A stretch of 64,000 nt of DNA, from positions 3,534,001-3,598,000 of the forward strand of contig NZ_JACCFO010000001.1 in assembly GCF_013410565.1 (NCBI RefSeq). Reading direction: 5' to 3'. Below are positions 1 to 64,000 of this stretch, piece by piece. Position 1 is the stretch's first letter. Every line of letters starts with the position of its first letter. Source of the stretch: Streptomonospora nanhaiensis. Lineage in GTDB: Bacteria; Actinomycetota; Actinomycetes; Streptosporangiales; Streptosporangiaceae. Under the pieces are notes generated by a model, which had not been told where the DNA came from, made no database searches, and saw only the letters and a list, made by a program, of their open reading frames with translations. The position numbers and the translations under genes are program-made.

Positions 1-300
1 CACCGTGCGGCGGTCCAGGTCCACCCCCACCACCTCGGTGCCGGTGCGCACGTCCACGGCGTGGTCGCGGCGGAAAGTCTCGGGGTCGCGCGCCACGAGG
101 TCCTCGGCACTCGATACGGTCTTGGCGACCAGGTAGGGGATTCCGCACGCCGAGTACGATGTGTGGCGGCCCCGCTCGAAGGCGAGGATGTCCAGCTCCT
201 CGGGCCCTCGCAGCCGGCGGGCCTGCGACGCGGCGCTCATTCCCGCGGCGTCGCCTCCGATGACGATCAGTCGTGGCCGTGCGTTCACTCGCCGCTCCAT
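1..300 (-). CDS. FAD-dependent NAD(P)-disulfide oxidoreductase, N-terminal part (CoA-disulfide reductase / NADH oxidase type)
   Basis: Only the first 100 codons lie in the window; the gene runs off the left edge. From ATG at 300 the protein opens with a Rossmann FAD-binding motif IGGDAAGMSAA (residues 14-24). Next comes SACGIPY (residues 50-56), whose Cys52 is at the place of the single redox cysteine of CoA-disulfide reductases and NADH oxidases/persulfide reductases. These flavoproteins reduce CoA disulfide, persulfide or oxygen with NAD(P)H in the cytosol. The family is clear, the exact substrate is not, because the NAD and dimerisation domains are outside the window. It is divergent from the HD-domain gene starting at 421. 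Confidence 0.75.
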   Translation of the reverse strand, partial: MERRVNARPRLIVIGGDAAGMSAASQARRLRGPEELDILAFERGRHTSYSACGIPYLVAKTVSSAEDLVARDPETFRRDHAVDVRTGTEVVGVDLDRRTV

Positions 301-420
301 GCCGCCTCCCTTGTCGGACGCTCCGGCGTCAGTCTGCCGCCGTTGCATGGGATCATCCCCGTGGCGGCCGGGATCTCCCTGGTACATAGTGACGAACACA
401 GCGCTAGGAGGGCGGCTTAC

Positions 421-1047
421 GTGACGGAACCGGCACCGGTGTTTGCCAACGGGGTCGACCACGAACGGCTCACGTCCCAGCTCCGGTTCTACCTTGAGAC
501 CGACAAGCTCAAGCGGATCCTGCGGCGCAACATGCTCGTGGACGGCTCGCGGCGGGAGAACGACGCCGAGCACTCCTGGCACCTGGCGCTGGCCGCGCGG
601 GTGTTCGCCGAGTACGCCCCCGAGGGCACCGACATCGATCGCGTGGTCGAGATGCTCGTGCTGCACGACATCGTCGAGATCGACGCCGGCGACACCTTCG
701 TCTACGACGTGGACCGGTCGCAGTCGCAACTGGAGCGCGAGCGCGCCGCCGCCGACCGCATCTTCGCGCTGCTGCCCGAGGACCAGGCCAAGCGCACCCG
801 CGCCCTGTGGGAGGAGTTCGAGGCCCGCGAGACCCCCGAGGCGCGGTTCGCCAAGGCCATCGACCGCCTCGCCCCGATGCTGGCCAACTGGCACACCGAG
901 GGCGGCACCTGGGTGCGCCACGGCGTCACGCGCTCGCAGGTGCTGGAGAAGGTGAAGATCATCGCCGAGGGCTCCGAGGCGCTGGGCGCCTACGCGGTGG
1001 CCCTCATCGAGGACGCCGACCGCCGGGGGTACCTGGCCGCCGGGTGA
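421..1047 (+). CDS. HD-domain hydrolase (YfbR/YGK1-like 5'-nucleotidase family)
   Basis: A 208-residue cytosolic protein with the HD metal-binding signature: His51 (in AEHSWH), His82-Asp83 (in LHDIVEIDAGD) and Asp148 (in AKAIDRLAP). Small HD proteins of this type are metal-dependent 5'-nucleotidases acting on deoxynucleoside monophosphates; the substrate here is inferred from the family. I chose the GTG at 421 because AGGAGGG at 406-412 is an excellent ribosome binding site nine bases upstream. The open frame extends back to 61, but that stretch is antisense to the reductase gene and is arginine/proline-rich shadow sequence. It converges on the TauE-like gene ending at 1088. Confidence 0.82.
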   Translation: MTEPAPVFANGVDHERLTSQLRFYLETDKLKRILRRNMLVDGSRRENDAEHSWHLALAARVFAEYAPEGTDIDRVVEMLVLHDIVEIDAGDTFVYDVDRSQSQLERERAAADRIFALLPEDQAKRTRALWEEFEARETPEARFAKAIDRLAPMLANWHTEGGTWVRHGVTRSQVLEKVKIIAEGSEALGAYAVALIEDADRRGYLAAG

Positions 1048-1087
1048 GCACCCGGCGCCCCGGTACCCGGAATTTCTCCGACCGCCC

Positions 1088-1849
1088 TCAGAACCGCTCG
1101 ACCACCAGGTGGATCGCCGCCATCAGGCCCACGGTCACGATCAGGCCGCGCAGGGCGAAGGGCTTGAGGCGGCGGCCCAGGCGGGCGCCGACGTAGCCGC
1201 CCATCACCGACCCCGCCGCGATGAGCCCCACCACCGGCCACTCCGGCTGGGCGAAGACCGTGTAGAACACCGCGGCCGTGGCGTTGACCACCGACGCCAG
1301 CACGTTCTTGACCGCGTTGATCCGCTGCACGTCCTCGTCCAGCGCCGTGCCCAGGATGCTGATGAGCACGATCCCCTGCGCGGCGGCGAAGTAGCCGCCG
1401 TAGACCCCCGCGCCGTAGACCCCCAGCGGCAGCAGCGGCCCCCGGCCGCGGTGCTCGGCGCCCCGGCGCGAGCGCACCCAGGCCGAGATCCGCGGCTGCA
1501 CGACGATGAGCACGCAGGCCAGCAGGATGAGCACCGGCACCACCAGCTCGAAGACCTCCGAGGGGAGGTTGAGCAGCAGCACGCCGCCCGTGACCGCGCC
1601 GGCGCACGACATCACGGCCAGCCGCGCGGCGCGGCGGCCCTGGCCCTTGAGTTCGCGGCGGTAGCCGATGGCGCCGGTGATGGCGCCCGGCGACAGGCCG
1701 ACGCTGTTGGAGATCGACGCGGTCACCGGGGGGTAGCCCAGGGCGAGCAGCACGGGGAAGGTGAACAGGGTCCCCGAGCCCACGACGGCGTTGATGCCGC
1801 CGGCTCCGATGCCCGCCAGCAGAATGGCGAGCGCCTCCCAGACACTCAT
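1088..1849 (-). CDS. TauE/SafE family membrane transporter (sulfite/anion exporter-like)
   Basis: A 253-residue integral membrane protein starting MSVWEALAILLAGIGAGGIN. The N-terminal glycine-rich helix followed by NAVVGSGTLFTFPVLL is typical of TauE/SafE (DUF81) proteins. A second similar half (residues about 135-245) gives the internal two-fold repeat, with eight or so hydrophobic segments in all. The family exports sulfite, sulfoacetate or other small organic anions; the substrate cannot be told from sequence. The open frame continues upstream to 2056, but the extra residues are Arg/Pro-rich and non-membrane, so ATG 1849 is preferred. No partner gene is adjacent. Confidence 0.8.
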   Translation of the reverse strand: MSVWEALAILLAGIGAGGINAVVGSGTLFTFPVLLALGYPPVTASISNSVGLSPGAITGAIGYRRELKGQGRRAARLAVMSCAGAVTGGVLLLNLPSEVFELVVPVLILLACVLIVVQPRISAWVRSRRGAEHRGRGPLLPLGVYGAGVYGGYFAAAQGIVLISILGTALDEDVQRINAVKNVLASVVNATAAVFYTVFAQPEWPVVGLIAAGSVMGGYVGARLGRRLKPFALRGLIVTVGLMAAIHLVVERF

Positions 1850-2352
1850 GGGCACCCTTCGTTTTCGCGAGAGAGGTCGGCGGGGCACGGCGGCGCGCCC
1901 GCGGGGGCGGCCGGGGGCGCGCACAGGCGGCCGCACCGGGCCGCGCCCGCCTCGACCGGTCGACGACCAGGTCGGAACGCGTGTGTGCTGCATACAGTCT
2001 ACGTGCCGGGGAAAATCGCCCGCCCCACCGGGTCCGGGCCACCAGGTCGCAACCAACTACTCTTCGTACCTGGTAGATTACTTACCGTCTCTTTGGCTAT
2101 AGCTCACTCGGGCTATATCAGAAATGAACCCAATGGGGCCTGTCGGTGATCTGCGCCGGTCCGTAGTTTCGTCCTCAGCGGTGAGGAACGACACAGTGCG
2201 CCGAAACCCCGGCCCCGAGCGACCACCCGACCCCCTGTCGGACGATCCACGGGACCCCCGTCGCGCCCCGTGTTCGTCCCCCGCGTCCGTGTCGGCGTCC
2301 GCGCCCGTCGGCACACCCGAAAACACACATGCTGATCTGGGAGTGGGGCAAC

Positions 2353-2706
2353 ATGTGGACTGCGGAGATGACGACCCGCGCGCTCTGTCGCGAGGTCGAT
2401 CCCGACGCGCTCTTCGTGCAGGGAGCCGCGCAGAACCGCGCCAAGCTCATCTGCCGGGGCTGCCCGGTGCGCACCGAGTGCCTGGCCGAGGCACTGGACG
2501 AACGCATCGAGTTCGGCGTCTGGGGAGGGATGACCGAACGCGAACGCCGGGCGCTGCTGCGCCGCCGCCAGGACGTCACGTCGTGGTGGGACCTGCTGAC
2601 CGCCGCGCGTGACCGCTACGAGCGCGAGAACACCGAGCCCTCGGGCGACGGCTGGCTCACCGACTCCCCCCTGGTGGCGGGAGTCTGCGCCGAGGCCGAC
2701 CGGTAG
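2353..2706 (+). CDS. WhiB-family iron-sulfur transcription factor (WblE/WhiB4-like)
   Basis: A 117-residue Wbl protein with the four cluster-binding cysteines Cys12, Cys34, Cys37 and Cys43 (C-X21-C-X2-C-X5-C). The GVWGG turn (residues 55-59) is followed by the basic ERERRALLRRR segment. The phrase DPDALFVQGAAQNRAK resembles Streptomyces WblE and mycobacterial WhiB4 rather than WhiA/WhiB/WhiD types. Such proteins bind [4Fe-4S], act with the primary sigma factor region 4, and link redox state to transcription. Start chosen at ATG 2353 because GGGAG at 2339-2343 is correctly spaced; ATG 2329 and ATG 2368 are in-frame alternatives. A long leader (about 300 bases) separates it from the divergent TauE gene. 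Confidence 0.88.
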   Translation: MWTAEMTTRALCREVDPDALFVQGAAQNRAKLICRGCPVRTECLAEALDERIEFGVWGGMTERERRALLRRRQDVTSWWDLLTAARDRYERENTEPSGDGWLTDSPLVAGVCAEADR

Positions 2707-2711
2707 CCGCC

Positions 2712-2740
2712 GCGGGCCGCGCCCGCCGGGTGCGGCCCGC
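2712..2740. terminator. Hairpin between convergent genes
   Basis: GCGGGCCGC at 2712-2720 pairs perfectly with GCGGCCCGC at 2732-2740, an 11-base loop. It lies between the stop codons of the WhiB gene and the convergent SPFH gene, so it could end transcription from both sides. There is no T-run, as is common in high-GC actinomycetes. Confidence 0.5.
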
Positions 2741-2751
2741 CGCGCCCGGGC

Positions 2752-3732
2752 TCAGGCCCGCGCGCCGGGCTCCACCGGGCGGCCCTGGCCGTTGGCCTCC
2801 CCGGCCGGGTGCGGCTCGGCGCCGTTGTCGCGCACGCGGTCGAACATCCCGCCGATGCTCTCCAGCGCCTTGCCCATCTCGCTGGGCACGATCCACACCT
2901 TGTTGGCGTCGCCGCGCGCGATCTCCGGCAGCTTCTGCAGGTACTGGTAGGCCAGCAGCTCGTTGGTCACCTTGCCGGAGTTCAGCGCGCGGGCCACCAT
3001 CATGATCGCGTCGGCCTCGCCGCGCGCCCGCACGGTCATGGCCTCCGCCTCGGCCTTGGCGCGCACCTTCTCCGCCTCGGCGGCGCCCTGGGCGCTGAGC
3101 ACGGCGGCCGACTGCTCGCCCTCGGCGCGCAGGATCGCCGACTGCTTCTGGCCCTCGGCCGTGAGGATCTCCGCCCGCTTGTCGCGGTCGGCGCGCATCT
3201 GCTTCTCCATGGCCTCCTGCACCGACTCCGGCGGCTCGATGGCCTTCAGCTCGACGCGGCTGACCTCGATGCCCCACTCGGCGGTGGCCTCGTCCAGGAC
3301 CGCCCGCAGCTCGCGGTTGATCTGGTCGCGCGAGGTGAGGGTCTGCTCCAGGTCCATCCCGCCGATCACGTTGCGCAGGGTGGCCGAGGCCAGCTGCTCC
3401 ACGGCCTGGATGAAGCTGGCGACCTTGTAGGTGGCGTTGTAGGGGTCGGTGACCCGCACGTAGACCGCGGTGTCGACGTTCACCGACAGGTTGTCCTGGG
3501 TGATGGCCGCCTGCGGCGGGAAGCTGACCACCTGCACCCGCAGGTCGATCCGCTCGCGCACGTGGTCCACGAACGGGATGACGATGTGGAACCCGGAGCT
3601 GAGCGTCCGGTGGTAGCCGCCGAAGCGCTCCACCACGTCGGCCTCGGCCTGCGGGACGATCCGGACGCTGAACCAGCCGATCACGGCCAGGACGGCGACG
3701 AAGATCAGCAGGATGACGATGACGGTTCCCAT
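2752..3732 (-). CDS. SPFH/Band 7 membrane protein (stomatin/QmcA-like)
   Basis: A 326-residue protein. An N-terminal hydrophobic anchor (residues about 3-21, GTVIVILLIFVAVLAVIG) is followed by the SPFH domain (IVPQAEADVVERFGGYHRTL onward), and then by a long Ala/Glu/Lys-rich coiled coil (roughly residues 180-265) typical of stomatin/HflK-like proteins. The C-terminal tail is disordered. SPFH proteins oligomerise in the membrane as scaffolds that organise proteases or microdomains; the partner is unknown. There is no NfeD-type partner gene nearby. ATG 3732 is chosen because the membrane anchor follows directly; an in-frame ATG at 3798 adds only a basic, cysteine-containing extension. Confidence 0.85.
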   Translation of the reverse strand: MGTVIVILLIFVAVLAVIGWFSVRIVPQAEADVVERFGGYHRTLSSGFHIVIPFVDHVRERIDLRVQVVSFPPQAAITQDNLSVNVDTAVYVRVTDPYNATYKVASFIQAVEQLASATLRNVIGGMDLEQTLTSRDQINRELRAVLDEATAEWGIEVSRVELKAIEPPESVQEAMEKQMRADRDKRAEILTAEGQKQSAILRAEGEQSAAVLSAQGAAEAEKVRAKAEAEAMTVRARGEADAIMMVARALNSGKVTNELLAYQYLQKLPEIARGDANKVWIVPSEMGKALESIGGMFDRVRDNGAEPHPAGEANGQGRPVEPGARA

Positions 3733-4005
3733 CAGGGCGGCTCCGGCTCTCCTGGCAGGGGGGACACGGGCGGTCGCGGCACATCGGCTGCCACACATCC
3801 GATGTACGCGGCGATCCTAGGGGTCCCGCACCGGCGTCTCTCAGCACCAGGCCACCGACCAGGGCCTAAACCCGGTCAACCTGGCAGGATGCGGACACCT
3901 GGCGGAATAACGGGCAACCGGATGCCGGGGTTCGACAACCACACAAACCCCGCACGCCTCCGTCCGCCGCGCCCGCCCCGCCGGCGCCCGCCCGGCCCGG
4001 GCGCC

Positions 4006-4791
4006 TCACACGGCCCGCGCGCTCCACCGGTCGCCGTCGCGGTCGACCTTCAGCGGCATCCCGAACGCCTCGCTCAGGTTCTCGCCGGTCAGCTCGTACT
4101 CCAGCGGACCCGCCGCCACGACCCGCCCCTCGCGCATCATCAGCACGTGGGTGAACCCCGGCGGGATCTCCTCGACGTGGTGGGACACGATCACCAGCGC
4201 GGGGGCGTCGATGTCGTCGGCCAGCGTGCTCAGCCGGCGCAGCAGGTCCTCGCGCCCGGCCAGGTCCACGCCCGCCGCCGGCTCGTCCAGCAGCAGCAGC
4301 TCGGGGTCGGCCATCAGCGCCCGGGCGATCAGCACCCGCTTGCGCTCGCCCTCCGACAGCGTGCCGTAGCGGCGCTCGGCCAGGTGCGCCGCGCCCCAGC
4401 GGGCCAGCAGCGCCCGGCCCCGGCCCAGGTCCACGGTGCCGTACTCCTCGCCGAACCGGCCCAGGTAGCCGTAGGACGCGCTGATCACGAGGTCCAGCGA
4501 CAGCGCGGAGTCGGGAATCCGGTTGGCCACCGCCGAACTGGCGAACCCGACCAGGCTGCGCAGCTCGGTGGTGTCGGCCTCGGCGAGGTCCTCGCCCAGC
4601 ACGGCGACCTCGCCGGAGTCGGGCGCCAGCTGCGCGGCGGCCACGCTGAGCAGCGACGTCTTGCCCGCGCCGTTGGGGCCGAGCACCACCCAGCGCTCGT
4701 CCTCCTCGACGGTCCACTCCACCTCGTGCAGCAGCTCCGCCTCGCCGCGGCGCACCGTCACGCCGCGCATGCGCAGCACCTGGCCGTTCAT
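4006..4791 (-). CDS. ABC transporter ATP-binding protein
   Basis: A 261-residue stand-alone nucleotide-binding domain. The Walker A is GPNGAGKT (residues 38-45). The signature is a deviant LSEGERKRV in place of LSGGQ, the Walker B is ELLLLDEPAAGVD, and the H-loop is VIVSHHVEEIP. The LSEGE signature with a 'SHHVEEIPPGFTH' H-loop region is seen in a widespread actinobacterial ATPase often annotated as an iron-siderophore or molybdate-type NBD. No membrane partner gene is adjacent, so the transported substrate is unknown. It is monocistronic, with a spacer on its 3' side before the SPFH promoter region. Confidence 0.85.
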   Translation of the reverse strand: MNGQVLRMRGVTVRRGEAELLHEVEWTVEEDERWVVLGPNGAGKTSLLSVAAAQLAPDSGEVAVLGEDLAEADTTELRSLVGFASSAVANRIPDSALSLDLVISASYGYLGRFGEEYGTVDLGRGRALLARWGAAHLAERRYGTLSEGERKRVLIARALMADPELLLLDEPAAGVDLAGREDLLRRLSTLADDIDAPALVIVSHHVEEIPPGFTHVLMMREGRVVAAGPLEYELTGENLSEAFGMPLKVDRDGDRWSARAV

Positions 4792-4924
4792 CGCACTCCC
4801 CGGGGTCTTTCCACGTCCATGCCGCCCGCCGCCGCGCCGCCGGAGGGGGCCCGCGCGGCGGACCTCGCCGATAGGAACCTACTCGACGCCCCCGGCTGTC
4901 CGCGCCGCGATCTAGGCTGAAGCG

Positions 4925-5692
4925 ATGCTCGCAGAACTGTCATCCGCACAGGTGGTCGCCTGGGGCAACGCCTGGCTGGCCGGCCACGCCGGGCTGGACG
5001 ACCTCGTCGACTCCGTCGAGCGGGCCACCGGGCCGCACGTGGTGGGCGCGGTCGCCGACGGCCTGCCGTTCGAGTCCGGCGCCCCGCTGCGCAGCGCCCT
5101 CGCGCGGCTGCGCTCCCACGGCCTGGCCCGCTTCCACCTCAGCCTGCCGGTGCCCGGCGACCCCCTGGGCCTGGTCGGCGGCCCCGACCTCAACTCCGCC
5201 GCCGTCGAGGCCCGCGAGGCCGTGCTGGTCCGCCTGGCCGACCGCCGGGTGGGGCTGGTGCCCGGCCAGGACCGCCGCGGCTCCTCCTATGTCGGGGTGG
5301 CCTGGAGCGCCTACCCCGCCGCCGACCGCGAACCCGAGTACGTCCCCCTCGCCGACGCCGAGCACCGGCTCCAGCACGCCATCCGCGAGTCGGCCGAACT
5401 GTTCGGCCGGGTCGACGACATCTCCTCCTGGGGCCCCGAGGTCGCCCGCGCGCTGGCCGACCTCCGCGACGCCGACCGCGCCCCCGGCCCCGGGCTGGCC
5501 CCCGGCCACCCCCAGCGCGCCCACCGCCTGGCCGCGCAGGCCGACCGCCTGGCCGTGGTGGTGCGCCTGGCCGCCGCCGACGGCGGCCGCGGGCTCAGCG
5601 CCGCCCAGATGGACGCCCGCCGCGAGGCGCTGCGGGTCCTCGACAGCGCGGTGCGCCGGGCGCGCGTGGCCGCCTACGGCGCCGGCGACTGA
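4925..5692 (+). CDS. Conserved actinobacterial hypothetical protein
   Basis: A 255-residue, alanine/arginine-rich soluble protein (MLAELSSAQVVAWGNAWL...). The N-terminal half looks like an alpha/beta fold with alternating strands (HVVGAVADGLPFESGAPLR; LARFHLSLPVPGDPLGLVGG; VGLVPGQDRRGSSYVGVAW). The C-terminal half is helical (RLAAQADRLAVVVRLAAADGG...). No signal peptide, membrane segment or catalytic motif is visible. Codon use is typical of the genome. It is divergent from the ABC ATPase. I do not recognise the function. Confidence 0.7.
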   Translation: MLAELSSAQVVAWGNAWLAGHAGLDDLVDSVERATGPHVVGAVADGLPFESGAPLRSALARLRSHGLARFHLSLPVPGDPLGLVGGPDLNSAAVEAREAVLVRLADRRVGLVPGQDRRGSSYVGVAWSAYPAADREPEYVPLADAEHRLQHAIRESAELFGRVDDISSWGPEVARALADLRDADRAPGPGLAPGHPQRAHRLAAQADRLAVVVRLAAADGGRGLSAAQMDARREALRVLDSAVRRARVAAYGAGD

Positions 5693-5807
5693 CCCCCGCC
5701 CCAGCGGCCCCGCGGCCGCCCCCGCACCCGGCCGCCGCCGTTCTCAGGGGAAACACCGGGGATGTTCCGGATCCGACCGGGTGGCGCCGCGCGCGATACT
5801 CGACACC

Positions 5808-6434
5808 ATGAACGACACGGCACCGGCTTTCGCCCACGGACAGGCCCTCCCCCACCTCCGCGCCTCCGACGCCGACCGCGACCGCGTTGCCGAGGTCCTG
5901 TCGACCGCGCTGAGCGAGGGCCGCCTCACCCACGACGAGCACTCCGAGCGCCTGGACGCGCTTTATGCCGCCAAGACCCTGGGCGAACTCGCGCCGCTGA
6001 CCCAGGACCTCCCCGCGGCGGCCGGCGCCGGCGCGCGCCACGACCTCGGCGGCCTGACGCGCTCCCCCGAGGGGGTGGAGAACATCCGCTCCGTCCTGGG
6101 CGCCGCCGAGCGCAAAGGCCGCTGGCTGGTCGAGCCCCGCACCAACGTGTCGGTGGTGCTGGGCAGCGTCTCCCTGGACATGCGCGAGGCCGTGCTGTCC
6201 CAGCGCGAGGTCACCGTGCAGAGCGCGCTGATGTTCAGCACCCTGGAGGTCGTCGTGCCGCCGGGCGTGCGGGTCGTCAGCCGGATGAGGGACACCCTCA
6301 GCACCGTTGAACTGAAGACCCGCGAGGACCCGGCCGTGCCCGCGCCGCCCACCGTGGTGCTGGAGGGAGGCGCCTGGCTGTCCACCGTCACGGTGCGCAC
6401 CAAGGAGCCCAAGTCCGGGCGCTGGGGCCGCTGA
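5808..6434 (+). CDS. DUF1707 domain protein, first of a tandem pair
   Basis: A 208-residue protein. The N-terminal DUF1707 segment (LRASDADRDRVAEVLSTALS, then GRLTHDEHSERLDALYAAKT) is a short helical module common in actinobacterial membrane-associated or regulatory proteins. It is followed by a beta-rich C-terminal domain resembling the cell-wall-active-antibiotic-response (LiaF-like) region (ENIRSVLGAAERKGRWLVEP, TLEVVVPPGVRV). No membrane segment is present. It lies 47 bases ahead of a clear paralogue, probably in one transcript. The role is unknown; LiaF-like folds sense envelope stress in Firmicutes, which is only suggestive here. Confidence 0.82.
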   Translation: MNDTAPAFAHGQALPHLRASDADRDRVAEVLSTALSEGRLTHDEHSERLDALYAAKTLGELAPLTQDLPAAAGAGARHDLGGLTRSPEGVENIRSVLGAAERKGRWLVEPRTNVSVVLGSVSLDMREAVLSQREVTVQSALMFSTLEVVVPPGVRVVSRMRDTLSTVELKTREDPAVPAPPTVVLEGGAWLSTVTVRTKEPKSGRWGR

Positions 6435-6481
6435 ACATCCCGTCCGGCCGGGCACTACGAGCGAGAGAACGGCACACTGCC

Positions 6482-7105
6482 ATGGAACCCGAGCACATCC
6501 GCGCCTCCGACGCCGACCGCGACCGCGTCATCGAGCGCCTGCGCGAGGCGGTCGCCGAGGGCAGGCTGACGCCCGAGGAGCACGAGGAGCGCCTCGACAC
6601 CCTGTACCGCGCCAAGACCGTCGGCGAACTCGCCGCCGTCACCCGCGACCTGCCCGCCGAGCGCGGCACCGGCCCCTTCCCGACCCAGGGCATGGAGGTC
6701 TCCTCCGACGAGGCCCGGCGGATGGCCGCCCAGGGCGAGGGACGCGAGAACATCGTGGCGGTGTTCGGCGGCGCCGAGCGCAAGGGCCGCTGGCTGGTCG
6801 AGGCCCGCACCAACGTGTCGGTGCTGTGCGGCGGCGTCGAACTCGACCTCCGCGAGGCGGTGCTGTCCCAGCGCGAGGTCACCATCCAGTGCGCGGTGGT
6901 CCTGGGCGGACTGGAGATCACCGTGCCCCACGGGGTGCGTGTGGTGAACAACACATCAGGCATTCTGGGCGGCTGCAGCCTCCACGGCACCGACGAGGTC
7001 ACCGACCCGAATCACCCCGTTATACGGCTTACGGGGACGTGCATGCTGGGCGGCATCGAGGTGAAGGTCAAGAAGCCCAAGCGCAGGAAGAAGAAGGACC
7101 GGTGA
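6482..7105 (+). CDS. DUF1707 domain protein, second of a tandem pair
   Basis: A 207-residue paralogue of the preceding gene. It has the same HIRASDADRDRVIERLREAV / EEHEERLDTLYRAKTVGEL opening, the same ERKGRWLVE-RTNVSVL core and a LiaF-like beta domain (CAVVLGGLEITVPHGVRVVN). It differs in a Lys/Arg-rich C-terminus (VKVKKPKRRKKKDR), which could bind nucleic acid or acidic membrane lipids. Tandem duplication is evident from the near-identical blocks. Hairpin 7109-7146 ends the unit. Confidence 0.82.
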   Translation: MEPEHIRASDADRDRVIERLREAVAEGRLTPEEHEERLDTLYRAKTVGELAAVTRDLPAERGTGPFPTQGMEVSSDEARRMAAQGEGRENIVAVFGGAERKGRWLVEARTNVSVLCGGVELDLREAVLSQREVTIQCAVVLGGLEITVPHGVRVVNNTSGILGGCSLHGTDEVTDPNHPVIRLTGTCMLGGIEVKVKKPKRRKKKDR

Positions 7106-7108
7106 CAC

Positions 7109-7146
7109 CCGCGCGGCCCGACCCCGGCGGGCTCGTGGCCGCGCGG
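7109..7146 (+). terminator. Hairpin terminator after the DUF1707 pair
   Basis: CCGCGCGGCC at 7109-7118 pairs with GGCCGCGCGG at 7137-7146, immediately after the stop codon of the second DUF1707 gene. No T-run follows. Confidence 0.5.
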
Positions 7147-7216
7147 TGAACGGAGGCCGCCGGGGGGCGGGCTGCGACACGGCCGGATTTGTCGGCCGAG
7201 TACCGTGGATGAAGCC

Positions 7217-8452
7217 ATGAATGAACACTCCACGCTCCTGGTTACGGTGTCCGGTCGCGACCGTCCGGGTGTCAGCGCGCGACTGCTCAGCACGCTCTCG
7301 GTGTACCCGGTGACCCTGGTCGACCTTGAGCAGGTCGTCGTGGGCGGCCGGCTGGTCCTCGGGGCGGTTCTGGCGGTCGACGACGGTGTCGCCCCCGGTG
7401 TCAGCCACGACCGCGTGTTCACCGAGCTGCGCAGCGCCGTCGAGAAGACCTGCATCGACCTCGACATGGACGTCGAGTTCTCCCGTGGCAACGGCCGTGT
7501 GGGCGCGGCCTCCGCCGACCAGCTGCACATCACCATCCTGGCCGACCCGCTGCGGCCCGGCGCACTGGGCGCGATCGCCTCGTGCATCGCCCGCGCCGGC
7601 GCCAACATCGACCGCATCGAGCGGCTGGCCAGCTACCCCGTCACCTCCATCGAACTCGACGTCTCGGGCGCCGACCCGGAGCGGCTGCGGGGCGACCTCT
7701 CCATGGAGGCCGCCACCCAGGCCATCGACGTCGCCCTCCAGCCCAGCGGGCTGCACCGGCGCGCCAAGCACCTGGTCGTCATGGACGTCGACTCCACGCT
7801 GATCCAGGGCGAGGTCATCGAACTGCTGGCCGAGCACGCGGGCTGCGCCGATGAGGTCGCCCGCGTGACCGAGGAGGCCATGCGCGGCGAGATCGACTTC
7901 GAGGACTCCCTGCGCCGCCGCGTCGCCATGCTCAAGGGCCTGGACGCCTCGGCCGTCGACCGCGTGCGCGAGCAACTGGTGCTGGCGCCCGGGGCGCGCA
8001 CCCTGGTGCGCACGCTCAAGCGGCTGGGCTATGAGTGCGCGATCGTCAGCGGGGGGTTCTCCCAGATCACCGACGTCCTGGTGGAGCGGCTGGGCATCAA
8101 CTACTCGGTGGCCAACACGCTGGAGATCGTGGACGGCAAGCTCACCGGTGAGCTGGTCGGCCCGATCGTCGACCGCAAGGGCAAGGCCGAGGCCCTGCGC
8201 CGCTTCGCGGGCGAGGCGGGCGTGCCGCTGAGCCAGACCGTGGCCATCGGCGACGGCGCCAACGACCTCGACATGCTCCAGGCCGCCGGGCTGGGCGTGG
8301 CGTTCAACGCCAAGCCGGTGGTGCGCGAGCAGGCCGACACGTCGGTCAGCGTGCCCTACCTGGACACCATCGTCTACCTCCTGGGCATCACCCGAGAGGA
8401 GGTCGAGGCCGCCGACCGCATGGACGACCTCGACCCCGCCACCGCCCACTGA
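7217..8452 (+). CDS. serB: Phosphoserine phosphatase SerB
   Basis: A 411-residue enzyme that dephosphorylates O-phosphoserine, the last step of serine biosynthesis. Two N-terminal ACT-like regulatory segments (residues about 5-85 and 103-175) precede the HAD phosphatase core. Catalytic motif I is DVDST (residues 190-194), motif II is IVSGGF, and motif IV is AIGDGANDLDML. The double ACT-HAD layout and length match actinobacterial SerB (for example the mycobacterial SerB2 type). ATG 7217 is chosen; a GTG at 7205 is an in-frame alternative, and neither has a strong Shine-Dalgarno sequence. It is transcribed alone and followed by a strong hairpin. Confidence 0.93.
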   Translation: MNEHSTLLVTVSGRDRPGVSARLLSTLSVYPVTLVDLEQVVVGGRLVLGAVLAVDDGVAPGVSHDRVFTELRSAVEKTCIDLDMDVEFSRGNGRVGAASADQLHITILADPLRPGALGAIASCIARAGANIDRIERLASYPVTSIELDVSGADPERLRGDLSMEAATQAIDVALQPSGLHRRAKHLVVMDVDSTLIQGEVIELLAEHAGCADEVARVTEEAMRGEIDFEDSLRRRVAMLKGLDASAVDRVREQLVLAPGARTLVRTLKRLGYECAIVSGGFSQITDVLVERLGINYSVANTLEIVDGKLTGELVGPIVDRKGKAEALRRFAGEAGVPLSQTVAIGDGANDLDMLQAAGLGVAFNAKPVVREQADTSVSVPYLDTIVYLLGITREEVEAADRMDDLDPATAH

Positions 8453-8473
8453 GGCCCGCGCCGACAGGCAACG

Positions 8474-8511
8474 ACGGCCGCCCGACCCCCAGGCGGGGGG
8501 TGGGCGGCCGT
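8474..8511 (+). terminator. Rho-independent-type terminator after serB
   Basis: ACGGCCGCCC at 8474-8483 pairs with GGGCGGCCGT at 8502-8511. CCCCC/GGGGG pairing inside the loop extends the structure, and TTTC follows. It sits 21 bases after the serB stop codon. Confidence 0.7.
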
Positions 8512-8545
8512 TTCGCTGCGCCCACGCGGGCGCGGTTTCATGTGC

Positions 8546-8767
8546 TTATGCGGCTGCGGGTGTCAGGTGGCGGATGTAGGGGCGGACCCGGCTGTGTCGG
8601 GGCCGCCGGCGTCTTTTACGCGGGGCGTAGGTCCGGAGGTAGGCGGTGGTGGCCTCCTTCGGATTTCCGCAGTACCCGCATATCTCCCTGTCGCATCGGC
8701 GTTCGCAGAGATGGCAGCGCCATTCATCGCACGGGGGTGGAATTTCCCTTGGCGGTTGTCGGGTCAT
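8546..8767 (-). CDS. Small cysteine-rich zinc-ribbon-like protein
   Basis: A 73-residue basic protein with a cysteine cluster near the N-terminus (C..CHLC, then CDREICGYCG), the spacing expected for a small zinc ribbon. An arginine-rich tail (RKRRRRPRHSRVRP) follows. It overlaps the 3' end of the upstream minus-strand gene by 44 bases, so the two are probably translated from one message. Such tiny zinc-ribbon proteins recur in actinomycete accessory clusters beside XRE/DUF397 genes. The function is unknown; nucleic-acid binding is a guess from the charge. Confidence 0.55.
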   Translation of the reverse strand: MTRQPPREIPPPCDEWRCHLCERRCDREICGYCGNPKEATTAYLRTYAPRKRRRRPRHSRVRPYIRHLTPAAA

Positions 8768-9068
8768 TGGATTCGGGGCTTTCGCAGAGAAAGAGGTCTG
8801 TTGGGTAGATTGCCTGCTCCCAGTCGGTGCGTTCGTCGCTGACGAAGAAGCGCCAGAGGACCGTGAGCGGGTAGTCGTGGCCGTCCCAGGTGCCGGTGGC
8901 GACGCAGCGGGCGCCGACGTGCTTGTGCCAGACGCACCAGCCCTCGCGCGCGACCCACAGCACGGCGGTGGGCGGGGCTCCGGGCCGGGGCGTGGAGACG
9001 ACCTTGCCGCTGGCCGGGATCTGGCGCAGGGTGCCGGGGTGCCGGATCACCTGGTCGAAGGCACTCAT
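8724..9068 (-). CDS. Hypothetical protein, middle gene of a small overlapping operon
   Basis: A 114-residue soluble protein. It has a compact beta-rich look (VVSTPRPGAPPTAVLWVARE, WHKHVGARCVATGTWDGHDY, LTVLWRFFVSDERTDWEQAI), which reads as a small barrel-like domain. No membrane segment or known catalytic motif is seen. Its ATG (9066-9068) overlaps the TGA of the upstream small gene (ATGA), and its end overlaps the zinc-ribbon gene, so the three form a translationally coupled unit. I do not recognise the family. Confidence 0.6.
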   Translation of the reverse strand: MSAFDQVIRHPGTLRQIPASGKVVSTPRPGAPPTAVLWVAREGWCVWHKHVGARCVATGTWDGHDYPLTVLWRFFVSDERTDWEQAIYPTDLFLCESPESNDPTTAKGNSTPVR

Positions 9069-9247
9069 ACGGCGACTCCCGGGGCAAGGAGGACCGGCCG
9101 CGTGTGGCGCCGGGCCAGGAAGAGGCGGTCGTCTTCGTCGGGCTCGAACCGCGCCCAATGGGGCGGGGCGGCGTGCAGTCCCCGCGCCGGGCGTATCAAT
9201 CGGGCGATAAGAGCCAACGGGGCGATAAGCATCGCTAGGATGTGCAT
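9065..9247 (-). CDS. Small hydrophobic-N-terminus protein, first gene of the 3-gene unit
   Basis: From ATG 9247 this is a 60-residue protein with a short membrane-like segment (MHILAMLIAPLALIARLI), then a polar tail that includes a run of acidic residues (FEPDEDDRLF). An in-frame ATG at 9340 would add 31 residues that read as promoter-region sequence, so the shorter form is preferred. It is divergent from the XRE regulator at 9422. The intervening region holds two inverted repeats that could bind that regulator. Confidence 0.5.
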   Translation of the reverse strand: MHILAMLIAPLALIARLIRPARGLHAAPPHWARFEPDEDDRLFLARRHTRPVLLAPGVAV

Positions 9248-9263
9248 CGTTCTCAGCTCTCTA

Positions 9264-9350
9264 CTAGCTGGAAACCACGCCCCCGGATGCAGGCACGCAT
9301 CGCGGGGGTCTTTCACGTCTACTGTGGCGACAACCCACATCTCCAGCTAG
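9264..9350. repeat. Spaced inverted repeat in a divergent promoter region
   Basis: CTAGCTGGA at 9264-9272 is exactly repeated in inverted form as TCCAGCTAG at 9342-9350, 69 bases apart. It brackets the intergenic region between the small minus-strand operon and the XRE regulator gene. Paired operator half-sites for a DNA-looping regulator are one reading. Confidence 0.45.
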
Positions 9351-9369
9351 CCATGCGCCAAACAAAGGG

Positions 9370-9386
9370 CCGATTTGGAGAATCGG
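9370..9386. promoter_or_regulatory. Palindrome upstream of the XRE regulator (candidate operator)
   Basis: CCGATT at 9370-9375, a 5-base spacer, then AATCGG at 9381-9386 form a perfect 6-5-6 dyad. It lies 36 bases before the start of the XRE gene, a typical place for autoregulation by a dimeric helix-turn-helix protein. Confidence 0.45.
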
Positions 9387-9421
9387 TAGCCCTCGGTTGA
9401 CCGGAAGATCATCATGGAGAC

Positions 9422-10228
9422 ATGGCAGAGCACGTGCGCGAAGAGTGGCTGCCCTGGGCGGCCAAACTCAAAAAAATTCGCGAACAAGCGGGTCTGACGC
9501 AGGCTGAGTTGGCCCGGCAGGCGTTGATGAGTCGACAAGTAGTAAGCAAGTACGAGATGGCGACAAGAGCGCCCAAATCCGGCGTAGCTAGCAAGTTCGA
9601 CGAGATCTTGTCTACAGGCGGCGCGCTCAGGCAACTGTGGCACCAACTCAGCAACTCGGTGGGGATACCCGACGAGTGGCGCGACTTCATTCAGTTGGAA
9701 CGCGCGGCCGATGAGATTCGCGAGTACCAGCCGTTGGTGATCCCTGGGCTCCTGCAATCGCCGAAGTACGCCCGTGCGATGATGCAGCGCAGCGGCACAC
9801 GCATCAAGGACGGGGATACCGAAGGGCTCGTTGCCACTCGACTGGATCGTCTGGGTAGGCTCCGGGACGACGTGCACCTGTGGTTCGTCCTGGAAGAGAC
9901 AGCCATCCGCCGTGTCGTCGGGTCCGTAGAGGCGCAGCTCGAAGGACTGTCCCACTTGCTAGAGCTGTGCGCGCACGAGAGCATCCGGATCACGGTGGTG
10001 CCCGAGTACTCCCCGATGCGCCCGGGCGTGCTGGGCAGTTTCCGTGTCATGCGCCTGCCGGGAGGAAATCTCGTGGCGCACTCCGAGCACACTCTCGGTG
10101 AGGTCGTGGTCAATGAAGCCGAGAAGGTCAGCCGTCTCCTTACCTACTTCGGGGACCTGCAAAGCGAGTCGCTGAGCACGAGCGATTCAATGAGACTGAT
10201 CGAAAAAGTAAGAGGAACCCTGCAATGA
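9422..10228 (+). CDS. XRE-family helix-turn-helix regulator with DUF5753
   Basis: A 268-residue protein. The XRE helix-turn-helix (about residues 14-50, KIREQAGLTQAELARQALMS then RQVVSKYE) is followed by the DUF5753 domain, with the typical EIREYQPLVIPGLLQSPKYA and ELCAHESIRITVVPEYSPM signatures. These actinomycete regulators are almost always paired with a DUF397 protein (as in the BldB-Abra type pairs) and probably act together on nearby promoters. The DUF397 gene follows here with an ATGA overlap. The Shine-Dalgarno sequence (GGAG 9416-9419) is unusually close to the ATG, only two bases away. Confidence 0.9.
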   Translation: MAEHVREEWLPWAAKLKKIREQAGLTQAELARQALMSRQVVSKYEMATRAPKSGVASKFDEILSTGGALRQLWHQLSNSVGIPDEWRDFIQLERAADEIREYQPLVIPGLLQSPKYARAMMQRSGTRIKDGDTEGLVATRLDRLGRLRDDVHLWFVLEETAIRRVVGSVEAQLEGLSHLLELCAHESIRITVVPEYSPMRPGVLGSFRVMRLPGGNLVAHSEHTLGEVVVNEAEKVSRLLTYFGDLQSESLSTSDSMRLIEKVRGTLQ

Positions 10229-10398
10229 CGTGGCACAAGAGCAGCTATAGCGGTCCTGACAACGCCAACTGCGTCGAGGTCGCCGAAGGGGCGCAGACCC
10301 TCGTGCGCGACACCCAGAACCGCCACCTCGGCCACCTGGCCTTCCCCGCCCCCGAGTGGGACGCCTTCCTCACGGCCATCCGCAACGACACCCTCTAG
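10225..10398 (+). CDS. DUF397 domain protein
   Basis: A 57-residue protein beginning MTWHKSSYSGPDNANCVEVA, the classic DUF397 signature, with the conserved VRDTQNR...LAFPAPEWDAFL ending. Its ATG overlaps the stop codon of the XRE/DUF5753 gene (ATGA), so the pair is translationally coupled. DUF397 proteins act with their XRE partners in developmental and antibiotic regulation in streptomycetes; the molecular role is unsettled. A strong terminator follows 15 bases later. Confidence 0.93.
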   Translation: MTWHKSSYSGPDNANCVEVAEGAQTLVRDTQNRHLGHLAFPAPEWDAFLTAIRNDTL

Positions 10399-10413
10399 CC
10401 CCCGACCGACGAG

Positions 10414-10447
10414 AGAGCCCCCAGGGATGTCCCTCGGGGCTCTTTTT
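10414..10447 (+). terminator. Rho-independent terminator after the XRE/DUF397 pair
   Basis: AGAGCCCC at 10414-10421 pairs with GGGGCTCT at 10436-10443, with additional CAGGG/CCCT pairing in the loop, and is followed by TTTT. It is one of the few terminators here with a real T-run. Confidence 0.85.
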
Positions 10448-10573
10448 ATGCCTGGCCGATCCCACGTCGAAACATCAAGCCATCACTTGTCCGGTGTCGG
10501 CCTTCTCCTGACACTGTGCGTGCACGTGATTACCGTCGAGGGAGAACGCGTTTGGCCAAGCAGAGGGGGCGAC

Positions 10574-10699
10574 ATGGGTTCGCACGGCAACGACGACAAG
10601 CCCGAGGACAAGGGGAAGGGCAAGCCCTCGGAGTGGGACGGCCAGCAGGGCCCGACTCACGGCGGTGGAGGGGAAAAGACGGGTAAGGACAATAAGTGA
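10574..10699 (+). CDS. Small hydrophilic Lys/Gly-rich peptide, coupled to a methyltransferase
   Basis: A 41-residue peptide (MGSHGNDDKPEDKGKGKPSE then WDGQQGPTHGGGGEKTGKDN, final Lys). It starts at ATG 10574 with AGAGGGGG at 10562-10569 as ribosome binding site. Its stop codon overlaps the GTG start of the PIMT-like methyltransferase (GTGA), so the two are translationally coupled. It contains Asp, Glu, Thr, Ser and Lys residues that a graspetide ligase could join, and its position is where a RiPP precursor would be expected. It does not obviously resemble the second peptide at 12130. It could be a precursor, a remnant of one, or an unrelated leader peptide. Confidence 0.55.
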   Translation: MGSHGNDDKPEDKGKGKPSEWDGQQGPTHGGGGEKTGKDNK

Positions 10700-11859
10700 C
10701 GTCCACCCACCCTGAGAGCGGCCCGGCCGAGTTGGCCGGGCTGCTCCGGACTCAAGGGGACCTCACCGATCCGGCCTGGGAGCAGGCGTTCAGGCGCGTC
10801 CCTCGCGGCCTGTTCATCCCCGATGCGATCTGGGCGCCAGACGCGCGCGATGCCACGTGGCTGGTCCGCGTGGAACGCGATGACCCGTACTGGTCCCAGG
10901 TCGTCTACTCGGATTCGGCGGTGGCCACCCAGGCGGACGACGGCGCACCGGACGGACCGGGCGGGCGCGGCCGCTATGTGACCAGCTCGGCGTCGCAACC
11001 GTCCCTCGTGCTGCGGATGCTGGACGCGTTGGACGTGGGCGAGGATTCGCGCGTACTGGAGATCGGCACGGGTACGGGCTTCAACGCGGCCCTGCTGGCG
11101 GAGCGCCTTGGCGGACCCAACGTGGTGACGGTCGAGGTCGATGGCCAGGTCGCCGCCCACGCGCGTGAGCGGCTGGCGGCCGCCGGCCTGGCGCCGACCG
11201 TGGTCGTGGGCGACGGAGCCCGCGGCGCGCCCTCGCACGGGCCCTTCGATCGGGTGATCGCGACGGTCGCGGCAGGTCCGGTGCCGTACGCGTGGGTGGC
11301 GCAGACGCGCGCGGGCGGGGTCATCGTGGTCCCTTGGGGAACACCCTATGCCAGCACGGGCCTGCTGCGGCTTGTGGTGAAAGAGGACGGAACCGCGTCG
11401 GGGCCGGTCATCGGCCGGGCGGGATTCATGTGGCTGCGACAGCAGCGCGGCCTCACCGGCGGATGGCGCACCTACGTGGATACGAGCGCTCCGGTGGAGA
11501 CATCCGCCTCGACGCTCGACCCCGACGACATCCTGCGGATGGACTCCCCCGCCCGCTTCGCGGTTGGGCTCCGGGTGCCGGGCCTGTGCCAGGTGGACTT
11601 CCACGCCTCGGACGGCTCGGGCGAGTACACGCTGTGGTTCTACGACGGCAGCGGGGCGTGGGCGTCACTGGACTACGTGCCCGGCGCAGGTGAATACGTG
11701 GTCGAGCAGCACGGTGAGCGCCGCTTGTTCGACGAGGTCGAAGCCGCCTACCGCTGGTGGGAGCGCAACGGTCGCCCCGACTGCGAGCGGTTCGGTGCCA
11801 CCGTCACCGCGAACGGCGAGCACGTGTGGCTGGACAGGCCGGAGTGCGTCGTGTCCTAA
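10696..11859 (+). CDS. PIMT-like SAM-dependent methyltransferase of an ATP-grasp (graspetide) system, copy 1
   Basis: A 387-residue protein from GTG 10696. The SAM-binding motif EIGTGTG (residues 122-128) and the upstream TSSASQPSLVLRML are those of protein-L-isoaspartate O-methyltransferases. The N-terminal WSQVVYSDSAVATQ and the C-terminal extension (residues about 230-387) match the methyltransferases found with ATP-grasp ribosomal peptide maturases. In characterised aspartimidylated graspetides such an enzyme methylates an Asp that then cyclises to aspartimide. It lacks an intact adjacent ATP-grasp ligase; only a ligase-like fragment lies downstream (11943-12107). Confidence 0.82.
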   Translation: MTSTHPESGPAELAGLLRTQGDLTDPAWEQAFRRVPRGLFIPDAIWAPDARDATWLVRVERDDPYWSQVVYSDSAVATQADDGAPDGPGGRGRYVTSSASQPSLVLRMLDALDVGEDSRVLEIGTGTGFNAALLAERLGGPNVVTVEVDGQVAAHARERLAAAGLAPTVVVGDGARGAPSHGPFDRVIATVAAGPVPYAWVAQTRAGGVIVVPWGTPYASTGLLRLVVKEDGTASGPVIGRAGFMWLRQQRGLTGGWRTYVDTSAPVETSASTLDPDDILRMDSPARFAVGLRVPGLCQVDFHASDGSGEYTLWFYDGSGAWASLDYVPGAGEYVVEQHGERRLFDEVEAAYRWWERNGRPDCERFGATVTANGEHVWLDRPECVVS

Positions 11860-11942
11860 AGGCCTGACGGCCTGGTCGCCGCCACCCGGGCGGATCCGCG
11901 TGATGGCCGGCGCGTCGGGCAGCCGCTGCACACGGGGTACGC

Positions 11943-12107
11943 GACGCTCAGCGGGCGTGGCTGCTGGAGCAGACCGGCGCGCCCATTCTCAACCTGACCG
12001 CCGACCTGCCGCAGCCCACTACAGACGGTGACCTCTTCCGGCCACATGGCCCGCACCGCTGCGCGGCCGCCCGGGCCCGGGAATACTGCTGGTGGCCCGT
12101 GCCCTGA
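11943..12107 (+). pseudogene. Remnant of an ATP-grasp peptide maturase (C-terminal fragment)
   Basis: The frame from 11943 reads DAQRAWLLEQTGAPILNLTA and continues to a TGA at 12105-12107. AWLLEQTGAPI matches the extreme C-terminus of the intact ATP-grasp gene downstream (WAWLEEQTGAPMADLVADEL). No start codon or upstream ATP-grasp homology remains; the frame is closed by a TGA at 11901. I read it as the tail of a deleted ligase gene that once accompanied methyltransferase copy 1. The match is short, so chance is possible but unlikely given the context. Confidence 0.55.
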
Positions 12108-12129
12108 GTCCGCATCGAGGAAGGCCGCC

Positions 12130-12417
12130 ATGACCACCAAGCCCGCACCCGCCCCGCCAGCCGACGACAATCCCCTTGTGCTGGCGGACGACCGCTTCGC
12201 CACCGGGCTGCCCGGCCGCTGCGTCCCCGTCTCCGACGCCCTGCCCTCCGCTCACCGCCCCTGGGGCATGGACCGGGCCCGCGTGCCCCGTCCGGTCCGC
12301 CTGCCGACGGGCAAGCACCAGAAACCCACGGAGAACAAGATCATCACCCGGCCCACCACCATCAACAACGGCGGCAAAGTCGAATCCGACACCGAGACCC
12401 AGACCGTCACCGACTGA
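12130..12417 (+). CDS. Putative graspetide (ATP-grasp target RiPP) precursor peptide
   Basis: A 95-residue peptide directly ahead of an ATP-grasp ligase, with TGATG overlap of stop and start. The leader-like N-terminal two-thirds is Pro-rich and contains RPWGMDR (residues 43-49), at the place of the conserved leader helix motif recognised by graspetide ligases. The last 22 residues (74-95) are rich in Thr (76, 77, 88, 90, 92, 94) and acidic residues (Glu85, Asp87, Glu89, Asp95) plus Lys83. These are the donor and acceptor side chains for ester or amide macrocycles. There is a plausible RBS (GAGGAAGG) before ATG 12130. Which residues are cross-linked cannot be told from sequence. Confidence 0.72.
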   Translation: MTTKPAPAPPADDNPLVLADDRFATGLPGRCVPVSDALPSAHRPWGMDRARVPRPVRLPTGKHQKPTENKIITRPTTINNGGKVESDTETQTVTD

Positions 12418-13376
12418 TGGCTTCGGCCGTCCTGGTCCTGGCCGCCTCCGACGACGGCGAGGCCGCCTTGGTCGCCGACGCCCTCACACGCCGCTCCCAG
12501 CAGGTGGTGTGGCTGGACCTGTCGTGGTTCCCACTGCGCGCCAGTGTGCAGGCCCAGTTGACCCCATCAGGGTGGATCGGGCACATCATCACTACCCCGG
12601 CCGCTACCGTCGCGCTCGCTGACGTCGCCGCCGTCTACTCCCACCACAGTCCGCCCTTCGCACCGGCGGAAGGGATGAGCGTGCCGGAGCGCCGCTTCGC
12701 CATCGTGGAGGCGCGGTTCGGCCTCGGCGGAATCCTGGCGTCCCTGCCCGCCCGGTGGGTCTCCCACCCCTCGGCTGTGGCCGACGCCGAGTACAAGCCC
12801 GTCCAACTGGCCGCGCTGGCCGCCGCAGGCCTGGCAGTGCCCGCCACCTGGATGGGCAATGACCCAAGCGCGGCTCGCGCGTTCGTCTCCGGCCAGCCCG
12901 GCGGCGCCGTCTACAAAGCGATCATGCACAAGGTGGTTTCGGAGGAGGGCGCGGTCAAAGCCCTCTACACCACCCCGGTGACGGGCGCCGACATCGACGA
13001 GCGCGTGGCGGCCACCATGCACCAGTTCCAGCACCGGGTGCGCGGGGCCCGCGACGTGCGGGCCCTGGTGACCTCCGGCGGGTGCGAGGCCGTGGAGATC
13101 ACCGACCGGACCGGCGTTGCGCGACTGGACTACCGCGATCACTACGACACCCTGGCCTATGCCCGTACCCGACTGGAGGATGGCGTCGTCCGCCGGGCCC
13201 AGCAGGCGCTGACCCGGCTCGGACTGCGGTCGGCGGTGTTCGACTTCGCCGTCACCGCCGACCGGACATGGGTCTATGAACTCAACCCGGGGGGCCAGTG
13301 GGCATGGCTTGAGGAGCAGACCGGCGCCCCCATGGCCGACCTGGTCGCCGACGAACTCACGGGAGCTGCACCATGA
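12417..13376 (+). CDS. ATP-grasp ribosomal peptide maturase (graspetide macrocyclase, TgmB/MvdD-like)
   Basis: A 319-residue ATP-grasp ligase. The N-terminal pre-ATP-grasp part (residues 1-120) includes WLDLSWFPLRASVQAQ and VYSHHSPPF. The central ATP-binding segment has VYKAIMHKVV (Lys167/172). The C-terminal Mg/ATP site is FDFAVTADRTWVYELNPGGQ (Glu288, Asn290), followed by the typical WAWLEEQTGAPM end. Family members activate Asp/Glu carboxylates in a precursor peptide by phosphorylation and join them to Ser/Thr hydroxyls or Lys amines. It is coupled to the precursor upstream (TGATG) and to methyltransferase copy 2 downstream (ATGA), the standard precursor-ligase-methyltransferase order. Confidence 0.9.
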   Translation: MASAVLVLAASDDGEAALVADALTRRSQQVVWLDLSWFPLRASVQAQLTPSGWIGHIITTPAATVALADVAAVYSHHSPPFAPAEGMSVPERRFAIVEARFGLGGILASLPARWVSHPSAVADAEYKPVQLAALAAAGLAVPATWMGNDPSAARAFVSGQPGGAVYKAIMHKVVSEEGAVKALYTTPVTGADIDERVAATMHQFQHRVRGARDVRALVTSGGCEAVEITDRTGVARLDYRDHYDTLAYARTRLEDGVVRRAQQALTRLGLRSAVFDFAVTADRTWVYELNPGGQWAWLEEQTGAPMADLVADELTGAAP

Positions 13377-14479
13377 CCGCCCTGGCACCGCAGGACTGGC
13401 AGCCGCTTGCGGCATCCCTGGCCGAGCGGATCGGCGCCGCCGGCACGCCCTGGGGCGCGGCGTTCGCCGCCGTCCCCCGCCACGTCTTCGTCCCCTCCTA
13501 CTGGACCGGTGGCCCCCACAGCACCGAGGTCGGCGCCGAGGACCCGCGCTGGCTTCCGACGGTCTACAGCGACGAGCCGCTGACCGTGCAGCGCAGGCCC
13601 CACCCCGACCACCCGGGCAGCACCTGGCCGACCTCATCCAGCAGCCGCCCCTCGCTGATGCTGGACATGCTCCAGGCCCTGGAGGTGGACGAAGGGCACC
13701 GCGTGCTGGAGATCGGGACGGGCACCGGCTACAACGCGGCCCTGCTCGCCTCCCGGCTAGGCGAAGACCGCGTGGTCTCAATCGACATCGACCCCGACCT
13801 GGTGGCCTTGGCCCGCGGGCGCCTGCACGGGCTCAACCTGCACCCGGTGCTGGCCGCCGCCGACGGCGCCCACGGCTGGCCGGCGGGCGCCCCCTACGAC
13901 CGGGTGATCGCCACCCACTCCGTCGAAGCCGTGCCCTACCCCTGGGTGGCCCAGACCCGCCCGGGCGGCCTGGTCCTGGTCGACGTGCGCTCGGTGGGGT
14001 CGCCGCACGTGGGCCGCATCGCCCGCCTCCACGTGCACGAGGACGGCACCGCCCGCGGGGGTTTCACCCACTGCGGCGACGGCGCGTTCATGGGCGCCCG
14101 GACTCGGCTGGACCGCCCCGAGGTGCGCCGCCAGTCCCACCGCGACCTGCGCGACGCCCGCACCCGCACGAGCAGGGTCGGCGGCGCCGAACTGAAGAAC
14201 CCCGGCCTGGCCTTCGCGGTGTGGGCGGCCGAGCCGGAGGTCATCATCGCCCCGTCCGGCGCGGCCGACATCGCCGCCCCCGACGGCTCCTGGGCCACCG
14301 CCCCCGACGAGCCCGGCCAGGTACAGGTGGCCGGGCCGCGCGACCTGTGGGCGCTGGTCGAGGACACCCGCACCCACTGGGAGGCGGCGGGCAGGCCGGG
14401 AATCGAGGACTTCACGATCACCGTGGCCCCGCAGGGCCAGACGATCGCGCTCCCACATGACAACGCCGCGGACGTCTGA
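13373..14479 (+). CDS. PIMT-like methyltransferase of the graspetide system, copy 2
   Basis: A 368-residue protein with SAM motif EIGTGTG (residues 113-119), WPTSSSSRPSLMLDMLQALE upstream of it, the YSDEPLTVQ N-terminal block and a C-terminal extension beyond the PIMT core. It is a clear homologue of the gene at 10696 (shared PRxxFxP, VYSD, SSSxPSL, VPYxWVAQTRxGG). Its ATG overlaps the ligase stop codon (ATGA). In fuscimiditide-type pathways this enzyme methylates an Asp of the cross-linked peptide, leading to aspartimide. That role is inferred from family and position. Confidence 0.87.
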   Translation: MTALAPQDWQPLAASLAERIGAAGTPWGAAFAAVPRHVFVPSYWTGGPHSTEVGAEDPRWLPTVYSDEPLTVQRRPHPDHPGSTWPTSSSSRPSLMLDMLQALEVDEGHRVLEIGTGTGYNAALLASRLGEDRVVSIDIDPDLVALARGRLHGLNLHPVLAAADGAHGWPAGAPYDRVIATHSVEAVPYPWVAQTRPGGLVLVDVRSVGSPHVGRIARLHVHEDGTARGGFTHCGDGAFMGARTRLDRPEVRRQSHRDLRDARTRTSRVGGAELKNPGLAFAVWAAEPEVIIAPSGAADIAAPDGSWATAPDEPGQVQVAGPRDLWALVEDTRTHWEAAGRPGIEDFTITVAPQGQTIALPHDNAADV

Positions 14480-14599
14480 GGAACCGACAAGCCGAAATGC
14501 GGGCCGTCGCTGCGCGTATCCGGGGAACGGCCGTCTCCCGGACAGACCCCAGGTGCCTGCCGGGGGCTCAAGGCCTGGCCGGGGCGAAGACCCTGGGCT

Positions 14600-14621
14600 C
14601 TCCTCCACACGCGTGGAGGAG
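14600..14621 (+). terminator. Hairpin downstream of the graspetide operon
   Basis: CTCCTCCAC at 14600-14608, a 4-base loop, and GTGGAGGAG at 14613-14621 make a tight 9-bp hairpin about 120 bases after the methyltransferase stop. No T-run is present. Confidence 0.4.
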
Positions 14622-14739
14622 GGCACCGGGGCCGCCCTGCTCTGGTGGCCGTTGCCGGACACACCCCGGGACAGCCTCCTCGCGCGCTGCGACACTCGCG
14701 ATAGGACGCCGCTTGGTGGCCGGTGGGAGGTGCGGGGCG

Positions 14740-14985
14740 TTGGACACGCTGCTGGGGATCGTGTTGGCGGTACTCATGACAGGCGCGATCCTCGGGATCG
14801 CCATCCTCTTGGACGACGGTTCGCCGCCCCCGCGCCGGCGTCCGAAGCACATCAGCAAGGAGACCTGGAAGTTGTTGGAGAAATCCCGCAAGGAGAACCA
14901 CCGCCGCGGACCAGAGAGCGGCGGCGGTGGCTGGAGCGGTGGTGACGGCGGCGACGGAGGTGACGGAGGCGGCGGAGGGGACTGA
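14740..14985 (+). CDS. Small single-pass membrane protein with glycine/aspartate tail
   Basis: An 81-residue protein read from a TTG start at 14740, chosen because GGGAGG at 14725-14730 is well spaced; GTG 14716 is an alternative. One transmembrane helix (LLGIVLAVLMTGAILGIAIL) is followed by a basic stretch (PRRRPKHISKETWKLLEKSR) and a low-complexity tail of Gly, Asp and Trp (GGGGWSGGDGGDGGDGGGGG). It is not recognised. Position just after the RiPP operon could mean a role in export or immunity, but nothing in the sequence shows it. Confidence 0.5.
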   Translation: MDTLLGIVLAVLMTGAILGIAILLDDGSPPPRRRPKHISKETWKLLEKSRKENHRRGPESGGGGWSGGDGGDGGDGGGGGD

Positions 14986-15413
14986 CCTCCGCATGCGTGG
15001 AGAGCGCAGCACCGCGACACCCACGGCCGCGCGTTCATCGACGGATCACCTTCACCCACGGGAGGAGCACGTGGAGCGGATCATCGCGCGCGTTCTCCTC
15101 CGCCATCCCACCTTGAACGGGTGACCGAAGTCCTTGGTCGAGGGGGAGCAAGAAGCACGAAGGCGCAACAGCCCGTAGTGGTCGCAGAACCCGGAACCAT
15201 ACTCGGTGAGGGTGGTGGCCGCGTTCCGTACCCGGCGCGGGACCGCCAACCGGCTGGTCGCCGACATGGCCGCGACCGCTCCTTCGGCATCAGCGCCGCC
15301 CGCACCGACCACGGCCGCCGGACGCTGATCGGCCTGGAGGCCGGCCTGGGCGAGATGGTGCTCCAGGCCGAGTCGGCGTAGCGGGCCCGACGCGGGACGG
15401 CGGCGGGTCCGGC
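14986..15413. other. Region without a supported gene
   Basis: About 430 bases between the small membrane protein and the SnoaL-like gene. An open frame at 15121-15381 exists, but its product is arginine/glycine-rich, lacks a ribosome binding site and resembles nothing I know. Frames around 15210-15330 give short protein-like phrases that break off, so decayed coding sequence is possible. Confidence 0.4.
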
Positions 15414-15710
15414 TCAGCCTCCGCCGGCCGCGCGCACGGGCGGGGCCTGGCGGGCCTGGGCGTCCGGGGCGCCCGGCCAGGTGGCGTCCTGCTCGACCAC
15501 GACCCGGTCCGCGCCCACCGGGTGCCAGGACACCGGCTCCAGGCGGATGCCCGAGCGCGTGATCCAGTCGGTGAACACCTCCACGCCCGCGGCCGCGCCC
15601 TTGGGGCCGCCCACCCGGATTCCCGGGGCGGCGATCCGGCGGGCGGTGTCCAGGTCGCGTGCGTTCACCGCGCGGTGCCACTCCCGCACCGGCGCCCAGT
15701 CCTCGGCCAT
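15414..15710 (-). CDS. SnoaL-like/NTF2-fold small protein
   Basis: A 98-residue protein beginning MAEDWAPVREWHRAVNARDL. The 'W/HxAVNARDLDTARRIAAPGI' helix and the GPKGAAAGVEVFTDWI...GIRLEPVSW strand pattern are typical of NTF2-like (SnoaL) proteins. The usual C-terminal strands (about 20 more residues) are replaced by a Pro/Gly/Arg-rich tail, so the gene may be truncated or frameshifted at its 3' end. A strong Shine-Dalgarno (AAGGAGG) and a perfect palindrome (15724-15742) sit just upstream, indicating tight regulation. The function is unknown; family members include small-molecule cyclases and isomerases. Confidence 0.65.
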   Translation of the reverse strand: MAEDWAPVREWHRAVNARDLDTARRIAAPGIRVGGPKGAAAGVEVFTDWITRSGIRLEPVSWHPVGADRVVVEQDATWPGAPDAQARQAPPVRAAGGG

Positions 15711-15723
15711 GCGAAGCCTCCTT

Positions 15724-15742
15724 TATATGCGTTTCGCATATA
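15724..15742. promoter_or_regulatory. Palindromic operator upstream of the SnoaL-like gene
   Basis: TATATGCGTTTCGCATATA is a perfect 8-3-8 dyad located 14 bases before the start codon. Its core ATGCG-N3-CGCAT is repeated upstream of the MarR regulator gene (21891-21903), suggesting that regulator binds here. Confidence 0.6.
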
Positions 15743-15796
15743 TTAGGCCACCGGGGCGCCGCCGCACCCGGCCGGGCGCGGCGGCGGTGCGGGCGG

Positions 15797-17215
15797 TTAC
15801 GCCGCCCGCTCCCCCGGGCCCGCGGCCGGCACGCGCATGCGCCCGGCCACCAGCGCCCCGGCCAGCAGCCCGGCACCGGCCAGCAGCGCGGCGACCAGGA
15901 ACGGGTCGGCGCCGTGCAGGGCGGGGGCGAAGCCGATCCCCACGTAGACCGCGACACCGGCGGAACCGCCGAGCTGGTCGGCCGCGCGCTGGATGCCCGA
16001 GGCCGTCCCGGCGTCGTCGCCGGTCACGCCGCTGACCGCCAGGTACTGGAGGCCGACCAGGCCGAACCCCATCCCGGCGGCGATCAGCACCATCGCCGGG
16101 ACCATCGCCCACGGCCCCGCGCCCCAGTGCGCGACCAGAGCGATCACGGCCATCGCGGCGCCGGTGAACGCCAGCCCCGCCAGCACGCACGCGCGCGCCC
16201 CCCACCCGGCCAGCAGCCGGGGCACGAGCGCCGAGGCCGCGACCAGTGCGGCGGCCAGCGGCAGCATCGTCGCCCCGGCCGCCAGCGGCCCCAGGCCGAG
16301 CCGGTCCTGGAGGTAGAACGTGAACAGCAGGAACGAGGTCGACAGCGCCCCGCTGAGCAGCATGGTGGTCACGTTGGCCGCGACCCGGGTGCGGTCGGCG
16401 AAGAAGGCCGGCGGCAGCAGCGGGTTGCGCGAGCGAGCCTCCACCCGCGCGAACCCGGCCCCCGCCAGCGCCGCGCCGGCCAGCGCGGCGGGCGCGGCCC
16501 ACACCGGCGCGCCCGGTTCGCCCGCCTGGACCGCGCCGAAGGCGAACAGCAGCGGGCAGGCCGTCAGCAGCAGGGCCCCGGGGACGTCCAGCGGCCCGGC
16601 CCCGGGCGCGGCGGGCCGGTCGCGCTCGACCAGCAGCAGCGCGGCCGGCAGCACCACCAGCACAAAGGGCACCGAGAGCAGGAAGACCCACCGCCACCCC
16701 AGGTGGGCGGTGACGACCCCCGACAGGACGAACCCGAGCACGAGCCCGCAGCTGGCGACCGCGGCCCACACGCCCAGGGCCCGCGACCGGCGCGGCCCCT
16801 CGGGGAACATCAGCACGATGGTCGCCATCGCCGCCGGCAGCGCGATCGCCTCGCCGGCGCCCTGGAGCAGCCGGGCGACCACCAGCAGCGCGAAGGACGG
16901 CGCCAGGCCCGCCAGCAGGGAGGCGGCGCCGAACACCCCCGTGCCCACCAGCAGCGTGCGGCGGCGCCCCAGCAGGTCGCCCAGGCGCCCGCCCAGCATC
17001 AGCAGCCCGCCGCCGGTGATGGTGTAGCCGACCACGACCCAGGTCAGGGCGTGGCCGCCCACCCCGAAGCGGGCGCCGATCGAGGGCAGGGCGATGTTGA
17101 CCACGGTCACGTCGACCGCGATGAGGAACTGGAGAGCCGACATCGCGCACAGCACCAGCCACGCGCGTGCCGGGGACGGGGTGGACCCGCCCGAGGGGGG
17201 AAGGCTTGAGGACAT
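15797..17215 (-). CDS. MFS drug-efflux transporter (EmrB/QacA, DHA2-type)
   Basis: A 472-residue membrane protein with about 12-14 hydrophobic segments. Motif A-like GGRLGDLLGRRRTLLVG follows the second helix; DVTVVNIALPSIGARFG in helix 1 is the DHA2 family motif D1. A mid-protein loop (residues about 205-215) links the two halves. Such proton-driven pumps export antibiotics and other amphipathic compounds. ATG 17215 starts MSSSLPPSGG. It is downstream of the SnoaL gene's promoter but transcribed from its own region; it probably belongs with the surrounding stress and efflux genes. Confidence 0.88.
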   Translation of the reverse strand: MSSSLPPSGGSTPSPARAWLVLCAMSALQFLIAVDVTVVNIALPSIGARFGVGGHALTWVVVGYTITGGGLLMLGGRLGDLLGRRRTLLVGTGVFGAASLLAGLAPSFALLVVARLLQGAGEAIALPAAMATIVLMFPEGPRRSRALGVWAAVASCGLVLGFVLSGVVTAHLGWRWVFLLSVPFVLVVLPAALLLVERDRPAAPGAGPLDVPGALLLTACPLLFAFGAVQAGEPGAPVWAAPAALAGAALAGAGFARVEARSRNPLLPPAFFADRTRVAANVTTMLLSGALSTSFLLFTFYLQDRLGLGPLAAGATMLPLAAALVAASALVPRLLAGWGARACVLAGLAFTGAAMAVIALVAHWGAGPWAMVPAMVLIAAGMGFGLVGLQYLAVSGVTGDDAGTASGIQRAADQLGGSAGVAVYVGIGFAPALHGADPFLVAALLAGAGLLAGALVAGRMRVPAAGPGERAA

Positions 17216-17307
17216 CCGGTGCTCCGTCGCTCAGAGGGTTTCCGAGCAGCACGAAAGTGCCGCTCCGGTCTGATCACGAAGCGGCTGGACGTCGCGAGGA
17301 CAGGTCC

Positions 17308-17334
17308 GGACGCCCCGCCGCTAGCGGGGCGTCC
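17308..17334 (-). terminator. Perfect hairpin terminator after the HTH/MarR regulator gene
   Basis: GGACGCCCCG at 17308-17317 and CGGGGCGTCC at 17325-17334 form a perfect 10-bp stem with a 7-base loop. It lies about 110 bases downstream of the minus-strand regulator gene ending at 17442. Confidence 0.6.
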
Positions 17335-17441
17335 TGGTGACGGCGGCGCAGGCGGCCGCGGCGGAGCCGGACATGCCCTGAACGCTACCAGCGGCGCACG
17401 CCGCCGGTGCCGGGCGCCTCGGCGGCCGGTCCGCGGGGGCC

Positions 17442-18206
17442 CTAGGCGGGGCGGGCGGGGTCGCGGGAGGGGGCTTGAGCGGGATCGTGGGCCCTGGCCT
17501 CGGACATGCTGCGGAGGACCTCGCGGGCCTGTTCGGCGGCGCGGTGCGTGCTCTCGCTGACGAAGTCGAGGAAGCGGGCGATGTTCTCCAGGCGGACGGC
17601 GGCGGGGGTGTGGGGGCCGAGGATGGTCGCGCCCTCGCGCACGGTCGTGACCAGCACGTCGTTGGCGCGGGCACTGGCGATCGTGGACTGGTAGAACAGG
17701 TCGTCGTCCACGACGTAGCGGTCGCGGCGGCCGTCGGCGCGCTCCCGGCGGAGGAGGGACAGGCCCTCCAGGTAGGTGACCGCCTTGGAGACCGACGCCG
17801 GACTGACCTGGAGGTGCCGGGCGAGTTCGGCGGCGGTGAGGCTGGCCTCGTCGGTGATGTACAGGCAGGCCAGCACGCGCGCCGGCATCTTGGGCAGGCC
17901 CGAGGACATGAGGACGGTGGTCAGCCGCTCCTCGAACTCCGCCACCGCCTCGGCGTCGCGCCCGTAGGGCTGGGGAGCCGCCTCCGACCGCGAGGCGGCG
18001 GTCCGGCGCCGGCGCGTGCGCTGCTCGGTGGCGCGCTGCGCCAGGTCGGGCCGGTAGCCCGTGGGGCCGCCGTTGCGCATGACCTCGCGCGTGACCGTGG
18101 AGGTCGGACGGTCCAGGCGCCGCGCGATCTCGGCGTAGGCGAGGCCGTCGGCCAGGCCCAGCGCGATCTGCTGGCGCTCCTGCTGGGTGAGCCTGCCTCC
18201 CGGCAT
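17442..18206 (-). CDS. Two-domain helix-turn-helix / GbsR-MarR-like transcriptional regulator
   Basis: A 254-residue protein. The N-terminus (GGRLTQQERQQIALGLADGL, AYAEIARRLDRPTSTVTREV) is an IS30/HTH_38-type helix-turn-helix. The second half (LPKMPARVLACLYITDEASL, TAAELARHLQVSPASVSKAV) is a GbsR/MarR-type winged helix with a C-terminal helical dimerisation tail. ATG 18206 is preceded by GGGGAG. It is divergent from the DUF4097 gene at 18442; a perfect inverted repeat (18268-18289) sits in the shared promoter region, so it probably controls that module. The extra IS30-like HTH in front of a GbsR core is unusual but known in actinomycetes. Confidence 0.8.
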   Translation of the reverse strand: MPGGRLTQQERQQIALGLADGLAYAEIARRLDRPTSTVTREVMRNGGPTGYRPDLAQRATEQRTRRRRTAASRSEAAPQPYGRDAEAVAEFEERLTTVLMSSGLPKMPARVLACLYITDEASLTAAELARHLQVSPASVSKAVTYLEGLSLLRRERADGRRDRYVVDDDLFYQSTIASARANDVLVTTVREGATILGPHTPAAVRLENIARFLDFVSESTHRAAEQAREVLRSMSEARAHDPAQAPSRDPARPA

Positions 18207-18267
18207 CGAGGTCTCCCCTCGTCGGTGTTCTCCGTCGCCCCCACCATAGCGTTCATCTCCATTACAT

Positions 18268-18289
18268 TGCAACGCACAGGCGCGTTGCA
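18268..18289. promoter_or_regulatory. Perfect inverted repeat in the regulator/DUF4097 divergent promoter
   Basis: TGCAACGC at 18268-18275, a 6-base spacer and GCGTTGCA at 18282-18289. The surrounding 150 bases are markedly A/T-richer than the rest of the window. Candidate operator for the divergent HTH/MarR-like regulator. Confidence 0.5.
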
Positions 18290-18441
18290 TTGCATTCCTT
18301 TCACAGTCAGCGCAACGATTTCACGCCTTTTACCTGCGCATATGCAGTTACTTCGCAACTTTGATGTTGGAGACTTGTGGAAAGCAACGTAGCGTTTGCG
18401 ATGTCGGAAACAACGAGCAGCACACCACACCGGAGAACGAA

Positions 18442-19107
18442 ATGCAGACCTTCGCCACCCCCGCCCCGATCGCCGCCGTCCTCGACGTCCCCGCCGGCCG
18501 CGTCCAGTTCATCGCCGCCGACCGCGCCGACACCACCGTCGAGGTCCGGCCCGCCAACCCGGCCAAGAGCCGCGACGTCCAGGCCGCCGAGCAGGCCACC
18601 GTCTCCTACGCCGAGGGCGTCCTGCGGGTCCACGCCCCCGAGCCCACGAACAAGGTCCTGGGCTCCTCGGGGGCCCTGGAGGTCACCGTCCAGCTCCCCG
18701 CCGACTGCCGCGTGGAGGTCAAGGCCGCCGCCACGGAACTGCGCGGCGTCGGCCGCCTGGGCACCGTGGACGTCGAGGGCGCCTACCGCCAGATCAAGAT
18801 CGACGAGGCCGCCGGGGTCCGCCTCACCGCCACGGACGGCGACGTCGAGATCGGCCGCCTCAACGGGGACGCCGCGATCAGCACCCAGCGGGGCGACATC
18901 CGGATCGCCGAGGCCGGGCGCGGCACGGTCGAACTGAGCACCCAGTCCGGCGACATCGCGGTCGCCGCCGCCGCGGGCGTCTCGGCCGCCCTGGACGCCG
19001 GCACCGGCCACGGCCGGGTCTCCAACTCCCTCAAGAACGACGGCACCACCGAACTCGACATCCGCGCCACCACCTCCTACGGCGACATCAGCGCCCGCAG
19101 CCTCTGA
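18442..19107 (+). CDS. DUF4097-type beta-strand repeat protein (module A)
   Basis: A 221-residue protein from ATG 18442 (GGAG at 18432-18435), beginning MQTFATPAPIAAVLDVPAGR. It consists of repeated short beta strands (VEIGRLNGDAAISTQRGDIR, VELSTQSGDIAVAAAAG, TTSYGDISARSL), the DUF4097 right-handed beta-helix-like repeat. No signal peptide or anchor is visible. In actinomycetes this family is commonly found ahead of DrrAB-type ABC transporters, as here. The role is unknown. A paralogue at 24410 heads a similar module. Confidence 0.85.
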   Translation: MQTFATPAPIAAVLDVPAGRVQFIAADRADTTVEVRPANPAKSRDVQAAEQATVSYAEGVLRVHAPEPTNKVLGSSGALEVTVQLPADCRVEVKAAATELRGVGRLGTVDVEGAYRQIKIDEAAGVRLTATDGDVEIGRLNGDAAISTQRGDIRIAEAGRGTVELSTQSGDIAVAAAAGVSAALDAGTGHGRVSNSLKNDGTTELDIRATTSYGDISARSL

Positions 19108-19254
19108 CCGGCACCACCAGGGCCCGCCGGCCGGGCCCACCGCGATCCCGACCGCCCCGGTCGCCGCCGCGGGCCCGGCCGCCCTCCCCGGGACCACCCT
19201 CCCACCCGCACGCCCCCACCACCCCGCACACCCGCCCCTGAACAGGAGAAGCAC

Positions 19255-20070
19255 ATGACCGCCAACCACACCTCGGCCGCCGCCCCCTGGACCGGCATGG
19301 TCCCGGTGGACGACACCGCCCTGGCCGCCACCGACACCGGCGGCTCCGGCACCCCCGTGATCTACCTCAACGGCCAGTTCGCCACCCAGGGCTACTGGCG
19401 GCACGTCATCGCCGACCTGGGCGCGGACTGGCGCCACATCACCTACGACGAGCGGGGCCGCGGCCGCAAGTCCAAGACCTCCTCCGACTACTCCTTCGAG
19501 GCCGCCGTCCGCGACGTCGACGCCGTCCTCGCCGCCCGGGGCGTGGAGCGCGCGGTGGTGGTGGGCTGGTCCTACGGCGCGGTCGTCGCGGCGCACTGGG
19601 TCCACCGCAACCCCGAGCGCACCATGGGCGCGGTCCTGGTCGACGGCGCCTTCCCCTACGACTGGATGGACGAGGCCATGGCGCAGCGGATCACCACCAT
19701 GTTCCGCCGGATGAGCCCGGTCATGCGGCTGCTGCGCCCCACCGGCCTGACCCCGCGGCTGAACGCCGCGGAGCAGGCGCAGAGCAACATCGAACTGGGC
19801 TGGCTGTCCCGCGAGGACGCGCTGGGGCCGGTGCTGGACGCCATCACGGTGCCGACCCGCTTCGTGGTCGCCTCGGGCACGTCCTTCGGCAGCAAGGGCG
19901 ACGAGCAGGAGCGGATCCGCACCAGCCTCACCGGTGTCACCGCCCGCAACGCCAACATCAAGGTCGCCGCGAAGGTCCCCAGCAACCACGGCGCGCTGCT
20001 GAAGAAGGACTACCCGGCCATCACCGCGGCCATCCGCGAGGTCGCCGACCTCGACCGCCAGGCCCGCTGA
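19255..20070 (+). CDS. Alpha/beta-fold hydrolase
   Basis: A 271-residue protein from ATG 19255 (AGGAGA just upstream). The fold is recognisable by VIYLNGQFATQGYW (oxyanion region), ITYDERGRGRKSK, and the nucleophile elbow GWSYG (around residue 104). The catalytic His is in VPSNHGALL near the C-terminus and an Asp/Glu lies between. The substrate is unknown. It sits between the DUF4097 gene and the ABC transporter of module A, replacing nothing in module B, so it may be an insertion into the module. Its stop codon is in frame with the truncated ATPase 30 bases later. Confidence 0.85.
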   Translation: MTANHTSAAAPWTGMVPVDDTALAATDTGGSGTPVIYLNGQFATQGYWRHVIADLGADWRHITYDERGRGRKSKTSSDYSFEAAVRDVDAVLAARGVERAVVVGWSYGAVVAAHWVHRNPERTMGAVLVDGAFPYDWMDEAMAQRITTMFRRMSPVMRLLRPTGLTPRLNAAEQAQSNIELGWLSREDALGPVLDAITVPTRFVVASGTSFGSKGDEQERIRTSLTGVTARNANIKVAAKVPSNHGALLKKDYPAITAAIREVADLDRQAR

Positions 20071-20100
20071 GCACCACCGGCCGGCCGACGACCCGCCGAC

Positions 20101-20955
20101 CCGGGCGGCGCCCACGGCGCCGGCAAGACCACCACCGTCAAGATCCTCTCCACCCTCATCACCCCCGACCCCGCCTCGGGCGAGGTCCGCGTCGCCGGAC
20201 ACGACCTCGCCGCCGACCCGCAGGCCGTGCGCGCCGCGATCGGCGTCACCGGCCAGTTCTCCGCCGTGGACAACCTCATCACCGGCGAGGAGAACATGCT
20301 CCTCATGGCGGACCTGCACCGCCTGCCCCGCCGCGAGGGCCGCCGCGTGACCGCCGAACTGCTGGAGCGCTTCGACCTGGTCCAGGCCGCCAAGAGGCCC
20401 GCCTCCACCTACTCCGGCGGTATGCGCCGCCGCCTCGACATCGCGATGACCCTGGTCGGCGGCCCGCGGATCATCTTCCTGGACGAGCCGACCACCGGCC
20501 TGGACCCCCGCTCCCGGCACACCATGTGGCAGATCATCCGCCGGCTCGTCGCCGAGGGGGTCACCGTCTTCCTCACCACGCAGTACCTGGAGGAGGCCGA
20601 CGAACTCGCCGACCGGATCGCCGTGCTCAACGACGGCACCATCGCCGCCGAGGGCACCCCCGAGGAGTTGAAGCGAATGGTCCCCGGCGGGCACGTCCGC
20701 CTCCGCTTCACCGACCCGGCCGCCTACCGGGGCGCCGCCGCCGCGCTGCCCGGCAGCGTCCCCGACGACGACTCCCTGGCCCTGCGGATCGCCGGCGACG
20801 GCAGCCAGCGCGAACTGCGCTCCATCCTCGACCGGCTGGACACCGCCAGGGTCGAGGCCGACGAGCTCACCGTGCACACCCCCGACCTCGACGACGTCTT
20901 CTTCGCCCTGACCGGCGGCGGGGTCCCCCAGCAGGCCAAGGAGGCACTCCGATGA
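20101..20955 (+). pseudogene. DrrA-like ABC transporter ATPase lacking its N-terminus
   Basis: The reading frame resumes at a Walker A, GGAHGAGKT (20104-20130), and continues with the Q-loop (IGVTGQFSAVDN), signature (STYSGGMRRRLDIA), Walker B (IIFLDEPTTGLDPRS) and the DrrA C-terminal domain, ending TPDLDDVFFALTGGG. The paralogue at 25288 has about 42 residues before Walker A. Here only 30 bases separate the Walker A from the upstream hydrolase stop, and no ATG, GTG or TTG start precedes it. The first usable start (GTG 20227) is after Walker A, so a protein made from it could not bind ATP normally. A deletion of the gene start is the simplest reading. Confidence 0.75.
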
Positions 20956-21740
20956 ACACCCTCTCCCTCGCCGCGCGCGACTCCGCCACGATGCTGCGCC
21001 GCAACCTCCTGCACGCCCGGCGCTACCCGTCCCTGACGCTGAACCTGCTGTTCACGCCGATCATGCTGCTGCTGCTCTTCGTCTACATCTTCGGCGACGC
21101 CATGAGCGCCGGTATCGGCGGCGGCGCGGACCGCTCCGCCTACATCGCCTACATCGTTCCGGGCCTGCTGCTGATGACCATCGGCAGCACCGTGGTGGGC
21201 ACCGCGGTCTCCGTCTCCAACGACATGGCCGAGGGCATCATCGCCCGCTTCCGCACGATGGCGATCCACCGCGGCTCGGTGATCGTGGGACACGTCGTCG
21301 GCAGCGTGGTGCAGGCGGTCGCCGGTGTGGTGCTCGTCGGCGCCGTCGCCGTGGCCATCGGGTTCCGCGCCACCGACGCCACCCTCCTGGAGTGGTGCGC
21401 GGCCCTCGGCCTGCTGGTCCTCTTCGCCACGGCGCTCACCTGGGTCGCGGTCGGGCTGGGCCTGGTGAGCCCCAACGCCGAGGGCGCCGGCAACAACGCG
21501 ATGCCGCTGATCCTCATGCCGCTGCTCTCCAGCGCCTTCGTCCCCGTCGAGGCGATGCCGGGCTGGGTCCGGCCCATCGCCCAGTACCAGCCCTTCACCC
21601 CCGCGATCGAGACCCTGCGCGGCCTGCTGCTGGGCACGGAGATCGGCCACAACGGGTGGCTGGCCGCGGCCTGGTGCGTGGGCCTTGCGGTGGCCGGCTA
21701 CCTCTGGGCGACCGCGCGGTTCAACCGCGACCCGAAGTAG
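20952..21740 (+). CDS. ABC-2 type permease, DrrB-like (module A)
   Basis: A 262-residue membrane protein with six hydrophobic segments. It begins MNTLSLAARDSATMLRRNLL and contains ARRYPSLTLNLLFTPIMLLL and the conserved DMAEGIIARFRTM cytoplasmic loop of daunorubicin-resistance type permeases. Its ATG overlaps the ATPase stop codon (ATGA). It should form the channel of a drug or lipid exporter, but its own ATPase is N-terminally truncated, so the exporter is probably inactive unless the module B ATPase substitutes. Confidence 0.87.
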   Translation: MNTLSLAARDSATMLRRNLLHARRYPSLTLNLLFTPIMLLLLFVYIFGDAMSAGIGGGADRSAYIAYIVPGLLLMTIGSTVVGTAVSVSNDMAEGIIARFRTMAIHRGSVIVGHVVGSVVQAVAGVVLVGAVAVAIGFRATDATLLEWCAALGLLVLFATALTWVAVGLGLVSPNAEGAGNNAMPLILMPLLSSAFVPVEAMPGWVRPIAQYQPFTPAIETLRGLLLGTEIGHNGWLAAAWCVGLAVAGYLWATARFNRDPK

Positions 21741-21890
21741 CCGCCGTGGCGGCGCGGGCCGCACCCGCACCCCGCTCCGTCCCGTTCCCTCGCGTCCGCG
21801 GGCGGCGTACACCGACACCGTGTCGGGTACGCCGCCCTCTCGCGTGGTGCGGGCGGGCGGTACGGGCGGCGGCCCGCACGGCACGCCTGT

Positions 21891-21903
21891 ATGCGTATCG
21901 CAT
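21891..21903. promoter_or_regulatory. Palindrome upstream of the MarR gene (candidate autoregulatory operator)
   Basis: ATGCG-TAT-CGCAT lies 64 bases before the MarR start codon, within a larger imperfect dyad (CCTGT at 21886-21890, ACAGG at 21907-21911). The same ATGCG-N3-CGCAT core is found upstream of the SnoaL-like gene at 15725-15741. Confidence 0.6.
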
Positions 21904-21967
21904 GCAACAGGTGTGTAGAGTCGACTCGGCGGGGGGTGAGCGGGCGGCGGGAGCGGAGGGGCGGACC

Positions 21968-22456
21968 ATGCCGGACACCGAAGGACCGGGCCAGACTCTC
22001 TTCCGCTTCGTCCGCTACTGGTCCCGCCGCTGGCTCAGCCCCACCGCCGCGGGGATCGACCCCGACCGGGGGCGCGACGTCTGGGTCACCGAGGCCGTGG
22101 CCGCCCGCGCGCACGGCACCGGTGCCACCGGTGCCACCGTCAACGACGTCGCCGACGAACTGGGCATCGACCAGTCCGGCGCCAGCCGGCTCGTCGCCCA
22201 GGCCACCGCCCACGGCTACCTGCGCAAGACCACCTCGCCCGACGACGGCCGCCGCCGCGTCCTCGTCGTCACCGACTCCGGGCACCGCCTGCTGCGCGCC
22301 GCCCACGCCTGGCAGGAGTCGGTGTTCGCCGACCTCACCGCCGACTGGCCCGAGGACGACGTCCGCGAACTCCACCGCATGATGCGCCGCCTCATCGCCC
22401 ACCGCCCGTCCGACCCGCCGAACGCGCCGCCGGCCGGCGGTCCCGGCCGGGAGTGA
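21968..22456 (+). CDS. MarR-family transcriptional regulator
   Basis: A 162-residue winged-helix protein from ATG 21968 (GGAGGG 21955-21960). The helix-turn-helix is VNDVADELGIDQSGASRLVA and the wing contains SPDDGRRRVLVVTDSG, both typical of MarR. Flanking helices form the dimer interface. It probably binds the palindrome at 21891-21903 upstream of itself, and the matching one upstream of the SnoaL-like gene. The 3' end overlaps the convergent CtaG gene by 65 bases. Confidence 0.88.
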   Translation: MPDTEGPGQTLFRFVRYWSRRWLSPTAAGIDPDRGRDVWVTEAVAARAHGTGATGATVNDVADELGIDQSGASRLVAQATAHGYLRKTTSPDDGRRRVLVVTDSGHRLLRAAHAWQESVFADLTADWPEDDVRELHRMMRRLIAHRPSDPPNAPPAGGPGRE

Positions 22457-23306
22457 GCGCCGACGGCCCCCGGCGGGCGGGGGCGCCCCGGCCGCCGGCC
22501 TGGCCCGGACGCGCGGCCGGGGCGGGGCGCGGTCCCAGCCAGGCGGCGCACAGCAGCACGATGAGCGCGATCTCCACCGGGGCGCCGCCGTAGTACATGA
22601 CCTCGGCGCCCGCCCGGGCCCGCTCCGGGTCCACCCCCGGCGGCGGGACGGCGTAAACGGTCTTGGCCAGGACGTTGTGCGCGGCGATCGCCGCCACCAG
22701 CACCGCCGCGCGCCACGGCGGGGACGGCCGGTGCGGCGCGGGGTCGGGGCCGCCCAGCACGGCGAAGGCGAACAGGTACCCGGAGGCGAGGACGTGGGCG
22801 TGGACGGCGGCGTGCCCCCACGGGCCGGATGACGCCGCCGCGTACAGGCCGCCGGGGTACAGCGCCCACAGCCCGCCCACGCTGAGCACCGCCGCCGTGA
22901 GGGGGTGGGTGGGCACGGCGGCCGCGCGGGACGCCAAGAGCCGCGCCAGTGCGCGGGCGGACGGGCGCGGCAGCGCGCGCAGGGCCAGCGTCACCGGCGC
23001 CGCCAGGACCAGCAGGAGCGGGGCGAGCATCCCCAGCAGCACGTGACCGGCCATGTGGGCGGCGAAGTCGCGGTGGGCGCGCTCGGCCACCGGCCCCAGC
23101 AGGGCCGCGCCCGCGCACAGCCAGCCGCACGTCCACAGGGCCAGGCGGCCGGCGGGCCAGTCGGTGCCGCGGACCCACACCGCCACCACGCCGGCGCCGT
23201 AGGCCAGGACGGCGGCGGCGAGCACGGCGGCCACCGCCCACTCGCCCCCGGAGAGCACCGCCCCGGTGCCGGCCGGGCCGCCGCCGGGGCCGCCGTGGCC
23301 GTGCAC
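22392..23306 (-). CDS. CtaG-family cytochrome c oxidase assembly protein (Caa3_CtaG)
   Basis: A 304-residue polytopic membrane protein with about seven transmembrane segments. Conserved histidines of the Caa3_CtaG family include FAAHMAGHVLLGMLAPLLLV and HAAVHAHVLASGYLFAF, with a final EVMYYGGAPVEIALIVLL. These proteins help assemble the Cu site of cytochrome oxidases or handle copper. The C-terminal tail is disordered and overlaps the end of the MarR gene on the other strand. Seven bases separate it from the upstream DUF2243 gene, a recurrent pairing in actinobacteria. Confidence 0.85.
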   Translation of the reverse strand: MHGHGGPGGGPAGTGAVLSGGEWAVAAVLAAAVLAYGAGVVAVWVRGTDWPAGRLALWTCGWLCAGAALLGPVAERAHRDFAAHMAGHVLLGMLAPLLLVLAAPVTLALRALPRPSARALARLLASRAAAVPTHPLTAAVLSVGGLWALYPGGLYAAASSGPWGHAAVHAHVLASGYLFAFAVLGGPDPAPHRPSPPWRAAVLVAAIAAHNVLAKTVYAVPPPGVDPERARAGAEVMYYGGAPVEIALIVLLCAAWLGPRPAPAARPGQAGGRGAPARRGPSALTPGRDRRPAARSAGRTGGGR

Positions 23307-23313
23307 GGCGCGC

Positions 23314-23850
23314 CTACCCGGCCCGGCGGGCGGGCGAGGCGCCGGAGCGGCGGGCGGCGGCGCGGGCGCGGCCGGTCAGCACCCAGCCCACGATCCCGGC
23401 CAGCAGCAGGAGCGCGGCGATGGCGTTCCACACCAGGTCGTAGGGGAGCAGGTCGACTCCGTAGCGGATCTGGTGCAGGCCCATCAGCTTGTGCTGGACC
23501 AGGCCGTCGTAGAGCTGGAAGAACCCGGCGCCCGTCAGCCACCCGGAGGCGAAGGCACCCGCCCAGAAGGCGCGCTCGCGGTGCAGGGCCGCGACCAGGA
23601 AGAACCCGGCGACGGTCGCGAACCAGCTGAAGGCGTGGAACAGGCCGTCGGAGACCAGGCCGACGGCGGTGGTGGAGCGGTCGTAGAAGTGGTGCCAGTG
23701 CAGGAGCTGGTGGAAGACCGCCTCGTCGAGGAAGGCCACGGTGCCCAGGCCCAGCAGCACGCCCGCCGCCAGGTTGCGGCCGCGCCGGTCGTACCCGCTC
23801 ACCTCGCCGGGCGGGGCCGCCGGGCCGGGGCCGCTCCGCGCTCGCGCCAT
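23314..23850 (-). CDS. DUF2243 membrane protein
   Basis: A 178-residue membrane protein with four hydrophobic segments. The signature FLDEAVFHQLLHWHHFYDRS, with several His residues, and GFFQLYDGLVQHKLMGLHQI are characteristic of DUF2243. The histidines suggest metal (copper) handling. It is directly followed by the CtaG-like gene in the same orientation, so the two probably act together in oxidase assembly or copper homeostasis. ATG 23850. Confidence 0.85.
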   Translation of the reverse strand: MARARSGPGPAAPPGEVSGYDRRGRNLAAGVLLGLGTVAFLDEAVFHQLLHWHHFYDRSTTAVGLVSDGLFHAFSWFATVAGFFLVAALHRERAFWAGAFASGWLTGAGFFQLYDGLVQHKLMGLHQIRYGVDLLPYDLVWNAIAALLLLAGIVGWVLTGRARAAARRSGASPARRAG

Positions 23851-23874
23851 GGTGGCTCCTTCCTCGTGCGGGGC

Positions 23875-24327
23875 GTGGACCGCCGCTTTGGTGGAGGCGG
23901 CGGCGAGCGCCCGCGCACCGCGCGGGGAGCGGCACGGGGCGGACGCCGTGCGGGCGCGGCTACCCCGCCGCCCCTGCGGGAAACAGCGGCCCGGGAGGCG
24001 GCGAGGGAGCCGCGGGGAGGCCGCGGGGAGGACCCCCGCGCGGGGACAGACAAGGACCCCGCCGAGGACACGCCGACCCCGGCCGACACCGCCGCCCCCG
24101 AACTCCTCTTCGCCGAGGACGGCCCCACCGCGCGGATCAACGTCCGCCTGCCCGAACAGCTCAAGGCCGCCATCGAGGAGGCCGCGGCCAGGGAGGGGCG
24201 CTCGGTCAACGCCTGGCTCGGGCGGGCCGCCGCCGCCTCCCTCCAGCGGTCGGGCCACGACCCGCGCCCCGACCTCCCCAGCGGCGGCAAGCGCACCAAG
24301 CAGGGCATCACCGGCTGGGTGCGCTAG
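23875..24327 (+). CDS. Ribbon-helix-helix (HicB/Arc-like) DNA-binding protein
   Basis: The C-terminal half carries a clear ribbon-helix-helix: ARINVRLPEQLKAAIEEAAA then REGRSVNAWLGRAAAASLQR. The preceding acidic stretch (TPTPADTAAPELLFAEDGPT) is also protein-like. The N-terminal 50 residues from GTG 23875 are Arg/Gly-rich low complexity and may be non-native. Related actinomycete proteins have a longer folded N-terminus, so a deletion or frameshift is possible. It lies just ahead of DUF4097 module B, and the same RHH-DUF4097 order is common in streptomycetes, so it may regulate the module. The start site is uncertain. Confidence 0.6.
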   Translation: MDRRFGGGGGERPRTARGAARGGRRAGAATPPPLRETAAREAAREPRGGRGEDPRAGTDKDPAEDTPTPADTAAPELLFAEDGPTARINVRLPEQLKAAIEEAAAREGRSVNAWLGRAAAASLQRSGHDPRPDLPSGGKRTKQGITGWVR

Positions 24328-24409
24328 CCGCCCCCGCGCGCCACACCTTTCCACCACCACGTCCCTGACCTGCGGGGACGCCTCACCTACCCGTCACCAG
24401 GGGACAACC

Positions 24410-25258
24410 ATTCCTACTTTCCAGACACCCGAACCGATCTCCGTCACCATCGAGATCGCCGTCGGCGACGTGCGCATCGCCGCGAGCGACCGGACCGACA
24501 CCCGTGTCGACGTCCGCCCCAGCGACGACTCCGACGAGTCCGACATCAAGGCCGCGCGCCAGATCCGGGGCGACCACGCCAACGGCGTCCTGCGCGTCAC
24601 CGGCCCCAAGCTCCCCGCCTTCGACTTCTCCAAGAAGACCAGGTCGGCCGACGTCACCATCGAACTGCCCAGCGGCTCCCATGTGACCGGCGAACTCCAG
24701 GCGGGCGACTTCCGCTTCGCCGGCCGGCTCGGCGAGTGCCGCCTGAAGACCTCCGCCGGGAACGTCTGGCTTGAGCAGACCGGCCCGCTGCGCGTGCGCA
24801 CCGGCGCCGGACACATCACCGCCGACAGCGTCGAGGGCGACGCCGAGGCCTCCACCGGCACCGGCCGCATCCAACTGGGCGAGATCGCGGGCGGCGCCGT
24901 GGTCAAGAACTCCAGCGGCGAGACCACGATCGACGCGGTCGCCGGCGACGCCCGGGTGCGTTCGGCCTCCGGCGACATCACGGTCGAGCGGGCCGGAGCC
25001 GGGGTCGACGCCAAGACCTCCGCCGGCAGCATCCGCGTCGGCGAGGCCGCCCGCGGCGTGGTCGTGCTCGCCACCTCCATGGGCGACCTGGAGGTCGGCA
25101 TCGCGGAGGGCACCGCCGCCTGGGTGCAGATGGAGACCGGACGGGGCCACCTGCGCAACCACCTGGAGAACACCGCCCGGCCCGGCGAGACCGACGAGAC
25201 GGTCGGGGTGCGCGGCCGCACCGGCTACGGCGACATCACCATCCGACGCTCCTCCTGA
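24410..25258 (+). CDS. DUF4097 beta-strand repeat protein (module B), apparent ATT start
   Basis: A 282-residue protein built of repeated short strands (VEGDAEASTGTGRIQLGEIA, SGETTIDAVAGDARVRSASG, TGYGDITIRRSS). The homologous start in module A is MQTFATPAPI. Here the matching sequence is PTFQTPEPISVTIEIAVG, preceded by ATT at 24410 and not ATG, with AGGGGA (24399-24404) at the right distance. No ATG, GTG or TTG is available nearby in frame, so ATT probably initiates. This is a rare start codon, best known in infC. No signal peptide is visible; the gene heads an operon with a DrrAB-type transporter. Confidence 0.82.
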   Translation: MPTFQTPEPISVTIEIAVGDVRIAASDRTDTRVDVRPSDDSDESDIKAARQIRGDHANGVLRVTGPKLPAFDFSKKTRSADVTIELPSGSHVTGELQAGDFRFAGRLGECRLKTSAGNVWLEQTGPLRVRTGAGHITADSVEGDAEASTGTGRIQLGEIAGGAVVKNSSGETTIDAVAGDARVRSASGDITVERAGAGVDAKTSAGSIRVGEAARGVVVLATSMGDLEVGIAEGTAAWVQMETGRGHLRNHLENTARPGETDETVGVRGRTGYGDITIRRSS

Positions 25259-25287
25259 CCGCTTCCGCCACCGACGAAAGGGACACC

Positions 25288-26247
25288 ATGACCACCGAGC
25301 ACTCCCGGCCGGCGATCACCGCCACCGGGCTGCGGAAGGCCTACGGCGGCAAGACCGTCCTCAAGGACCTCGACCTCACCGTGCGCGAAGGCACGATTTT
25401 CTCGCTGCTCGGCGCCAACGGCGCCGGCAAGACCACCACGGTCAAGATCCTCTCGACCCTGATCCGCGCCGACTCCGGCGACGCCCGGGTCGCCGGATAC
25501 GACCTCACCCGCGAACCCGACGGCGTGCGCGCCGCGATCGGGGTCACCGGCCAGTTCTCCGCCGTGGACAACCTGCTCAGCGGCGAGGAGAACCTGCTGA
25601 TGATGGCCAGGCTCCACCATCTGGACCGCGGCGAGGCCCGGCGCCGCACCGCCCACCTGCTCGACCAGTTCGACCTGGTCGAGGCGGGTGGAAAGCCGGC
25701 GTCGACGTACTCCGGGGGCATGCGGCGGCGGCTCGACCTGGCGATGAGCCTGGTCGGCAGCCCGCGCGTGATCTTCCTGGACGAGCCGACCACCGGTCTG
25801 GACCCGCGCAGCCGCCGCAACATGTGGCAGATCGTCCGGGACCTGGTGGCCAATGGGGTCACCATCTTCCTTACCACGCAGTACCTGGAGGAGGCCGACG
25901 AACTCGCCGACCGGATCGCCGTGCTCGACGGCGGCCGGATCGTCGCCGAGGGAACCGCCGAGGAGCTGAAGCGGCGCATCCCCGGCGGACACGTCCGCCT
26001 GCGGTTCGCCGACCACCGGAACCTCGACGCCGCCGTGCGCGTGCTCGACCAGACCTCCCCCGACAACGACGCGCTCGCCCTGCGCGTGCCCGGCGACGGC
26101 AGCCTGCGGTCGCTCAAGACCCTGATCGGCCGGCTCGACGACCACGACATCGACGTGGAGGAACTGTCCGTGCACACCCCCGACCTCGACGACGTGTTCC
26201 TCGCCCTCACCGGCAGCCCCACCACCGAGAAAGCGACCACCCGATGA
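25288..26247 (+). CDS. DrrA-like ABC transporter ATPase (module B)
   Basis: A 319-residue ATPase. The Walker A is GANGAGKT (residues 42-49), the Q-loop is IGVTGQFSAVDN, the signature is STYSGGMRRRLDLA, the Walker B is VIFLDEPTTGLDPRS, and the H-loop follows LTTQYLEEADELA. The C-terminal domain of daunorubicin-resistance type ends in VHTPDLDDVFLALTG. It energises export of drugs or lipids with the permease that follows through an ATGA overlap. It is the intact counterpart of the truncated ATPase at 20101. Confidence 0.92.
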   Translation: MTTEHSRPAITATGLRKAYGGKTVLKDLDLTVREGTIFSLLGANGAGKTTTVKILSTLIRADSGDARVAGYDLTREPDGVRAAIGVTGQFSAVDNLLSGEENLLMMARLHHLDRGEARRRTAHLLDQFDLVEAGGKPASTYSGGMRRRLDLAMSLVGSPRVIFLDEPTTGLDPRSRRNMWQIVRDLVANGVTIFLTTQYLEEADELADRIAVLDGGRIVAEGTAEELKRRIPGGHVRLRFADHRNLDAAVRVLDQTSPDNDALALRVPGDGSLRSLKTLIGRLDDHDIDVEELSVHTPDLDDVFLALTGSPTTEKATTR

Positions 26248-27077
26248 GCACCGACACCCTCTCCCGCCCCGCTCCGCCCCGCTTCCACCCCTTCCGCGAC
26301 TCCACGACGATGCTGCGCCGCAACCTCAAGCGTATGCTGCGGTACCCGTCGCTGACCCTGACCCTGGTCGGGATGCCGGTGGTCTTCCTGCTGCTGTTCG
26401 TCTACGTGTTCGGCGGCACGCTGGGCGCCGGGCTCGGCGGCCCCGCACCCGGCGACGCCGCCGGCGGACGGTCCGCCTACGTCAACTACGTGACCCCCGC
26501 GATCATCCTCATGACGGTGACCAGCATCATCCAGGGCACCGCGGTGTCGGTCGCCATGGACCTGACCGAAGGCATCATCGCCAGGTTCCGCACCATGCAC
26601 ATCGCCCGCGCCTCGGTGCTGACCGGCCACGTCCTGGCCAGCATGATCCAGGCGGCGTTCGCCCTGACGCTGGTGACCGGCGTGGCACTGCTGGTGGGCT
26701 TCCGGCCCGAGGCCGGGCTCACCGGGTGGCTGGCCACGGCCGGGTTCCTGGCGGCGATGACGTTCGCGCTCGTCTGGCTGGCCGTGGCGCTCGGCCAGGT
26801 CAGCAAGACCGTCGAGAGCGCGAGCAACGTGCTCATGCCGCTCGTGCTGCTGCCGTTCCTGGGCAGCGGGTTCGTGCCCACCGACTCCCTGCCCGCCGGC
26901 CTGCGCTGGTTCGCCGAGTACCAGCCATTCACGCCGATGACCGAGACCCTGCGTGCCCTGCTCATGGATGAGCCGCTCGGCGACAACGGCTGGATCGCGC
27001 TCGCCTGGTGCGCCGGGATCGCCCTGGGGTCCTACCTGTGGTCCAAGCGCCTGTTCAACCGCGAGCCCGCCAACTGA
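26244..27077 (+). CDS. ABC-2 type permease, DrrB-like (module B)
   Basis: A 277-residue membrane protein with six hydrophobic segments (STTMLRRNLKRMLRYPSLTL, AIILMTVTSIIQGTAVSVAM, DLTEGIIARFRTMHIARASV and others), paralogous to the permease at 20952. Start and stop codons overlap with the ATPase (ATGA). Together they should make a complete exporter of the DrrAB type. The substrate is unknown; the nearby P450 and hydrolase hint at a small-molecule theme but no biosynthetic core is present. Confidence 0.9.
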   Translation: MSTDTLSRPAPPRFHPFRDSTTMLRRNLKRMLRYPSLTLTLVGMPVVFLLLFVYVFGGTLGAGLGGPAPGDAAGGRSAYVNYVTPAIILMTVTSIIQGTAVSVAMDLTEGIIARFRTMHIARASVLTGHVLASMIQAAFALTLVTGVALLVGFRPEAGLTGWLATAGFLAAMTFALVWLAVALGQVSKTVESASNVLMPLVLLPFLGSGFVPTDSLPAGLRWFAEYQPFTPMTETLRALLMDEPLGDNGWIALAWCAGIALGSYLWSKRLFNREPAN

Positions 27078-27362
27078 CGCGGACCCCGCCACCGCCCCAC
27101 TCCGCGGCATTCGCTCCTCCCCTCCCCGCCGGCCGCGGCCGCCACCGAGGCCGCTCCGCCTCGAACCCCGCCACGCGCCGATCACGAACGGGCGCCCCGC
27201 GCCGCGGCCGAACACGAAGCGCGTCCACACAACTCCGGATAGTGCGCACACTTCACGATCACCTGCCGGGCGGCGCCGCCGCAACACGGCTTCCCCGCCT
27301 GTGCACAACCCGCTCTCCCCGTGTCCGACCCCCGACCCCCTACCGCGAAAACCGAGGACCCC

Positions 27363-28575
27363 ATGAGCGACTCCGTCCACACCGTCACGGCAATGCCCAC
27401 GACGCGGCGGCCCGGCTGCCCCTTCGACCCCCCGGCGGAACTCCTGGAGGCCCGCGGGCACGGGCCGATCAGCCGCCTCTCCTTCCCCGACGGCCACCAG
27501 GGCTGGCTGGTCACCGGATACGACCAGGTCCGCCAGGTCCTAGCCGACCCCCGGTTCAGCGCCCGCAAGGAGCTGATGCGCCACCACCCCCAGATCGACT
27601 ACGGCGGCATGGAGGTCCCCCCCCCCCGCGGCGCCGGGCGAGTTCCTGCTCACGGACGAGCCGGTGCACAGCCGCTACCGCAAGCCGCTGGTGCGCAGGT
27701 TCACCGTCCGGCGGATGCGGCTGCTCACCGAGCGGATCGAGCAGGTCACCGCCGAGCACCTGGACGCCATGGCGCAGGCCGGGCCGCCGGCCGACCTCGT
27801 CACCGCGTTCGCCAAGCCCATCCCCTCGGTGATGATCTGCGAACTGCTGGGCGTGCCCTACGCCGACCGGGGCTCCTTCCAGCGGCAGGTCGACGTCTTC
27901 CACAGCGGGGAGGTGGGCGACGAGGAGCTGATCGCGGCCTACACCGGGGTCCAGACCTACCTGGCGGGCCTCGTGGCCGCCAAGCGCGCGAACCCCACCG
28001 ACGACATCCTCAGCGAACTCACCGAGGGCGACCTGACCGACGAGGAGCTGAAGGGCGTCGCCCTGACCCTGCTGGCGGCCGGGTTCGACACCACCGCCAA
28101 CACGCTGGCCCTGGGCACCTTCGCGCTGCTGCGCAACCCGGAGCAGCTGGCCGCGCTGCGGGCGGACCCCGACCTCGCCGACGGGGCCGTGGAGGAACTG
28201 CTGCGGTACCTGAGCGTCGCCAAGACGTCGTTGCGGGTCGCGCTGGTGGACGCCGAGGTGGGCGGCCAGACGATCGAGGCCGGCGCGACGGTCGTCCTGT
28301 CCGTCAACACCGCCAACCGCGACCCCGAGCGCTTCACCGACCCCAACGCGCTGGACGTGCGCCGCAGCGGCGGCGGGCACCTGGCGTTCGGCCACGGCAT
28401 CCACCAGTGCCTGGGCCAGCAGTTGGCCCGCGTCGAGATGCGCGTCGCCCTCCCCGCGCTGTTCGCCCGGTTCCCCACGCTGCGCCTGGCCGTACCGCCC
28501 GAGGAGGTCCCCCTGCGCCCGGAGACCGCGGACCTCTACGGGGTCCGGTGCCTCCCGGTCACCTGGGACGCGTGA
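27363..28575 (+). pseudogene. Cytochrome P450, frame broken at an 11-C run
   Basis: ATG 27363 opens a P450 N-terminus (TTRRPGCPFDPPAELLEARG, LVTGYDQVRQVLADPRFSAR). After the tract of eleven Cs at 27617-27627 the homology moves to the next frame (EFLLTDEPVHSRYRKPLVRR onward). The rest is complete: I-helix AGFDTTANTLALG, ExxR in EELLRYL, heme loop FGHGIHQCLGQQLAR. Ten Cs would restore one 403-codon gene. The break may be a true frameshift, slippage-based switching, or a sequencing error in the homopolymer. As written, the protein is not made in one piece. The CYP105/107-like look suggests a secondary-metabolism hydroxylase. Confidence 0.8.
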
Positions 28576-28845
28576 CCCGCGGATCCGGCGAAACCGATAA
28601 CACCGATGAAGCGGTGAAGCGGTGAGCTGAGGCGCCTCCGCCCGCGGCTCACCCGGAACCCCGCGTACACGGGGGGACGGGTGGCCGCGGGCGGACCTCG
28701 TCGGCTCTTCGACGCGTCCGGCGCGGCCGTCCCCGTTCTGGGACCGTGCCGCCCAACCGGAATGTCACCGCCGCGTACTACTGTTGCCGCCCAGGCGCAG
28801 GTGAACACGGCCGCGCCGGACACAGAACCTGAAAGGTCGGCCGAC

Positions 28846-29658
28846 ATGCACACGGTCATCTCCCGCGACGGCACCCCCATCGCCTACGACAAGACCGGCA
28901 CGGGCCCGGCGCTCGTCCTGGTCTCCGGTGCCCTCATGGCCCGCGCCGACTTCGCGCCCTACACGGCGCTGCTGTCCGAGCACTTCACCGTCTACGCCCA
29001 CGACCGGCGCGGCCGGGGCGACAGCGGCGACACCGCGCCCTACGACGTCGCCCGCGAGGTCGAGGACATCGACGCGGTCATCGAGGCCGCCGGAGGCTCG
29101 GCGATGCTGCTGGGCCTGTCGTCGGGAGCCGTGCTGGCGCTGGAGGCCGCCGCGCGGGGCAGCGCCGTCACCCGGGTCGCGCTCTACGAGCCGCCCTTCA
29201 TCGTGGACGACAGCCGGGCCCCGCTGCCCGCCGACTACGTCGAGCACCTGGACCGGCTGGTCGACCAGGGTGCCCGCGGGGAGGCCGTCGCCCTCTTCCT
29301 CACCGCGGCGGTGGGCCTCCCCGAGGAGATGGTCGCGGGCATGCGCCAGGCCCCGATGTGGCCGGCCATGGAGGCGCTGGCCCACACCATCGCCTACGAC
29401 GGCAGGGTGATGGGTGAGGCCATGTCGGGCAACCGGCTGCCGCTGCACCGCTGGGAGTCCGTGCGGATCCCGGTCTTCGTCGGCATCGGCGGGGCCAGCG
29501 AGGCGTTCATGCAGGACGGCGGCAAGGCGCTCACCGCGCTGGGGCCGCACGTCGTCACCCACACGTTCCCCGGCCAGGACCACGGCATCGCGCCCGAGGC
29601 ACTGGCACCCGTGGTCACCGAGTTCTTCACCGCCGAGCAGCCGGCCACCACCGCGTAG
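28846..29658 (+). CDS. Alpha/beta hydrolase
   Basis: A 270-residue hydrolase from ATG 28846. It opens MHTVISRDGTPIAYDKTGTG, followed by oxyanion VSGALMARADF, YAHDRRGRGDS, and the nucleophile elbow GLSSG (around residue 91). The catalytic His is in GQDHGIAPEAL near the C-terminus. The 'MARADFAPYTALLSEHFTVYAHDRRGRGDSGD' pattern is that of a large actinobacterial group with no known substrate. It is monocistronic and converges on the alcohol dehydrogenase gene. Confidence 0.85.
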   Translation: MHTVISRDGTPIAYDKTGTGPALVLVSGALMARADFAPYTALLSEHFTVYAHDRRGRGDSGDTAPYDVAREVEDIDAVIEAAGGSAMLLGLSSGAVLALEAAARGSAVTRVALYEPPFIVDDSRAPLPADYVEHLDRLVDQGARGEAVALFLTAAVGLPEEMVAGMRQAPMWPAMEALAHTIAYDGRVMGEAMSGNRLPLHRWESVRIPVFVGIGGASEAFMQDGGKALTALGPHVVTHTFPGQDHGIAPEALAPVVTEFFTAEQPATTA

Positions 29659-29697
29659 GCCGCTGGGCCGGCGGGGCTGTCCACGTTGTGAGGGCGG

Positions 29698-30747
29698 TCA
29701 GGGCCGGACGAGGATGCGGATCGGATTGCCCTCGTGCTCGTGCAGGCGGCGGATGCCCTCGCCGAGGTCGTCCAGGCCCACCACACCGCTGATCGACCGC
29801 GACAGGTCCAGCCGCCCGGCGGCCACCAGGTCGACCAGCGTGCCGATGTCCTCGTTCTTGTAGCCCAGGTGGCCGAGCGCCTGCTTGCGGGAGACGCCGA
29901 ACGCCGCCGTGGTCCCGAGGGAGACCTCCTGGGCGCTGAGCCCCACACCGACGATCCGCCCGCCGGCGGTGAGCAGGTCCAGGCCCTGCTCGAACGTGGC
30001 CTTGATGCCCACCGCGTCGAAGGCGACGTCGAGCAGGTGGCCCTTGGTGACCTCGGCGACCTTGGCCTTGACGTCGGGGTCGCGGGAGTCGAAGGCGAAG
30101 TCCGCGCCCACGGCGATCGCGCGGCCACGGATCTCCTCGTCCAGGTCGAACGCGACGATGGGGTTGGCGCCAACCAGGCGCGCGAGCTGGACGATGTGGG
30201 TGCCGACCCCGCCCACACCCCACACGCCCACCGCCTCGCCGATGCCGACCCTGCCGGTGCGCACCACCGCGCCGAAGGGCGTGGACACGGCGTCGGCCAG
30301 GAGCGCGGCCTGCTCCAGAGGCACCGAATCGGGCACCCGGGTGAGGCCGACAGCCTGGGCGACGGTGTACTCGGCCCACGCGCCGTCATAGGCGAACGCC
30401 ATCAGCAGGATGTTTGAGCAGTTCCCGAAGTCGGCCCGGCGGCAGTACTCGCAGACACCGCACGGCCGGCCGGCGGCGGGAATGACGCGGTCGCCCTCGG
30501 CCCATCCGGTGACACCCGGTCCGATACGGGCGATGGCGCCCGCCGCCTCGTGCCCCTGGGTGATGACGTCGGGGACCTCCGGCCCGCCGAAAACACCGTC
30601 GATCAGGCTGAGGTCGGAATGGCAGATGCCGCAGTACGCCACCTTCACCAGGACCTCGCCGGGCCCGGGGTCGGGAACCGGCACCTCCTCGATCGCCCAC
30701 TGCCGGGTGGCCTTGTGGAACCGCTGCGCGCGCATGGTCGCGGTCAT
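29698..30747 (-). CDS. Zinc-dependent alcohol dehydrogenase (MDR family)
   Basis: A 349-residue medium-chain dehydrogenase. The catalytic zinc site is made by CGICHSD and GHEAAG. The structural zinc site is the four-Cys cluster CGVCEYCRRADFGNC. The coenzyme fold carries GVWGVGGVGTHIVQLAR, with an Asp (FDLDEE) favouring NAD(H). Family members interconvert alcohols and aldehydes in the cytosol; the substrate is not predictable. ATG 30747 with AGGAGG upstream; ATG 30735 is an alternative. It lies downstream of the rRNA operon terminator and is probably separately transcribed. Confidence 0.9.
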   Translation of the reverse strand: MTATMRAQRFHKATRQWAIEEVPVPDPGPGEVLVKVAYCGICHSDLSLIDGVFGGPEVPDVITQGHEAAGAIARIGPGVTGWAEGDRVIPAAGRPCGVCEYCRRADFGNCSNILLMAFAYDGAWAEYTVAQAVGLTRVPDSVPLEQAALLADAVSTPFGAVVRTGRVGIGEAVGVWGVGGVGTHIVQLARLVGANPIVAFDLDEEIRGRAIAVGADFAFDSRDPDVKAKVAEVTKGHLLDVAFDAVGIKATFEQGLDLLTAGGRIVGVGLSAQEVSLGTTAAFGVSRKQALGHLGYKNEDIGTLVDLVAAGRLDLSRSISGVVGLDDLGEGIRRLHEHEGNPIRILVRP

Positions 30748-30901
30748 CGGAACGGGTACCTCCTGGCGGCGGGACGGCCGAAACGCCGCTGTGCGTCGGG
30801 CAGGGCCGCAGGATCGCGGCTGACTGCAAAGGTACGTCGGGAAGCGTCGGCCGACCGGTGGCGACACGCGGGCGGCCCGGTCGCGGCCCGTTTCCGGGCA
30901 T

Positions 30902-30938
30902 AAAAAAAGGGGGTGGAGCCCCAAAAGACTCCACCCCC
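30902..30938 (-). terminator. Rho-independent terminator of the rRNA operon
   Basis: Read on the minus strand, GGGGGTGGAG and CTCCACCCCC (complements of 30929-30938 and 30909-30918) form a perfect 10-bp stem followed by seven Ts. It is eight bases beyond the 5S rRNA 3' end, a textbook terminator. Confidence 0.93.
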
Positions 30939-30945
30939 AACAAGA

Positions 30946-31064
30946 ATTGCGGCAGCAACCTACTCTCCCACCCCACAACAGGGCAGTACCATCAGCGTAA
31001 AGAGGCTTAACGACCGGGTTCGGAAAGAGACCGGGTGTGACCCTCCCACCATAACCACCGCAAA
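30946..31064 (-). rRNA. rrf: 5S ribosomal RNA
   Basis: About 119 bases downstream of 23S. The 5' TTTGCGG pairs with the 3' CCGCAA; the internal GGGAGGGTCACACCCGGTC and CCGAACCCGG segments are typical of actinobacterial 5S. Ends are estimated from the terminal stem. Confidence 0.92.
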
Positions 31065-31146
31065 CCCAACCCCCACACCCACCAACAAAGCAGGCCCAGG
31101 GAAAACCAAAAACAATGAACAATGTGCGCGAACACCCAGCATCCAT

Positions 31147-36081
<4,935 letters not shown>

Positions 36082-36200
36082 AAGGTCTTCAATCCTGACC
36101 GGCCCACCCACACAGGGCGGACCCATCAAAGGAACCCCGAACACCCGAGGGTGTTCAACGGGGCCAAAACAAACACGGCACAAAGAATGTCATACACGCG

Positions 36201-36222
36201 CTGTTGAGTTCTCAAGAAGCAA
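36201..36222 (-). promoter_or_regulatory. rRNA leader antitermination (boxA-like) element
   Basis: On the minus strand the leader contains TTGCTTCTTGAGAACTCAAC, the element conserved in actinobacterial rRNA leaders (TGTTCTTTGAGAACTCAACA type). It lies about 120 bases before the 16S 5' end. Confidence 0.75.
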
Positions 36223-36329
36223 CCGCTCACCGGGTACAAACCCCGAACCCACTCAATCGGCAGGCCCGCAAAGGCTCTTCCCCCACGGGGCGGATCAATC
36301 TCCGCGTTTCCGCTTTGTTGTGTCTTCAC

Positions 36330-36357
36330 ATTATCAGGCGTTCCGCGCCCCGCCAAA
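36330..36357 (-). promoter_or_regulatory. Candidate rRNA promoter (proximal)
   Basis: On the minus strand TTTGGC (complement of 36352-36357) and GATAAT (complement of 36330-36335) are separated by 16 bases and point toward 16S. It shares the TTGGC -35 element with the distal promoter. Confidence 0.45.
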
Positions 36358-36560
36358 TCGGCGGTTTTTCGGAACTCCCGAAACACCAACACAATTCATT
36401 CCCACCCGTTTCCGCGTGGGCAGCGTTCATACTGCCACACATCAACAGGTGATCGAACCGTGTGATGCGGCGACGCCCACCGAGTGGTGGTCGTTCGCCG
36501 AAGGAAGACGCCGCCTCAGCGCCTGGGCACCATGCGGGCCCGGCGGTAGCGACTCGATCG

Positions 36561-36589
36561 ACTATAGCGGCCTTGCTCCGCGACGCCAA
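36561..36589 (-). promoter_or_regulatory. Candidate rRNA promoter (distal)
   Basis: On the minus strand TTGGCG (complement of 36584-36589) and TATAGT (complement of 36561-36566) are separated by 17 bases, a good vegetative promoter pointing toward 16S. Confidence 0.5.
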
Positions 36590-36753
36590 CTCGGCGCGGC
36601 ACCTGTAGGCCACCCCACGTTTCGGCACCCGTGATCACGGCGAGAAGGCCCATGCGCGGACCGGCTCGCGCACCCGCACCGCCCCGCGCACCCGGGCGGA
36701 CCGCGGCCAGTGCCCGGCCGGTCCCCGGCCCGGACCCAGCCAAGGAGGCGAAC

Positions 36754-37440
36754 ATGGCCGACGGCCCCACCGCTCCCGCCCTCGGCGGCGTGCTGTTCGA
36801 CGTCGTCGAGACCCTCATGGACGTGCGCCCGCTGCGGCAGCGCTTCATCGACATCGGCCAACCCCCCGAGCTGATGCAGCCCTGGTTCCTGCGCGCGCAG
36901 CGCGACGCCTTCGCTTTGGCGCTGAGCGGGCGGCCCACGCCCTTCCCCGACGCGATGCGGCACGCCATGCGCGTCGAGACCCGGGGCGCGGTCACCGACG
37001 AGGAGATCGACCACGTCGTCAGCGGGTTCGGCGACATGCCCGCCCACCCCGACGCCGAGCCCGCCATCCGGCGGTTCGCGGAGGCGGGCGTGCCCATGGG
37101 GTTCCTCACCGTGGGCGGGCGCGACGCGACCGAGCGGTTCCTGGAGCGCACCGGATGGGACCGCTACATCAGCCGCGTCGTCACCGCCGCCGACGAAGGC
37201 GTCTGGAAGCCCGCGCCCGCGCTGTACCACATCGCCGCCGAGTCCCTGGGGGTGCCGGCCGCGCGCACCGCGCTGGTCGCCGTGCACGCCTGGGACTGCC
37301 ACGGCGCCAAGCAGGCGGGCCTGCTCGCCGGCTGGTGCGGTCGGCTGGAGTCCGTCTACGGCGACGTCTTCACCCCGGCCGACGCCGTGGGCGACGACCT
37401 CGTGGCGGTCGCCGAAGGGCTGCTGCGGCTGGGCCGCTGA
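36754..37440 (+). CDS. HAD-superfamily hydrolase
   Basis: A 228-residue cytosolic enzyme. It starts at ATG 36754 with AAGGAGG at 36742-36748. Motif I is FDVVETLMD with nucleophile Asp16, motif II is FLTVGGRD (Thr in place of the usual Ser/Thr), motif III Lys is in DEGVWKPAPALY, and motif IV region is LVAVHAWDCHGAKQAG. The layout resembles 2-haloacid dehalogenase and phosphoglycolate-phosphatase-like HADs. The substrate is unknown. It is monocistronic, divergent from the rRNA operon, and convergent with the response regulator gene. Confidence 0.87.
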   Translation: MADGPTAPALGGVLFDVVETLMDVRPLRQRFIDIGQPPELMQPWFLRAQRDAFALALSGRPTPFPDAMRHAMRVETRGAVTDEEIDHVVSGFGDMPAHPDAEPAIRRFAEAGVPMGFLTVGGRDATERFLERTGWDRYISRVVTAADEGVWKPAPALYHIAAESLGVPAARTALVAVHAWDCHGAKQAGLLAGWCGRLESVYGDVFTPADAVGDDLVAVAEGLLRLGR

Positions 37441-37482
37441 CCCGCGCTCCGCCGTCCCGGCGTCCCGCATCCGCGCCCGGGG

Positions 37483-38142
37483 TCAGGTGACCAGGCCGTG
37501 GCGGTAGGCGTAGACGACCGCCTGGACGCGGTCGCGCAGGTCCAGCTTGGTGAGGATGCGCGACACGAACGTCTTCACCGTCTCCTGGCTGATCACCAGC
37601 CGCGCCGCGATCTCGCTGTTGGAGAGCCCCTCGGCGACCAGGCACAGCACCTCCAGCTCGCGGGGGGTCAGCGGGATGTCCCGCGCCGCGCCCCCCGCGG
37701 GCCGGATCCGGGCCGCGTAGGTGCCCACGAGCCGGCGGGTCACCTCGGGGTCCAGCAGGGCCGCGCCCGTGGCCACGGTCCGGATCCCGTGCAGCAGCTG
37801 GCTCGGCGGCGCGTCCTTGAGCAGGAACCCGCTGGCGCCCGCGCGCAGGGCCTCGTAGACGTACTCGTCCAGGTTGAACGTCGTCACCACGAGCACCTTG
37901 ACGGGATCGGCCACCCCGGCCCCGGCCAGGCGGCGGGTCGCCTCGATGCCGTCGAGCACCGGCATGCGGACGTCCATCACCACGACGTCGGGGCGCAGCC
38001 GCTCGGCCAGCTCGACCGCCGCCTGGCCGTCGCCGCACTCGCCCACCACCTCCATGTCGGGCTGGGCGTCGATGATGGTGGTCAGGCCGGTGCGGATCAG
38101 CACCTGGTCGTCGCTGACCAGCACCCGGGTCGGCGCGCTCAC
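37483..38142 (-). CDS. NarL/FixJ-family response regulator
   Basis: A 219-residue protein. The receiver domain (residues 5-120) has the acidic pocket DDQ and phospho-acceptor Asp57 (in VVMDVRMP), Thr in VVTTFN and Lys in FLLKDAP. A LuxR-type helix-turn-helix follows at the C-terminus (LTPRELEVLCLVAEGLSNSE, IAARLVISQETVKTFVSRIL). Its GTG start (38140-38142) overlaps the stop of the sensor kinase gene (GTGA), so the pair is translationally coupled. It should activate or repress promoters in response to the kinase; targets are unknown. Confidence 0.93.
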   Translation of the reverse strand: MSAPTRVLVSDDQVLIRTGLTTIIDAQPDMEVVGECGDGQAAVELAERLRPDVVVMDVRMPVLDGIEATRRLAGAGVADPVKVLVVTTFNLDEYVYEALRAGASGFLLKDAPPSQLLHGIRTVATGAALLDPEVTRRLVGTYAARIRPAGGAARDIPLTPRELEVLCLVAEGLSNSEIAARLVISQETVKTFVSRILTKLDLRDRVQAVVYAYRHGLVT

Positions 38143-39296
38143 GCCGCGCCCTTGGCGGGGATGCGCCCCCGCACCAGGAAGCCGCCCTCGGCCCGGGGCC
38201 CCGCGCTGAACTCCCCGCCCAGGACCTCGACCCGTTCGCGCAGGCCGGCCAGGCCCCTGCCGCTGCCCTCGGCGAACCCGGGCGCGGTGCCTTCCCCGTC
38301 CGTCTCGACCTCCACCGTGATCTCCCCTTCGCCGTGGCGCAGCCGCACCGAGGTGCGGGCCCCGTGAGCGTACTTGAGCGCGTTGGTCAGGCCCTCCTGC
38401 ACGATCCGGAAGGCCACGAGGTCCGCGCTCCCGGTCGAGGCCGCCGGGGTGCCCTCCTCGGTGAACTCCACGGGCTGCCCCGACCGGCGGGTCTGCTCCA
38501 CCAGCGTCAGCACCCGGCCGACCGGCGGCGTCCTGGCCCCGGTCCCGTGGTCGGGGTTGAGCAGGTCCAGCAGGTGGCGCAGGTCGGTGACCGCGCGCCG
38601 GCCGGTGTCGGTGATGGCGTCCAGGGTCTGGTCGAGGCGCTCGGGCGCCGCGGTCAGGTAGCGCGCCGCCTCGGCCTGCACCACCATCGCCGTCACGTGG
38701 TGGGTGACCACGTCGTGCAGCTCGCGGGCGATGCGGGTGCGCTCGGCGGTGCGGGTCTCCTCGGCGACGCGGCGGCGGCGCTCGGCGTCGGCGATCCGCA
38801 CGGCGCGCAGCCACGCGCCGACACCCCAGGACAGCGCCAGCGCCCCGTAGAAGGCGATCCACCCGGCGATGGACTCGCCCGCCCCCACCTGGGACAGGGC
38901 CAGGGCCAGCACCACGTACCCGACGGTGCCCACGGCGGCGGTGGCGCGGCGGTGCCGCTCGGCGTAGAAGGCGGCGGCCCCCAGCGCCAGCGGCAGCGCG
39001 GTGCCGGCGACCGTGTGGTATCCGAGGAGCTGGTCGACCACGAAGCCCAGCGCCACCAGGGCGAGCGCGGCGATCGGCCACCGCCTGCACAGCGCGAGGG
39101 GCAGGCCCTGGAGGCCGATCGCCACGAGCGCCAGCGCGTCGAAGGGGCGGTCGGGCACGCCGCCCAGCATGGTGCCCTCACCCTGGAGGGAGGGCACGAG
39201 GGAGGCGACGGAGAGGGCCGCGCCGAGGAGCGGGAGCAGCCACGCCTCGGCGCCGAACCGCCGCCACAGCCCGGTGAGCCGCCGTCGAGTGGTCAC
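38139..39296 (-). CDS. Two-component sensor histidine kinase (HisKA_3 type)
   Basis: A 385-residue membrane kinase starting at GTG 39296. Four or five transmembrane helices (residues about 15-165) have no large extracytoplasmic domain. The HisKA_3 dimerisation box follows with phospho-acceptor His194 (ARELHDVVTHHVTAMVVQ). The ATPase domain carries the N-box variant IVQEGLTNALKYAH and G-box GSGRGLAGLRERV. Lack of an external sensor loop suggests it senses the membrane or the CPBP protein encoded directly upstream with a GTGA overlap. It phosphorylates the response regulator that follows. Confidence 0.92.
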   Translation of the reverse strand: MTTRRRLTGLWRRFGAEAWLLPLLGAALSVASLVPSLQGEGTMLGGVPDRPFDALALVAIGLQGLPLALCRRWPIAALALVALGFVVDQLLGYHTVAGTALPLALGAAAFYAERHRRATAAVGTVGYVVLALALSQVGAGESIAGWIAFYGALALSWGVGAWLRAVRIADAERRRRVAEETRTAERTRIARELHDVVTHHVTAMVVQAEAARYLTAAPERLDQTLDAITDTGRRAVTDLRHLLDLLNPDHGTGARTPPVGRVLTLVEQTRRSGQPVEFTEEGTPAASTGSADLVAFRIVQEGLTNALKYAHGARTSVRLRHGEGEITVEVETDGEGTAPGFAEGSGRGLAGLRERVEVLGGEFSAGPRAEGGFLVRGRIPAKGAA

Positions 39297-40126
39297 TGGG
39301 GAAGTGTAGTGCCGGACTCGACCCGCTTGGCGCCCTTGCGGAGGGGCACCAGGCGGCCGCGTCGGTGGGCCAGCCACAGGAACACCAGCGCCGTCAGGAA
39401 GCAGAACACGATCGAGTAAGGGCTGGCCTCCGGGCCGAACGAGCCGCCGGTGAGCATCGCGGGGCCGGTGATGGTGGTGTCCAGCAGGCCGGTGGGGGTG
39501 CCGGCGCCCGAGACCTCGGTGCTGAAGATCGCCGAGGCCGCGTAGTTCCAGCCGAAGTGGAGGCCGATGGGCAGCCACAGGTTGCGGGTGGCGGCGTAGG
39601 CGGCGGCGAACATGGCGCCGGCGATGACGGCGGCGCCGATCCCCACGGCGGTGGCGCCGGCGTTGGGCAGGTGCATCAGGCCGAACAGCACGCTGGTCAG
39701 CACCAGGGTGATCCAGGTGCCCGCCCACCCCTCGATGACGCGGAACAGCACACCGCGGAACAGCACCTCCTCGGTGACGGCCGCCGCGGCCATGAAACCG
39801 ATCAGGCCGATCGCGCCGACTACGGTGCCCAGGCCGTTGATCTGGTAGTGGCCGAGGAAGTAGATGTTGACGATCACCATCGCGAAGAGCGCGATCCCGG
39901 CGACCAGCCCGATCAGCAGCCCGCTCACCGAGCCCTTGCCGACGACCTCGGTGACCGGGCGGCGCTCGGTCAGCCGCACCACGCCCCAGTAGACCAGCAG
40001 GGTCAGGGCCGCGGCGAGCAGGCCCACGACCAGTGTCGCCAGCCAGTTGCCCTCCAATCCCATCGCCACCTGGCCGCCGATCATGCCGACGGCCGCGACG
40101 GCCAGCAACTGCCACACCAGTCTCAT
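39293..40126 (-). CDS. CPBP-family intramembrane metalloprotease
   Basis: A 277-residue integral membrane protein with about eight hydrophobic helices. The three CPBP/Rce1 motifs are present: EEVLFRG (motif 1), FGLMHL (motif 2) and HFGWNY (motif 3), which place Glu and His zinc or catalytic ligands inside the membrane. Family members are glutamic-type intramembrane proteases, some linked to bacteriocin immunity. It starts at ATG 40126. It is first in a three-gene operon with a sensor kinase and response regulator, linked by GTGA overlaps, hinting that it feeds a signal to the kinase. Confidence 0.9.
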   Translation of the reverse strand: MRLVWQLLAVAAVGMIGGQVAMGLEGNWLATLVVGLLAAALTLLVYWGVVRLTERRPVTEVVGKGSVSGLLIGLVAGIALFAMVIVNIYFLGHYQINGLGTVVGAIGLIGFMAAAAVTEEVLFRGVLFRVIEGWAGTWITLVLTSVLFGLMHLPNAGATAVGIGAAVIAGAMFAAAYAATRNLWLPIGLHFGWNYAASAIFSTEVSGAGTPTGLLDTTITGPAMLTGGSFGPEASPYSIVFCFLTALVFLWLAHRRGRLVPLRKGAKRVESGTTLPQ

Positions 40127-40428
40127 GGGGGGACTCCTTCGTCTCGCTCTGTCGTCCGCGGCCGGGGCGCCGCGTGATGAGGAAACGCTACGGATCCGGG
40201 CCCCTCCGGGTCGTCACCGTGCGGTGGACACCTGCGTGTAGCTCGCACGGGGGACAACGGGTGCGCGGCGGGTCCCGCGGTCACCCCCGCGGGGGACATC
40301 CGGGTGGGCTCCGGGCGGTGACGACGCGCGGGCGGGCGGCTCCCTAGCGTGGCGCGGTCGCGGCGCCCCGGCCGCGGAGCGCCGGCGGCCCCCGACCGCT
40401 TCCCGTTCCGGCCTTCCCTGGAGGACTG
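40127..40428. other. Intergenic region without a gene
   Basis: Upstream region of the CPBP operon and of the decayed hydrolase. It is GC-rich with several short inverted repeats, and I see no coding sequence or clear operator. Confidence 0.4.
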
Positions 40429-41102
40429 ATGTCCCGCACGCCCCGCACCGCCCGCACGACCGCTCTCGGTTCCAGGAGGCGCTGGCCGAGGAGGAGCGGG
40501 TGTGCTCCTACGACCGGCTCGGCGAGGGCGGCAGCGGCGAGCCGGGCGACCGGCAGAGCGTCGCCGACACCCACGGGCTGCTCACGGCCGTGCTCGACCG
40601 GGTCGCCGGGGACCGCGAGGTGGTGCCGGCCGGCCACTCGCTCGGCGGGCTGATCGCCGCCCGCTACGCCCCCGACCACCCCGACCGGGTGGCGGGCCTG
40701 GTGCTGCTGGACGCCACGCCGCCGTCCATGACCGCCGACCTCACGGGCGTGGTCCCGGAGGCGGCCACCGGGCCGGGCGCCGAGGTGCGCGCCCAGAACC
40801 TGGCGGTCTTCGGCGGCGAGAACCCCGAACGCGTGGTCGTCGAGGACGGCCCGGTCCGCCCCGCCGGGGACGTCCCCACCGAGGTCGTCCGGCACGGGGT
40901 GCCCTACCTGGGCGAGATCCCCGAGTACGGGGCCGAGCTGGAGCGGGCGTGGGCCGAGGGCCAGGAGAGGTGGCCGGCGGTCTCGACCGACAGCCGGCTG
41001 CGCACCGCCGAGGGGGCCGGCCACCACATCCACGTGGACCGGCCCGCCATCGCCGCCGACGCCGTGGGGGACGTCGTCGACCGGGTCGCCGGGCGGGCCT
41101 GA
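40429..41102 (+). pseudogene. Alpha/beta hydrolase with a disrupted N-terminus
   Basis: An ATG with good Shine-Dalgarno (GGAGGA) at 40429 starts a frame that soon becomes nonsense. The hydrolase homology (RFQEALAEEERVCSYDRLGE) is in another frame, which has no start before GTG 40500. From there it contains nucleophile elbow AGHSLGG, LLDATPPSM and the catalytic His in GAGHHIHVD. The usual first beta strands and oxyanion loop (about 70-90 residues) are missing. The simplest reading is a deletion or frameshift near 40450. A product from GTG 40500 would have 200 residues and would probably not fold normally. Confidence 0.6.
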
Positions 41103-41132
41103 CGGCGGGGGCGGCGGGGGCCTCCCGCGGGG

Positions 41133-41606
41133 CTAGGCGAGCAGGCGCGCGGTGCCCGTCCCGGGCGCCGCGTACAGCCACTCCACCTCAAGGTCGATCA
41201 CGGCGGTTGCGGCCGGGGGAAACCCGGTCAGCGGATCGTCGGCCATGAACGCCCCGGCCAACTGCGCCATGGTGGGGTTGTGCCCGACCACCAGCAGCGT
41301 CCCCACGGCGGGGTCGGTACGCGAGACCAGGTCGAGCACCGTGTGCACGTCGGCGCTGTAGAGCGCGTCGTCGTACTCGACGGCGGGCGGCGGGTCGAAC
41401 GCCCGCACGGCCAGTTCCAGGGTCTGGCGGGTGCGCGCCGCCGTGGAGCACAGGACGTGCTCGGGGCGCAGGCCGGCCGCCGCGATCCGGGCGCCGGCGG
41501 CGCGGGCCTGGTCGCGGCCGGAGGCGGTGAGCGTGCGGGCGTGGTCGGGGCCGCCGACGAGCGCGTCGGCCTGGGCGTGCCGGAGCACGATCAGCCGCCT
41601 GGTCAT
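41133..41606 (-). CDS. sixA: SixA-like phosphohistidine phosphatase
   Basis: A 157-residue histidine-phosphatase superfamily protein. The catalytic RHA motif is in LIVLRHAQADA (RHG-type, His10), with Arg in STAARTRQT and the second His in VVGHNPT. Its small size and RHAQA motif match SixA, which dephosphorylates phosphohistidine on proteins. The ATG (41604-41606) overlaps the TGA of a tiny upstream gene. It converges with the decayed hydrolase. Confidence 0.88.
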   Translation of the reverse strand: MTRRLIVLRHAQADALVGGPDHARTLTASGRDQARAAGARIAAAGLRPEHVLCSTAARTRQTLELAVRAFDPPPAVEYDDALYSADVHTVLDLVSRTDPAVGTLLVVGHNPTMAQLAGAFMADDPLTGFPPAATAVIDLEVEWLYAAPGTGTARLLA

Positions 41607-41686
41607 GGCGCCAGCACCGTGGCGAGGACGGCGATGGCCGCCATGAAGGCCAGCATGGCGCCGATGACGATGGCCAGACCCTTCAT
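41603..41686 (-). CDS. Tiny membrane peptide coupled to sixA
   Basis: From ATG 41686 this frame encodes 27 residues, almost one transmembrane helix: MKGLAIVIGAMLAFMAAIAV then LATVLAP. Its TGA overlaps the sixA start codon (ATGA). An in-frame ATG at 41713 adds nine residues. Conserved leaderless or tiny membrane ORFs coupled to a downstream gene occur in actinomycetes. Support is the hydrophobic pattern and the overlap only. Confidence 0.4.
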   Translation of the reverse strand: MKGLAIVIGAMLAFMAAIAVLATVLAP

Positions 41687-41811
41687 TCCGGACAACGGAC
41701 GACATCCCTCCATCACGTCGTTGTGTCCGCCCAGCCTATGAGGTGGTCCGGGCGGCCCTCAGCCGACCGGCGCCCAGCGCGCCGCCCCCGGCGCGGCCTC
41801 GGCAAACGCGC

Positions 41812-41857
41812 GGGGCCGCGCCGCCCCGGCCGGTGGCGGCCGGGGCGGCGCGGCCCC
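41812..41857 (-). terminator. Very strong hairpin terminator of hppA
   Basis: A perfect 20-bp stem (41812-41831 with 41838-41857) and 6-base loop GGTGGC, all G/C. It lies 14 bases beyond the hppA stop codon on the minus strand. Confidence 0.75.
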
Positions 41858-41870
41858 TGGGAGCGCGGTG

Positions 41871-44297
41871 TCAGCCCTCGCCGCCGGCTTCGGCGGTGCG
41901 GGCCTCGGCCTTGCGGCCGGGGTTGCCGCCGTTGTGCACGGGGTCGGGGACCACGGGGTCCGCGGCGGGCGGTGCGGCGGAGCCGACCTCGGGGTCGGTC
42001 CGGGTCTGCCCGACCCGGTCGCCGGGGCCGGAGTCGCCGCCGCGGCGCTTGGACCACACGATCGCGCCGACGATCAGCGCCAGGGCCAGCGCGGCCACGC
42101 CCAGCCGCAGCGGGACGTTGCTCGCGTACATCACGACGCTGGGCGCGATGATGAGCGCGACGAGGTTCATGACCTTGAGCAGCGGGTTGATGGCCGGGCC
42201 GGCGGTGTCCTTGAACGGGTCGCCGACGGTGTCGCCGATGACGGTGGCCTCGTGGGCCTCCGACCCCTTGCCGCCGTGGTGGCCGTCCTCGACGAGCTTC
42301 TTGGCGTTGTCCCAGGCGCCGCCGGAGTTGGCGAGGAACACCGCCATCAGCGCGCCCGCGGCGATGGCGCCGCCGAGGAACGCGCCCAGCGGCGCGTAGC
42401 CCAGGGCGAAGCCCACCGCGATGGGGGTGAGGACCGCGAGCAGGCCGGGGGTCACGAGTTCGCGCAGGGAGTCGCGGGTGCAGATGTCCACCACGCGGGC
42501 GTACTCGGGCTTCTCGGTGCCGTCCATGATCCCGGGCCGGGTGCGGAACTGCTCGCGCACCTCGACCACGACCCGTCCGGCGGCGCGGCCCACGGCCATG
42601 ACCGCCAGGCCCGAGAAGAGGAACACCACCGCGGCGCCGATGATGACGCCGACGAGGACGTTGGGCTCGTCGATGGACAGGCTGAAGGTGTCGGCGTTCT
42701 CGCCGGCGGCCCGCAGCGCCTCCTCGACGGCGGTGCGGAAGGCGCCGAACAGCGCGGTGGCGGCGAGGACCGCCGTGGCGATCGCGATGCCCTTGGTGAT
42801 CGCCTTGGTGGTGTTGCCGACCGCGTCGAGACTGGTGAGGACGTCGGCGCCGGTGCCCTCGACGTCGCCGGACATCTCGGCGATGCCCTGGGCGTTGTCG
42901 GAGACGGGCCCGAAGGTGTCCATCGCCACGATGACGCCGACGGTGGTGAGCAGGCCGGTGCCGGCCAGCGCCACGGCGAAGAGGCTGAGCGTGATCGAGG
43001 CGCTGCCCAGCAGGAACGCCGCGTAGACCGCGCCGGCGATGAGGACGGCGGAGTAGACGGCCGACTCCAGGCCCACCGAGATGCCGGAGAGGATGACGGT
43101 GGCCGCGCCGGTCTCGGAGCTCTCGCCGATCTCCCGGACCGGGCGGCGGTCGGTCTCGGTGAAGTAGCCGGTGAGGAGCTGGATGGCGGCGGCCAGGATG
43201 AGGCCGATGAGCACGGCGCCGACCGCGAGTATCCGCGGGTCGCCGTCGAGATCGCGGATCTCGGCGCCCGCGCCGGTCAGGTCGGCGAAGCTCGCCGGCA
43301 GGTAGGCGAACGCGGTGGCGGTGACCAGCACGGCCGAGATGACCGCGGAGATGAAGAAGCCGCGGTTGATGGCCGACATCGCGCTCTTGTCGCTGGAGCG
43401 GGGCGCCACCAGGAAGATGCCGATGATGGCGGTGATGACCCCGATCATCGGGACCAGGAGCGGGAAGACCAGGCCCTCGACGCCGAAGGCGACGCGGCCC
43501 AGGATGAGCGAGGCAACCAGGACCACGGCGTAGGACTCGAACAGGTCGGCCGCCATGCCCGCGCAGTCGCCGACGTTGTCGCCCACGTTGTCGGCGATGG
43601 TGGCGGCGTTGCGGGGGTCGTCCTCGGGGATGCCCTGCTCGACCTTGCCCACGAGGTCGGCGCCGACGTCGGCGGCCTTGGTGAAGATGCCGCCGCCGAC
43701 CCGCATGAACATCGCCAGCAGGGCGGCGCCGAAGCCGAAGCCCTCCAGGACCGTGGGCGCGTCGCCCCGGTAGAGCAGGACGACGATGGCGGCGCCGGCC
43801 AGGCCGAGGCCGACGGTGAACATGCCGGCGACACCGCCGGTGCGGAAGGCGATGCGCATCGCGGCGTGTTCGCCGCCCTCACCGCCTTCGCGGGCGGCGG
43901 CCGCGACACGGACGTTGCCGCGGACCGCGAGCCACATGCCGATGAAGCCGGTCAGGGCGGAGAAGCCGGCGCCGAGTGCGAAGAACACGGACCGCCCGAC
44001 GCGCACGCCGATGTCGTCGGCGGGCAGCAGCAGAAGCAGCAGGGGGATGACGACGACGAACACGGCGAGGGTGCGGAACTGCCGCTTGAGGTAGGCGGCC
44101 GCGCCCTCCTGCACGGCCAGCGCGATGTTCTGCATCCGCTCGGTGCCCTGACCGGCGGCGAGAACCTCGCGGACCAGCCATCCGGCGACGGCGAGCGCGA
44201 GGAGCGCGACCACCAGCACCACGACGACCAGCGTGAGGTTCATACCGTCCAAGGCCAGGGCCGTGCCGCCGTTGGCGGCGAGGGTGAGCCCAGACAA
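41871..44297 (-). CDS. hppA: Membrane-bound proton-translocating pyrophosphatase (H+-PPase)
   Basis: An 808-residue polytopic membrane protein that hydrolyses pyrophosphate and pumps protons. The PPi-binding DVGADLVGKVEQGIPEDDPR and NAATIADNVGDNVGDCAGMA segments are present. The key GNTTKAITKG motif carries Lys at the position that makes the enzyme K+-independent. About 16 transmembrane helices are visible. The N-terminus starts at TTG 44297, supported by a very strong AGGAGGA six bases upstream. The C-terminal 70 residues are a disordered acidic tail. It is a single-gene unit ended by a strong hairpin. Confidence 0.96.
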   Translation of the reverse strand: MSGLTLAANGGTALALDGMNLTLVVVVLVVALLALAVAGWLVREVLAAGQGTERMQNIALAVQEGAAAYLKRQFRTLAVFVVVIPLLLLLLPADDIGVRVGRSVFFALGAGFSALTGFIGMWLAVRGNVRVAAAAREGGEGGEHAAMRIAFRTGGVAGMFTVGLGLAGAAIVVLLYRGDAPTVLEGFGFGAALLAMFMRVGGGIFTKAADVGADLVGKVEQGIPEDDPRNAATIADNVGDNVGDCAGMAADLFESYAVVLVASLILGRVAFGVEGLVFPLLVPMIGVITAIIGIFLVAPRSSDKSAMSAINRGFFISAVISAVLVTATAFAYLPASFADLTGAGAEIRDLDGDPRILAVGAVLIGLILAAAIQLLTGYFTETDRRPVREIGESSETGAATVILSGISVGLESAVYSAVLIAGAVYAAFLLGSASITLSLFAVALAGTGLLTTVGVIVAMDTFGPVSDNAQGIAEMSGDVEGTGADVLTSLDAVGNTTKAITKGIAIATAVLAATALFGAFRTAVEEALRAAGENADTFSLSIDEPNVLVGVIIGAAVVFLFSGLAVMAVGRAAGRVVVEVREQFRTRPGIMDGTEKPEYARVVDICTRDSLRELVTPGLLAVLTPIAVGFALGYAPLGAFLGGAIAAGALMAVFLANSGGAWDNAKKLVEDGHHGGKGSEAHEATVIGDTVGDPFKDTAGPAINPLLKVMNLVALIIAPSVVMYASNVPLRLGVAALALALIVGAIVWSKRRGGDSGPGDRVGQTRTDPEVGSAAPPAADPVVPDPVHNGGNPGRKAEARTAEAGGEG

Positions 44298-44883
44298 TCC
44301 GTCCTCCTAGAGACGGGCACGTTTTTGGCTCCCGCGCACGTGCGGACCGACCCGCTGGTGCGGCTCGCGCGGCAGGGTCCTGCGGGTGCCACCGACACAA
44401 ATCCATCGCCGTTTCCGCGAATTCACGCGGCCACGGTGTCGGGGATTCTACGCATCGAAAACGTGAAACGTGAGAGCCGGTCGCGAATCCACCGTCGACT
44501 CATGGGATATGTGATCGCACGGTGACCTGGGAATCCGGATATTTGACCAGGAGGTCGGCAATTTTTGTAATTGCCGCGAATTACAATTTATCGGGGCAAT
44601 GGTGATAAAAGGCGCAGAGCGCCATGAAAAACGCGTGAAACGCGTGTTCGCCGGTCAGAGCGGCAGGAGGCGGACCGGGCGGCCCCGAGCAGCCGGGGGC
44701 GCCGCGGGGGCGGCCGGTGCGGTGGGCGCGCGGGGGTGCCGGGCGTGCGCGCGGCGGCGGGCACGGGGACCCGGCCGGGCAGCGCGCGCGGGAGGCGGGG
44801 CGGGCGCGCGTCAGCGCACCGTCGCCGCGGGAAAGCCTGTCGTACCGGGGCGCGATCGGCCACCGGTTCGGCGCGGATGTGGC
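44298..44883. other. hppA upstream region, no gene
   Basis: About 590 bases. The part near 44450-44600 is distinctly A/T-richer than the surroundings and holds the inverted repeat at 44565-44586, likely regulatory sequence for hppA. The rest (44600-44883) is GC-rich with no credible gene. Confidence 0.5.
44565..44586. repeat. AT-rich perfect inverted repeat upstream of hppA
   Basis: TTGTAATT (44565-44572), a 6-base spacer GCCGCG, and AATTACAA (44579-44586). It sits about 270 bases upstream of the hppA start. It may be an operator, or a terminator for the DUF309 transcript coming from the right. Confidence 0.45.
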
Positions 44884-45549
44884 CTAACGCACGTCGTCGC
44901 GCCGCAGCCGCAGCCCGCTGGTGTCGATGCGCAGGGCGTCCTGGGCGATGTCGGGGCCCACCGGGCTGTCGGCGCGCTCGGTGGCGGCGCGGTCGTCGGG
45001 CGCGGCCGGCGCGCCGGGGTCGCCGGGTCGGTCGGGGGTGTCGGGGCCCTCGGGATCGGCGGCCGAGCTGACGCGCTCCTCGCCCTCCATGGCGTCCAGC
45101 CCGTCCAGCCGGTCGGCGACGGAGCGCGCGAAGGCCGCCGCGCCCACGGCGTCGACCCCGTGCGGCGCCTGCGGCCCGTAGGCCACGACGCGCTCGGCAC
45201 CGCGCCGCAGCAGCCGGCCGGCGCCGACGAGGTTGCCGCGCTGGGCGTGGGTGAGTCCGACGGCGATCTGGGCCAGGCCGCGCCACAGCTCCCGCTCGGG
45301 CTCCTCGGCCGACTTCCAGACGGCCTCCAGGACCTCGTGGGCGTGGAAGGCGTAGCCCTCGTCGAGCAGCCGCTGGGCCTCGGTCAGGCCCTCCTCGGGG
45401 GTGAACACGGCGTCGTCGGGCACGCGGGGCACGCCCTCCTGGCCGTGCTCCAGAGGGCGGCCGTAGCGGTCGCGCGGGCGCTGGTTCTGCGCCCGGCCCT
45501 GCGGGTCGCGGTCGCGCTCGGTCCTGGCGGAGTCGCCTGGGTCGCTCAT
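44884..45549 (-). CDS. DUF309 domain protein
   Basis: A 221-residue protein. The folded core (residues about 45-135) carries the DUF309 signature AYAFHAHEVLEAVWKS-like (FHAHEVLEAVWKSAEEPERE), then LWRGLAQIAVGLTHAQRGN and GAGRLLRRGAERV. Acidic, proline-rich low-complexity tails flank it. DUF309 proteins are small helical proteins of unknown function. ATG 45549. Confidence 0.85.
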   Translation of the reverse strand: MSDPGDSARTERDRDPQGRAQNQRPRDRYGRPLEHGQEGVPRVPDDAVFTPEEGLTEAQRLLDEGYAFHAHEVLEAVWKSAEEPERELWRGLAQIAVGLTHAQRGNLVGAGRLLRRGAERVVAYGPQAPHGVDAVGAAAFARSVADRLDGLDAMEGEERVSSAADPEGPDTPDRPGDPGAPAAPDDRAATERADSPVGPDIAQDALRIDTSGLRLRRDDVR

Positions 45550-45676
45550 CCTCGCCGCTTTCTGGTCTGCGTCACGCCGTGCCCGGCGCCGCGGCCCGGG
45601 GGGCCGCGCGCCGCCTGGCACTCTAGCCGCTGCGCCCATTGTGCACACGCGGCGGGGGCGGGTGCGGGCGGCGGGG

Positions 45677-46588
45677 TCAGTCGTCGGGCTCGGTGTCGGC
45701 CAGCCAGCCGGTGAGCACGTCGTTGACCCGCCGGGGGCGCTCCTGGTGGGGGAAGTGCCCGGCGCCCTCGATGAGGCGCCACCGGTAGGGGGCGTCGACG
45801 TAGCGGCCCGAGCCGCGCGCGGTGGCGGGCAGCAGCACGGGGTCGAGCGCGCCGTGCAGGTGGAGGGTGGGCACGGTGATGGGGCGGCGCATCCGGCGCA
45901 TGTAGCGGTGGCCGTCGGGGCGGAACTGGGAGCGGACCAGCCAGCGGTGGAACTCCAGGGAGCAGTGCGCCACGCCGGGGATTCGCATGGCGTCGCGCAG
46001 GTGCCGCTCGGTTTGGGGGTCGGGCCAGCCCGGGCGCGACCAGGCGCGCAGCATGTCGGCGACGTGCCGGGCGTCGTCGGCGACCAGCCGGCGCTCGGGG
46101 ACCACGGGCACCTGGAAGCCGGCGACGTGCCGGCCGGCCCAGCCCTGGCCGCCGGTGAGGACGGCCTCGCGCAGCCGCCGGGGGTGGGGCATGGACAGCA
46201 CCGCCAGGCGGCGCACGGTCTGGGGGAAGTAGACCGCCATGGTCCAGGCGAGCAGGCCGCCGCCGGCGTGGCCAACGACGGCGGCGTCGGCCTCGCCCAG
46301 GGCGCGGATGAGTCCGGCGGCGTCGGAGGCCAGGGTGATGAGGTCGTAGCCGCGCGGGGGCTTGTCGCTGGCTCCGTAGCCGCGCTGGTCGAGCGCGACG
46401 ACGCGGTAGCCGGCGCCGGCCAGGGCGGTCATCTGCTCGTGCCAGGCCCACCAGAACTGGGGGAAGCCGTGCAGGAGCAGGACGAGCGGGCCCTCGCCGC
46501 ACTCGGCGATGTGGAACCGCGTGCCGGCCGCGCTGACCGTCCGGTGGGTCCAGGGGCCGTCGATGAGGACGGCCGACTCCTCAGTCAC
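45677..46588 (-). CDS. Epoxide-hydrolase-like alpha/beta protein lacking the nucleophile
   Basis: A 303-residue alpha/beta-fold protein. The oxyanion motif HGFPQFWWAW and the second strand VVALDQRGYGASDKPP are those of epoxide hydrolases and related enzymes. The nucleophile elbow, normally GHDWGG, reads VVGHAGGGLLAW, so the catalytic Asp is replaced by Ala. The C-terminal His region GAGHFPHQERP is intact. It may be inactive, use another residue, or be a non-enzymatic family member. It follows the holin-X-like gene by 20 bases and is probably in the same transcript. Confidence 0.85.
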   Translation of the reverse strand: MTEESAVLIDGPWTHRTVSAAGTRFHIAECGEGPLVLLLHGFPQFWWAWHEQMTALAGAGYRVVALDQRGYGASDKPPRGYDLITLASDAAGLIRALGEADAAVVGHAGGGLLAWTMAVYFPQTVRRLAVLSMPHPRRLREAVLTGGQGWAGRHVAGFQVPVVPERRLVADDARHVADMLRAWSRPGWPDPQTERHLRDAMRIPGVAHCSLEFHRWLVRSQFRPDGHRYMRRMRRPITVPTLHLHGALDPVLLPATARGSGRYVDAPYRWRLIEGAGHFPHQERPRRVNDVLTGWLADTEPDD

Positions 46589-46608
46589 CGATCACCGGCC
46601 CGGGCGGC

Positions 46609-47046
46609 TCACTCGCCGGCGGTCCGCCGACCGCGCTGGAACACCGACATGCTGTTGGCGATGGTGGCGCTGGTGCGGGGCAGGCCCTGGCGCTGGCGGA
46701 ACTGGCGCAGGCCCAGGAAGCCGAGGAGGAGCACCACCAGCAGCACGGCGACCGTGACGATCAGGAAGGAGAGCCAGGCGGGCAGGCCCAGCGCCATGAT
46801 CCCCAGGGCGGCGGTGATGAGGAGCAGGATCAGCATCATGTGGCCGAGGACGGCCGCGACGGCGAAGAGGCCCGATCCCTGGGCGATCTTCTTGACGTCG
46901 CGCGCGAGTTCGGCCTTGGCCAGTTCGATCTCCAGGCGGACCAGGCGGGGGATGAGCCCTCCGGCCTCGGAGACGAGTTCGTTGAGCGAGTGCTCGGCGG
47001 CGTCGAACTCCACAGGCTCCTTGCCGCCCGGCTGAGGCTCGGGCAT
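46609..47046 (-). CDS. Actinobacterial holin-X (DUF1469)-like membrane protein
   Basis: A 145-residue protein with an N-terminal helical cytosolic region (ELVSEAGGLIPRLVRLEIEL, AKAELARDVKKIAQGSGLFA), two transmembrane segments (residues about 62-82 and 92-112) and a basic tail. This is the phage-holin/DUF1469 arrangement widely found in actinobacteria. The function is unknown; it is probably a membrane-organising protein. It lies between acs and the epoxide-hydrolase-like gene on the same strand. Confidence 0.8.
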   Translation of the reverse strand: MPEPQPGGKEPVEFDAAEHSLNELVSEAGGLIPRLVRLEIELAKAELARDVKKIAQGSGLFAVAAVLGHMMLILLLITAALGIMALGLPAWLSFLIVTVAVLLVVLLLGFLGLRQFRQRQGLPRTSATIANSMSVFQRGRRTAGE

Positions 47047-47175
47047 GGTGGCGGCTCCCTTCATCCGACGGACGTCTTCCGCATCCTCGCATACCCAGGG
47101 AGGCACCCGCCCCATCCGCCGCGCAGGGTACGTCGCGGACCACCGGGCGCACGCGGCGCGCCGATGGGCGCGGGC

Positions 47176-47200
47176 GGGGGCCGCCCGGCGCGCGGCCCCC
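47176..47200 (-). terminator. Hairpin terminator after acs
   Basis: GGGGGCCGC at 47176-47184 pairs with GCGGCCCCC at 47192-47200 (7-base loop), about 80 bases beyond the acs stop codon on the minus strand. Confidence 0.55.
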
Positions 47201-47277
47201 GGGCGGGGACCGGCGCGGGCGGCGGGGGCGCGCGGTGGGTGGGCGGTGGGTGGGCGGCCGCGGTCGCGGCGCCGCGC

Positions 47278-49257
<1,980 letters not shown>

Positions 49258-49411
49258 GGTTACGTCTCCTTACTGTCGAGCCTGTCTACGCCCACAGATC
49301 ATGGCGTGGCGTGTGGTGCACCCCACTTCATCAAGTGGAGACCGCAACTTACAAGGGGGCGCCTCCGAGGCTGTGCACCGCCCTTGGGTTACCGCCGCGT
49401 AGGGTTTGGGT

Positions 49412-50212
49412 GTGAACACCGCACCAGCCGATCCGCTGCAGCGCGTCGCCGGGCTTCCCGGTGTCGGCGAGGCCGTGGAGGAGACCCGTACCCTTGTCGA
49501 CCGGCTTCTGGGCCACCGCGTGCTGCGGCGGCGCAGTGCCGACGTCTCCATGGAGTCGGCGCTGCGCGGCGCCCGCGCCTCGGCGGTACTCGACGGCGCC
49601 GACGCCGGCCTTGAGGAGGTCCGCGCCGGGCGCGCCGAGGACCCTCGAGTGAAGGGCGCGCTGCGCGTGTCCGGGGAGCTGGGCCAGCTCGCCGAGACCT
49701 GGACCAAGGCGCCGCGGCAGGTGCTGGCCCGGCTGCACGCGCTGGCCGCCGCCGACGGCGCGCCCGCCGACGCGCTGGGGCGCCCCCGCGCCGACGGCGA
49801 ACCCGCGGCCGACCCGCTGGGGCTGGGGCCGGCGCCCCGGGCCGCGGAGGTGGCGGCGCGGATCGACGCGCTGGGCGCGGTGCTGGCCGCGCCGGCGTCG
49901 GTGCCGGCGCTGGTGGTGGGCGCGGTGGTGCACGGCGAACTGGTGTCGCTGCGCCCGTTCGGGTGGGGCGACGGGGTTGTGGCGCGGGCCGCCGAGCGGC
50001 TGACGCTGATCGCGCGCGGACTGGACCCGAAGTCGCTGGTGCCCTCGGAACTGGGGCACCTGGAGCTGCGGGAGGAGTACGCGGCGGCCCTGCGGGCCTA
50101 CGGGACCGCGACCCCGGAGGGGGTGGCGCGGTGGGTGGCGCACTGCTGCGCGGCGGTGGCGGCGGGGGCCCGCGACTCGCTGGCGACGTGCGAGGCGCTG
50201 AAGCGCGGCTGA
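49412..50212 (+). CDS. Fic-like conserved actinobacterial protein with degenerate Fic motif
   Basis: A 266-residue protein from GTG 49412 (TTG 49406 is an alternative). Mostly helical; residues about 168-195 read VVHGELVSLRPFGWGDGVVA followed by RAAERLTLIARGLDPKSL. This resembles the Fic motif HPFxxGNGRxxR with His to Arg and Asn to Asp changes, so it may be an inactive or altered AMP-transferase. The same protein sits beside acs in streptomycetes, often labelled oxidoreductase without evidence. It is divergent from acs, and just upstream of the tad region. Confidence 0.75.
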   Translation: MNTAPADPLQRVAGLPGVGEAVEETRTLVDRLLGHRVLRRRSADVSMESALRGARASAVLDGADAGLEEVRAGRAEDPRVKGALRVSGELGQLAETWTKAPRQVLARLHALAAADGAPADALGRPRADGEPAADPLGLGPAPRAAEVAARIDALGAVLAAPASVPALVVGAVVHGELVSLRPFGWGDGVVARAAERLTLIARGLDPKSLVPSELGHLELREEYAAALRAYGTATPEGVARWVAHCCAAVAAGARDSLATCEALKRG

Positions 50213-50301
50213 GGGGTCGGGCGTCAATCTCGATCGGATTACAGTTGCCCGTGGAAAAAAGCGGCATTTGCCCGGTTTATGGTAATTCTCCAAACAGCGA
50301 A

Positions 50302-50342
50302 CGACGCTCCGCGCGACCCGAGAGATCGGCGCCGGAGCGTCG
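50302..50342 (+). terminator. Hairpin after the Fic-like gene
   Basis: CGACGCTCCG at 50302-50311 pairs with CGGAGCGTCG at 50333-50342. It is 90 bases after the Fic-like stop codon; no T-run. Confidence 0.5.
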
Positions 50343-50383
50343 CCGCTGATACGTCGGACCGGGCTATCATGCGTGCTGCTCTT

Positions 50384-50479
50384 CTAGTCCGACCAGGTGT
50401 CGGGCCTGGCCTGGACGGGCCTCTCAACGGCTAAGTGACGCGTGGGTACCCGGCCGGCGTATCCGGTGGCCTGTGCCAC
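50384..50479 (-). CDS. Candidate 31-residue small protein
   Basis: From GTG 50479 the minus strand encodes 31 residues (VAQATGYAGRVPTRHLAVER then PVQARPDTWSD). A GAAAGGA Shine-Dalgarno lies eight bases upstream. It is clean of rare codons and ends TAG at 50384. No family is recognised. Support is only the RBS and its position in an otherwise gene-free region. Confidence 0.35.
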   Translation of the reverse strand: MAQATGYAGRVPTRHLAVERPVQARPDTWSD

Positions 50480-50804
50480 CTTGTGGTTCCTTTCTACGCC
50501 GGGGGGACCGCTGTGAAAAGCCCCCCAAGGTCAAAGTTTCCCACCGAGAACACAAATGGGCGTGGTAGCGTCCGGTGCTAGACCTAATATCCAGGTACGG
50601 GCGCCCCGTCCGCTTCCTCCGCAACAGCGCCGCGGCCCGGCCGCGGCACGAGCGGTCCGGATTCCGCTTTCCCGGCACCTGGTGCGGATCCCCGGCTTGT
50701 GTGACGATGTGCTCGGCGACGGCGCCGCCGTCAGCCGTGAGCACCGCCCCATCCAGTCTTATCCGGAGGCGGGCCGGCTCTACCCCCCCAGACCCGGACC
50801 GCCC

Positions 50805-50838
50805 GACGGCCCCCGCTCTCCCCCCGGCGGGGGCCGTC
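50805..50838 (+). terminator. Strong hairpin with T-run inside a gene-free region
   Basis: GACGGCCCCCGC at 50805-50816 pairs with GCGGGGGCCGTC at 50827-50838, followed by GCTGTTTT. The T-run fits plus-strand termination, yet no plus-strand gene is seen directly upstream. Confidence 0.65.
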
Positions 50839-51188
50839 GCTGTTTTCCGGTCTTTTGCGAGGGATGGCCGAGTTGCGGCGGCCGCGCGCGCCTCCGGCTT
50901 CCCCGAGCACGCGAAGCCCCTCGCCGGCCGGTCGAACACCGACCACGGACCCCCGCCGCCGCGCGCGTCCGAGCCGACCGACCAACGCAGCGGGCACAGC
51001 GGGCACAAGTGAGCGCAGGGGGCACAGACCGGCGGACGCGGCGAGCACGGCACGACCGCGCGCCGGTACGCGGCCGGGCCGAGCCGGGCCCCCACACCAG
51101 GGAGCACGGCGCGGCGAGCACGGCGCGACCGCGCGCCGGCGCGGTCGGCTTCGGCCCGGGAGGCCACCTGCCCGCGCGGTCAGGTGAT

Positions 51189-51232
51189 GCCGGGTACCGG
51201 TGGGGACGACACAGCGCCCATCGGTACCCGGC
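51189..51232 (+). terminator. Strong hairpin in a gene-free region
   Basis: GCCGGGTACCG at 51189-51199 pairs perfectly with CGGTACCCGGC at 51222-51232, followed by ACTGTCCTTTT. Probably a plus-strand terminator. Confidence 0.6.
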
Positions 51233-51397
51233 ACTGTCCTTTTCCTCCCCGCCGCGGCGTCCGTCCCTCCGCCCGCGGCGTCCGTCGCGCGCCCACTGCG
51301 GTGACCGACGGAGGCGGGCCTTTTTCCTTGACGTCCGAGCACGTCACGCGGCATGCGTACAGGGCCGGGGCGAGGCCTTGTGCCTCGACGGGACAAG

Positions 51398-51417
51398 TTA
51401 TCCACAACCTGGGGATT
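51398..51417 (+). promoter_or_regulatory. tad-operon motif (TTATCCACAnCCnGnGGATT), pilin operon copy
   Basis: TTATCCACAACCTGGGGATT lies 91 bases before the pilin-like start codon. The core ATCCAC-N5-GGGGAT is a near-palindrome. The same motif stands upstream of ssd (57677-57696), in the same orientation relative to its operon. Confidence 0.6.
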
Positions 51418-51507
51418 GCGTTTTCGCCACCGGACCCGCCGCACGCACGCTGGGTGCAGGGCGCGGGCCGCAGGGGCCGCGCGTCGTTTCGGAACCTGGA
51501 GGCAGCC

Positions 51508-51828
51508 ATGTCCCCGTCCCCTCTCCCTCTTCGTCCGCGCGGGCCGCGCGCCCGGCCCGTGTCCGCGCCCCGGTGTCATCGCGCGCGGGCGGGGCGGCCG
51601 CCCGGTGCCGGGGCGGCGCCGGGCGGCCGCCGCACTCGGCCTGGCCGCCCTCTCACCGGGCCGCCACCCACCGGCCTTCGCGAACGCGGCATGTCCACAG
51701 CGGAGTACGCGGTGGGCACGGTCACGGCGTGCGCGTTCGCGGCTGTGCTGTTCGCCGTCCTGAACAGCGCCGAGGTCCGCGACACCCTGCTGGGGATCGT
51801 CACCGATGCGCTGCGGTCCGGGGGCTGA
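51508..51828 (+). CDS. DUF4244 Flp-pilin-like protein
   Basis: A 106-residue protein from ATG 51508 (TGGAGG upstream). After a basic Pro/Arg-rich leader of about 60 residues comes RGMSTAEYAVGTVTACAFAA then VLFAVLNSAEVRDTLL, the prepilin-like hydrophobic segment of DUF4244 proteins, whose Glu (in TAEYAVG) matches Glu5 of type IV-like pilins. It should be the pilus subunit of the Flp/Tad apparatus. The next gene overlaps its end by 23 bases. Confidence 0.85.
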   Translation: MSPSPLPLRPRGPRARPVSAPRCHRARAGRPPGAGAAPGGRRTRPGRPLTGPPPTGLRERGMSTAEYAVGTVTACAFAAVLFAVLNSAEVRDTLLGIVTDALRSGG

Positions 51829-52198
51829 CCGGGGCTCCGCCACGGCCGAGATCGCGGTCGCGCTGCCGAGCCTGGTGCTGGTGCTGGGCCTTGCCGTCGC
51901 GACCGTCCACGCCGCCGGAGCCTACATCGCCTGCGTCGACGCCGCCCGCGTCGGCGCGCGGGCCCTCGCACGCGGCGATCCCGCCGAGGCCGCGCACGCC
52001 CTGGCGGCCGAATCCGCGCCCGAATCCGCCGACATCTCCCTCACCGCCGACTCCGGGTTCGCCCGCGTCCGCGTCGCGGCGCGCGTGCCGCTCGGACCGT
52101 GGGACGACCTCGCGGTCCCGGTTATCGCGCGCGCCGCCACACCGTTGGAGGGCGAACCGGGTGCCGCACCGCCGGCCGCCGCGCTCCCCCACGACTGA
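51806..52198 (+). CDS. TadE-like pseudopilin
   Basis: A 130-residue protein starting at ATG 51806 inside the pilin-like gene. It has RGSATAEIAVALPSLVLVLG, the class III pilin-like hydrophobic helix with the Glu of TadE proteins, then a soluble domain. TadE proteins are minor pseudopilins of the Flp pilus assembly system. It is translationally overlapped with DUF4244. Confidence 0.83.
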   Translation: MRCGPGADRGSATAEIAVALPSLVLVLGLAVATVHAAGAYIACVDAARVGARALARGDPAEAAHALAAESAPESADISLTADSGFARVRVAARVPLGPWDDLAVPVIARAATPLEGEPGAAPPAAALPHD

Positions 52199-52269
52199 CC
52201 CGCGGCAGCCGCGCCGTGGCGGTGTCTTCCCTGAATCCGCATCCGAAGTGCACCAGAAGGAGCCGACCC

Positions 52270-52695
52270 GTGCCCCCGGCCACCATTTCGCCGCCCCGGA
52301 CACCGCACCCCCTCAGCGCTGCCGCCCGCCCCGCCGATCCCGAACGGGGGTCCGGCACCGTCTGGGTGCTGACCCTGTGCGCCCTGGTGTGGTCCACAGC
52401 GCTGACGGTCGTCCTTGTGGCGGGGGTGCGGGCCGACCACCACCGCGCCGCCTCGGCGGCCGACCTCGCGGCGCTCGCCGGGGCCGAGCACGCCGCCCTG
52501 GGCCGCGAACCCGCCTGCGCGGCGGCGCGCGCGGCCGCCGAGGCCAACGGCGCCGCCCTCACGGGCTGCGACCTCGCCGCCGACCTCAGTCTGCGGGTGA
52601 CCGTGCGGGTCCCCGCCCGGTCGGTGCGCGGCACGGTCACCGCCCAGTCCCGCGCGGGCCCGCACGGCTCACCGGCGGTCTTCGGCCACCGGTGA
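52270..52695 (+). CDS. Rv3654c-type TadE-like pseudopilin
   Basis: A 141-residue protein from GTG 52270 (AAGGAG upstream). RGSGTVWVLTLCALVWSTAL is the hallmark helix of Rv3654c-type TadE-like proteins, followed by VAGVRADHHRAASAADLAAL. It completes the plus-strand structural half of the tad locus and converges on TadC. Confidence 0.83.
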   Translation: MPPATISPPRTPHPLSAAARPADPERGSGTVWVLTLCALVWSTALTVVLVAGVRADHHRAASAADLAALAGAEHAALGREPACAAARAAAEANGAALTGCDLAADLSLRVTVRVPARSVRGTVTAQSRAGPHGSPAVFGHR

Positions 52696-53074
52696 ACCCC
52701 TGGCCTCCGGCAGCGATGCGCCCACCCGCCCTTTCCTTCCGTGCGGCAGCCCTTGCCGCCATGGCCCTGCGGACACCCGCCTCGGACGACACCCCGTCCG
52801 CCCTGGGGAGGCCTCCGAGGGCCGGCGCGGCTTGTGTCTGGGGCCGGAGCCCTGTTCCCAAGCGCCGGCGCCGGCGGCGTGGGTGCGGGCGTGCACGGCG
52901 GTGGAGTGGATGCCGCCCAGCCGGTGGATGCGGCCCACCGCATCAGCGCGCGTGGGGCGTGGGGCCGGGCGGCTTCGAAGGCGCTTCGGCGGCCCAGCGG
53001 CGATGGCGGTCGTCGACGCTTCACCCGGGGTCCCTGGCGTTGGGGCGGTCGCCAGTCATGGAGAACCCGGGTCA
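52696..53074. other. Convergent intergenic region, nothing recognised
   Basis: About 380 bases between the Rv3654c-like gene and TadC stop codons. The frames through it give only low-complexity Arg/Pro/Ala. No terminator stands out. Confidence 0.4.
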
Positions 53075-53821
53075 TTAAGTACCCAGGCCGGTCAGCAGAC
53101 CGGCGGCCAGGGGAACCACGCCGATCAGCACGAACGCGGGCAGGAAGCACAGCCCCAGCGGGATCACCGCCAGCACGCCGAGCCGCTGGGTGCTCGCCTG
53201 GGCGCGGCTGCGGAGGGCGGCGCGGATCTCGGCGGCCTGGCGCTCCAGGATGTCGGCCACCGGCGCGCCGGTGCGGGCGGCGCGGGCGAGCGCCCGGCCC
53301 ACCGTCGCGAACTCCGGTGGGTGCGCGGTGCCGCCCCAGGCGGCTCCCGGCTCGGCGCCCAGGCGCACCTGCTCGGCCACCTGGCCGAACGCCCGCCCCG
53401 CCGGGCCATCGCCGACCGCGTCGGCCACGGCCGCGAGCACGTCGGCCATGGTGCCGCCCGCCCGCAGCCCGGCCACCAGCAGGTCGACGGCGATCGGCAG
53501 CCCCGCCACCGAGCGTGCGGCGCCGCCGGCCGCGCCGTCGCCGCGCGCCAGGCGCCACCGCAGCGCCGCGCCGATCGGCAGCCCCGCCACCACGGCGCTC
53601 AGCGGACCCACCACGACGAGCAGCGTCAACGCGGGCACCGCCGGCACGCCCCACAGCAGGACCGCGCGCCGCAGCCGCGCACCGCCGCGCCGGCGCCGGG
53701 GCGGGGTCCGTGGCGGCAGCAGCGCGCGCACGCGCCGCCGCGCCCAGGGCCGCGCCGAGCCGGTGAGCAGCGTGGCCGCGGCCGTGCCCAGGACGACCAC
53801 GGCGAGCTCCGGCCAGGTCAT
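53075..53821 (-). CDS. Type II/IV pilus assembly membrane protein TadC-like (T2SSF)
   Basis: A 248-residue membrane protein from ATG 53821. Two N-terminal helices, the T2SSF cytoplasmic domain (AVDLLVAGLRAGGTMADVLA ... LARAARTGAPVADILERQAA) and two C-terminal helices (LGVLAVIPLGLCFLPAFVLI). It should form the platform of the Flp pilus with TadB. It follows the TadB-like gene by 20 bases. Confidence 0.87.
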   Translation of the reverse strand: MTWPELAVVVLGTAAATLLTGSARPWARRRVRALLPPRTPPRRRRGGARLRRAVLLWGVPAVPALTLLVVVGPLSAVVAGLPIGAALRWRLARGDGAAGGAARSVAGLPIAVDLLVAGLRAGGTMADVLAAVADAVGDGPAGRAFGQVAEQVRLGAEPGAAWGGTAHPPEFATVGRALARAARTGAPVADILERQAAEIRAALRSRAQASTQRLGVLAVIPLGLCFLPAFVLIGVVPLAAGLLTGLGT

Positions 53822-53841
53822 GGGGTGCTCACTCCGCTCCC

Positions 53842-54642
53842 TCACTCCGTTCCGTAGGTGGCGGCCAGGACTCCCCGCACCATGCGCCGGGTCCACAGCA
53901 GGCCGGCGGTGTCGAGCAGGAGGCCGGCGGCCAGGCAGACCAGCCCGGCGGGGGTGGTGAACAGGAAGGCGAGCGGCGCCCCGCCCAGCGCACCCGCCAT
54001 GGCCAGACCCAGGACGGGCAGCGCGCTGAGCATGGCGGCGGTGGCGCGCGGCCCGGCGAGCTGGGCGTTCAGTTCGCGGCGGCGGGCGTCCTCGTCGGCG
54101 AGGGCGTCGGCCAGGCGGTCGACCACGTCCGCCAGTCCGGCGCCGGTCGCGGCGGCCACCCGCCAGCAGGCGGCGAGGTAGGCCAGCCCGCCCGCGCCGC
54201 GCAGGGCGGCGAGGCCGCGCAGCGGTGCGGCGAGGTCCTGCCCGGTGCGCGCGGCGGCGCCCAACGGCGCGAAGTCGGCGCGCACGCCGGGTTCGAGTTC
54301 GGTGACGGCGGAGTCCACAGCGGCGTTGGGGTCCCGTCCGGCACGCAACTCGGCCGCGAGCACCCGGCACAGCTCCACCACCGCCCGCCGCCGCACGGCG
54401 GCGACGCGGCCGAGCCGGTCGTCGACCGCGCCGCGCAGCCGCGCTGCGACCGCGGCCAGGCCGGATCGGCCGGTCGCCCCCGGCGGCGGGCGCCGTATCG
54501 GCTCCGCCATCAGCCCTCGGACCCGGACCGCGCCCACGCCCGGCACCAGCGCCACCAGCACACCCAGCAGCGCACCGGCGCCCAGGAGCCAGCCGCCCGC
54601 CCCGCCCATGGCGTGGAGGAGTTCCCGCAGGCTCTCGGTCAT
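53842..54642 (-). CDS. Pilus assembly membrane protein TadB-like (T2SSF)
   Basis: A 266-residue membrane protein from ATG 54642. The T2SSF core is ELCRVLAAELRAGRDPNAAV ... YLAACWRVAAATGAGLADVV, with two C-terminal helices. It works with TadC in the inner platform, linked to the TadA ATPase. The open frame extends upstream to 54786, but that sequence is intergenic in character. Confidence 0.86.
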   Translation of the reverse strand: MTESLRELLHAMGGAGGWLLGAGALLGVLVALVPGVGAVRVRGLMAEPIRRPPPGATGRSGLAAVAARLRGAVDDRLGRVAAVRRRAVVELCRVLAAELRAGRDPNAAVDSAVTELEPGVRADFAPLGAAARTGQDLAAPLRGLAALRGAGGLAYLAACWRVAAATGAGLADVVDRLADALADEDARRRELNAQLAGPRATAAMLSALPVLGLAMAGALGGAPLAFLFTTPAGLVCLAAGLLLDTAGLLWTRRMVRGVLAATYGTE

Positions 54643-54887
54643 CCGTACCCCTTGTCGACGTGTGCGTTTATCCGTTTGTCCGTTTGTCCGCGTCAGGTGA
54701 TGAGGTGGTGCCTCAGCTCGGTACCGTCCGACCGGGTGCACCGCCCGAAGACGCCCCGGCGTCGTCCGGGGTGACCCCGGGCGCATGGCTTGTCTCCCGC
54801 CCCGGCCCCCGCCCCGGCCGCCTCGGTGGGCCCGGGCCGCGCGCCGTGCGTGTGCGTTCCGTGCGCGGCGCTCGTCCGCGGAGGAGG
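54643..54887. other. Spacer between tadA and tadB
   Basis: About 245 bases with a T/G-rich patch (TCCGTTTGTCCGTTTGTCCG, near 54670) that is a short tandem repeat. No gene is seen. Confidence 0.4.
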
Positions 54888-56327
54888 TCAGAGGGGAGGG
54901 TGGTCCGGCGACAGCCAGTGCGCGCCGATCCGGGCGGTGAGGGCGGGCAGGGCCTCGTGTTCGCGGAGTTCGCCGAACGGGCCGAACCCGACGGCCGGGA
55001 GCGCGTGCACGAGTCCGGCGGTGTCGCGGGTCAGGACGCGGACCTCGGCGACGCGGCGGGCACCCTCGGGGGTCCGGACCAGGTGCACGACGAGCGCGCG
55101 GGTGGCCGCGAGTTGGCTGTGGACGGCCTCGCGGGTGAGCCCGGCGGCGCAGGCCAGGGCCTCGATGCGGGCGGGCACGTCGGCGGCGGCGTTGGCGTGC
55201 AGGGTGCCGCCGCCGCCCTCATGGCCGGTGTTCAGGGCCGCCAGCAGATCGACGACCTCGGGCCCGCGGACCTCGCCGACCACGAGGCGGTCGGGGCGCA
55301 TGCGCAGGGCCTGGCGGACGAGGTCGCGGATGCTTACCTCGCCCGTGCCCTCGATGTTGGGCGGGCGCGCCTGGAGGCGGACCACGTGCGGATGCTCGGG
55401 GCGGAGTTCGGCGGAGTCCTCGACCAGCACCAGGCGTTCGTCGGGCGAGGCAAGCGACAGCAGGCTCGACAGGAGCGTGGTCTTGCCGGTGCCGGTGCCC
55501 CCGGAGACCAGGAGGGCGGCGCGGGCGGTGACGACCGCGCGCAGCAGCCGCGCGCCGGACTCGGGCGCGGTGCCGGAGGCCACGAGTTCGCGGAGGCTGA
55601 ACGCGGTCCGGCGCGGCAGGCGGAGGGAGAGGCACGCGCCCTCGGGCGCGATCGGCGGAAGCACGGCGTGCAGCCGCGCTCCGCCGGGCAGCCGCGCGTC
55701 GACCCAGGGAGCCGCCGTGTCGAGCCGGCGGCCCGCCTGGGCGGCCAGCCGCTGGGCCAGGCGGCGCACGGAGTCGTGGTCGGGGAATCGGATGCCGGGA
55801 GCGGGACGCAGCCCGGCGCCGTCATCGATCCACACCTCGGCGGGGCCGTTGACGAGGATGTCGGTGATTCCGGGATCGCTCAGCAGCGGATCGAGCGGAC
55901 CGGCTCCGGCGATGTCGGCGCGCAGCAGACGGACGACCGACAGCACCTCGGCGTCGCCGAGGGTGCGGCCCTCGGCGCGCACGGCCGCCGCCACCTGCGC
56001 CGGGGTGGGGTCGCGGCCGTCGCGCGCCAGGCGGGTGCGCACGGCCGCCACCAGGTCGGGCGGCGGTGCCGCCGCCTCCGCCACAGGGCCGGACGCGGTC
56101 GCGGCGCCGGGCTCGGCCGCACGGCCGCCGCCCACGCGCGGCGTCTCCACCCCACGGTGGTGCTGCCGTGCCCGGTGACGGGGCGCCACGGCGGCCGCGG
56201 TCCCGTGCGGGGGCGGGGGCGCGGGAGCGCGCGGGGGCGAGGACGCCGGCGCAGGAGCGGGCGCGGGCGCAGCGGGCGCGGGGGCGGGCCGGGGTGAAGG
56301 GGTCCACGGAAACCGCGGGATGGTCAT
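54888..56327 (-). CDS. TadA/CpaF-type pilus assembly ATPase
   Basis: A 479-residue secretion ATPase. The first 90 residues are Pro/Ala-rich and disordered. Then comes the N-domain (SDPGITDILVNGPAEVWIDD) and the catalytic core: Walker A SGGTGTGKTTLLSSLL, Asp box LVLVEDSAELRPEHPHVVRL, Walker B variant MRPDRLVVGEVRGPE and His box GTLHANAAAD. It powers pilus subunit assembly in the Flp/Tad system. The ATG overlaps the stop of a 60-residue ORF (ATGA). Confidence 0.92.
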   Translation of the reverse strand: MTIPRFPWTPSPRPAPAPAAPAPAPAPASSPPRAPAPPPPHGTAAAVAPRHRARQHHRGVETPRVGGGRAAEPGAATASGPVAEAAAPPPDLVAAVRTRLARDGRDPTPAQVAAAVRAEGRTLGDAEVLSVVRLLRADIAGAGPLDPLLSDPGITDILVNGPAEVWIDDGAGLRPAPGIRFPDHDSVRRLAQRLAAQAGRRLDTAAPWVDARLPGGARLHAVLPPIAPEGACLSLRLPRRTAFSLRELVASGTAPESGARLLRAVVTARAALLVSGGTGTGKTTLLSSLLSLASPDERLVLVEDSAELRPEHPHVVRLQARPPNIEGTGEVSIRDLVRQALRMRPDRLVVGEVRGPEVVDLLAALNTGHEGGGGTLHANAAADVPARIEALACAAGLTREAVHSQLAATRALVVHLVRTPEGARRVAEVRVLTRDTAGLVHALPAVGFGPFGELREHEALPALTARIGAHWLSPDHPPL

Positions 56328-56506
56328 GCGGGCTCCTTGCTCAACGGAGGGGGATGACACCGGCACCGTGCGGCGACCGGCACCGGTGGTGGGAGTTCTG
56401 CGGGTGCCGCACCGGCACGCGGCACCGGCCGGGCACGGGAGCGCGGCCAAGCGGCCGCGGTCCCGGTCCCGGGACCGGGGATCCACGGAGAAGGCAAGAC
56501 GGTCAT
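56324..56506 (-). CDS. 60-residue Pro/Arg-rich ORF between ssd and tadA, coupled on both sides
   Basis: Starting at ATG 56506 it overlaps the ssd stop (ATGA) and ends in ATGA with the tadA start. Its beginning MTVLPSPWIPGPGTGTAAAW resembles the TadA start MTIPRFPWTPSPRPAPAPAA. It may be a duplicated tadA 5' end or a small partner protein. It is Pro/Arg/Ala-rich with no fold visible. Confidence 0.45.
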   Translation of the reverse strand: MTVLPSPWIPGPGTGTAAAWPRSRARPVPRAGAAPAELPPPVPVAARCRCHPPPLSKEPA

Positions 56507-57612
56507 GGTGCCTCCGTGGCGAAGGGTCCGGGGGCCGATGCCGCTGCCGGGGTGGTGCGCAGGAGGTCGGCGACGACGCGGTCGGCGAAGGCGGCCAGGG
56601 GTGAGGAGCGGTGCTGGGCGGGGGGAAGGCCGAGGCGGAGGGTGCGGGCGAGTTCGCGGTCGGGCGGTACGCGCCCGGCGAGCGGCAGGCTGAGCGCATC
56701 GGTGACGTCGGAGGCGGAGAGGTCGGCGGCGCCGCTGCCGATGACGACCCGGGCATTGGCGGCGGTCGCGCGCAGGCGCGGCAGAAGGCGGTTGGCGGCG
56801 ATGACGCCGGGCAGGTCGGCGGTGACGACGAGCAGCGCGAGGGTGGTGCGGCGCAGGACGTCCTCGGCTGCGGGACCGAGGCCGCGCGGGAGGTCGGCGA
56901 CCACGAGGTCGGCGCCTCGGGCGGCGCAGGAGACCACGGCCCGCACGGCGGCCGACGGCACCGGATCGGCGGGCCCGCGCTCCCACGTGACGAGCGTGAT
57001 CCCGTGGACGCGGGGCAGCGCGGCGCGCAGGGCCGTCCAGTTCAGCCGGCCCTCCCGCCCGACGAGGTCGCCCCAGCGGGCGCCGTCGGCGTGTTCGGCG
57101 CCCAGGAGGAGATCGAGACCGCAGCCGAGGGGATCGGTGTCGACCAGTGCGGAGTCGAGGTCGGCCCGCCGTCCGGCCAGGGCCAGCGCCACAGCGAGCA
57201 CGCTCGCGCCGGCTCCGCCGCGCCCGCCGACCACGGAGACGACGCGGCCGCGCCCGGGCCTGGCGTGCGCGGAGTCGGCGAGCACCCCCGAAAGACGGGA
57301 CTCGTCGTCGGGCAGACGCAGCACGGACTCGGCGCCCAGCCGCAGCGCGGCCTCCCACACGGCGGTGTCGGCACCGCCGAGCACGGCGACCACCACGTGC
57401 GGGCGCGGGCGCAACCCGAGGTCGCAGGCGGCCTGGAGAAGGTCGGCGCCGACCACCACGGCCGGAGCCCGCGCCCACTCTGCGGCGGCGTGCGCGGGAT
57501 GATGGGCGACGGTGGCCTCGACACCCGCGGCGGCGGCCAGCCGCAGGAGGTCGTCGAGGAGTTCGGCGTGGTCGGTGACGAACAGCGGACGCGCGGGGGC
57601 GGTGGTGTCCAT
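56503..57612 (-). CDS. ssd: Ssd/TadZ-like MinD-family ATPase-like protein
   Basis: A 369-residue protein of the septum-site-determining (Ssd/CpaE) type. An N-terminal receiver-like domain (FVTDHAELLDDLLRLAAAAG) is followed by a MinD-like domain with the deviant P-loop VVGGRGGAGASVLAVALALA, in which the usual catalytic Lys of GKS is Ala. ALVDTDPLGCGLDLLLGAEH and LVVADLPRGLGP are typical. It should position the Tad machinery and may affect septation. First gene of the minus-strand tad operon; the tad motif lies 65 bases upstream. Confidence 0.87.
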   Translation of the reverse strand: MDTTAPARPLFVTDHAELLDDLLRLAAAAGVEATVAHHPAHAAAEWARAPAVVVGADLLQAACDLGLRPRPHVVVAVLGGADTAVWEAALRLGAESVLRLPDDESRLSGVLADSAHARPGRGRVVSVVGGRGGAGASVLAVALALAGRRADLDSALVDTDPLGCGLDLLLGAEHADGARWGDLVGREGRLNWTALRAALPRVHGITLVTWERGPADPVPSAAVRAVVSCAARGADLVVADLPRGLGPAAEDVLRRTTLALLVVTADLPGVIAANRLLPRLRATAANARVVIGSGAADLSASDVTDALSLPLAGRVPPDRELARTLRLGLPPAQHRSSPLAAFADRVVADLLRTTPAAASAPGPFATEAP

Positions 57613-57676
57613 GCGGACCTCCTGGCTTGGTGGACTCACTCCACCGTCGCCGCGCGGACCCCGGCCCCGAAAGTCG

Positions 57677-57696
57677 AATCCACCGGCTGTGGATAA
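57677..57696 (-). promoter_or_regulatory. tad-operon motif, ssd-operon copy
   Basis: On the minus strand TTATCCACAGCCGGTGGATT, containing a perfect ATCCAC-N5-GTGGAT dyad, 65 bases before the ssd start codon. It matches the motif upstream of the pilin operon at 51398-51417. Confidence 0.6.
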
Positions 57697-58301
57697 ACCG
57701 CGCCAGTTCCCGCCGCCGCTGTGTCCTCCCTGGCAATGCCGCAGGTCCCTGCCCGTGTCAGCGCTGTCGGGCAGCCGGCTGGGAAGTCGGTCGCCGGTCC
57801 CCAGCCCGTGCGGCCGGGCTGAGCGGTGGGGATCCGGGCCCGCGGGACGGCCGCGGGGGACGAGGACAGCGCAGCACGAAGCGAGCGGTGACCGGTGCTG
57901 ATGTCGGTGGGCTCGGGCAGTGGCGGTGCACCGAGGACGGCGGCGGTTCGGGCGAGCGGGCACCGCTTGCGGTCGCGGACGGTTGAGGTGGAGACGAGGC
58001 ACCGAAGGCGGCAGGGGGCGGGGGGCGGGAAGGCGATTACCGGCGGCCACGGCAGTGGGCCGGGGGCGGTGACGAGGCGCCGAGGGCCGCGAGGGCGGAG
58101 GCGAGCGGCCACGGGTGCTCACGCCGGCGGGGCCGATGCTCGCGCGCCGGCCGGGCCGGGTGTCGGCGAGGCACCGAGGACAGCGGGTGGTTCGGGGAGC
58201 GGCCTCGGTCTGGGCGGATGGCGGTACTCGGGGGCCCCTGGGCGAGGGCCGGGGACGGAAACCGTCATGTCGTCGGTTCACGCGTGCTTGTTATGGGGTG
58301 A
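57697..58301. other. GC-rich region without a supported gene
   Basis: About 600 bases upstream of the ssd operon. Frames in both directions are low-complexity Gly/Arg/Ala and have no ribosome binding site; nothing is recognised. It may contain promoter sequence for the minus-strand tad operon. Confidence 0.4.
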
Positions 58302-58535
58302 TTGCCCCGGTTTGCTCTTTCATTTGACTGTCACATGGAGGCCCCGAGGCCACCGGTAGCACGCGATGTCCACATGATGAGACACCTGGGGCCGCTAAAC
58401 CGCCACCTTGTCCCATATGCCGCCTTTTGCAGGCGACGATCCTGCATTTTCGTTCACTCGGGCGACCGTGGATGCCAGATCGTCGTGAAAGGCACCGATT
58501 TTGTCTCACCTTATGAGATATGCGGCGCCGGATGA
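58302..58535 (+). CDS. Candidate small ORF in an AT-rich island, coupled to the permease
   Basis: A frame of 77 codons starting TTG 58302 (internal ATG 58335 and 58371/58374), with several cysteines (AAFCRRRSCIFVHSGDRGCQ). Its TGA overlaps the ATG of the ABC-2 permease (ATGA). The stretch is A/T-richer than the window and has poor third-position GC, so it may be non-coding or recently acquired. No family is recognised. Confidence 0.25.
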   Translation: MPRFALSFDCHMEAPRPPVARDVHMMRHLGPLNRHLVPYAAFCRRRSCIFVHSGDRGCQIVVKGTDFVSPYEICGAG

Positions 58536-59329
58536 CTGGTTTGCCCTACGCCGCCCCGCCGGTCCGGGTAGCGCCCCGCGTTCCGCCCCGCCCGGGACTG
58601 TGGACGACCTACGCCACGCTGCTGCGCTGGACCGTGTTCCAGATCGGCATGGCCCTGCCGATGGTCGTCGTGGTCCAGGTGCTGCTCGCCGCCGGGATCA
58701 TCGTCGGGTTCGGGTTCCTCATCCCCGGCGCCGACACCGCCGCCGCCGGGTTCCTGGCCACCGGCGCGCCCACGGTGCTGCTGATGGTCGTCGGCCTCGT
58801 CCTGGTCCCCCAGGGGGTGGCGCAGTCGCGCGCCGGCGGCACGTTCACCTACCTGCGCGCCCTGCCGGTGCCGCGCCCGCTCCTCCTGCTCGCCGACCTG
58901 ACGGTGTGGCTGGTCGTCGCCCTGCCGGGCATCCCCGTCGCGCTGGCCGTGGCGTGGCTGCGGTACGGCCTGCGCTACAGCTTCGACTGGCCGCTGCTGG
59001 TGGGCGCGGCCGTCCTGGCCGCGGTGATGGCGGCGGTGGTCGGCTACGCGATCGCGGTGCTCATGCCCCCGCTGCCGGCGCAGCTCACGTCCCAGGTCCT
59101 GGTGTTCTTCGTGATGCTCTTCTCGCCGGTCACCTTCCCGGCGAGCCGGCTGCCCGCGTGGTTCGCGGCCGTGCACGACGTGCTGCCGTTCCGGCCCGCC
59201 GCCGACCTGCTGCGCGCGGGCATGCTCGCCGACGACTACGGCGCGGCCTGGCCGGACCTCGCCGTGCTGCTGGCCTGGTGCGCGGTCGGCTGCGCCGTCA
59301 GCGTCCGCGCCCTGGTCCGCCGGGGCTGA
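58532..59329 (+). CDS. ABC-2 type permease without an adjacent ATPase
   Basis: A 265-residue membrane protein with six hydrophobic segments (LRWTVFQIGMALPMVVVVQV, VLLMVVGLVLVPQGVAQSRA, VFFVMLFSPVTFPASRLPAW). ATG 58532 is chosen because it overlaps the stop of the upstream frame; ATG 58520 is an alternative adding MRRR. ABC-2 permeases normally follow an ATPase gene, which is absent here, so it must use an unlinked one or be a relic. Confidence 0.8.
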   Translation: MTGLPYAAPPVRVAPRVPPRPGLWTTYATLLRWTVFQIGMALPMVVVVQVLLAAGIIVGFGFLIPGADTAAAGFLATGAPTVLLMVVGLVLVPQGVAQSRAGGTFTYLRALPVPRPLLLLADLTVWLVVALPGIPVALAVAWLRYGLRYSFDWPLLVGAAVLAAVMAAVVGYAIAVLMPPLPAQLTSQVLVFFVMLFSPVTFPASRLPAWFAAVHDVLPFRPAADLLRAGMLADDYGAAWPDLAVLLAWCAVGCAVSVRALVRRG

Positions 59330-59342
59330 GGGCTCCGCCCCG

Positions 59343-60254
59343 CTAGCCGGGGCTTTGGCGGCGGGAGCGCGGCGGGCCGAGCGGGAAGCGGCGCGTCGGC
59401 CGGGAGGCGCTGCCGGAGTGCTTCAGGGCCTCGGGGGTGAGGGGCCGGGAGCGGAGGGGGCGCACGCCCGGTGCCGCGTTGGCGGCACCGTGCAGCAGGG
59501 CCGACAGGCGGGCGGCCGCCTCCTCCGCCCGCCCCGCGTCCCGGCCGCGCTCGGCCTTGACCAGATCCCCCAGGGCCGTGCGGACGTCCTTGCGGAACTT
59601 CGGCTCCCTGAGCGACCGGCGCGCCAGCAGGCGCCGCACCTCGTACTCGCGGGCGGCGGGGTCGGCGGGCACCTGCGGGTCCGCCGCGGGGAAGAGCCAC
59701 AGCTCCGCCTGGTGGGCGGCCTCCGTCGCGGCGACCTTCTGGACGAACCCGTGCGCCCAGCCGAGGTCGGCGCTGCCGGGGTGCAGCGTGGCCAGGGCGG
59801 CCGCCTCGGCGGCCGCGGCCTCCAGGCGCCCCCGCGCCTCCGACCGGGCGGTCGTGAAGCGCAGGACGGCGGCGGCGGTCTCGTGCGCGCGGGCGGCCTC
59901 GGCGTCGCCCGGCAGCAGCGCGCCGGCGAACCCGGTGGCCGCCGCGGCGATCTCCGCCGGGGTGTGCGGCCGGTCCAGCCGCTCGCGCAGCGCGCCCAGG
60001 CGGCGGCCCACCTCGGCGGCGTCGACGGGCCCCTGCCGGACGGCGCCCTCGCCCCAGCGCTTCCGGACGTGGTCGGCCGCCGTCCGCAGGTGGTCGTGGC
60101 GGAGCATCTCATAGGCCAGCCGCGCGGCCAGCGACGCCAGCCGCAGCGCGCCCTGGGGATCGCGGGCCAGCTCCTCGGCCGACGCGTTCTCCAGTGCCCT
60201 GCGCATGCCAGTGACCAGCTCCGAGCGCAGACCGTCCTCCTGATCGCCGCTCAC
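59343..60254 (-). CDS. Conserved hypothetical helical protein
   Basis: A 303-residue soluble, strongly helical, Ala/Arg/Glu-rich protein starting at GTG 60254 (AAGGGAG upstream). There is an in-frame ATG at 60287. Patterns such as LASLAARLAYEMLRHDHLRT and AAAVLRFTTARSEARGRLEA suggest a helical bundle. It has no known domain, and a basic C-terminal tail. It converges with the permease. Confidence 0.65.
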   Translation of the reverse strand: MSGDQEDGLRSELVTGMRRALENASAEELARDPQGALRLASLAARLAYEMLRHDHLRTAADHVRKRWGEGAVRQGPVDAAEVGRRLGALRERLDRPHTPAEIAAAATGFAGALLPGDAEAARAHETAAAVLRFTTARSEARGRLEAAAAEAAALATLHPGSADLGWAHGFVQKVAATEAAHQAELWLFPAADPQVPADPAAREYEVRRLLARRSLREPKFRKDVRTALGDLVKAERGRDAGRAEEAAARLSALLHGAANAAPGVRPLRSRPLTPEALKHSGSASRPTRRFPLGPPRSRRQSPG

Positions 60255-60314
60255 GTCGCTCCCTTCCGGCGCGGTGGATCCTGGCACCGTACAGACACCG
60301 GAGGGAAATCGCCA

Positions 60315-60974
60315 TCAGGGCCGGTCCGGCGTTTCACAGCCCAGGAGGGAACGGCAGCGCTCCAGGCCGGTCACCCGCACCGGGTGCGCGGGGTCGACAC
60401 GCCAGTCGGCGCGCTCCAGCAGCATCCGGTGGTCGGCGCGCCGCCGGCCGCGCAGGGAGATCCAGGTGATCCCGTTGTCGCGGTAGCCGAGCCGGCGCGA
60501 GACGCCCATCGAGCGGGTGTTGCCGCCCAGCACCGAGGTGATGGCGGCTTCGGCGCCCAGCTCCTCGAACGCCAGGTGCAGCACGGCCCGCCGCATCTCG
60601 GTGCCGATGCCCCGGCCCTGGTGGCGCAGGCCCAGCCAGGAGCCCGTGTGGACCGTGCGCGCCACCGCGAAGTCGCGGGCGGCGATCTCCTGGATGCCGA
60701 CGGGGACGCCGTCGGCGAAGACGGCGAACGGCAGCCGCCAGTCCTCGGTGCGCAGCTCGCCCAAAGTCTTCCAGTGGTACTGCGCCACCGCGCGCGCCCG
60801 CTCGGCCGGCGGCGCGTCGGTCCAGGGGACGGCGAAGGGCATCTCGGCGGGGTCGTGCACCCCCTCGGCGGCGAGGTCGCCCAGCGCGTCGAGTTCGGCG
60901 AGGCCGGGCAGCCGCAGCTCCAGGCGGGGGGTGCGCAGTACGAGGTCGGCCGAGGGCCAGTTCCGCATCGTCAT
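60315..60974 (-). CDS. GNAT-family N-acetyltransferase
   Basis: A 219-residue enzyme. The acetyl-CoA binding motif A is GLRHQGRGIGTEMRRAVLHL; RTPRLELRLPGLAELDALGD is the usual beta1-alpha1 opening of RimJ/RimL-type acetyltransferases. The strand AITSVLGGNTRSMGVSRRLG carries the conserved Asn. The acceptor is unknown. ATG 60974; it follows the helicase gene's 3' end by about 55 bases. Confidence 0.87.
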   Translation of the reverse strand: MTMRNWPSADLVLRTPRLELRLPGLAELDALGDLAAEGVHDPAEMPFAVPWTDAPPAERARAVAQYHWKTLGELRTEDWRLPFAVFADGVPVGIQEIAARDFAVARTVHTGSWLGLRHQGRGIGTEMRRAVLHLAFEELGAEAAITSVLGGNTRSMGVSRRLGYRDNGITWISLRGRRRADHRMLLERADWRVDPAHPVRVTGLERCRSLLGCETPDRP

Positions 60975-61030
60975 ACCCGCCGATTATCCGGTGAAGGCCC
61001 GCGGCGCCTCCTCCACCGGTTTTCGCCCGG

Positions 61031-63556
61031 CTAGACCCCGCCGGCGAGCAGGGTGTCGATCAGCCGCAGGGCGCCCGCCTTGCTCAGGGGGTCGTTGCCG
61101 CTGCCGCACTTGGGCGACTGGATGCAGGAGGGGCAGCCGTCGGCGCACTCGCAGTCGGCGATGGCCTGGCGGGTGGCGGTGAGCCAGTCCCGCGCCGCCG
61201 CGTAGCCGCGCTCGGCGAAGCCCGCGCCGCCCTCGTGGCCGTCGTAGACGAAGACCGTGAGGCAGCCGGTGTCGGCGTGCAGGGCGGTGGAGACGCCGCC
61301 GATGTCCCAGCGGTCGCAGGTGGCGAACAGCGGCAGCAGGCCGATGGCGGCGTGCTCGGCGGCGTGGGCCGCGCCGCGGACGTCGACGTCGGCCTTGCGC
61401 AGGCGGTCGGCGGCCTCGGGCGAGAGCGTCCACCACACCGCGCGGGAGTTCAGCCGCCGCTCCGGGAGGTCCAGCACCTGCTCGCCCAGCACGGCGCCCG
61501 TGCGGATGTCGCGCTTGAGGTAGGACACCACCTGCCGGGTGACCTCGACCTCGCCGAAGTGCACGGCGGCGTCGGGGCCCCACGCCTCGTCGCGCTCGGT
61601 GCGCAGCACCTCGATCTCGGTGGTGTCGCGCGCCCACGTGCTGTAGTCGGGGGCCTCGCCGCGCACCAGCGCCACGCCGTTCTCCAGGTCCAGCTCCTCG
61701 ACCACGTAGGTGAGCCCCTGGTGCAGGTAGACCGCGCCCTCGTGGACGGTGCCGTGGGCGGCGGCCTCGTCGACGGTGCCCAGCAACTGCCCGCTGGCGG
61801 ACTCCACGATCTGCACGGGCGGGCCGCCCGCGCCGCGGATGTCGGCGAGGGCGCTGGGGCGGTCGCGGCGGGTCCAGAACCAGCCGCGCGGGCGCCGCCG
61901 CAGCAGGCCGCGGTCGACGAGGTCGGCCAGCACCCGCTCGGCGCCCGGGCCGAACAGCGGGAGGTCGTCCTCGGTGAGGGGGATCTCGGCCGCCGCCGCG
62001 CACAGGTGCGGGCCCAGGACGTAGGGGTTGGCGGGGTCGATGACGGTGGCCTCGACGGGGCGGCCGAACACGGCCTCGGGGTGGTGCACCAGGTAGGTGT
62101 CGAGCGGGTCGTCGCGGGCGATGAACACCGCGAGCGCGTCGCGCCCGGTGCGCCCGGCCCGGCCGGCCTGCTGCCACAGCGAGGCCAGCGTGCCCGGCCA
62201 GCCGGTGATCAGCACGGCGTCCAGGCCGGTGATGTCCACCCCGAGTTCGAGCGCGTTGGTGGTGGCCAGCCCCAGGAGGTCGCCGGTGCGCAGCGACTCC
62301 TCCAGACCGCGCCGGTCGGTGGCGAGGTAGCCCGCGCGGTAGGCGGCGACGCGTTCGGCGAGGCGGCCGCGGAGCTCGGCGGACCCGGCGGTGCCGTCGG
62401 GGGCGGTGCCCTCCGTGGGGGAGGCGGCGGCCGCGCCCTCGGTGGGCGGGTCCGGCTCGGCGGCCGCGGCCTCGGCGCCGGGCTCGGGCAGCAGCCAGGG
62501 GTCGTCGGGCGGCGGGGCCGAGCGGGCGCGGGCGTCGCGTTCGCGCAGGATGCGCTGGGCCGTCAGCGCGACGACCTCCGAGGCCTGGCGCGAGCGGACG
62601 AACGCCAGCGTGCGCACGCCCTCGCCGACGAGGTCGGCCAGCACCGCGGCGGCCTCGGCGGTGGCCGTGCGCCGCACCGGGGCGCCGTGCTCGCCGGTGT
62701 CGTCGGTGAGTTCGGGTTCGACCAGCGCGAAGCTGAGCGCAGGGCGGGGCGAGGCGTCCTCGGTGACGGCGGCCACCGGCGCGCCGATCAGCCGGCACGC
62801 GCTCTCCTCGGGCGTGCCGGTGGTGGCCGAGGCCAGGATGAACACGGGGTCGCGGCGGTAGCGGGCGCACACCCGGCGCAGGCGGCGCAGGATCTGGGCG
62901 ACGTGGGAGCCGAACACGCCCCGGTAGCGGTGCGCCTCGTCGACCACCACATAGCGCAGCCGGCGCAGGAAGCCCGACCACGCCGCGTGCCGCCCCAGCA
63001 CGGCGTGGTGCAGCATGTCGGGGTTGGTGAGCACGTAGTTGGCGTTGGCCCGCACCCAGGCGCGTTCGGCCTGGGGGGTGTCGCCGTCGTAGGTGGCGGC
63101 GCGCAGCCCGGGCAGGCCCAGCGCGGTCAGGGAGCGCAGCTGGTCGGCGGCCAGGGCCTTGGCCGGGGACAGGTACAGCACCGTGCCGCCCTCGCCGAGG
63201 GCTTCGGCGCAGGGCAGGAGGTATCCCAGTGATTTCCCCGAGGCGGTGCCCGTGGCTATGATCACATTGCTACCGGAGCGCGCGAGATCCGCGGCGGCGA
63301 CCTGGTGGGACCACGGAGCCGTGATCCCCTGCTCAGCCAGCCGCTCCCGTACGGAGGGCGGTGTCCACGCTGGCCAGTCTTCACTTACTCCGCGGACACC
63401 CGGCAGGTGCTCAACATGTGTCACCTGGGAGTTGCGGGTATGGTCACGCCACAAGCGTCGGAGTGTGGACTCCCAGTGGGCCGCGCCCCCCTGTGCACGG
63501 GGCTCCGCTCCAAACACCCCGACACCCTCCTCGACAGGCAGCTCATGCGATGACAC
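61031..63556 (-). CDS. DEAD/DEAH-box helicase with C-terminal cysteine cluster (MrfA/YprA-like)
   Basis: An 841-residue superfamily 2 helicase. Motif I is IATGTASGKS, motif II VVDEAHRYRG (DEAH), motif III SATTGTPEE, motif VI QQAGRAGRTG. The C-terminal DUF1998-type domain ends with the four-Cys pattern CECADGCPSCIQSPKCG, as in MrfA, a DNA-damage helicase. A long acidic insertion (residues about 340-400) lies between the two helicase halves. Its place between the tad locus and bldG is conserved in actinomycetes. It is divergent from bldG. Confidence 0.93.
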   Translation of the reverse strand: MSSHELPVEEGVGVFGAEPRAQGGAAHWESTLRRLWRDHTRNSQVTHVEHLPGVRGVSEDWPAWTPPSVRERLAEQGITAPWSHQVAAADLARSGSNVIIATGTASGKSLGYLLPCAEALGEGGTVLYLSPAKALAADQLRSLTALGLPGLRAATYDGDTPQAERAWVRANANYVLTNPDMLHHAVLGRHAAWSGFLRRLRYVVVDEAHRYRGVFGSHVAQILRRLRRVCARYRRDPVFILASATTGTPEESACRLIGAPVAAVTEDASPRPALSFALVEPELTDDTGEHGAPVRRTATAEAAAVLADLVGEGVRTLAFVRSRQASEVVALTAQRILRERDARARSAPPPDDPWLLPEPGAEAAAAEPDPPTEGAAAASPTEGTAPDGTAGSAELRGRLAERVAAYRAGYLATDRRGLEESLRTGDLLGLATTNALELGVDITGLDAVLITGWPGTLASLWQQAGRAGRTGRDALAVFIARDDPLDTYLVHHPEAVFGRPVEATVIDPANPYVLGPHLCAAAAEIPLTEDDLPLFGPGAERVLADLVDRGLLRRRPRGWFWTRRDRPSALADIRGAGGPPVQIVESASGQLLGTVDEAAAHGTVHEGAVYLHQGLTYVVEELDLENGVALVRGEAPDYSTWARDTTEIEVLRTERDEAWGPDAAVHFGEVEVTRQVVSYLKRDIRTGAVLGEQVLDLPERRLNSRAVWWTLSPEAADRLRKADVDVRGAAHAAEHAAIGLLPLFATCDRWDIGGVSTALHADTGCLTVFVYDGHEGGAGFAERGYAAARDWLTATRQAIADCECADGCPSCIQSPKCGSGNDPLSKAGALRLIDTLLAGGV

Positions 63557-63727
63557 CGATCGACCCCTGTTTCAGTGTGGCATCCGGGGGAAGAGACCCG
63601 CGCTGTCGTGGTTTTGTTGTGCATAAACAGGCAGAGACGAAGGCCGAGCGTGGTTGAATGCCGCACTGTGGGGTAACGCCCGGCAGAGATCACCCGCGGC
63701 CATTCGCGGTTCGGCGCTGGAGGACTA

Positions 63728-64000
63728 GTGGACTTGAAGCTTGATCACCACACACAGGACGACACCGAGATCGTCGTCGTCGAGGGTGAGATCGACGTCT
63801 ATACCGCGCCCCGGCTGCGTGAGCTCCTGATCGACCTGGTCAACAAGGGCAACTTCCACCTGGTCGTGAACATGGAGAAGGTGGAGTTCCTCGACTCCAC
63901 CGGCCTCGGGGTGCTCGTGGGCGGCCTGAAGCGGGTGCGTGCGCACGACGGCACGCTCGACCTGGTCTGCACCCAGGAGCGCATCCTGAAGATCTTCCGG
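63728..64000 (+). CDS. bldG: Anti-sigma factor antagonist BldG (STAS domain), 5' part
   Basis: 91 codons are visible; the gene runs off the right edge. From GTG 63728 (GGAGG 63719-63723) it reads [20 protein letters not shown], then [20 protein letters not shown] and [20 protein letters not shown]. The STAS fold and the phosphorylatable serine in LDSTGLG match streptomycete BldG, which controls development and antibiotic production through anti-sigma factors. The helicase-bldG divergent pair is the known synteny. Confidence 0.95.

Follow-up and report, generated by a model that had tools for sequence, protein, structure and literature searches.

A graspetide operon of the PIMT-linked kind with Asn-Gly-Gly in place of the conserved loop aspartate

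The window, that is the whole stretch of 64,000 nucleotides of Streptomonospora nanhaiensis DNA analysed here, contains at positions 12130-14479 three genes arranged head to tail (Table 1). They encode a small precursor peptide, an ATP-grasp ligase and a PIMT-like peptide aspartyl methyltransferase (PAMT). An RBS-like sequence, GAGGAAGG, precedes the precursor ATG, the precursor stop codon and the ligase start codon have one base in common (CTGATGG), and the ligase stop overlaps the methyltransferase start in ATGA; the reading frames and the TGATG and ATGA overlaps are as claimed in the original prediction.

Table 1. Features of the graspetide locus and of its upstream neighbourhood (positions in the window).
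Feature	Position	Strand	Evidence
XRE-type regulator with DUF5753, possible regulator of the locus	9422..10228	+	PF19054 E 3.4e-45, HTH domains
DUF397 protein, 57 aa	10225..10398	+	PF04149 E 1.1e-20
Probable imiditide (type I pamtide) precursor, 41 aa, Trp-Asp-Gly	10574..10699	+	Composition; similar small peptides before L035 and L037 of the same genome
Second PAMT, 387 aa, imiditide-like branch	10696..11859	+	TIGR04188 E 2.1e-99, below its cut-off
Short remnant of an ATP-grasp 3' end, 57 bp, frame reads AWLLEQTGAPILNLTADL	11949..12005	+	79% DNA identity to the operon's own ligase gene (13296-13352), E 1.8e-6
5' module common to the lasso precursor of the same genome	12029..12167	+	88% identity over 139 bp, E 1.7e-43; 123/140 columns
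Graspetide precursor, 95 aa	12130..12417	+	ORF; 14 homologous precursors in 341 family genomes; alignment
Leader motif RPWG, residues 43-46	12256..12267	+	Invariant in 15/15 precursors
Asn80-Gly81-Gly82 at the place of the relatives' loop Asp (position 81)	12367..12375	+	GGC here, GAC in 14/14 relatives
ATP-grasp graspetide synthetase, 319 aa	12417..13376	+	TIGR04187; PDB relatives; subfamily tree 100/100
PIMT-like PAMT, 368 aa, with C-terminal domain	13373..14479	+	TIGR04188; PF01135; AlphaFold2 model; tree

Far more strongly than chance would allow, the ligase matched TIGR04187 with an E value of 1.4e-82 (277.4 bits, under the curated cut-off of 350), and the methyltransferase matched TIGR04188 (E 5.2e-94; 315.6 bits, under the curated cut-off of 380) as well as PF01135. 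Assignment from curated thresholds alone was dropped, since both enzymes score under the NCBIfam cut-offs, and the assignment is based instead on the conserved neighbourhood, the trees and the PDB matches. Structures related to the ligase in the PDB are 5ig8, 7m4s (AMdnB), 5ig9, 9bou, 7mgv (CdnC) and 7drm. For the methyltransferase, the AlphaFold2 model (mean pLDDT of 89.2) had as its best PDB match 1dl5, the PIMT of Thermotoga maritima (E 4.7e-21, TM 0.57 by query length, 21% identity). Its C-terminal domain contains the WXXXGXP motif (WEAAGRP, residues 336-342), and a PIMT homologue with such a domain and motif in the operon is the mark of group 13, the PIMT-linked graspetides. The precursor matched no family in NCBIfam or Pfam at E values up to 1, target-RiPP models, to which the original prediction had pointed, included. 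Within its own genome (6.28 Mb, 2 contigs) the operon ligase is the only complete member of its family; at C1:1532231-1532529, two short pieces of ATP-grasp maturase sequence (L042 and L043) stand side by side in different frames, possibly a decayed ligase.

A precursor profile built from four precursors and searched in 341 genomes of the family found 14 other genomes at E values below 1e-25. At E ≤ 0.001 the matches extended to 25 of the 341 genomes, including the own genome, the remaining 10 being weak, and two remote matches (L090 and L091) came from a 394-genome sample of the class. Of the 14 subfamily relatives (L072-L085), 13 keep the gene order of the operon (precursor, ligase, methyltransferase), one of these, L080, with a ligase frame that stops early. 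In the fourteenth, L073 (G012:C12:215000-220600), an intact-looking precursor stands beside a truncated ligase, and no methyltransferase was found. A ligase scan of the named genomes gave one distant locus only, in Streptomyces glaucescens. In the methyltransferase tree (43 sequences) the 14 subfamily members, window included, form one branch with a support of 100/99; in the ligase tree the subfamily is again one branch (100/100), in which the window adjoins L073 (100/99). The two trees are compatible, and a methyltransferase swapped in from another lineage was rejected on that ground.

Graspetide clusters are recognised by an ATP-grasp of the graspetide-synthetase family beside a precursor, found here with a score below the TIGR04187 cut-off, and by a leader motif and a hydroxyl/acidic core conserved together with the ligase, also found here. 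The original prediction named two ways in which it could fail, a ligase unlike peptide-maturase ATP-grasp enzymes and a precursor not conserved with it; the TIGR04187 match and the 13 relatives with all three genes in order speak against both. The proposed fuscimiditide-type gene order is likewise borne out: the ligase is a peptide-maturase ATP-grasp, the methyltransferase a RiPP-type PIMT homologue, and the precursor is conserved alongside both in relatives. Judging from sequence, the locus is almost certainly a true PIMT-linked graspetide operon, and its product is predicted to carry ester or amide cross-links.

The precursor consists of a leader (about residues 1-62) and a core (about residues 63-95). 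With the invariant Thr67 at a distance of 29 residues from the C-terminus, the 22-residue core proposed originally is probably too short. The leader motif RPWG is the counterpart of RPFG, given as the recognition sequence in the leader of ThfA, the fuscimiditide precursor (PMC13003496), and the ligase would recognise it here. When the 15 precursors were aligned, Thr67, Thr76, Asp87 and Asp95 were found to be kept in all of them, window included, and in all of them 10 residues separate Thr76 from Asp87. The inner loop equals that of fuscimiditide, in which residues 8-17 (the Tyr8-Ser17 loop) lie between Thr7 and Asp18, graspimiditide loops being described as 10-12 residues long (PMC12291112). 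From these invariant residues and the 10-residue loop, and by analogy, we infer that the ligase would close two side-chain esters, one nested in the other: an inner Thr76-Asp87 and an outer Thr67-Asp95, a pairing that is probably right. In fuscimiditide the outer ester is offset from the inner by 4 residues on either side, whereas the offsets here are 9 (Thr67) and 8 (Asp95) residues (PMC12291112, PMC13001092).

The loop itself, TINNGGKVES, contains no Asp. Position 81, Asp in every relative, is Gly in the window (GGC, 12370-12372), and position 80 is Asn in the window only, among the 15 precursors. Outside the subfamily, an Asp was present between the Thr-rich and the acidic halves in all 43 readable methyltransferase-linked precursors. 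These comprise 17 precursors from one locus set and 29 from a 70-locus set, minus three places common to both, and were read by eye, as a regular-expression definition of the loop Asp fails across subfamilies; methyltransferase-positive loci with no credible precursor were left out, ten in the first set (three of them read later) and four in the 70-locus set. The window is the single case seen with a methyltransferase but no loop Asp, the link between the two being confounded by kinship. In the 70-locus set, 37 loci have no methyltransferase in the fetched stretch, and 24 of these share a nearly constant core that ends in TAGSKTHFDD and has no loop Asp (L117, L121 and L159, for example). Asn-Gly is not unique to the window among these cores: it occurs in L115 beside the Asp-Gly of that core, and in L143 as Asn-Gly-Gly further on. 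A relative that has Asn-Gly but lacks the loop Asp did not turn up, and a stable change from one to the other is thus without an example.

A graspimiditide is marked by a loop Asp that is methylated on the way to an aspartimide. Because this residue is absent from the window precursor, the operon is that of a graspetide, not shown to be a graspimiditide, and the claim that its methyltransferase makes an aspartimide is unsupported as it was written. A new compound, also proposed originally, is still plausible, and an imide could yet arise in it from Asn80-Gly81. What is new at this locus is a core and an altered imide site within a known kind of cluster.

The state of the two enzymes was gauged by private changes, counted at columns that do not vary among the other members of the subfamily (L073 left out). 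The window methyltransferase has 2 private changes in 79 invariant columns (0-6 in the 13 others), and thus does not look like a relic. As it is not visibly decayed on this sequence measure, three readings remain for its role: an entry to the imide other than Asp, a very recent loss, or another acceptor. The window ligase has 11 private changes in 68 invariant columns (0-10 in the others), and could itself be drifting.

The reading we favour, tentatively and on the evidence of sequence, is that of a stem-loop diester graspetide in which the imide, if any, would start from deamidation of Asn-Gly. Asn-Gly is the classic deamidation site, and Asn80-Gly81, one residue before the usual site, would deamidate spontaneously to a succinimide (aspartimide) that would open to isoAsp or Asp. 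The methyltransferase would then re-methylate isoAsp80 (or Asp80) and drive its return to the imide, like a canonical PIMT. Two observations on related systems are consistent with these steps: in the SsfA graspetide an isoAsp was reported at a loop Asn (Asn83), arising without its methyltransferase (PMC10787088), and graspimiditide methyltransferases are described as able to methylate the isoAsp form too (PMC13001092). Against it count the position of Asn80, one residue ahead of the usual site, the failure to find a relative with Asn-Gly and no loop Asp, and a ligase that could itself be drifting. In the titles and abstract beginnings searched, a scope that most subscription papers lie outside, we found no report of Asn as an entry to a RiPP aspartimide. 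The chance that an imide forms from Asn80 and that the methyltransferase acts on its products is a real one, though somewhat short of even. RiPP-linked PIMT homologues are described as acting directly on Asp, unlike repair PIMTs; if Asn-Gly replaces Asp here, the biosynthetic enzymes would be tied back to the repair reaction, and their specificity for Asp or isoAsp could be tested in one natural system.

A recent loss of methylation comes close to the Asn-primed route in likelihood, and we hold it for a serious possibility, if below even. Asp81 would have become Gly by one transition (GAC to GGC), for which the GAC codon of all 14 relatives is a ready source, and a plain diester would now be made beside a methyltransferase without substrate that has not yet decayed. 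The nearest relative of the ligase, that of L073, itself lies in a decayed cluster, which agrees with a loss. In five other genomes of the genus the precursor was not found at E ≤ 0.001, so that they give no measure of the cluster's age in this species. The methyltransferase, however, shows no excess of changes at conserved columns. If the step is being lost, a graspetide has been caught giving up its aspartimide, which would help to ask what the imide is for, a question named as open in PMC13001092.

It is improbable that the methyltransferase instead modifies a different core carboxylate (Asp87, Asp95, Glu85, Glu89 or the C-terminus), with an ester pairing unlike that of the relatives. Asp87, in an Asp-Thr, and several Glu are indeed still present, and an ester from a side chain to the C-terminus has been postulated for SsfA (PMC10787088), meaning that pairings vary; but Asp87 and Asp95 are invariant at constant spacing in all 15 precursors, as expected for ester acceptors, and the characterised enzymes are described as modifying one loop Asp (PMC13001092). 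A sequencing or assembly error in the Gly81 codon, for which one base would suffice, is very improbable in a near-complete assembly (2 contigs, completeness 100), the more so as Asn80, found only here among the 15 precursors, means that the site differs by more than one residue.

Just upstream of the operon, behind the XRE/DUF397 pair and outside the range of the original prediction, lies a second PAMT gene directly preceded by a gene for a 41-residue peptide. Imiditides are recognised by a short precursor rich in Gly, Pro, Asp and Lys directly ahead of a PAMT; the peptide has 26.8% Gly, 17.1% Lys and 12.2% Asp, with only 7.3% Pro, and a net charge of -1. The second PAMT groups with the L035 and L037 methyltransferases (support 95/87). 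The unit 10574-11859 fits an imiditide by its sequence, and modification of an Asp in the linear peptide by the PAMT alone is predicted. Elsewhere in the genome, a PAMT is preceded by a cysimiditide-like (type II pamtide) precursor (L036:1238-1453) in which the motif CXXCXGXG occurs twice; the cysimiditide-like and imiditide-like precursors of this genome keep Asp-Gly. Another TIGR04188 methyltransferase, above the curated cut-off, groups with the graspetide methyltransferases and also lies behind an XRE/DUF397 pair (L031, C1:6235019-6239107); no precursor or ligase was recognised beside it.

In the sister species G003 the flanks of the locus match at 83-94% identity (window 2828-8533, 15426-19112 and 20106-20560). 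The stretch between them carries an XRE gene of 43% identity, a DUF397 region whose DNA is 87% identical and, running in the opposite direction, the ligase and methyltransferase (each 35% identical) of another graspetide cluster (L171, G003:C20:11500-31000), the precursor of which has a GDG loop (L127). The presence of a different graspetide cluster at the matching site indicates that clusters have been exchanged here, and from these sequence comparisons the site is a RiPP exchange hot spot.

The start of the precursor gene belongs to a 5' module in which 101 bp of upstream sequence are followed by 38 bp of the gene itself, with the start codon and first 12 codons. Its partner lies 133 kb away, around the start of a lasso precursor gene (C1:3678932-3679071; L092:2433-2572), and the relatives' precursors do not have the N-terminus that it encodes. 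We rejected the idea of a widespread promoter element, since 20 other genomes (14 of the subfamily and 6 lasso-related) gave only short weak matches, the best (E 2.0e-7 over about 55 bp) lying ahead of an unrelated ORF; within the genus, the five other genomes yielded no more than two matches of 28 bp, each of them in G003. Neither sigma-70 promoters nor terminators came up in a pattern scan. On six frames the ligase profile also matched the short ATP-grasp remnant, with an E value of 3.5e-5 and only 9.1 bits.

The lasso cluster (L092:2535-6292; C1:3679034-3682791) contains cyclase, PqqD-like, transglutaminase-like and PIMT genes, and no DTAD motif was found near it. Relatives of its methyltransferase number seven (4 in 341 family genomes and 3 in 388 class genomes), and all five lasso precursors readable among them have Asp9, Asp10 and Asp12. 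By the general rule that the core begins at Gly, on which this numbering is based, the own lasso precursor, which reads GQYASEQADDSTNGGYW, has Thr in place of Asp12, followed by Asn13-Gly14-Gly15, and keeps Asp10. The coincidence of Asn-Gly in the graspetide and the lasso peptide was spotted post hoc, and with Asp10 kept the parallel is suggestive only. A shift of the imide source from Asp to Asn-Gly in two unrelated RiPPs of this genome, both cyclised and both linked to a methyltransferase, is unlikely from these sequences; Asp10 may be the true site of the lasso peptide. Were the shift true, ring closure would start a self-deamidating clock, with the methyltransferase only resetting isoAsp to the imide, and a logic of protein repair would become a biosynthetic step.

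Among known systems, fuscimiditide of Thermobifida fusca (ThfA/ThfB/ThfM) has the gene order found here, precursor, ATP-grasp and PIMT homologue; its loop aspartimide is described as formed from Asp by ThfM, while the window loop has no Asp (PMC12291112, PMC13001092). Amycolimiditide, albusimiditide and SsfA(BM) have the same types of enzymes and are presented as stem-loop graspetides that are methylated in the loop; unlike the window they have a methylated loop Asp followed by Gly, and more cross-links, up to five in the class (PMC13001092, PMC10787088). The imiditides, or type I pamtides, have a small Gly/Lys/Asp-rich peptide before a PAMT, as does the upstream unit, which differs from the others in adjoining a graspetide operon. 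The 14 uncharacterised subfamily clusters share with the window the leader, the invariant Thr and Asp residues and the ligase, and in 13 cases the methyltransferase; what sets them apart is Asp81, which none of the 14 lacks and after which comes Ser, Gly or Asn.
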